IMG/VR virus record: IMGVR_UViG_3300032047_002742
Coordinates: 1 to 22,862 of that record
DNA length: 22,862 bases
Strand: one strand, 5' to 3'
From: a virus
Of this stretch, positions 1 through 22,862 are shown in pieces. The stretch's first letter is position 1. Each line of letters begins with the position of its first letter. Below the pieces are notes generated by a model, which saw only the letters and a program-made list of their open reading frames with translations, was not told where the DNA came from and ran no database searches. Made by a program: the position numbers and the translations under genes.

Positions 1-2
1 CT

Positions 3-95
3 TCTGGGTATATATGCGCAATACCAATGTATGAAGTACATCACGTATTGACAAATCAAAAGATATATATACATAATGGAGACATAATTAGATGA
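3..95 (+). CDS. 3' end of a preceding gene (partial, unidentified)
   Basis: An open frame enters from the left edge and codes for 30 residues ending in HNGDIIR before a TGA at 93-95. The TGA overlaps the ATG of the next gene (ATGA), which is the usual junction in this window, so a real upstream gene is likely. The other two frames close at about 35 and 51. Nothing in the short tail identifies the product. Confidence 0.45.
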   Translation, partial: SGYICAIPMYEVHHVLTNQKIYIHNGDIIR

Positions 96-292
96 ATACT
101 TTTAAACAATGGGAAGAAGCAGCTAACTCCGTAGGTGGAGGTGGTGTTTCTATGCCAGCTGATGTACAAACCAGCAAAAAGAAGAAAAATAAGTCTAAGC
201 CAATGTATGACGGTAGAACAAAAGAAGGAAGAAAATTAGTAAAAAGGATTCTTGCAAATAGATCTGCTAAGTTGGCTAAACAACAAGTATAA
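92..292 (+). CDS. Small basic protein, unknown function
   Basis: This codes for 66 residues. The N-terminus is MNTFKQWEEAANSVGGGG and the second half is very lysine/arginine rich (KKKKNKSKP, then an R/K-spaced C-terminus). Small basic proteins with an N-terminal 'TF..W/F.E' segment followed by 'NSVGGG' are common in marine T4-like phages (from memory), and none has a firm function. The N-terminus faintly resembles the T4 capsid-targeting sequence, but it lacks the I/L-x-E cleavage motif. A GGAG at 79-82 precedes the ATG at good spacing. The stop overlaps the next ATG by one base. It is probably soluble and nucleic-acid binding by charge, which is inference only. Confidence 0.7.
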   Translation: MNTFKQWEEAANSVGGGGVSMPADVQTSKKKKNKSKPMYDGRTKEGRKLVKRILANRSAKLAKQQV

Positions 293-573
293 TGAAAAAA
301 TATTTTGTAATGATCGGTTCATTTTTTGCCAGAGTATGGCAATTTATTCTATCTCTTTTCGAGAATCATCAACATCTACATGTAACGCACACCAAATATA
401 ATAGTGAAGGTGAGGTAGTAGATGTGTTAATTAAAAGTTGGGACGTACGTAAATTTTATAAAATAGGTCCAAAGAAAATGAGATTTAAAACAATGGAAGG
501 AACAATAGTGGAATTAAATGCCGCTACACCTATGGATTATATGACAGAAACCATGAAGAAATCGGAGATATAA
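292..573 (+). CDS. Membrane-anchored hypothetical protein
   Basis: This codes for 93 residues. Residues 4-23 form a hydrophobic stretch (YFVMIGSFFARVWQFILSLF) that may anchor the protein in the inner membrane, followed by a soluble part rich in beta-forming residues and lysine. The ATG shares one base with the previous stop, and the stop lies directly before the acyl carrier protein gene, so these are co-transcribed. No family is recognised. Confidence 0.65.
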   Translation: MKKYFVMIGSFFARVWQFILSLFENHQHLHVTHTKYNSEGEVVDVLIKSWDVRKFYKIGPKKMRFKTMEGTIVELNAATPMDYMTETMKKSEI

Positions 574-792
574 ATGTCAGTTGAAAAAATAATAGCAGAA
601 AATCTAAAAGTAGATATAGATTCAATCAAGGATGCATCAAACTTTGTTGAAGATCTTGGAGCAGATTCACTTAATATAGTAGAAGTAATTATGGATGTTG
701 AAGAGCAATTTGATGTTGAAATACCAGATGAAGATGCTGAAACGCTTTTTACTGTAGGACAGTTAAAGCAATACATTGAGGATAATGCATAA
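574..792 (+). CDS. acpP: Acyl carrier protein
   Basis: This is a 72-residue acidic four-helix protein of the ACP family. The phosphopantetheine attachment site is the DSL motif (GADSLN) with Ser32, followed by the acidic recognition helix (VEVIMDVEEQFDVEIPDEDAE). Length and motif placement match bacterial AcpP (about 75-78 residues, Ser36). In the cell it would carry acyl chains for fatty acid, lipid A or phospholipid synthesis after modification by the host's holo-ACP synthase. It starts directly after the previous stop, and its own stop overlaps the start of the spanin-like gene. A lipase gene lies two genes downstream, so a role in changing or supplying membrane lipids is plausible. Several marine T4-like phages carry an ACP-like gene (from memory). 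Confidence 0.93.
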   Translation: MSVEKIIAENLKVDIDSIKDASNFVEDLGADSLNIVEVIMDVEEQFDVEIPDEDAETLFTVGQLKQYIEDNA

Positions 793-1187
793 TGCAACAG
801 TTTTTAATTGGATTAATAGCTATTCTTGGTTTAGCATGTTGGTGGTTGTATTCAGAGAATCAAACATTAACAATGAATAATATGCAATTAGAGATTGCTG
901 TAGCAGAACAAGAAGAAACAATTAAAGTAATAAAAGAAAGTTATGAGAATCAAGGTAAAGCCTTGAATCAACTAGCTTCAAAGAATGCTCAGATAGAGCA
1001 AGAAATGAATGGTTATCTGGATATATTTAGAAGGCACAATCTAAATAAATTAGCAATAGCTAAACCAGGTATGATTGAAACAAGAGCCAATGAACAAACT
1101 GCGGCCGTATTTGAGAGTATAGAAAATGACAGTAAAGAACTCGATTCGCTGGACGATCCTAGCACCGATATTAACCCTAATAATTAG
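792..1187 (+). CDS. Candidate inner-membrane spanin (Rz-like)
   Basis: This codes for 131 residues. It has one N-terminal transmembrane helix (about residues 3-20, ending in WWLYSEN), then a long Gln/Glu/Lys-rich stretch (about 22-80) with heptad-like hydrophobics suggesting a periplasmic coiled coil, and a polar tail. This is the i-spanin (Rz) architecture. The downstream lipoprotein gene begins inside its 3' end in another frame with a 62-base overlap, the classic overlapping Rz/Rz1 layout. Spanin pairs fuse inner and outer membranes at the end of lysis in Gram-negative hosts. The assignment rests on architecture and gene order, not on recognised sequence similarity. An unrelated bitopic protein cannot be excluded. 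Confidence 0.6.
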   Translation: MQQFLIGLIAILGLACWWLYSENQTLTMNNMQLEIAVAEQEETIKVIKESYENQGKALNQLASKNAQIEQEMNGYLDIFRRHNLNKLAIAKPGMIETRANEQTAAVFESIENDSKELDSLDDPSTDINPNN

Positions 1188-1680
1188 TGGTTGTTCCTTA
1201 ATGGGGACAAAACAAATTGAGGTTTCCAGTAAACCTATACAAATTGATATTATTCAACCTACAATGCCTAGAAACATTGATCTAAAAGAACCAATGTGGC
1301 ATGTAGTATCAACAGCTAAAATAGTAAACCCATGCGTAAAAGATGAAGAAGGCAAAAGGCCTAAAATGGATCATCCCGATGGATTGTTGAAAGAGAACGG
1401 TAAACCTGTAAGAGTATGCAAATTAGGAAAAGAAAATCCTGATTGGCCCGAAGGCTATACATATTTAGATAGATTTCTAGATGATGTGAAGAAAAAGAAC
1501 AATGGCGATGTAGTATTTTTTGCTATATCTGTTGAAGATTATGAACTAATGGCTTATAATATGCAAGAGTTACGTAGATATATACGTGAAGTGCAAGAAG
1601 TCGTAGTTTATTATCGTAACGTTACATTACCTAACGGTGAACAAGCCGTAGGTGGAAAAATCGAGGTGAAAAAAGACTAA
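1126..1680 (+). CDS. Outer-membrane lipoprotein, candidate o-spanin (Rz1-like)
   Basis: This codes for 184 residues. The N-terminus is a lipoprotein signal: basic start, hydrophobic core, then the lipobox ISGC with Cys23 as the lipidation site. The mature part starts with a Pro-containing segment typical of proteins that leave the outer membrane (SSKPIQIDIIQPTMP). It continues into a mixed alpha/beta domain with two more cysteines. The first 62 bases overlap the preceding Rz-like gene in a different frame, which supports an i-/o-spanin pair. At 184 residues it is longer than most Rz1 proteins, so the C-terminal domain may have an additional role. The stop TAA shares a base with the lipase ATG. 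Confidence 0.6.
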   Translation: MTVKNSIRWTILAPILTLIISGCSLMGTKQIEVSSKPIQIDIIQPTMPRNIDLKEPMWHVVSTAKIVNPCVKDEEGKRPKMDHPDGLLKENGKPVRVCKLGKENPDWPEGYTYLDRFLDDVKKKNNGDVVFFAISVEDYELMAYNMQELRRYIREVQEVVVYYRNVTLPNGEQAVGGKIEVKKD

Positions 1681-2435
1681 TGGCAACAAGACACAAAGAA
1701 CAAATAACTCAAATGGAAAGAGCTTTAATAGCTGCTAAACTTTCAGCACATGCATATAAGTCTGAAAAAGCAGCAAAATCAGCATGTAAAAAAATGGGAT
1801 TTCCGTGGGCTCAGTTAATATCAAAAGATGGTGCCGAAGTCTTAATTGCAAAAGACAGAAACGATCTATGGTTTGCATTTAGAGGTACAGAACCAAGTAA
1901 ACTAAATGATGTAACAGCAGATCTTAAATTAATTAAAAACTCTGCAATGGCAGGGGGAAAAGTTCATTCTGGGTTCCAAGATGAGGTCAATGATCTTTGG
2001 ATGGATATCTTAAAAGAGATTGAACATAACGAACAACTTAAAGTTAAAAAGGATATATACATGTGTGGCCATTCATTAGGTGCTGCAATGGCAACTATAG
2101 CTGCTACACGACATGCTCCAGTCGAATTATTTACTTTTGGATCTCCAAGAGTAGGTGGACCAAAGTTTATTAGAAATATTACATGTCCACATTTACGTTT
2201 TCAAAACAATAATGATATTGTAACAAGAATACCTCCATCATGGTTAGGTTTTAGACACCATGGCGAAATGATTTATTTCGATAGATTTGGTAATAAACAA
2301 ATTAAACCAACATGGAAAGATTTGCTTTATGGTGTTTTTAATTCTTGGAAGAAGTTTAAATTCTTTGATGGAATTGTGGATCATGGGATGCCTAATTACG
2401 TAAAAGCAATAACGAGACTATCCAAGGTCAAGTAA
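1680..2435 (+). CDS. Class 3 lipase (alpha/beta hydrolase)
   Basis: This is a 251-residue alpha/beta hydrolase of the lipase_3 family. FRGT (67-70) is the oxyanion-loop motif. The nucleophile elbow is G-H-S-L-G with Ser132, followed by FGSPRVGG (153-160), a lipase_3 hallmark. Asp179 (NNNDIVTRIPP) is the likely acid and His235 (VDHGMPNY) the likely general base. No signal peptide is visible, so it acts in the cytoplasm or is released at lysis. It would hydrolyse acylglycerols or phospholipids. The gene follows the spanin pair with a one-base overlap and shares a transcript with ACP, which suggests a lipid or envelope-disruption role. The exact substrate cannot be read from the sequence. Confidence 0.9.
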   Translation: MATRHKEQITQMERALIAAKLSAHAYKSEKAAKSACKKMGFPWAQLISKDGAEVLIAKDRNDLWFAFRGTEPSKLNDVTADLKLIKNSAMAGGKVHSGFQDEVNDLWMDILKEIEHNEQLKVKKDIYMCGHSLGAAMATIAATRHAPVELFTFGSPRVGGPKFIRNITCPHLRFQNNNDIVTRIPPSWLGFRHHGEMIYFDRFGNKQIKPTWKDLLYGVFNSWKKFKFFDGIVDHGMPNYVKAITRLSKVK

Positions 2436-2684
2436 ATGAATCTCTTGTTTATTCTAACGCTGAAGAGTATTTTCACTTCGGTAATAGGATCTCAATTTTA
2501 TAAATGGTATTCTACAACTACTATAGGAATCTATTTTCAAGCAAGAATTGATCAATTTATGGAATACCTTTCTGATAAATATCATATTGAATTGACAAAA
2601 AAACAATCTAAATTTGAAGCAGACTATCCTTTAATGATGAAGAGGATAGAGGAGATCGAAAAAAGATTAAATATTAAAAAATAA
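2436..2684 (+). CDS. Small hypothetical protein with hydrophobic N-terminus
   Basis: This codes for 82 residues and starts at the base after the lipase stop. The N-terminal 16 or so residues are hydrophobic (LLFILTLKSIFTSVIG) and the C-terminus is charged and helical (KRIEEIEKRLNIKK), probably a short coiled coil. The middle has aromatic residues (FYKWYSTTTIGIYF). I recall similar short proteins in marine T4-like phages but no function. It is the last gene of this operon; the next gene has its own promoter. Confidence 0.65.
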   Translation: MNLLFILTLKSIFTSVIGSQFYKWYSTTTIGIYFQARIDQFMEYLSDKYHIELTKKQSKFEADYPLMMKRIEEIEKRLNIKK

Positions 2685-2691
2685 TTAAACA

Positions 2692-2720
2692 TGTACATTT
2701 GTACGTAATTGTGGTATAAT
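2692..2720 (+). promoter_or_regulatory. Early-type promoter before nrdA
   Basis: TGTACA (2692-2697), a 17-base spacer and TATAAT (2715-2720), with the extended TGTGG just before the -10. The same pattern recurs six more times in the window. Start of transcription is expected near 2727, leaving a leader of about 29 bases before nrdA. Confidence 0.85.
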
Positions 2721-2755
2721 ATACCTTACAACAAATTTACATTATGGGATAAATC

Positions 2756-5074
2756 ATGACGATAAATGTCACTAAAAGAGATGGCAAGTTAGAAGAATTT
2801 GACTTAGATAAAATACATAAAGTCCTATTCTGGGCAACTGAAGGAATCACAGGGGTTTCAGTATCTGAAATCGAATTAAAAGCAAATATACAATTATACG
2901 ATAATATTCCTGCGTATGATTTGCACGAATTATTAATTAAATCGGCTTCTGAATTAATCAATGAGCACACTCCAAATTATCAATTTGTAGCAGCAAGACT
3001 TATTAATTATAAGCTTCGTAAAGAAGTTTATGGTGGATATGAACCATGGAATTTAGTAGATCTTATTAAACATAATGTTGAAGAGAAGATTTATGATGAA
3101 GCAGTATTACTGCGATATAATGAAAAAGAATTAAACGAAGCTAATGATTATATTAAACATGATCGAGACTTTACATTTACATACGCTGGAATGGAACAAT
3201 TTAGAGGTAAGTATTTAGTCCAAGATCGATCAACTGGGAAAGTATTTGAATCTCCTCAAATGTTATATATGATGGTAGCTTTAACACTATTCGAATCTTC
3301 TGGCGATAGATCAACATCTAAACCCGAAGACGACATAGATCAAACTAGAATGAAATGGGTAAAGGAATTTTATGATGCAATATCACAATTTTACATATCT
3401 TTACCGACTCCAATTATGGCTGGTGTCCGCACCCCTACCAGACAATTCAGTAGTTGTGTTCTTATTGAATCCGGCGATAGTCTCGATTCTATTAATGCTA
3501 CTGCAACATCTATTGTCAAATATATAAGTAAGAAAGCTGGAATTGGAATTGGTGCAGGTGGAATTAGAGGTGTAGGAGCAAGAATCGGAGATGGTTCTGT
3601 TGTTCATACTGGATTAATTCCATTCTTAAAATACTTTCAAGCAGCAGTCAAATCTTGCTCTCAAGGTGGAGTAAGAGGCGGAGCAGCAACAGTATATCTT
3701 CCAATATGGCACTACGAATTTGAAGATTTAGTAGTATTAAAAAACAATAAAGGTGTAGATGAAACTCGTGTAAGACATATGGATTACGCATTTCAATTTA
3801 ATAAATTAATGTATGAACGATTGCTTGAAGGTGGTAATATTACTTTCTTTTCTCCTGATGATGTTCCAGATTTATATAAAGCATTTTATTCAGATCAAAA
3901 AGAATTCAAAAAATTATATGAAAAATATGAAAGAGCATATTCTATAAGAAAGAAAACTCTTCCAGCATTAGAAGTATTTCAATCATTCTTAACAGAAAGA
4001 AAAGACACTGGTAGAATATATCTAATGAATGTAGATCATGCTAATGATCACGGTGCATTTGATCCATATGAAGCACCAATTAGAATGTCAAATTTATGTT
4101 GTGAGATTGATTTACCTACAACTCCATTAGATCATGGAGATGAAGGAGAAATATCTTTATGTACATTAAGTGCTATTAATTGGGGAATGATTAATGATCC
4201 AAAAGATTTCGAAAAATATTGTACTTTAGCTGTTAGAGCTTTAGACAATCTTCTTCAATATCAAGGTTATCCCGTTGAAGAAGCACGTAGAGGAACAATG
4301 GGAAGACGACCATTGGGAATAGGGATAATTAATCTTGCATACTTCTTAGCTAAACGTGGTCTTAAATACGATGAAAGCGCATTTGATACCATTGACGAAT
4401 ATGCAGAAGCTTGGTCATATTATCTTATTAAAGCAAGTGCAGATCTTGCTATAGAAAAGGCGCCATGTACATGGAATAATCAAACAAAATATGCACGTGG
4501 GGTTCTTCCAATTGATACATATAAAGGTGCAGTAGATAATTTAACAGAGCATAAAGAACGTATGCCTTGGGACGATTTAAGAGATCAACTCAGAGAAACA
4601 GGCATTCGTAACTCGACTCTAATGGCATTAATGCCTGCTGAAACATCTGCACAAATTAGTAATAGCACAAACGGTATTGAACCTCCAAGAGCTTTAGTAT
4701 CGTATAAACAATCGAAAGATGGTGTAATGGCTCAAGTCGTTCCAGGCATCGTTCAATTGAAGAATAAATATGATCTCCTTTGGGACCAAAAAAGTCCAGA
4801 TGGATATCTTAAAATCTGTGCTATACTTCAAAAATATATTGACCAAGGAATTAGTGTCAATACATCTTATAACCCTGAACATTTTGAAGATCAAAAAGTT
4901 CCTATGTCTGCCATGATTGGAGATTTAGTAACAGCATATAAATTTGGTCTCAAACAACTATATTACTTTAACACTTTCGATGGAGCTGGTGAAATGAATG
5001 AAGAAGAAATACAAGAACAAACGACAGAACAACAATTAATAGATGATGAAGATTGTGAGAGCTGTGTGATATGA
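2756..5074 (+). CDS. nrdA: Ribonucleoside-diphosphate reductase, alpha subunit (class Ia)
   Basis: This 772-residue large subunit reduces ribonucleoside diphosphates to deoxy forms for phage DNA synthesis, with NrdB as radical generator. The N-terminal 90 or so residues form an ATP-cone (allosteric activity) domain. The catalytic set is present: Cys234 (RQFSSCVLIE) and Cys469 (SLCTLSAINWG) as the redox pair, and N446-L-C448-C-E450 around the thiyl-radical Cys448. The nucleotide-binding PAETSAQISNSTNG segment is at 627-640. Tyr736-Tyr737 (LYYFNTFDG) are the radical relay. The C-terminal CESC tail has the two shuttle cysteines 767 and 770. Cys234-Cys448 spacing equals that of E. coli Cys225-Cys439. 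The gene overlaps nrdB by four bases (ATGA). Confidence 0.98.
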   Translation: MTINVTKRDGKLEEFDLDKIHKVLFWATEGITGVSVSEIELKANIQLYDNIPAYDLHELLIKSASELINEHTPNYQFVAARLINYKLRKEVYGGYEPWNLVDLIKHNVEEKIYDEAVLLRYNEKELNEANDYIKHDRDFTFTYAGMEQFRGKYLVQDRSTGKVFESPQMLYMMVALTLFESSGDRSTSKPEDDIDQTRMKWVKEFYDAISQFYISLPTPIMAGVRTPTRQFSSCVLIESGDSLDSINATATSIVKYISKKAGIGIGAGGIRGVGARIGDGSVVHTGLIPFLKYFQAAVKSCSQGGVRGGAATVYLPIWHYEFEDLVVLKNNKGVDETRVRHMDYAFQFNKLMYERLLEGGNITFFSPDDVPDLYKAFYSDQKEFKKLYEKYERAYSIRKKTLPALEVFQSFLTERKDTGRIYLMNVDHANDHGAFDPYEAPIRMSNLCCEIDLPTTPLDHGDEGEISLCTLSAINWGMINDPKDFEKYCTLAVRALDNLLQYQGYPVEEARRGTMGRRPLGIGIINLAYFLAKRGLKYDESAFDTIDEYAEAWSYYLIKASADLAIEKAPCTWNNQTKYARGVLPIDTYKGAVDNLTEHKERMPWDDLRDQLRETGIRNSTLMALMPAETSAQISNSTNGIEPPRALVSYKQSKDGVMAQVVPGIVQLKNKYDLLWDQKSPDGYLKICAILQKYIDQGISVNTSYNPEHFEDQKVPMSAMIGDLVTAYKFGLKQLYYFNTFDGAGEMNEEEIQEQTTEQQLIDDEDCESCVI

Positions 5075-6147
5075 CAAGAGTACTTAATAAAAACAAAAAA
5101 TCACACTTAGTAAAAAACATGTTTTTCGATGAAGGAGTAGATATCGCAAGATATGATCAATTAAAATATCCTCAAATAGATAAGATTACAGAGAAACAAT
5201 TAGGATTCTTTTGGAGACCAGAAGAAGTAGATGTTTCGAAAGATAAAAAGGATTTTGATCAACTTACAGACCACGAAAAACATATCTTTACAAGCAACTT
5301 AAAAAGACAAATCTTATTAGATAGTGTTCAAGGAAGAGCACCAAATATGGCATTTTTACCAATTGCTTCATTACCTGAAGTTGAAAATTGGATAGAAACA
5401 TGGTCATTCTTTGAAACAATACATTCAAGATCTTATACACATATCATAAGAAACATATATCCAAATCCATCTGAAGTATTTGATAATATGTTAGATATAA
5501 AAGAAATATTAGAATGTGGTAATGATATAGCAAAATATTATGATGATTTAATAGATTGCAATAATGGTCCTACAAATAAAATGGATCATAAGAAGGCATT
5601 ATGGATGTGTATGTTATCAGCTAATGCTTTAGAAGGAATACGTTTTTATGTTTCTTTTGCATGTTCATGGGCATTTGCTGAGCTTAAAAGAATGGAAGGC
5701 AATGCTAAAATTATTAAGTTTATTGCAAGAGATGAAAATACTCATCTTGCAGGAACAACAGTTTTAATTAAAAAGCTATTACAAGAAGATCCAGATTTTG
5801 TTAAAATACAAAAACAACTGGAACAAGAATCAATAGATTTATTCGTTAAGGTTATTGAACAAGAAAAAGAATGGGCTAATTACTTATTCAAAGATGGTTC
5901 TATGATTGGTTTAAATGAAAAGCTTTTAAGTGACTACGTAGAATGGATAGGCTGCAAAAGAATGCGGGCTTTAGGTATGCCATGTCCTTATACTGTAGGA
6001 AAACTTAATCCATTACCATGGACTGAAAAATGGATAGGTGGAGGAAATGTCCAAGTAGCTCCTCAAGAAACCGAAATAACTTCGTATGTTTCTGGTGGAG
6101 TAAAACAAGATGTGGATCAAAAAACTTTATCTAATTTAAGTTTATGA
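5071..6147 (+). CDS. nrdB: Ribonucleoside-diphosphate reductase, beta subunit (class Ia)
   Basis: This is a 358-residue di-iron radical subunit. The ligands fall almost where E. coli has them: Asp84 (ILLDS), Glu115 and His118 (ETIHSRSY), Glu188 (NALEGIRF), Glu222 and His225 (ARDENTHL). Tyr122 is the radical tyrosine, so this is a true class Ia protein rather than a tyrosine-less variant. The C-terminal tail (after about 330) would dock onto NrdA. The start overlaps the nrdA stop as ATGA, and the stop overlaps the start of a small membrane protein. It works with NrdA and probably with the glutaredoxin two genes downstream. Confidence 0.98.
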   Translation: MTRVLNKNKKSHLVKNMFFDEGVDIARYDQLKYPQIDKITEKQLGFFWRPEEVDVSKDKKDFDQLTDHEKHIFTSNLKRQILLDSVQGRAPNMAFLPIASLPEVENWIETWSFFETIHSRSYTHIIRNIYPNPSEVFDNMLDIKEILECGNDIAKYYDDLIDCNNGPTNKMDHKKALWMCMLSANALEGIRFYVSFACSWAFAELKRMEGNAKIIKFIARDENTHLAGTTVLIKKLLQEDPDFVKIQKQLEQESIDLFVKVIEQEKEWANYLFKDGSMIGLNEKLLSDYVEWIGCKRMRALGMPCPYTVGKLNPLPWTEKWIGGGNVQVAPQETEITSYVSGGVKQDVDQKTLSNLSL

Positions 6148-6326
6148 AAAAAGAAACAGAAAAGAAAATCCTTCAAGCAGCCAATCTTTCTCCGAGCGAA
6201 GATTGGATAGAGAAAGTAGTAGAAGTACATCCGATGAAGCAAGTATTTATTATGAGCATTGTTCAAATAGTAGTATTAGGTTTTATGGGTGTATCGATGT
6301 CGATAATAGGAGTATTATTTAAATGA
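6144..6326 (+). CDS. Small single-pass membrane protein
   Basis: This codes for 60 residues: a charged N-terminal half and one transmembrane helix at about residues 33-59 (VFIMSIVQIVVLGFMG onward). It overlaps nrdB at its start and the glutaredoxin gene at its end, both by four bases, so it belongs to the nrd operon. No family is recognised; its tight coupling to nrd genes may simply reflect genome packing. Confidence 0.65.
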   Translation: MKKETEKKILQAANLSPSEDWIEKVVEVHPMKQVFIMSIVQIVVLGFMGVSMSIIGVLFK

Positions 6327-6559
6327 TAGAAATATATGGAAAACCGGTATGTCCGTTCTGTGATAAAGCAAAAGCTTTATGTCAACAAAACAATTACGAA
6401 TATGTATATAAACAACTTGATGTTGATTTTACGAGAGAAGAATTGTTTGAACAATTTCCAGGAGCAAGAACATTTCCACAAATTAAAATTGATGGTGAAT
6501 CTATTGGAGGATATCAACAACTAGAAGAGTGGCACAACACTGACTGGAACGAAAGGTGA
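6323..6559 (+). CDS. nrdC: Glutaredoxin
   Basis: This is a 78-residue thioredoxin-fold protein. The dithiol active site is C10-P-F-C13 near the N-terminus, followed by the cis-proline motif TFPQI and the glutathione-binding GGYQQLEEW. It would reduce the C-terminal cysteines of NrdA with electrons from host glutathione or thioredoxin reductase. Its position at the end of nrdA-nrdB supports that role. T4 calls the equivalent gene nrdC; GrxA-type is an equally fair name. The stop TGA overlaps the GTG start of the next gene. Confidence 0.93.
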   Translation: MIEIYGKPVCPFCDKAKALCQQNNYEYVYKQLDVDFTREELFEQFPGARTFPQIKIDGESIGGYQQLEEWHNTDWNER

Positions 6560-6708
6560 TTTTTAACTTTTCATGTCCTGAATGTTATATGGAATCTGAA
6601 ATTTCCATACAAGAGGATGATGATATGTTAATACCCGAACCATGTTTTTGCCCATTCTGCGGGTTTGGAGAACCTAAAGAAGAAATAGACGATGAAGAAG
6701 ATGTATAA
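6556..6708 (+). CDS. Small zinc-ribbon protein, GTG start
   Basis: This is a 50-residue reading frame that starts at GTG (6556-6558) overlapping the glutaredoxin stop (GTGA). It has two knuckles, C7-P-E-C10 and C32-P-F-C35 with an additional Cys30, so it should bind one zinc ion; the tail is very acidic (KEEIDDEEDV). It fills what would otherwise be an unexplained 157-base gap. The stop TAA (6706-6708) lies inside the late promoter of the next gene. Small zinc ribbons of this sort often bind nucleic acid or protein partners; no specific role can be assigned. Confidence 0.7.
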   Translation: MIFNFSCPECYMESEISIQEDDDMLIPEPCFCPFCGFGEPKEEIDDEEDV

Positions 6709-6711
6709 ATA
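6704..6711 (+). promoter_or_regulatory. T4-type late promoter (TATAAATA)
   Basis: Perfect TATAAATA, overlapping the stop codon of the zinc-ribbon gene. The next ATG is at 6717, only five bases on, so transcription is expected to start at or next to the A of the ATG. Confidence 0.75.
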
Positions 6712-6716
6712 CATAT

Positions 6717-7172
6717 ATGGATTGGACACATTTAGGCAGAATATGGGAGCCACCGACAGATTTTAATTCTGACGTATATTATGGATTTGTTTATAAGATA
6801 ACAAATCGATTCAACGGAATGAAATACATCGGTAAGAAGTTCTTTTGGAGTAAAAAGACCTTACCAATTACAAAAACAAGAAAACGAAGAAAGAAACTAT
6901 TAGTAGAAAGTGATTGGAGAAAGTATTACGGAAGTAGTAAAAACCTTCTGGAGGACATTGAAACGATGGGAGCTGAAGCTTTCTGTCGCGAGATTCTTAT
7001 TCTTTGTAAAACTAAGGGTGAATGTGCTTATTTGGAAGCAAAGGTTCAGTTCGAAGAAGATGTATTACTTCGTGAGGATTACTACAATGGCATTATCAAT
7101 GTTCGTATTGGTGGAAATTCTGTCAAATATCTAAAAGAAAAGCATGTACAAAAGAGTAAAAATATGGTATAA
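6717..7172 (+). CDS. GIY-YIG nuclease-like protein
   Basis: This codes for 151 residues. The GIY-YIG fold is suggested by GFVYKI (23-28) and YIGKK (37-41), followed by a basic linker (TKTRKRRKK), WRKYYGSS (67-74) and a conserved acidic LEAKVQFE segment (106-113) where the catalytic Glu would lie. There is no DNA-binding extension like that of I-TevI, so this is a single-domain form, which I recall as common and conserved in marine T4-like phages. It may be a resident nuclease rather than a homing enzyme. The gene has a late promoter with no room for a leader, and its stop TAA (7170-7172) lies inside the -10 of the next promoter. Confidence 0.72.
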   Translation: MDWTHLGRIWEPPTDFNSDVYYGFVYKITNRFNGMKYIGKKFFWSKKTLPITKTRKRRKKLLVESDWRKYYGSSKNLLEDIETMGAEAFCREILILCKTKGECAYLEAKVQFEEDVLLREDYYNGIINVRIGGNSVKYLKEKHVQKSKNMV

Positions 7173-7173
7173 T
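7145..7173 (+). promoter_or_regulatory. Early-type promoter, leaderless
   Basis: TGTACA (7145-7150), a 17-base spacer ending in TATGG, and TATAAT (7168-7173). It lies inside the 3' end of the GIY-YIG gene and the -10 contains that gene's stop codon. The next ATG (7181) is seven bases after the -10. Confidence 0.85.
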
Positions 7174-7180
7174 ATACCCT

Positions 7181-7594
7181 ATGTCGAAAAGTAACATAAT
7201 ACAATTTCCTACTAAGCTCAGGCAACAACAGATTGCAAGAGATCAATTGTTCGAATCTGAAGAATATTTAGAAGAATTAAACATACATGAAGATTGTATC
7301 TCATTGGCTAGATTTTGCTTAACTCTTATAGATGAAGCTGCAATAGAACATTATGATAGCGCATTTGATATGAATGTGCTAAAATCAGACGAATATAAAG
7401 ATATGTTCGTTATATTGAATTTATTAGTTTCTGTGTTTATGCGTAGTCAAGATCAAAAACATATATTGCAAGATGATTTAACTGAATTATATGCTAAATT
7501 AAAAATATTAGAATACCATGCAGATGACGGTGAAGAAATAGATTTCGACAATTTAATTATAAAGGATGAAACTGAAGAAGATGATATTACTTGA
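7181..7594 (+). CDS. Acidic hypothetical protein
   Basis: This codes for 137 residues, mostly helical and acidic, with a very acidic C-terminus (KDETEEDDIT). No motif is recognised. The N-terminus (SNIIQFPTKLRQQQ) is basic. It starts seven bases after a clear -10 box, so the mRNA is probably leaderless. Its 3' end overlaps the start of the RNase H gene, which implies coupled translation and suggests, without proving, a link to replication. Confidence 0.7.
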   Translation: MSKSNIIQFPTKLRQQQIARDQLFESEEYLEELNIHEDCISLARFCLTLIDEAAIEHYDSAFDMNVLKSDEYKDMFVILNLLVSVFMRSQDQKHILQDDLTELYAKLKILEYHADDGEEIDFDNLIIKDETEEDDIT

Positions 7595-8435
7595 TTATAA
7601 TCAAATTGCTTTATCAAACATAATAATACAAAAACTAGGAGATGAAGCACTTATAAGACATATGATACTAAATAGTATTCGTATGTACAATAAGAAATAT
7701 AGAGATGAATATGGCCAAATGGTTATATGTGCTGATGGTTTTAATACGTGGAGAAAGGAATATTATCCACAATATAAACAACATCGTAAAAAGAATAGAG
7801 ACAATTCGGATCAAGATTGGACTGAAATATTTAGAGTTTTAAATCTTGTAAGAGAAGAAATTAGAGAATATCTTCCATATAAAGTAATGCATATGGAAGG
7901 TTTTGAAGCTGATGATATGATAGGTGCATTAGCAATAGATACTCAAGAATTTGGTAAGAATGAACCAGTAATGATTATATCTTCAGATAAAGATTTTGTT
8001 CAATTACAAAAATATTCAAATGTGAAACAGTTTTCTCCTATTCAAAAGAAAACTGTTTCCGATTCGAATCCTCGAAAGTTCTTATTTGAACATATATGTC
8101 GAGGTGATAAAAGTGATGGTATTCCTAATGTATTATCAGGTGATAATGTCTTCGTAGATGAAGTAAGACAATCCCCAATGACACAAAAGAAAATCGATCA
8201 TTGGCTTGAAAATTCAGATAAATTGCAAGAAGTTATGACTTCAGAAGAATATCGTAATTTTCAAAGGAATAAAACTTTAATAGATTTACACGAAATCCCT
8301 TCGGATAAGGTTGAAACTATTATAGATAACTATATAAACCAAAAACCAGCGATGAAGATGCGGGTTTTAAATTATCTAATCAAGAAAAGATGCAATAATT
8401 TGATTGAAAGCGTAGAGGAATTTTACAATGGCTAA
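7581..8435 (+). CDS. rnh: RNase H, T4 Rnh type (5'-3' exonuclease)
   Basis: This is a 284-residue member of the FEN/T4 RNase H family that removes RNA primers and flaps during lagging-strand synthesis. The acidic metal-binding residues are in order: Asp5 (LLDYNQIAL), Asp52 (CADGFNTWRKEYYPQYK), the EADD group at 109-112, Asp136 and Asp138 (SSDKDF), and GDKSDGIPNV (175-184). NVKQFSPIQKK closely resembles the T4 protein. An upstream in-frame ATG at 7566 would add five residues (MKLKK), but the 7581 start matches the conserved beginning and shortens the overlap with the previous gene to 14 bases. The C-terminal helical part is present, so it appears full length. Confidence 0.93.
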   Translation: MILLDYNQIALSNIIIQKLGDEALIRHMILNSIRMYNKKYRDEYGQMVICADGFNTWRKEYYPQYKQHRKKNRDNSDQDWTEIFRVLNLVREEIREYLPYKVMHMEGFEADDMIGALAIDTQEFGKNEPVMIISSDKDFVQLQKYSNVKQFSPIQKKTVSDSNPRKFLFEHICRGDKSDGIPNVLSGDNVFVDEVRQSPMTQKKIDHWLENSDKLQEVMTSEEYRNFQRNKTLIDLHEIPSDKVETIIDNYINQKPAMKMRVLNYLIKKRCNNLIESVEEFYNG

Positions 8436-8922
8436 AAAGAAAATGATATCAGAAATACTTGAGCTAGCTGCCAAGTGTGAATCACAAGAGGAACGTTCTG
8501 AGTTCCTAAAAGCGAACTATTCAGTTCCATTAATAACAATTTTAAGAGGTGCTTTTGACGATTCTGTTCAATGGAATCTACCTAAAGGTGAACCTCCATA
8601 TAGAAAGGATGATGCTCCAAAGGGGTATGAACCTTCAAATTTATATAAACAGCAAAGAAGGTTTGGATATTTCGTTAAAGGCGGAAAAGGCGAAGCTATG
8701 ACTGCTGTTAAACGAGAACAATTGTTCATCTCCATATTGGAATCATTACATCCAAGTGAAGCTGAACTAGTTATTGCTATGAAGGATAAGAAATTAGCAG
8801 GCAAATATAAAGGCGTAACTGAAAAGTTAATCAGAACTACATGGCCCACTCTTATCCAAGCAAAGGAGACAGTTAAAAAAAGTGAGAAAAAAGTAGCTGT
8901 CAAGGAGAAAACTGAAGACTAA
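8428..8922 (+). CDS. DUF6433-like phage protein
   Basis: This codes for 164 residues. It resembles the conserved family in T4-like phages I know as DUF6433: an N-terminal helical part, the motif LPKGEPPYRKDDAPKGYEPSNLYKQ, and later REQLFISILESLHPSEAELVIAMKDKKLAGKYKGVTEKLI. The C-terminus is a lysine/glutamate-rich tail (VKKSEKKVAVKEKTED) that is probably disordered. The function is unknown. It overlaps rnh by eight bases and has a GAGG ribosome site within rnh. Its stop TAA is the first base triplet of an extreme Shine-Dalgarno-like sequence. Confidence 0.85.
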   Translation: MAKKKMISEILELAAKCESQEERSEFLKANYSVPLITILRGAFDDSVQWNLPKGEPPYRKDDAPKGYEPSNLYKQQRRFGYFVKGGKGEAMTAVKREQLFISILESLHPSEAELVIAMKDKKLAGKYKGVTEKLIRTTWPTLIQAKETVKKSEKKVAVKEKTED

Positions 8923-8980
8923 GGAGGTGATCAAGACTATTTTGTGATTGGTATTTTTTAATCAATTATTAATAAGGAGG
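8920..8980 (+). promoter_or_regulatory. Two strong Shine-Dalgarno sequences without a gene
   Basis: TAAGGAGGTGATC (8920-8932) is complementary over 13 bases to the 3' end of bacterial 16S rRNA. A second TAAGGAGG lies at 8973-8980. Neither is followed by a usable start codon and open frame: the first is followed by TTG-TGA (8942-8947) and by a five-codon GTG frame, the second by no start within 15 bases. They could be ribosome decoys, leader-peptide signals, or relics of a lost gene. Confidence 0.4.
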
Positions 8981-9005
8981 ACACGCCAAAGAATTTACGA
9001 GTAAA

Positions 9006-9035
9006 CCCCTATCTGCAGGTAGGGGTGTACTTTTT
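9006..9035 (+). terminator. Rho-independent-type terminator
   Basis: CCCCTATC (9006-9013), loop TGCA, GGTAGGGG (9018-9025): an eight-base-pair stem with one G-T pair, followed by TGTAC and a run of five T. It would end the transcript from the 7145 promoter. The bases just after the stem also form the -35 of the next promoter. Confidence 0.7.
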
Positions 9036-9054
9036 ACCAAAAATGTGGTATAAT
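9026..9054 (+). promoter_or_regulatory. Early-type promoter, leaderless
   Basis: TGTACT (9026-9031), a 17-base spacer ending in TGTGG, and TATAAT (9049-9054). The ATG at 9062 is seven bases after the -10. Confidence 0.83.
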
Positions 9055-9061
9055 ATATATT

Positions 9062-9613
9062 ATGAATATTTTTATTTTAGATAATGATCCCGTGAAAGCT
9101 GCTCAAATGCAGTGCGACAAACACGTCGTAAAAATGATAGTGGAATCAGGACAAATGCTTTCAACAGTCCATCGTATGCTCGATGGAACTATGGAACGTA
9201 GACCATCAAAGTCAGGATCTATGTTGCAATATTGGAAACTAGACGACGAAAGAGAAGAGTTGTTATATAAAGCATGTCATTTTAATCATCCATCAACTGT
9301 ATGGACAAGAGAATCAATGCACAATTATAGATGGCATTATGTTCATTTTATGGCACTATGTAAGGAATACACATATCGTTATGGAAAAGTACATTCTACT
9401 GAAAAATATTTAGCAGATGCTTTAGCTAGAATTCCTGATAATATACCAGTTAAAAAAATGACTCCATTCAAATTAGCAATGGCAGCATTTCCTGAATGTA
9501 TAACTGAAGATCCAATAGAATCTTATAGAAATTTCTACGAAACAAAACAAGAACGATTTAAAATGGTGTGGACAAAACGCCAACAACCGGAGTGGTTTAA
9601 TGCCAAGATATGA
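9062..9613 (+). CDS. Conserved phage protein with Cys/His-rich motifs, unknown function
   Basis: This codes for 183 residues. The N-terminus carries a conserved-looking motif, DNDPVKAAQMQCDKHVVKM, with one Cys and one His. Further His, Cys and Trp residues follow (ACHFNHPSTVWTRES, YRWHYVHFMALC, KRQQPEWF). I recall this family from many marine T4-like phages but know no established activity. The pattern of His and Asp would suit a metal-dependent enzyme or DNA-damage glycosylase-like protein; that is speculation. The gene has its own early-type promoter with the ATG at the expected transcription start, and overlaps the next gene by 14 bases. Confidence 0.78.
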   Translation: MNIFILDNDPVKAAQMQCDKHVVKMIVESGQMLSTVHRMLDGTMERRPSKSGSMLQYWKLDDEREELLYKACHFNHPSTVWTRESMHNYRWHYVHFMALCKEYTYRYGKVHSTEKYLADALARIPDNIPVKKMTPFKLAMAAFPECITEDPIESYRNFYETKQERFKMVWTKRQQPEWFNAKI

Positions 9614-9845
9614 TTTTAAAAACTTAAAGACGGGTGAAATTGCCGAATACACTATGAGTTGGAAAGAATTAGACAAATTTAAGGAAGATAATCCAGATCT
9701 ACAGCAACAAATTGGAACATCGAATATGATTCGAGGTAAAGAAGGTTCTATGCTTAATAAAGCTGGTGATGGATGGAAGGAAGTCCAAGATAGAATTAAA
9801 AGTGGAATGCCACCAAGATTGCGGGACAATGTAAGAACAAAATGA
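9600..9845 (+). CDS. Small protein resembling a cysteine-less FmdB-type domain
   Basis: This codes for 81 residues. The beginning, MPRYDFKNLKTGEIAEYTMSWKELDKF, is like the opening strands of FmdB-type zinc ribbons common in phages, but there is no cysteine anywhere, so no zinc site. The rest is polar, with GDGWKEVQDRIKSGMPPR near the end. The start lies inside the previous gene and the stop overlaps the next start (ATGA). The function is unknown. Confidence 0.7.
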   Translation: MPRYDFKNLKTGEIAEYTMSWKELDKFKEDNPDLQQQIGTSNMIRGKEGSMLNKAGDGWKEVQDRIKSGMPPRLRDNVRTK

Positions 9846-10081
9846 GAATACTACACAATTTAGTAATAGTTCAAATTATAATTATTTTATCAATATTACT
9901 ATTCACATCAAGCTGTTCATCTATTGAAATTATAGATGGATTATGCTATAATGATAAAGATGGAACATATATGTGTGAAGAAGAAATAGAAATACCATCA
10001 GAACCAATTGATCAATGGGAACTTTGTGAACCATGGTTATATGAACCAGAGACATGGGTAAATTGCATGATGATAGCATAA
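9842..10081 (+). CDS. Small putative lipoprotein
   Basis: This codes for 79 residues. It has an N-terminal signal with a long hydrophobic core (residues 7-21) and a lipobox-like TSSC with Cys25; the -3 residue is Thr rather than the usual Leu, so the lipobox is imperfect. The mature part is short, acidic and contains four further cysteines, suitable for two disulfides in the periplasm. It overlaps both neighbours (ATGA and TAATG). The role is unknown; small phage lipoproteins can act in superinfection exclusion or as envelope factors, which is inference only. Confidence 0.62.
   Translation: MRILHNLVIVQIIIILSILLFTSSCSSIEIIDGLCYNDKDGTYMCEEEIEIPSEPIDQWELCEPWLYEPETWVNCMMIA
9924..9952 (+). promoter_or_regulatory. 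Possible internal sigma70-type promoter
   Basis: TTGAAA (9924-9929), 17 bases, TATAAT (9947-9952), with TATGC just before the -10. It lies inside the lipoprotein gene about 125 bases before the nuclease gene. It differs from the TGTACA family. Because the same bases code for protein, it may be chance. Confidence 0.3.
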
Positions 10082-10752
10082 TGTTTGATATATCAGAATT
10101 AAATAACACACCATACGGATTAGAACAAGTAAATGGTGGACCAGGCGGAAGATACTATACTGATCCAGATGGAGATAAGTATTATAGCATTACAAATGTA
10201 CTATCAATATTAAGTGAAGAAAGCATTCAAAAATGGAGAGCTAAAGTTGGTGAAGAAGAAGCAAATAGAATTTCTAGAAATGCTTCATCAAGAGGTAACG
10301 AAGTACATGATATGTTAGAAGCATTTGTATTAAATGCAGCAGGTGCACCAAATCCAAGTTTAATAGCTCAATCAAACTTTAGAGATATTAAACCTATTAT
10401 AGAAAAGAATTTAACAAAGGTTTATGCTACTGAAAAAAGAATGTATTCAAAGCATTTAGGTGTAGCTGGAACAGTAGATTGTGTTGGAGTATGGGATAAT
10501 AAGATAAGTATTATAGACTGGAAAACTTCAGCAAAATATAAGAAAAAAGAATGGATATCAAATTACTTTATGCAAGCGGCAGCTTATGCTATTATGTGGG
10601 AAGAAAGAACAGGTCAACCAATAACTCAATTAGTGGTGGCCATTGCAGGAGATGTAGAACCTCAAATATTTATCGAAAAACGTGATAATTGGACTGAGGA
10701 TTTAATAAATACTATAACAGAGTTTAAAAGAAGAAAACTCTTTGGGAGATAA
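10081..10752 (+). CDS. PD-(D/E)XK nuclease (RecB-like exonuclease)
   Basis: This is a 223-residue nuclease of the PD-(D/E)XK superfamily. RGNEVHDMLE (71-80) carries the conserved His of RecB-like nucleases. Asp133 (GTVDCVG) and Asp146-W-Lys148 (IIDWKTS) are the metal and catalytic core. MQAAAYA (164-170) supplies the Q-x-x-x-Y motif. It probably degrades or processes DNA ends during phage recombination or host DNA breakdown. An in-frame ATG at 10054 would add nine residues, but the 10081 ATG overlaps the previous stop as TAATG, the common junction here. Confidence 0.87.
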   Translation: MFDISELNNTPYGLEQVNGGPGGRYYTDPDGDKYYSITNVLSILSEESIQKWRAKVGEEEANRISRNASSRGNEVHDMLEAFVLNAAGAPNPSLIAQSNFRDIKPIIEKNLTKVYATEKRMYSKHLGVAGTVDCVGVWDNKISIIDWKTSAKYKKKEWISNYFMQAAAYAIMWEERTGQPITQLVVAIAGDVEPQIFIEKRDNWTEDLINTITEFKRRKLFGR

Positions 10753-10754
10753 GA

Positions 10755-10961
10755 ATGGCAAATTATACAGACGGAATTATGGAAGCATTAACACTTAAAT
10801 TAAAAGGTGAAATTGCTACTCATAGAATGAATATTAAAATTATGATAGGTTCACATGCAGGTGTTGCAGAACATCCTGATATGATTACCACTATTGATGG
10901 TGAATTGGAGAAATTAGCGACAGCTCAAGATAAATTGAACACTCTATCAGAATTAAAATAA
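10755..10961 (+). CDS. Small helical hypothetical protein
   Basis: This codes for 68 residues. It is predicted all-helical, with GEIATHRMNIKIMIGSHAGVAEHPDM in the middle and a C-terminal heptad-like helix (ELEKLATAQDKLNTLSEL). A GGGAG at 10745-10749 serves as ribosome site just before the ATG. I recall similar short proteins in marine T4-like phages with no known role. The following promoter starts at the base after its stop. Confidence 0.68.
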   Translation: MANYTDGIMEALTLKLKGEIATHRMNIKIMIGSHAGVAEHPDMITTIDGELEKLATAQDKLNTLSELK

Positions 10962-10964
10962 GCA

Positions 10965-10993
10965 TGTACAAATGCTAAAAACTATGGTATAAT
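10965..10993 (+). promoter_or_regulatory. Early-type promoter, leaderless
   Basis: TGTACA (10965-10970), a 17-base spacer ending in TATGG, and TATAAT (10988-10993). The ATG at 11000 is six bases after the -10. Confidence 0.85.
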
Positions 10994-10999
10994 ATACCC

Positions 11000-11599
11000 A
11001 TGAAAACGTTCACAGAGATTCGTGAAGGAAAAGGTCTGACGATCTTTGATATAGATGATACTATGTTTAAAACTTCTGCGAAAGTTGTCGTTTTAAATAC
11101 CAAAACTGGTAAGAAAAAAACATTAACTCCTAAACAATATAATACATATAAACTAGGTGGTAATGAAGAATTTGATTATGGTCAATTCAAATCTGCAAAA
11201 CTGTTTCAACAAACAGCTGTGCCGATCGGAAAAATGATCAAAAAGTTTAAAGCAATCTTAAGGAATGCAACCAAAAAAGGATCTAAAGTTATTATCGTAA
11301 CTGCAAGAGCCGATATGGATGATAAAAAATTATTCCTTAATACTTTTAGATCTCATGGAATAGATATCGATAATGCTCATATTATTAGAGCAGGTAACTT
11401 AGGTCTAAAAGGTAGCGCTGACGCAAAGGCGGTAATCTTTAAACAATTCCTCGATACTGGGGAATATTCCACAATAAGACTTTTTGATGATGATGTAAGT
11501 AATTTAAAAGCTTTATTATCTCTTAAAGATGAATATAATAATGTGTCATTCGAAGCTTGGAAAGCAAACGATAAAGGACAAATAAAACGATTGAAATAA
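11000..11599 (+). CDS. HAD-family phosphatase-like protein
   Basis: This is a 199-residue HAD-superfamily protein. Motif I is FDIDDT with Asp17 (nucleophile) and Asp19, motif II Thr101 (IIVTARAD), motif III a Lys in the 143-148 stretch (AKAVIFK), and motif IV FDDD (162-165). It would remove phosphate from a nucleotide, nucleic acid 3' end or small molecule; T4 polynucleotide kinase has a comparable HAD phosphatase domain, but there is no kinase domain here. The N-terminus MKTFTEIRE resembles the T4 capsid-targeting sequence and contains an I-x-E motif. The ATG sits at the expected transcription start. Confidence 0.85.
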   Translation: MKTFTEIREGKGLTIFDIDDTMFKTSAKVVVLNTKTGKKKTLTPKQYNTYKLGGNEEFDYGQFKSAKLFQQTAVPIGKMIKKFKAILRNATKKGSKVIIVTARADMDDKKLFLNTFRSHGIDIDNAHIIRAGNLGLKGSADAKAVIFKQFLDTGEYSTIRLFDDDVSNLKALLSLKDEYNNVSFEAWKANDKGQIKRLK

Positions 11600-11601
11600 A
11601 C

Positions 11602-11811
11602 ATGCCTACAAAATTTAAAGAATCTCAAATTACAAGAGATAGACAGACCGGAAAATATACTACAACTCACTATTGGATAAAAGGTATACCGCAAAAAGAA
11701 TTATTTGATACTATTAATAGTTCTAATGCTAAACCTAAACTTAAGCAGAAATGTAGAAATGAATTGGTCAGAAGAGGCATAAAAATAGTATACGTACCAA
11801 AAGAGGCATAA
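11602..11811 (+). CDS. Small basic conserved phage protein
   Basis: This codes for 69 residues and is rich in Lys and Arg, with the conserved-looking core ELFDTINSSNAKPKLKQKCRNELVRRGI. I recall this from marine T4-like phages as a protein of unknown function; the charge suggests RNA or DNA binding. It is two bases after the HAD gene and directly before the SET gene, so all three share the 10965 promoter. Confidence 0.72.
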   Translation: MPTKFKESQITRDRQTGKYTTTHYWIKGIPQKELFDTINSSNAKPKLKQKCRNELVRRGIKIVYVPKEA

Positions 11812-12129
11812 ATGAATTTTAAGAATGGATATAAACCATTATGTGATGGTTTAAAGGTTGGACCTGGAGTGCATGGAAACGGAATAATAGCAACCGAAGA
11901 TTTCAAAGCTGGAATATTTTTAGGAGAAACACATATATGGTGTTCTCAACGAAGAGATTGGATTAGAACACCTTTAGGTGGATTTTTGAATCATTCTGAG
12001 GATCCAAATTGTTATGTGAATAACAATATTCATTATCATCACGGTGATCAACGAGAATTATTTACAGTTAGACCTATTATAGAAGGTGAAGAATTAACAG
12101 TGTATTATACATTGGCAGAATATGAATGA
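11812..12129 (+). CDS. SET-domain protein (putative protein lysine methyltransferase)
   Basis: This is a 105-residue minimal SET domain. The first SET strand region is GVHGNGIIATEDFKAGIFLGE (19-39). The SAM-binding and knot motifs are N60-H61-S62 with P65-N66-C67 (FLNHSEDPNC), and the C-terminal motif is EGEELTVYY (91-99), with the catalytic tyrosine. At about 100 residues it has no pre- or post-SET domains. It would methylate lysines of a host or phage protein using S-adenosylmethionine; the target is unknown. Histone-like HU or ribosomal proteins would be reasonable candidates, which is inference. It overlaps the next gene by one base. Confidence 0.8.
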   Translation: MNFKNGYKPLCDGLKVGPGVHGNGIIATEDFKAGIFLGETHIWCSQRRDWIRTPLGGFLNHSEDPNCYVNNNIHYHHGDQRELFTVRPIIEGEELTVYYTLAEYE

Positions 12130-12290
12130 TGAAATATATATGGAAAGTTTGGGCAGCTTCTCTCGGAGAAAAGGCAAAGGAAGGTTCTGATACATTCAGT
12201 GATCACGTTGCATTATTTAGAACAGCAGTGGTTTTAGTTAACTTTCTTACGTGTTTCGTTATAACGGCTGGAATCATCCACCATTGGTAG
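12129..12290 (+). CDS. Small single-pass membrane protein
   Basis: This is a 53-residue reading frame starting at an ATG that overlaps the SET gene stop (TGATG). The first half is amphipathic and the second half is one transmembrane helix (about residues 30-50, TAVVLVNFLTCFVITAGII) ending in HHW. Similar short proteins ending in 'IIHHW' occur in marine T4-like phages (from memory). The function is unknown. Confidence 0.6.
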   Translation: MKYIWKVWAASLGEKAKEGSDTFSDHVALFRTAVVLVNFLTCFVITAGIIHHW

Positions 12291-12322
12291 GATTAGTTTT
12301 AAGACCTTGTTTATTCTACCTG

Positions 12323-12342
12323 ATTTCATAAGCTTATGAAAT
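12323..12342 (+). repeat. Perfect 20-base palindrome
   Basis: ATTTCATAAG and its exact reverse complement, centred on AAGCTT, followed by a T-rich stretch (12342-12360). It lies in the 103-base gap between two small genes. It could be a weak AT-rich terminator or a binding site for a dimeric regulator. A loose TATAAT at 12365-12370 follows, without the TGTACA box. Confidence 0.5.
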
Positions 12343-12396
12343 TTCTTTAATTCTTTCTTTAACATATAATTTATACTATTTATACACGGGAAAATG

Positions 12397-12609
12397 ATGA
12401 CTGAACAATGGCATGGAGGAAAAGGTTCTAAAAGAAGAAATTCTGATGAAAGTAAATACGCAGATAATTGGGATTTAATTTGGGGAAACAAAAAACGTGG
12501 GGCTGTAGCTCAGTTGGGAGAGCGCGTCCCTTGCACGGATGAGGTCGCAGGTTCGACCCCTGTCAGCTCCACCACTATTAAAAATGATAAAGATATTAAA
12601 AAAGATTAA
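12397..12609 (+). CDS. Small conserved phage protein whose frame runs through the tRNA gene
   Basis: The N-terminal part (MTEQWHGGKGSKRR, then DNWDLIWG) matches a short conserved protein I recall from T4-like marine phages, which normally ends shortly after the 'NWDxIF/W' segment. Here no stop codon follows; the frame continues through the whole tRNA-Ala gene and ends at TAA 12607-12609. That gives 70 residues, of which about the last 36 are translated tRNA and flank sequence. An ATG at 12394 is also possible, but the GGGA ribosome site is better spaced for 12397. Confidence 0.6.
   Translation: MTEQWHGGKGSKRRNSDESKYADNWDLIWGNKKRGAVAQLGERVPCTDEVAGSTPVSSTTIKNDKDIKKD
12499..12574 (+). tRNA. tRNA-Ala (anticodon TGC)
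   Basis: This is a complete 76-base cloverleaf with encoded CCA. The acceptor stem GGGGCTG pairs with CAGCTCC (12564-12570), including the G3-U70 pair that marks alanine tRNAs. The D stem is GCTC/GAGC. The anticodon stem CGTCC/GGATG has loop CTTGCAC, with anticodon TGC at 12532-12534. The T stem GCAGG/CCTGT has loop TTCGACC. The discriminator base is A. It reads GCA codons, which are frequent in these genes. The gene lies inside the extended frame of the small protein above. Confidence 0.97.
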
Positions 12610-12817
12610 AAATTGGGTTGATCCTAATTATTGGGCAGAACAAATTGGTGAGAATTCTGGCGCCTATGATAAAGCTCGAAACAGTAAACTCAGACAATGG
12701 GTAGATAGTTTAGAAGGTTGGAAATGGTGGGCTTGGCAGTTAGGTCCATGTCTACTTATATTCATATTATTAGAGTTGGGTTTGAACCAACTTGGTATGA
12801 CAATGTTACCATGGTAA
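12584..12817 (+). CDS. Trp-rich single-pass membrane protein
   Basis: The ATG at 12584 gives 77 residues; an upstream in-frame ATG lies within the tRNA and is not credible. The N-terminal half is charged (MIKILKKIKNWVDPNYWAEQ) and has several Trp. A transmembrane helix covers about residues 50-70 (GPCLLIFILLELGLNQLG). No good ribosome site is visible. The function is unknown. Confidence 0.6.
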   Translation: MIKILKKIKNWVDPNYWAEQIGENSGAYDKARNSKLRQWVDSLEGWKWWAWQLGPCLLIFILLELGLNQLGMTMLPW

Positions 12818-12823
12818 TAAAAG

Positions 12824-12982
12824 ATGAAAATTAAAAAAGAAACAATCAAAATTCCAAAGGTGAAACATCGCAGAGTTACTCCTGCACATGCAATGACGAA
12901 AGTCGAGAGAGATAAATCAAATTATACTCGTAAAGAGAAGTATTCTTATATAAATACTATAAGAGACGAAGAGGACATTTAA
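12824..12982 (+). CDS. Small basic protein (52 residues)
   Basis: This is a frame of 52 codons starting with MKIKKETIKIPKVKHRR and ending YINTIRDEEDI. It lies between two real genes with gaps of six bases and none, so it is probably genuine. It is strongly basic except for the acidic end. The late promoter at 12949-12956 lies within its 3' end, and the next gene's ATG starts at the base after its stop. Confidence 0.55.
   Translation: MKIKKETIKIPKVKHRRVTPAHAMTKVERDKSNYTRKEKYSYINTIRDEEDI
12949..12956 (+). promoter_or_regulatory. T4-type late promoter (TATAAATA)
   Basis: Perfect TATAAATA inside the end of the small basic gene. The next ATG is 26 bases on, with a GAGGAC ribosome site (12971-12976), so this promoter gives a conventional short leader. 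Confidence 0.75.
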
Positions 12983-13249
12983 ATGGCAGACATAAATTTA
13001 GATTTCGACTTTGGTTTTACAGCCGTAGACGAACATGAATTAGAAGCAGTACAATCTGTTACTAAAACCGCTTCAACAGCATCAGCAGATTTAGCTGAAG
13101 CAGAAGCAAAATTAGGAAAGTTATATAACGCAATATTACCATTGCTATCTAACTTAAAGAAAAATCCTGAAAAGGAATATATACTCTGGCCTAATCGTAC
13201 AGAGAAGATCGAAGAATTTGAAGATGTTATTGCTAACATTATCAAATGA
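12983..13249 (+). CDS. Conserved marine T4-like phage protein
   Basis: This codes for 88 acidic residues. The opening LDFDFGFTAVDEHELE and the later KLGKLYNAILPLLSNLKKNPEKEYILWPNRTEKIEEFE are features I recognise from many marine T4-like phages. The middle is an Ala-rich helix. The function is not established; a late promoter directly upstream suggests a virion or assembly role. Confidence 0.8.
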   Translation: MADINLDFDFGFTAVDEHELEAVQSVTKTASTASADLAEAEAKLGKLYNAILPLLSNLKKNPEKEYILWPNRTEKIEEFEDVIANIIK

Positions 13250-13261
13250 AGATTGTAAATA

Positions 13262-13269
13262 TATAAATA
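13262..13269 (+). promoter_or_regulatory. T4-type late promoter (TATAAATA)
   Basis: Perfect TATAAATA in the short gap before the next gene. The ATG at 13291 has an AAGAGGA ribosome site (13277-13283). Confidence 0.8.
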
Positions 13270-13290
13270 GTTATTTAAGAGGAAAATAAA

Positions 13291-13542
13291 ATGGCAGTAA
13301 TAAGACTATTAGGATCAGAAGCAGGAATTGCCTCTGCATCTAACGTTGGCTTTGCTAAATTAGTAAGAGTTTTGAACAATAAAACTTCAGTACAAGTTAT
13401 AACACAGAAAAATGCAGGTGGTACTACTCTTGCAACTGTGACATTAGCAGCTGGTGAAGTAGGATATATTCAAAAAGCTCCTTCTGATACACTTGCAGGA
13501 GCAGCTACATCGTTAGCAGTTTCTGTGGCATTCGCTAATTAA
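13291..13542 (+). CDS. Small beta-rich protein, possible virion component
   Basis: This codes for 83 residues, rich in Ala, Val, Thr and Gly, with no charged clusters (MAVIRLLGSEAGIASASNVG, TTLATVTLAAGEVGYIQKAPS). The composition is typical of small structural or decoration proteins. It has its own late promoter and a good ribosome site, so it should be strongly expressed late. Relatives occur in marine T4-like phages (from memory) without defined function. Confidence 0.75.
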   Translation: MAVIRLLGSEAGIASASNVGFAKLVRVLNNKTSVQVITQKNAGGTTLATVTLAAGEVGYIQKAPSDTLAGAATSLAVSVAFAN

Positions 13543-13553
13543 TTAAATGAATC

Positions 13554-13991
13554 ATGGCCTATTCAAAGCAAGTAGTAGACAGATTTGAATCTGTTTTAAA
13601 CTCTCCAGAGAAATTCTCTGTAGGCCGATTCGATCCCAAAGAATCCAATGTAGCAACCGGAATGACAGGGGCACCAGCGTGTGGTGATGTCATGAAGCTA
13701 CAACTGAAATTGAATGATGACGAGCAAATCGTTGACGTCAAATTTAAAACATACGGATGTGGTTCAGCAATCGCATCTTCTTCATTATTCGTTGATATGC
13801 TTATGGGTAAAACCATAGACGAAGCTAAGCAAGTTAAAGATAAAGATATTGCAGCAGCTTTAGAACTTCCGCCTATCAAACTTCATTGTTCTGTATTGGC
13901 CGAAGATTCTATTCGCAAAGCCATAGAAAATTGGGAAGATAAAAAAGCCCATAGACAGCACAATCGAGGTCCAAATGATCGAGTTAACTAA
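13554..13991 (+). CDS. iscU: IscU-like Fe-S cluster scaffold
   Basis: This codes for 145 residues and is closely similar to bacterial IscU, which assembles [2Fe-2S] clusters and hands them on. The cluster ligands are all present: Cys43 with Asp45 (GAPACGDVMKL), Cys69 (TYGCGSAIASSS), His111 and Cys112 (LHCSVLAED), each shifted by six from E. coli. The LPPIK motif (105-109) that the HscA chaperone binds in IscU is retained. The C-terminal 13 or so residues (HRQHNRGPNDRVN) are an extension, partly forced by the overlap with the next gene. No cysteine desulfurase is seen here, so the host IscS must supply sulfur. Confidence 0.95.
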   Translation: MAYSKQVVDRFESVLNSPEKFSVGRFDPKESNVATGMTGAPACGDVMKLQLKLNDDEQIVDVKFKTYGCGSAIASSSLFVDMLMGKTIDEAKQVKDKDIAAALELPPIKLHCSVLAEDSIRKAIENWEDKKAHRQHNRGPNDRVN

Positions 13992-14292
13992 TGAAGCAAT
14001 ACAGCAACTCACATCAAAAACCCAAGATGCGGGGAATGATACTATACGAATTGGGTATCATCCTGGGGGTTGCAACGGTTTTAAATATATTTTGGATTAT
14101 GCTGATACAGTACATACTGACGATCACGTAATCGATTATGGCAATTTTCTAATCGTAGTAGAAACTGGTCAACTACACAACTTTACTGGATTAACCTTAG
14201 ACTATGTCACAGAAGGTCTCAATTCAGAATTTAAATTCATAAATCCAAATGCAACTGCGTCCTGTGGTTGTGGAGAATCTGTCTCTTTTTAA
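13975..14292 (+). CDS. iscA: IscA/ErpA-like A-type Fe-S carrier
   Basis: This is a 105-residue A-type carrier. The three cysteines are Cys33 (HPGGCNGFKY) and Cys97/Cys99 in the C-terminal CGCGESVSF, with the same spacing as E. coli IscA (35, 99, 101). It would receive a cluster from IscU and deliver it to target proteins. The gene overlaps iscU by 17 bases, so the two are translationally coupled. Targets could be host or phage Fe-S enzymes outside this window. ErpA and IscA cannot be told apart by motif alone. Confidence 0.93.
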   Translation: MIELTNEAIQQLTSKTQDAGNDTIRIGYHPGGCNGFKYILDYADTVHTDDHVIDYGNFLIVVETGQLHNFTGLTLDYVTEGLNSEFKFINPNATASCGCGESVSF

Positions 14293-14312
14293 CATTCTAG
14301 AGTTTCCAACAG

Positions 14313-14320
14313 TATAAATA
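14313..14320 (+). promoter_or_regulatory. T4-type late promoter of the curli-like operon
   Basis: Perfect TATAAATA with the ATG only five bases after it (14326). No other late promoter and no clear terminator is seen from here to 21125, so it probably drives the whole curli/FecR/cyclase cluster. Confidence 0.78.
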
Positions 14321-14325
14321 GTACT

Positions 14326-14619
14326 ATGGAAATATTTGAACTCATAATGGAGGTAGGTACACCGATTGCCGGATCTCTGGTGATGGGCTATTTTATATTC
14401 TTAATATTAAGACAGATTTTAGGTGGTCTCGTTGATTCTATCGCCACTCTTACTATGTTCACTAAGAGCTTAGAAACTAGAGTAACGACTATGAATAATG
14501 AGATGATAAAGATAGATTTATTGGTGAGTAGCGCATTGGAACTTACACCACCCGTCGACAGAGTAGCAAGAGCGTCAAACTTTGTCGAGGATGGTAAAAT
14601 CGATGCAAGGAGAGATTAA
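14326..14619 (+). CDS. One-helix membrane protein A (holin- or YvrJ-like)
   Basis: This codes for 97 residues: a short N-terminus, one transmembrane helix (about 12-32, GTPIAGSLVMGYFIFLILRQ), then a helical cytoplasmic or periplasmic part. The first 40 residues align with those of the next gene (G-x-PI...V/A-MGYFI...), so the two look like tandem paralogues. The pattern recalls YvrJ-type and holin-like one-helix proteins. Being first in the operon, these could form the inner-membrane side of the export or lysis process. The ATG is five bases from the late -10. Confidence 0.65.
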   Translation: MEIFELIMEVGTPIAGSLVMGYFIFLILRQILGGLVDSIATLTMFTKSLETRVTTMNNEMIKIDLLVSSALELTPPVDRVARASNFVEDGKIDARRD

Positions 14620-14945
14620 TGGATGTTCTTGAACAAGATCCTACATTAGTTGCTCTCATCAACGATTATGGATTTCCAATTGTTTTGGCAGTTGGAATGG
14701 GATATTTTATATACTACGTATGGCAGTTTATATCCAATGAATTAGAACCTGAAATAGAAAAGATGCATTTTGCTCTTATCAGGTTAATTGATCAAGTTCG
14801 AATGCTCGATCAAGATATGATACGATTACAGCAGAAGGTAAATGTTGTACTCGAATATAGAGAGAGACAAAAATTCTTAGAAGATATTGAGGAAAAGGAA
14901 GCTCTCGCGGAGAAACAGAATGAAGATAAAAAACCTAAGAGATAA
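14619..14945 (+). CDS. One-helix membrane protein B (paralogue of A)
   Basis: This codes for 108 residues. A transmembrane helix lies at about 19-37 (FPIVLAVGMGYFIYYVWQF), followed by a long charged coiled-coil-like helix (EPEIEKMHFALIRLIDQVRMLDQDMIRLQQKV) and a Lys/Glu tail. It shares the G-F-PI...MGYFI core with the preceding gene. An AAGGAGAG site lies before its ATG, which shares a base with the previous stop. Its 3' end overlaps csgF by 26 bases, so membrane protein B and the curli exporter are co-translated. Confidence 0.65.
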   Translation: MDVLEQDPTLVALINDYGFPIVLAVGMGYFIYYVWQFISNELEPEIEKMHFALIRLIDQVRMLDQDMIRLQQKVNVVLEYRERQKFLEDIEEKEALAEKQNEDKKPKR

Positions 14946-15480
14946 ATTAGAAGTAACTACTTTAATTGGGATTTTTGTATTATCAGTATTAAGCTTAACG
15001 CCAAATGCTAATGCTGATGAATTAGTACATGAATTTAAAAATCCGTCATTTAGCGGAGTTGGTACATCATCACATTATCTTACTATTGAGAATCAGGAAT
15101 TTAGCAGAAAACAAGCTATTGCTGATGACATAGAAAGTGCTTTACAAGCAGCACAAAGAGATGCTGAAAATACTACTTTAGCTAAATTTATGCGAAACCT
15201 CGAATCGAGGATTTATGCCCAATTAAGTAAACAACTGGTAGAAGAGTTATTTAAAGCATGTTCAGCTGAAGCAATTGCTGCTGGAACATGTACAGAAACA
15301 ACATATGGTAGTTTTATACTTGAAGGTAATACGATTACATATCAAAAAACAACATGTGATGCTAGTTTGTGGGCATGTACTCAAGGCGATGATGTCATAG
15401 TTATGACAATTATTGCTGAAGATGGCACAGAAACACAAATAGTAATTCCAATAGGTGCAGGAACAGCAGGCGGTGATTAA
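14920..15480 (+). CDS. csgF: CsgF-like curli assembly factor
   Basis: This codes for 186 residues. A signal peptide runs from MKIKNLRDKLE through a hydrophobic core to ...NANA, with cleavage expected before DELV. The mature N-terminus HEFKNPSFSG matches the E. coli CsgF start (FQFRNPNFGG), the segment that plugs into the CsgG pore and forms the second constriction. As in CsgF, the C-terminus has paired beta strands (GDDVIVMTIIAEDGTETQIVIPIG). It is about 50 residues longer than E. coli CsgF, with an inserted Ala-rich helical part and a Cys-containing loop. An ATG with a GGAG ribosome site fixes the start; an upstream in-frame start at 14887 is less likely. In curli systems CsgF sits at the cell surface and guides fibre nucleation. 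Confidence 0.85.
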   Translation: MKIKNLRDKLEVTTLIGIFVLSVLSLTPNANADELVHEFKNPSFSGVGTSSHYLTIENQEFSRKQAIADDIESALQAAQRDAENTTLAKFMRNLESRIYAQLSKQLVEELFKACSAEAIAAGTCTETTYGSFILEGNTITYQKTTCDASLWACTQGDDVIVMTIIAEDGTETQIVIPIGAGTAGGD

Positions 15481-16450
15481 GAAATTTATCGGAATATTCT
15501 TCGGAGTCATTCTTATGCAAGGATGTGCTTCGATTGTGCCACCAAATGGATTATCAGCTACAAACTGTAATCCATCATTAAATTTAGCATGTGTAGAAGC
15601 TCCACAAGTTGTAGAATTACCTACATATGAACAATTAAGGAATTTACCTGGAAGGCCAGAAGAGAAACAAATAGTTGTAGCAGTATACGGATTTCCTGAC
15701 AAAACAGGTCAAAGAAAACAAAAAGGAAATGCTGCAATGTTTAGTACTGCTGTATCACAAGGCGGTGATACAATGCTTATTGATGCATTAAAAAATGCTG
15801 GATCAGGACAATGGTTCAGAGTAGTAGAACGTGTAGGAATAGATCATCTTACACGTGAACGTCAAATAGTTCGTACTACAAGAGAACAATATGGAGAAGA
15901 AGATAAAACTGGTTTAGCACCACTTCTTTTCGCAGGAATCATTCTCGAGGGAGGTATCATAGGATTTGATACTAATATCGAGACAGGGGGAATAGGAGCT
16001 AGAACACTCGGAATTGGTTATTCACAACAATACCGCAGAGATATAGTTACAGTTTCGCTTAGAGCTGTTAGCACATTAACAGGTGAGATTTTATTAAATG
16101 TGCAAACATCAAAAACCATTTTGTCTATAGCTGATGGTTATGATGTCTTTAAGTTCGTTGATATGGACACCCAACTTGTAGAAATAGAAGATGGAATGAC
16201 AGAAAACGAATCTGTAACACGGTCACTTCGCTCAACAATTGAAGCAGCTGTGTTAGAAATGATATACCAGGGGGAGAAACTCGACTTCTGGAAAATAAAC
16301 TGGCCAATGGAGCAAATAATAGAAGGTAAAGTCGAAAAGATTATTGACGAAGCCGAAATAATATTAGTTCCTGAGTCCGAAGATAACTCAGAAGTAGATC
16401 TTCCAGTGGAAGTACCTACTCCTGATAACATAGAGGAAATAAGAGGATGA
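15473..16450 (+). CDS. csgG: CsgG-like outer-membrane curli secretion channel
   Basis: This is a lipoprotein of about 325 residues. Its beginning (MIKKFIGIFFGVILMQGC) ends in a lipobox-like MQGC with Cys18. The CsgG domain is clear throughout: VAVYGFPDKTGQ, FSTAVSQGG, VVERVGIDHLTRERQIVR, GGIIGFDTNIETGGIGAR, TGEILLNVQTSKTIL. CsgG forms a nonameric beta-barrel that exports curlin through the outer membrane. At the constriction, E. coli Tyr51 and Asn55 are replaced by Gly and Met while Phe56 is kept (ungapped from FSTAV). The C-terminus has an acidic extension of roughly 50 residues. The start is the GTG at 15473; another GTG at 15455 would lengthen the signal. It overlaps csgF by eight bases. 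Confidence 0.95.
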   Translation: MIKKFIGIFFGVILMQGCASIVPPNGLSATNCNPSLNLACVEAPQVVELPTYEQLRNLPGRPEEKQIVVAVYGFPDKTGQRKQKGNAAMFSTAVSQGGDTMLIDALKNAGSGQWFRVVERVGIDHLTRERQIVRTTREQYGEEDKTGLAPLLFAGIILEGGIIGFDTNIETGGIGARTLGIGYSQQYRRDIVTVSLRAVSTLTGEILLNVQTSKTILSIADGYDVFKFVDMDTQLVEIEDGMTENESVTRSLRSTIEAAVLEMIYQGEKLDFWKINWPMEQIIEGKVEKIIDEAEIILVPESEDNSEVDLPVEVPTPDNIEEIRG

Positions 16451-17175
16451 ATATTTTTAAAAGATATATCGCATTCGCTCTTTTATTATGCCCTGTAATT
16501 GTGTTCGCTGGTGCCAATGACAACAAAATTCTTTTAGATCAATCTGGAGATACACTAAAGCTATACGTAGACCAAATCGGTTATGGTAATAAGCTTTGTG
16601 GAACTATCTCAAGTGGAGATTGTGCTACTGATTGGGTTTTAACTGGTAATACCGTCACGATGGATATAGATATGATCGGTAATTTGAACCAAATCTTTGG
16701 TCCAACACTATTTGATTCTACTGATGTTGACTTAAAGTTAACTGGAAGTAGTAACATATGGGATTGGAACGTAGGTTATGGTGGAAGTGCTGATTCGTCC
16801 GTAATGGACGTTGACATAGCTGGATCTTCAAATACTTTCGATATAGATTGGGGCTATACAGCCTCAGCTGAAAGACTGGATTTTGATTTAGATATAACTG
16901 GTGGATCGAACGTTTGGAATATTGATATTAATGCTGATGATGTAACTTGGAATGTAGATGTTATTGGAAGTTCAAATAACTTCTTAACAACACAATCTGA
17001 TGGTGCATACAATTCAATAACAATGGAATATATAGGTTCAAACGGTGATATTGATATTATTCAATCATCTGGTACATGCCCATCTGGTGTGAGCGGGTGT
17101 TATGGAGTAATAAGTGCGGATTTTGATACAGAAAATGGTATTGTTGACATTAAGCAAAAAGATACTGCTGACTAG
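16447..17175 (+). CDS. Curlin-repeat protein A (degenerate CsgA/CsgB type)
   Basis: This codes for 242 residues. A signal peptide ends at ...VIVFA, before GANDN. The mature part is a row of about seven units of roughly 20-25 residues, each with a G-x-x-N core: VDQIGYGN, DMIGNLNQ, LTGSSNIW, IAGSSNTF, ITGGSNVW, VIGSSNNF. Only the first unit keeps the canonical curlin Q-x-G-x-x-N; in the others Gln is replaced. Asp is strikingly frequent. Two cysteine pairs occur, one near the start (LCGTISSGDC) and one near the end (TCPSGVSGC). It is probably a beta-solenoid or amyloid-like subunit exported by CsgG. The ATG overlaps the csgG stop. Confidence 0.78.
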   Translation: MNIFKRYIAFALLLCPVIVFAGANDNKILLDQSGDTLKLYVDQIGYGNKLCGTISSGDCATDWVLTGNTVTMDIDMIGNLNQIFGPTLFDSTDVDLKLTGSSNIWDWNVGYGGSADSSVMDVDIAGSSNTFDIDWGYTASAERLDFDLDITGGSNVWNIDINADDVTWNVDVIGSSNNFLTTQSDGAYNSITMEYIGSNGDIDIIQSSGTCPSGVSGCYGVISADFDTENGIVDIKQKDTAD

Positions 17176-18283
17176 TTTATTACTGATTAGTTCAACAGCT
17201 TTTGCCAATGATGTTGGCAGTATAACTGAACACAAGGGCAGTGGTGGAATAACTCGTGAAGGCGAGTCATTTGCCACTGATCTTGGTTTAGGTGTAGTCG
17301 CTATGGATCATATTGAAACGGTCAATGGTAGACTTAAATTAGATTTTATAGATACGTCAGTACTTAGATTAACGGAACATACTGAAGTAACTCTATACGA
17401 ATATTATTATAATAAAGACACCAAAGATGGTGGAATAGGTATGAAAATGGTCAGTGGTACTGCACGATTTTCTACTGGAAGATTAGGATTATTACCTAAA
17501 GAAAATATAGTAATTGAAACTCCAACCGCCACAGTGGGCGTACGTGGGACGGATTTTACTACATCAGTCGATGAGTTAGGAAGAAGTTTAGTAATTCTCC
17601 TACCGGAAACTGAGTGTACTATAGATGGTGATTGTTCACCATCAGGAGAAATTACAGTCACAAATGAGGGTGGTGTAGTTGTACTCTCTGAAGCATATCA
17701 AGCTACAATGGTATCGAGTTATGGAACATCACCATCTCAACCTGTTACGCTTCAAAATGTAAATTTAAATATGATTGACAATATGTTTATTGTTAATCCT
17801 CCTCAAGAAATAAAGGAACAACAAGATGAAAGTCAAAGTAATGCTAAAGGCAGTTCTAATGGCCTACTTGATTTCACTGAGCTCGATACTGATTATCTGG
17901 CCGATGATTTTTTAGCAGAAGATGATTTAGAATTCAATGAACTCGACATGGATCTTCTCGATGTCGACTTCTTACAAGATGTTTTAGTTGCTTTAGAAGA
18001 AGTTAATATATTAAAGCAAAAAAGAGTATTATCTTCATCATCCGGATCAGGAGATATTACGGGAACCACCGCACCAGGATTTGATAAGACAACACAATAT
18101 AATACAATTATAGATCAAGGTGCTGGACAAATTTGGTTCTATAGAGAAGTAAACGGAGTAATATCGGTAAGAATACCGATAGGTTCAGGAACAACGTTGG
18201 AGAGTGAAAATGAAGGACAAAAAAATCTTATTACTGTTGGCGATGGTCAGTCTGTCGTTATCGTCATTCGTCAAGGCGGGTGA
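17135..18283 (+). CDS. FecR-domain secreted protein
   Basis: This codes for 382 residues. A signal peptide (to ...STAFA) precedes a FecR domain (about 26-155) with the hallmark TPTATVGVRGTDF at 130-141. After it come a Ser/Gln-rich linker and an acidic segment (247-281) in which the pattern F-x-E-L-D-x-D-x-L-x-x-D-F-L is repeated twice. A C-terminal beta-rich domain ends in VVIVIRQGG. FecR domains sense or bind envelope ligands; free FecR proteins occur beside CHASE2 proteins in bacteria (from memory). The start is inside curlin A with a 41-base overlap; a GTG at 17114 is an alternative. The 3' end overlaps curlin B by 74 bases. Confidence 0.82.
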   Translation: MVLLTLSKKILLTSLLLISSTAFANDVGSITEHKGSGGITREGESFATDLGLGVVAMDHIETVNGRLKLDFIDTSVLRLTEHTEVTLYEYYYNKDTKDGGIGMKMVSGTARFSTGRLGLLPKENIVIETPTATVGVRGTDFTTSVDELGRSLVILLPETECTIDGDCSPSGEITVTNEGGVVVLSEAYQATMVSSYGTSPSQPVTLQNVNLNMIDNMFIVNPPQEIKEQQDESQSNAKGSSNGLLDFTELDTDYLADDFLAEDDLEFNELDMDLLDVDFLQDVLVALEEVNILKQKRVLSSSSGSGDITGTTAPGFDKTTQYNTIIDQGAGQIWFYREVNGVISVRIPIGSGTTLESENEGQKNLITVGDGQSVVIVIRQGG

Positions 18284-19028
18284 TGAGCACAACCATATTG
18301 ATATAGATCAAGTCAATTCAGGAGATAATTTAAATCTCGGTATAGAACAAATTGGTCATACTAATTTGGTCAAATTTTCATTTGATCATAACAATAATAC
18401 TATAAATCTTTTACAATTAGGAAACAACAATTATATTGGTTGGACCGATTCATGGGGTTCTGGATATAGTTGGGGTGGAGATTTAGATGGATTAAGTAAT
18501 AATCTTGATATTCGACAAAAATGTTCTGTATCAAGTTGCGCAGATAATGATTTCCAATTTCATGTTTTAGGAGATAGTAATACAGTTAAATTTGGTCAAG
18601 GTTATTCATTAAACGATACTTCAAATTGGACACCAACGTGGAATTACGATGGTAATGAGCCCGGAGGAAATTTTGTAAGGCTGGACATGCATGGTGATAA
18701 TAATAAATTTGTTGGAAGTCAAAAAATGGATACCGCTGGTATTACACATTCAATCACAGCTAATGTATATACTGATAATAACGACATATTTATTAGACAA
18801 GCACAAAATGGAAATAAAACATTTACTATGACAATAAGAAATTCAAATGGTAATGATGTAATGGTTAATCAAAGAGATAACGGTGCACATACTGCAGTAG
18901 TAAATTTATTAGGATCATATCCTACAGATTTAGATCTTGTTCAAAAGGGAAGTACTGCTCAATCTTATACATTATCTCAAAACTGTTTAACCGCCACGGG
19001 TTGCTCAATAAGCATTACACAAGAATAA
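18210..19028 (+). CDS. Curlin-repeat protein B (CsgB-like)
   Basis: This codes for 272 residues. A signal peptide (MKDKKILLLLAMVSLSLS to ...VKA) is followed by curlin-type units IEQIGHTNLVKF and LLQLGNNNYIGW that keep Q-x-G-x-x-N, then units with LGDSNTVKF and MHGDNNKFVG, and later QAQNGNKTF and NQRDNGAHT. The rest is Asn/Asp-rich. Two Cys pairs occur (KCSVSSC and NCLTATGC), placed like those in curlin A. It may be the nucleator or a second fibre subunit. A GGAGAG ribosome site sets the ATG at 18210; a GTG at 18204 is less likely. The gene overlaps FecR by 74 bases, the longest overlap here. Confidence 0.78.
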   Translation: MKDKKILLLLAMVSLSLSSFVKAGDEHNHIDIDQVNSGDNLNLGIEQIGHTNLVKFSFDHNNNTINLLQLGNNNYIGWTDSWGSGYSWGGDLDGLSNNLDIRQKCSVSSCADNDFQFHVLGDSNTVKFGQGYSLNDTSNWTPTWNYDGNEPGGNFVRLDMHGDNNKFVGSQKMDTAGITHSITANVYTDNNDIFIRQAQNGNKTFTMTIRNSNGNDVMVNQRDNGAHTAVVNLLGSYPTDLDLVQKGSTAQSYTLSQNCLTATGCSISITQE

Positions 19029-19038
19029 TTAATGTGTA

Positions 19039-19260
19039 ATGGAAAAGTCAAAGTCCAAGGTAGAACGAACATTTTCTACCGAAGTGCGTATGCCATATCA
19101 AGATGCAATTGGTCTAATTCTTCATATGATAGATTATCATAATATTCAAATGATAAAATATCCAGAAGAACAAATATTTCATGAGAAACAAGCTTTAAGA
19201 TTGAAGAATTGGTTAATTGATATGAAAACTTGGATTCACCAACAAGAAGAACAAATATGA
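19039..19260 (+). CDS. Small soluble hypothetical protein
   Basis: This codes for 73 residues. It is basic and helical, with His/Gln-rich content (MIDYHNIQMIKYPEEQIFHEKQALRLKNWLIDMKTWIHQQEEQ). It starts 10 bases after curlin B and overlaps the cyclase gene by four bases (ATGA), so it belongs to the operon. No family is recognised; a cytoplasmic partner of the cyclase is possible but unproven. Confidence 0.68.
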   Translation: MEKSKSKVERTFSTEVRMPYQDAIGLILHMIDYHNIQMIKYPEEQIFHEKQALRLKNWLIDMKTWIHQQEEQI

Positions 19261-21125
19261 AATATATTACATCGTTTTGGACAGTTGCTATTGTCATTGT
19301 ATTAGGTTTAGTAATTAGAGTAGCCGATATCAAACCTGTTGAACAAATACGTTTAATGGGTTTTGATGCTAAAATACAATCTATTCCCCAAACAAAATCA
19401 GAAGATATCGTTTTACTTGATATCAGTGAAGAAACTCTTGGCAAATGGGGACAATATCCATTACCAAGACAATACTATGCTCAAATAATTTCAGATTTAA
19501 TTAATGCAAATGCTGGAATCAAGGCCTTCACAATAATGTTTCCTGAGCCGGATCGGTTAGGTGGAGATCCTGCATTTGAATCGTGGATTAAAGGTTCTGG
19601 TGTTGTCCTATCACAGAAAGCCGATGCTCGAGGAAGGAATGATGTAGCTCCATATGTAGGCACCGCCCAAGCCGGGGAGGGAGATCCATATCAGTTCGTA
19701 CAAAAATATAATAAGATACTAACAAACATTCCTATGCTAGAAGATGACGCATGGGGCATAGGGATGATAAATGTATCCCCAGAAATAGACGGGTTGGTAC
19801 GAAGAATGCCTCTAGTTGTGCAGGCTAATAATAAGTTATATCCTTCTCTACCTGTCGAAATAATACGAGCAGAGAAACAAACAAAGGGTTATACAATAAA
19901 GACAGAAGAAACTGGAGTAGTGGATCTGTTTATACCACCAAAATTATATGCTGAAACAGATAATGTTGGAAGGGTATGGATTAATCCTTCAATAAAGTTT
20001 GATCGTTATTCTGCTGGAGTGGATGTTCTTCCAGATCTTCAGGGGAAAACAGTTCTGATTGGAGTTTCTGCTCTCGGGATAGTGCCACAGAGTCCGACTC
20101 CGTCAGGGTTAAAGCTTCCTCATGAGATTCAAGCATCTGTTCTTGCGACAATCCTGGAAGGTGGTCTTCAAGCTTCTTCATCAATAATCCGTCCGATTTG
20201 GGCGAATCTACTGGAAATAAGTCTAATTCTAATTGGGTCTCTGTTAATTCTGGTTTGTTCATATCGTTTTTCCGCATATTATGGTGCAATCGCCTTTGTG
20301 ACAGCTCTCGTTGCCTCCTACTTCTCATCAGCCTATTTCTGGTCGAATTCAATGTATCTCCTTGATTGGACATTCGCTATAGTATTATATATAATAGTAT
20401 TCGCGCATGCAAGTTTTAATAACTTTTGGATTCAGTTTAAACTTAGGCAACAAATTAAGGGTCAATTTGGTACATATCTATCACCAGATATGGTTAACAT
20501 GTTAATTAAAGATCCAAGTTTGATGAAGCTTGGAGGTGATAGAAAAGAAATGACATTCTTATTTATGGATATCTGTGGATTTACTCCGATATCTGAGCAT
20601 TATAAGAATAATGATGATCCAGAAGGATTAGTAGAATTAGTCAATGAATTCCTTGATGCAATGACAAAAATCATTCTCAAAAATGGGGGAACAATTGACA
20701 AATATATGGGAGACTGCATAATGGCATTTTGGAATGCACCATTACCTTGTACAAATCATGCTGAAATGGCAGTTAAGTCAGCAATTGAAATAGAAGAAAA
20801 AGTAAATGAACTTAAAGAAGTCTATAAAGAACGTGGCCTTCCTGACATTAATGTTGGGACTGGTATTAACACCGGGGATTGTATTGTTGGTAACATGGGT
20901 AGTGAATCCAGATTTGACTATTCGGTTATTGGAGATGCAGTCAACCTTGCCGCTCGGCTCGAGGCCACTGCCGCACGACATGAATATATAGATCATAAGA
21001 CAATATATTCATCTTTCACAATGAAAGAACTCCCGTCTGGGTATGTCTCTCATGAGATTGGAAAAATCAAAGTAAAAGGCAAAGAAGAGCTAATTACAAT
21101 TTACTCCCCAACAGCTAAAAAATAA
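19257..21125 (+). CDS. CHASE2-domain class III adenylate cyclase (membrane)
   Basis: This codes for 622 residues. Residues 7-21 are the first transmembrane helix, and about 30-310 form an extracytoplasmic CHASE2 sensor domain (FDAKIQSIPQ, VLLDISEETLGKWGQYPLPR, GKTVLIGVSALGI). Three helices follow at about 316-336, 341-361 and 367-388. A class III cyclase domain (about 430-615) completes it: Asp438 (FLFMDICGFT) and Asp486 (KYMGDCIMAFW) for metals, Lys482 for adenine recognition, Asn563 and Arg567 (DAVNLAARLE) for the transition state. Lys with Ser556 fits class IIIb, ATP to cAMP. All catalytic residues are present. The ATG overlaps the previous stop; a TTG at 19230 is unlikely. Confidence 0.93.
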   Translation: MKYITSFWTVAIVIVLGLVIRVADIKPVEQIRLMGFDAKIQSIPQTKSEDIVLLDISEETLGKWGQYPLPRQYYAQIISDLINANAGIKAFTIMFPEPDRLGGDPAFESWIKGSGVVLSQKADARGRNDVAPYVGTAQAGEGDPYQFVQKYNKILTNIPMLEDDAWGIGMINVSPEIDGLVRRMPLVVQANNKLYPSLPVEIIRAEKQTKGYTIKTEETGVVDLFIPPKLYAETDNVGRVWINPSIKFDRYSAGVDVLPDLQGKTVLIGVSALGIVPQSPTPSGLKLPHEIQASVLATILEGGLQASSSIIRPIWANLLEISLILIGSLLILVCSYRFSAYYGAIAFVTALVASYFSSAYFWSNSMYLLDWTFAIVLYIIVFAHASFNNFWIQFKLRQQIKGQFGTYLSPDMVNMLIKDPSLMKLGGDRKEMTFLFMDICGFTPISEHYKNNDDPEGLVELVNEFLDAMTKIILKNGGTIDKYMGDCIMAFWNAPLPCTNHAEMAVKSAIEIEEKVNELKEVYKERGLPDINVGTGINTGDCIVGNMGSESRFDYSVIGDAVNLAARLEATAARHEYIDHKTIYSSFTMKELPSGYVSHEIGKIKVKGKEELITIYSPTAKK

Positions 21126-21134
21126 CAATCCAAG

Positions 21135-21217
21135 CAGGGCTTCATTGCTCTGTGAGCGGGTGTGCGTTTAAAAATAAGTTTGAAGGTACTTACTAAGAAC
21201 GATGCACACCAGGCTCA
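21135..21217 (+). ncRNA. Candidate structured RNA after the cyclase gene
   Basis: This lies in a 200-base gap (21126-21325) with no gene. Hairpin 1: CAGGGC (21135-21140), loop TTCATT, GCTCTG (21147-21152). Directly after it is a long arm: TGAGC (21153-21157) with GCTCA (21213-21217), then GGTGTGC (21159-21165) with GCACACC (21204-21210), then GTT with AAC. An inner hairpin TAAGT/ACTTA (21175-21179, 21188-21192) caps it. I do not recognise it as a tRNA, tmRNA, riboswitch or ribozyme. It is upstream of the next early promoter, so it would be a 3' UTR structure or a separate small RNA. On the - strand a stem followed by a T-run is also possible. Confidence 0.45.
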
Positions 21218-21264
21218 TATTCTTTGGTGTTATATCTTTATTCTAAAAAAATATTAAAAAAACA

Positions 21265-21292
21265 TGTACTTTCCCGGTGGGTATGGTATAAT
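21265..21292 (+). promoter_or_regulatory. Early-type promoter
   Basis: TGTACT (21265-21270), a 16-base spacer containing CCCGGTGGG and ending in TATGG, and TATAAT (21287-21292). An A-rich tract precedes it. The leader to the ATG at 21326 is about 27 bases. Confidence 0.85.
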
Positions 21293-21325
21293 ATCCCTAT
21301 TAAACAATTAAATAAGGATTAAATT

Positions 21326-21547
21326 ATGAGAAATGGATTAAAATGTACGCACCTTGCTACAGGATATCCAGTTGATATCCCTTTGAATTACAAAGAGATG
21401 CAACTTGCAATGGACAAATCTGATAAACAAAATGACTCATGGGAAATTATGTGTGCATTAGTTTTAGATAGATGTGGAATAGAAATTATTGATCAAATGG
21501 AACTTGATCAAATCGTTATCGAAGGATCACCGAGACCACTGCATTGA
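21326..21547 (+). CDS. Small hypothetical early protein
   Basis: This codes for 73 residues. It is soluble, with two or three helices and two or three Cys (KCTHLATGYPVDIPL, IMCALVLDRCGIEII). An AAGGATT ribosome site precedes the ATG. The stop overlaps the TTG start of the metallopeptidase-like gene. No family is recognised. Confidence 0.7.
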   Translation: MRNGLKCTHLATGYPVDIPLNYKEMQLAMDKSDKQNDSWEIMCALVLDRCGIEIIDQMELDQIVIEGSPRPLH

Positions 21548-21897
21548 TTTATACTATCGAAGGTAGATATAAAAATAAAGCTGCTGTAGATCAATATATC
21601 GATAATCTCTGCAAAGAGCTTAAACTATTCAAAAGATTAGAAATTGATATCATGTTTAAAACTAAACTTGAAGGTGATTGTCAAGGTCTATGTACTGAAG
21701 GAGATCCTATTGAGATTGAAATAGCAAGAACTCAATATGATGAACCATTATCTTTTTTTGAACAAATGTGTACATTAGCACATGAAATGGTTCACGTTAA
21801 ACAGTTTATGAGAGGAGAATATCCTTCAGAGCGCGAAGCAAAAGATCGCGAATATTATTTGTTTGGGAAATGCTTTCCATGGCATATGATAAAATAA
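21544..21897 (+). CDS. HEXXH metallopeptidase-like protein, TTG start
   Basis: This codes for 117 residues, starting at TTG (21544-21546) that overlaps the previous stop as TTGA. H80-E81-M-V-H84 (LAHEMVHVKQ) is a zinc-protease motif, and Glu96 or Glu98 (YPSEREAKDREYY) is a likely third ligand, as in small SprT-like or minigluzincin proteins. Length is short for a full protease. It could cut a host protein early in infection or be a metal-binding structural protein. The weak TTG start implies low, coupled translation. Confidence 0.75.
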   Translation: MIYTIEGRYKNKAAVDQYIDNLCKELKLFKRLEIDIMFKTKLEGDCQGLCTEGDPIEIEIARTQYDEPLSFFEQMCTLAHEMVHVKQFMRGEYPSEREAKDREYYLFGKCFPWHMIK

Positions 21898-21898
21898 A

Positions 21899-21948
21899 TG
21901 AAAAAAAGTGAAAAAAAGCATGTACATTCCCGGTGGGTATGGTATAAT
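21899..21948 (+). promoter_or_regulatory. Early-type promoter with A-tract upstream element
   Basis: The A-tracts of 21899-21918 (AAAAAAAGTG units) precede TGTACA (21921-21926), a 16-base spacer with the same CCCGGTGGG as at 21265, and TATAAT (21943-21948). The A-tracts could act as an UP element. Confidence 0.83.
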
Positions 21949-21983
21949 AGGCAGTATAAACAAAACAAATTAAGGAGTGTTTT

Positions 21984-22469
21984 ATGAAAATAGTTATCAA
22001 TACCCAATATAGGGAAAATTACGCAGCTCATAATGAAGATTATGATCATGGTGTAGATACACCTCATTGGAAATTTAAAGGTGGTTCTACTTACGTAGTT
22101 CCTAATTTCTCAGATTGGAACAAAGCTTCTAAAGTTATGAAAGAACTTGATAGTCTTATAACTTATGGTAATGCTGGTTCTGAGGAATACATTATCGATT
22201 GGGAAATCGTAGAAGATAATGCTAAGGTTTGTGAATCTTGGGAAACTGTTACTCAAATCTTCATCAATGAAGATAACGTAACTGCTCTTAAAGTTACTGA
22301 TAACCGTGAAGATGGTTATATGAGATCTGAAATCTTAGAACTTACCGAAGCATGGACAATGCTTCCTGAGTCTGAGAGATCAGAATATTCTGCATCATAT
22401 CTTATGAAAGATGGAGATATCTGTAATTCTCAAGATGAGTTAAAAGAATGGTTCGAGGTAGCTGCATAA
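21984..22469 (+). CDS. Conserved phage protein, unknown function
   Basis: This codes for 161 acidic residues, beginning MKIVINTQYRENYAAHNEDY, with DTPHWKFKGGSTYVV following; I recall the same opening in marine T4-like phages. A strong AAGGAGTG site precedes the ATG. The codons differ from much of the window in using more CTT and GCT in the second half. The function is unknown; the position among early promoters suggests a role soon after infection. Confidence 0.8.
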   Translation: MKIVINTQYRENYAAHNEDYDHGVDTPHWKFKGGSTYVVPNFSDWNKASKVMKELDSLITYGNAGSEEYIIDWEIVEDNAKVCESWETVTQIFINEDNVTALKVTDNREDGYMRSEILELTEAWTMLPESERSEYSASYLMKDGDICNSQDELKEWFEVAA

Positions 22470-22526
22470 AAAAAGTGAAAAAAAGTGAAAAAAAGCATGT
22501 ACTTTTCCGGTTTTATGTGGTATAAT
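22468..22526 (+). promoter_or_regulatory. Early-type promoter with A-tract upstream element
   Basis: Repeated AAAAAAAGTG units (22468-22495) precede TGTACT (22498-22503), a 17-base spacer ending in TGTGG, and TATAAT (22521-22526). Confidence 0.83.
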
Positions 22527-22565
22527 ATCCCTATATTAAATAATAAAACACTGTAAGGAGTGAAT

Positions 22566-22862
22566 ATGAAAAAAAGTGAAATAGTAAAATTAGCAACTTT
22601 GATAGCTAATATCGACGATAGAGAAACAATGAACAATGTTATCTCTTTAATTAAAGATCAACAAAAAATTGTAAGAGCAAAAGCTACTATAGTTGCAAAA
22701 GCGACTTTAGTAAAAGGTGCTCTTGTTAAAGTTGTTGGTGGACAAAAAATCAAACGTCAAGAAGGTACCGATGTTGGTACACTTCTTAAAGTTAATAGAA
22801 CAAGAGCTGATGTTCAAATTAACGGTACAACTTGGACAGTTCCAATGACAATGTTGGAGGTT
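22566..22862 (+). CDS. Early protein, partial (runs off the right edge)
   Basis: This is an open frame of 99 codons without a stop before the end. An AAGGAGTG site (22554-22561) precedes the ATG. The N-terminal half is helical (MKKSEIVKLATLIANIDDRETMNNVISLI). The second half is beta-rich and Val/Lys/Thr-rich (VKGALVKVVGGQKI, GTLLKVNRTRADVQI), reminiscent of a small SH3- or KOW-like RNA-binding barrel. That reading is tentative. Confidence 0.75.
   Translation, partial: MKKSEIVKLATLIANIDDRETMNNVISLIKDQQKIVRAKATIVAKATLVKGALVKVVGGQKIKRQEGTDVGTLLKVNRTRADVQINGTTWTVPMTMLEV

Follow-up and report, generated by a model that had tools for sequence, protein, structure and literature searches.

Described Curli Modules and Their Relation to the Locus

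The cassette analyzed here is already known, having been published in SAR11 phages. In the excerpts of Wittmers et al. 2022 (PMC9599517), the whole set, including FecR and the cyclase, is described for pelagiphage podo- and myoviruses. The genes of these type VIII secretion system (T8SS) modules follow the order one or two small genes, CsgF, CsgG, curlin and FecR, often with a second curlin and an adenylate cyclase; CsgC, CsgD and CsgE are absent according to the same excerpts, where curli-carrying phages are reported to be widespread in the ocean. Superinfection block, aggregation and a lysis aid, the roles considered in an earlier note on this DNA, are likewise among those already proposed in the excerpted literature. 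The view in that note that a complete set comprising curlins, FecR and a cyclase was unreported is not supported: these excerpts (PMC9599517) report it, and the GenBank records of phages HTVC008M and Melnitz show the gene order.

HTVC008M (KC465899) shows, at positions 6900-13807, the same module gene order as our window, i.e., the whole 22,862-nt stretch of viral DNA analyzed; tail genes then follow. Its CsgG is 49% identical to that of the window, and a late-promoter string is also located 13 nt ahead of csgF. In the second HTVC008M curlin, a PA14 domain scored above the Pfam cut-off, as might be expected of an exposed adhesin. In Melnitz EXVC044M (MZ577097), whose host is OM43, the same order was found at 50118-56876, and the GenBank record annotates two curlin-repeat proteins and FecR; csgA and csgB are said to be lacking in the excerpted text of the Melnitz paper (PMC9004378).

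As in the pelagiphage modules, small genes precede CsgF in the window, and FecR, a second curlin and the cyclase come after the first curlin; compared with the order in the excerpts of PMC9599517, an extra 73-aa gene lies ahead of the cyclase. Alphaproteobacterial curli loci (L087-L094) likewise combine CsgG with nearby curlin genes but, unlike the window, neither FecR nor a CHASE2 cyclase was found in their fetched flanks. The Burkholderia BiofilmReg operon, as presented in the excerpts of PMC5192318, likewise places a signal-peptide FecR-domain protein (FecR-LysM) beside a CHASE2 sensor, although its output is a histidine kinase and curli genes are not named there.

We favor, with moderate confidence, a phage curli secretion module that is expressed late, is of the type published for pelagiphages and includes FecR-CHASE2 sensing. 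The present contribution is chiefly an improved interpretation of the sensor half. The additions are the lack of a kinase domain in the small proteins, the FecR-CHASE2 pairing, the scarcity of cyclic-nucleotide (cNMP)-binding domains and the spacing between promoter and start codon.

Organization of the Late-Gene Cassette

The late-gene cassette of this marine, T4-like phage covers positions 14313-21125 and comprises nine closely spaced genes, all on the plus strand, headed by a T4-type late-promoter string. The string, TATAAATA, occupies positions 14313-14320, and the ATG of the first gene lies 13 nt downstream of its first base. In the AT-rich window, NATAAATA was counted 12 times on both strands, compared to a mean of 17 in shuffled sequences. 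The promoter was thus taken as real because of its conserved position and not because of the motif count: 72 of 74 loci, many of which are near copies of each other, had the motif close to the first gene, vs. 0.054 expected per 150 nt. Further, at many of the late promoters considered here, the start codon coincides with the transcription start that would be predicted. Between 21125 and 21361, no terminator-like site was among those listed.

The first two genes encode small proteins of one family (phrog_18771), H1 (97 aa; 14326-14619) and its paralogue H2 (108 aa; 14619-14945), which share 24% identity (alignment A2). They had been described as two one-helix membrane proteins; a crude hydropathy scan detected one membrane-type segment in H1, in agreement with this description, but that of H2 was below the scan threshold. 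This family is named as histidine kinases in the excerpts of PMC9599517. However, neither HisKA nor HATPase domains were present at E ≤ 1 in the 21 members scanned (13 members and 8 more, four of the latter from contigs in Pelagibacter-family bins), and the published label is not supported by the present analysis. H2 weakly resembled YvrJ (E 0.055; relatives 0.048 and 0.1) and the holin family phrog_4898 (0.012, below any cut-off); as all of these matches are sub-threshold, a holin identity for H1 and H2 was dropped.

Downstream, the CsgF-like protein (186 aa; 14920-15480; PF10614, 2.1e-10; phrog_35372), with an N-terminal hydrophobic signal-type segment, is followed by a CsgG-like outer-membrane pore protein (325 aa, GTG start; 15473-16450; PF03783, 1.7e-48), whose N-terminus shows by eye a lipoprotein-type signal, LMQGC. 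Then come curlin A (242 aa; 16447-17175), with beta-strand repeats, the FecR-domain protein (382 aa; 17135-18283; PF04773, 1.8e-10), for which the ATG at 17135 was preferred over the GTG at 17114, and curlin B (272 aa; 18210-19028), of the curlin A family. Signal-type N-termini were recognized in CsgF, CsgG and both curlins, and by eye in the FecR-domain protein. The 73-aa protein (19039-19260), found in 6 loci including the window, showed no family match in Pfam, PHROG or NCBIfam, and the last gene (19257-21125) encodes a CHASE2 class III adenylate cyclase of 622 aa (PF05226, 1.9e-34; PF00211, 2.4e-19). No CsgE was detected among the nine proteins in a Pfam scan.

String position and Pfam or profile matches hence confirmed the promoter and genes named in the earlier note, including the late-promoter placement. 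Its description of the genes as nearly all overlapping also held, as 7 of the 8 junctions overlap (with FecR taken from 17135), the exception being a 10-nt gap before the 73-aa gene.

Conservation of the Module in Viral Loci

Conservation of the gene order in relatives, a check proposed beforehand, was found across 81 viral loci, which fall into 43 CsgG clusters, as well as in the isolates HTVC008M and Melnitz. Among viral loci with room for the respective gene, CsgF preceded CsgG in 78/78, a curlin directly followed CsgG in 61/61, and FecR came next after the curlin in 44/44, while two small genes stood ahead of CsgF in 70 of 73. The second curlin was undetected in 7 of 31 loci and the cyclase in 1 of 22 (present in 21); therefore, neither is indispensable. 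Together, gene families and conserved order bear out the view that the phage carries curli-type export and signaling genes.

These counts bear on the proposal, after Buchholz et al. 2022, that CsgG and CsgF form just a gated pore or pinholin timing lysis, with the curlins irrelevant. The late-promoter placement, the weak resemblances of H2 to YvrJ and phrog_4898 and the absence of reported clumping in Melnitz cultures, in the excerpts of PMC9004378, are in line with it, and the latter observation also counts against a fiber. Nevertheless, we consider this proposal unlikely, as none of the loci with room had the pore alone, the Melnitz record annotates the curlin-repeat proteins and FecR, and the holin resemblance lies under every cut-off.

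Curlins and Secretion Pore

Returning to the curli secretion module, the order CsgF then CsgG is present and the gene after CsgG was assigned as a curlin by a family profile. Neither window curlin reached the Pfam curlin model PF07012: curlin A matched no Pfam family at E ≤ 0.1, and curlin B gave one unrelated weak match. With the NCBIfam CsgA model, values of 0.0013 and 0.09 were obtained, far below its cut-off. The PF07012 cut-off was exceeded by the curlins of several relatives, and a profile built on 35 first curlins of phage-type loci matched solved CsgA structures (8c50, 2.1e-10; 8enq, 0.0016). In bacterial curli loci, this phage-only profile matched 14 of 1189 ORFs (best 1e-5), all of which were also in the iterated-profile list of bacterial curlins; the phage-only test was preferred, since the E-values of the iterated profile for bacterial curlins were inflated because it had absorbed 22 bacterial sequences. 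Curlins A and B belong to the same family, sharing 140 of 143 iterative matches.

The predicted structure of curlin A is beta-rich (pLDDT 83.7), but Foldseek returned no significant match for this model, and its VIA-align superposition on 8c50 (Z 16.1 but rmsd 9.0) was tied with unrelated beta-helices. Because structure comparisons gave no clear match, the curlin assignment rests on sequence. From these family relationships, CsgG and CsgF very probably form a curli-type pore, and export of the curlins as a fiber seems likely.

FecR-Domain Protein and CHASE2 Cyclase

The model of the FecR-domain protein showed the fold of a periplasmic FecR domain (6ovk: Z 15.7, rmsd 2.6, 135 aligned residues; 4m0n: Z 13.8, rmsd 2.9, 136 aligned residues); its N-terminal part also matched the fold of 5ix9, a cell-surface anchoring domain, and past residue 240 just short pieces were matched among the matches listed. 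In 51 alphaproteobacterial genomes, FecR lay within 5 kb of CHASE2 in 42 of 120 CHASE2 matches, compared to 0.98 expected, leaving 78 of 120 without FecR inside that distance, and in the module itself both genes are within one cluster. This adjacency, paralleled by the Burkholderia operon (PMC5192318, excerpts), makes the FecR-domain protein a likelier periplasmic partner of the cyclase than an iron regulator, an assignment that we regard as reasonably probable by analogy.

A different function, an option in the excerpts of Wittmers et al. 2022 (PMC9599517), would be import of cofactors or siderophores through an ungated pore with an iron-responsive FecR. The lack of a CsgE gate, the FecR name and, in some relatives, Fe-S assembly genes located immediately upstream would suit this option, which is nonetheless improbable: the FecR-domain protein has a signal peptide, no Fec-type cytoplasmic anti-sigma part with a membrane helix was found in it by the crude hydropathy scan, and in the nine proteins of the module the Pfam search revealed no ECF sigma factor. 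Moreover, the family adjoins CHASE2 in bacteria, and the pore was never found without a curlin in the loci checked.

The CHASE2 cyclase is, by its sequence, highly likely to be active. The catalytic residues D447, K491, D495, S565, N572 and R576 (numbered from the ORF start at 19230) are present, which we take to include two metal-binding Asp and the substrate-related Lys, Asn and Arg. In the cyclases covering these positions, where the window was counted as well as L004, which is identical to it, the metal Asp were kept in 28/28 and 27/27, Lys in 27/27, Arg in 26/26 and Asn in 24/26 (Ser in L071 and L083), while the substrate position was S in 19, T in 5 and D in 2. Among 99 genomes from the family of a Pelagibacter MAG, a family that may not include the phage host, 4 had a cNMP-binding domain, and none was found in 16 phage records; therefore, a CRP-type cAMP route is doubtful, and reading of the signal by a CRP-like host factor is improbable. 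Of the proposed coupling to cAMP signaling, the presence of signaling genes is supported, and a route through such a receptor is doubtful.

The C-Terminal Tail of the FecR-Domain Protein

The C-terminal strands of the FecR-domain protein end in a phi-x-phi-x-Q motif, and its extreme C-terminus may be a curlin-like half repeat. A curlin-strand regular expression matched 28 of 40 FecR tails, where shuffled sequences would give 8.8; outside the tails, 22 of 436 windows of these proteins matched. Median scores of the tails lay between those of phage curlins (23.5) and of the same motif in other ORFs (-22.4), with a median of -9.6 for the rest of FecR; 26 of 34 distinct tail windows exceeded the 95% level determined from 518 other sites.

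By contrast, a bacterial-curlin score matrix, used without a positive control and with a window extending beyond the tail, scored 1 of 40 tails at p ≤ 0.05 (6 of 300 controls), the Pfam curlin repeat was found in none of 10 FecR proteins, and the curlin B profile performed no better than on reversed sequences. The curlin A profile gave 5.6e-6 on FecR vs. 0.021 for reversed sequences, but this match was in the FecR domain, with E 0.2 to 0.5 on tail stretches among the matches listed. A curlin-like tail is therefore no more than a suggestion. FecR tails of four bacterial loci (L097, L098, L100 and L122) were without the motif. Separately, a tentative correspondence of the FecR C-terminus to the C-terminal domain of CsgF was judged by eye only.

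It is conceivable, though rather unlikely, that FecR gauges fiber export, capping or holding the curlin chain where CsgG opens to the periplasm and reporting via CHASE2 to the cyclase; the phage would then have joined two cassettes of bacteria, curli and FecR-CHASE2, into a self-monitoring amyloid exporter made from a leaderless late mRNA. Such an exporter, if real, would be unusual as an envelope sensor encoded by a phage.

Proposed Role of the Module

In the curli secretion module as we understand it, CsgG and CsgF would form an outer-membrane pore in the infected cell, through which curlins A and B, according to gene content, order and family, would exit and assemble as a surface fiber. The FecR-domain protein would remain periplasmic and partner the cyclase's CHASE2 sensor; periplasmic conditions or the progress of fiber export could thereby be converted into a cyclic-nucleotide signal, as the FecR/CHASE2 pairing in bacteria suggests. 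Most likely, the putative benefit would be that infected cells or debris adhere or aggregate, or that the cells are shielded against other phages. Counted against this explanation were the missing CsgE, the loci without a detected second curlin or cyclase, the CHASE2 matches without FecR and the Pelagibacter family being mostly devoid of cNMP-binding domains.

That phage and bacterial DNA were joined into a chimera during assembly, for which the CsgG match in just 3 of 99 Pelagibacter-family genomes (each on a short contig) might speak, is practically untenable, as the isolate genomes already refute it, the order recurs across the viral loci and CsgG clusters, T4-like genes lie in the same record, and neither FecR nor cyclase was found flanking the bacterial curli loci L087-L094, although the FecR profile used does detect FecR in other bacterial loci.

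The curli secretion module is found in phages whose hosts lack curli. The sharpened gene roles, i.e., no histidine kinase, a FecR-domain protein that is likely the CHASE2 partner, and curlin and FecR wherever the pore could be checked, weaken some of the published readings.

Gene order and conservation of the module

The analysed DNA was a complete virus record of 22,862 bases, in which T4-like genes for ribonucleotide reductase subunits, a T4-type RNase H, a PD-(D/E)XK exonuclease and DUF6433 were detected. The nine genes and the late-promoter string that the earlier note had listed were all present at positions 14313-21125; CsgF, CsgG, FecR, CHASE2 and cyclase were supported by Pfam, and the start of FecR was reassigned to the ATG at 17135. 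The module was immediately preceded by IscU-like and IscA-like Fe-S assembly genes (13554-14292); across loci, IscA was found at most 1.5 kb upstream of the module in 12/60 and IscU in 11/60, with both present at L121, a contig from a Pelagibacter-family genome. Acyl carrier protein and class 3 lipase genes lay near each other at 574-2435.

To assess conservation of the gene order, the best 80 of the 95 relatives found in a CsgG scan of viral records were taken as loci. Removal of one duplicate and addition of the window and the isolate phage HTVC008M gave 81 loci, which formed 43 clusters at 95% CsgG identity; order was counted at loci with enough sequence. In this set, drawn from the best 80 of 95, csgF was immediately 5' of csgG at 78/78 loci (40/40 clusters), preceded by the two small genes H1 and H2 at 70/73 (37/39), and a curlin gene was immediately 3' of csgG at 61/61 (36/36). 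FecR followed the first curlin at 44/44 loci (30/30 clusters), a second curlin was present at 24/31 (18/23) and the cyclase at 21/22 (18/19), while the complete curlin-FecR-curlin-cyclase run was found at 17/22 (15/19). HTVC008M and a second isolate phage, Melnitz, shared the order of the window. Conservation in related phages, which the earlier note had proposed to check, was thus observed across viral loci and both isolates, and therefore this is a fixed phage module. An assembly chimera was ruled out by the order kept in the 43 CsgG clusters, HTVC008M and Melnitz.

Module-bearing contigs were also found in two Pelagibacter-family genomes (L120 in G130 and L121 in G167). L120 is phage DNA inside a bacterial bin, since it carries portal and terminase genes. 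A CsgG-like stretch was encoded in OR851715.1, a 1.5-kb ‘Salmonella phage’ record, where it is probably host DNA.

Relation to previous reports

The full set with curlins, FecR and cyclase had been thought unreported. The available passages of PMC9599517 already describe, in pelagiphage podoviruses, CsgF, CsgG, CsgA/B and FecR, often with a second curlin and an adenylate cyclase, together with one or two ‘histidine kinases’; hence the phage curli module as previously posed is already known. The same passages report that the essential genes, FecR and cyclase included, were found again in myoviruses, that the set is expressed in metatranscriptomes and that its origin was inferred to be alphaproteobacterial, and they consider roles in superinfection defence, aggregation and uptake. 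Sibling capture (PMC7029224) and a pore timing lysis (PMC9004378) have also been put forward in the portions available. Among the entries listed in literature searches, no paper on phage curli beyond these three was found.

H1 (97 aa) and H2 (108 aa) were paralogues; in a crude hydropathy scan, one membrane-type segment was found in H1 and none in H2 at equal threshold. H2 was detected in 6 of 50,697 phage records, corresponding to HTVC008M and Melnitz strains. No histidine kinase domain was found at E<=1 in 21 family members, in a scan that took in the portal- and terminase-bearing contig L120, the podovirus genomes of PMC9599517 lying outside it. For the scanned proteins, the ‘histidine kinase’ label is not supported.

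Curlins and FecR

Curlins A and B belonged to a single family, with 140/143 hits in the fetched loci common to both. A profile built from 35 first curlins of phage-type loci matched two CsgA proteins of known structure, from Pontibacter (8c50, 2.1e-10) and E. coli (8enq, 0.0016), and gave 14 matches at E<=0.01 (best 1e-5) among 1189 ORFs of bacterial curli loci. Among relatives, the second curlin of HTVC008M, both Melnitz curlins and L080 scored above the curlin threshold of Pfam. Curlin A was modelled by AlphaFold as a beta-rich protein (mean pLDDT 83.7). N-termini of second curlins differed, comprising a PA14 domain over cut-off in that of HTVC008M (L001:10638-11963) and sub-threshold matches to ThuA-like (L028) and carbohydrate-binding (L080) domains; this variable part looks like an exchangeable adhesin part. 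FecR and two curlin-repeat proteins were annotated in the Melnitz GenBank record MZ577097, unlike the available text of the Melnitz paper, where csgA and csgB are said to be absent (PMC9004378).

The FecR model (mean pLDDT 71.3) resembled periplasmic domains of the FecR type, namely 6ovk (Z 15.7, rmsd 2.6, 135 aligned) and 4m0n (Z 13.8). Further, residues 23-119 matched 5ix9, a cell-surface anchoring domain (Z 10.9, rmsd 1.7, 71/76), and this likeness was also found in a sequence comparison (E 4.4e-4; the chain bears the name antifreeze protein). 5ix9 is part of an RTX adhesin that is retained at the outer membrane. The C-terminal end of FecR carried a conserved strand and Gln, and was curlin-like in some tests and not in others.

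FecR-CHASE2 pairing and putative cyclic-nucleotide output

In six genomes behind bacterial curli loci, 8/10 CHASE2 matches were less than 4 kb from a FecR match. Among 115 genomes drawn from the class of one of these six, CHASE2 was found in 52 and over cut-off in 51. In these 51, FecR was located within 5, 2 and 1 kb of CHASE2 for 42, 31 and 19 of 120 matches, where the density of FecR would predict 0.98, 0.39 and 0.20; for 78/120, no FecR was found within 5 kb. A CHASE2 kinase also adjoins a FecR-LysM protein in a Burkholderia biofilm operon, according to the accessible part of PMC5192318. In G104, drawn from the family that also contains a MAG titled Candidatus Pelagibacter, CHASE2 and FecR genes lay 1.3 kb from each other on a contig of 1.2 Mb (L122, G104:C1), separated by a single gene; the genome gave no class III cyclase match. 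Neither FecR nor cyclase was found in the flanks of the alphaproteobacterial curli loci L087-L094. In the simplest history, a curli cassette and a FecR-CHASE2 cassette would have been brought together by a phage.

The catalytic residues of the cyclase were kept, and its nearest solved structures were named adenylate cyclases. In 99 genomes from the family of the Candidatus Pelagibacter MAG, class III cyclase matches were found in 3, 2 of them above cut-off; both of these were part of csg modules. Their contigs measured 23 and 14.6 kb, and one of the two carried portal and terminase genes. A cNMP-binding domain was detected in 4/99 of these genomes and in 0/16 phage records (14 of them IMG/VR records, mostly fragments). 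As the window phage may have a host outside this family, the scarcity only makes the proposed cAMP signalling less likely.

Late promoter and predicted leaderless mRNAs

The late-promoter string was not rarer than chance (12 observed, mean of 17 in shuffles). In the interval from -120 to +30 relative to the first gene, NATAAATA was found at 72/74 loci, many of them near copies of one another, with 0.054 expected per 150 nt, and exact TATAAATA at 49 of the 74. No further NATAAATA was present on the + strand from 14321 to the module end.

The T4 late promoter string occupies -13 to -6. Since 5 bases separate the string from the ATG in the window, the predicted transcription start is the A of the ATG. 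In viral loci, the ATG was at exactly 13 nt for 49/100 NATAAATA sites with an ATG ORF start 8-60 nt on, compared to 1/44 for a control string. With module genes excluded, this spacing was found at 12/40 sites, some of them mutually homologous; it was observed at 9/26 sites in HTVC008M (L107-L109) and at 0/15 in a 50-kb stretch of T4. Motif-to-ATG pairs at 13 nt occurred in the window at 14313-14326 and 6704-6717, and TATAAATA was exactly 13 nt upstream of csgF in HTVC008M (L001, 7549-7562). By title or abstract, no paper was found on leaderless late mRNA or the 13-nt spacing. The spacing predicts that late mRNAs of such marine T4-like phages would often be leaderless.
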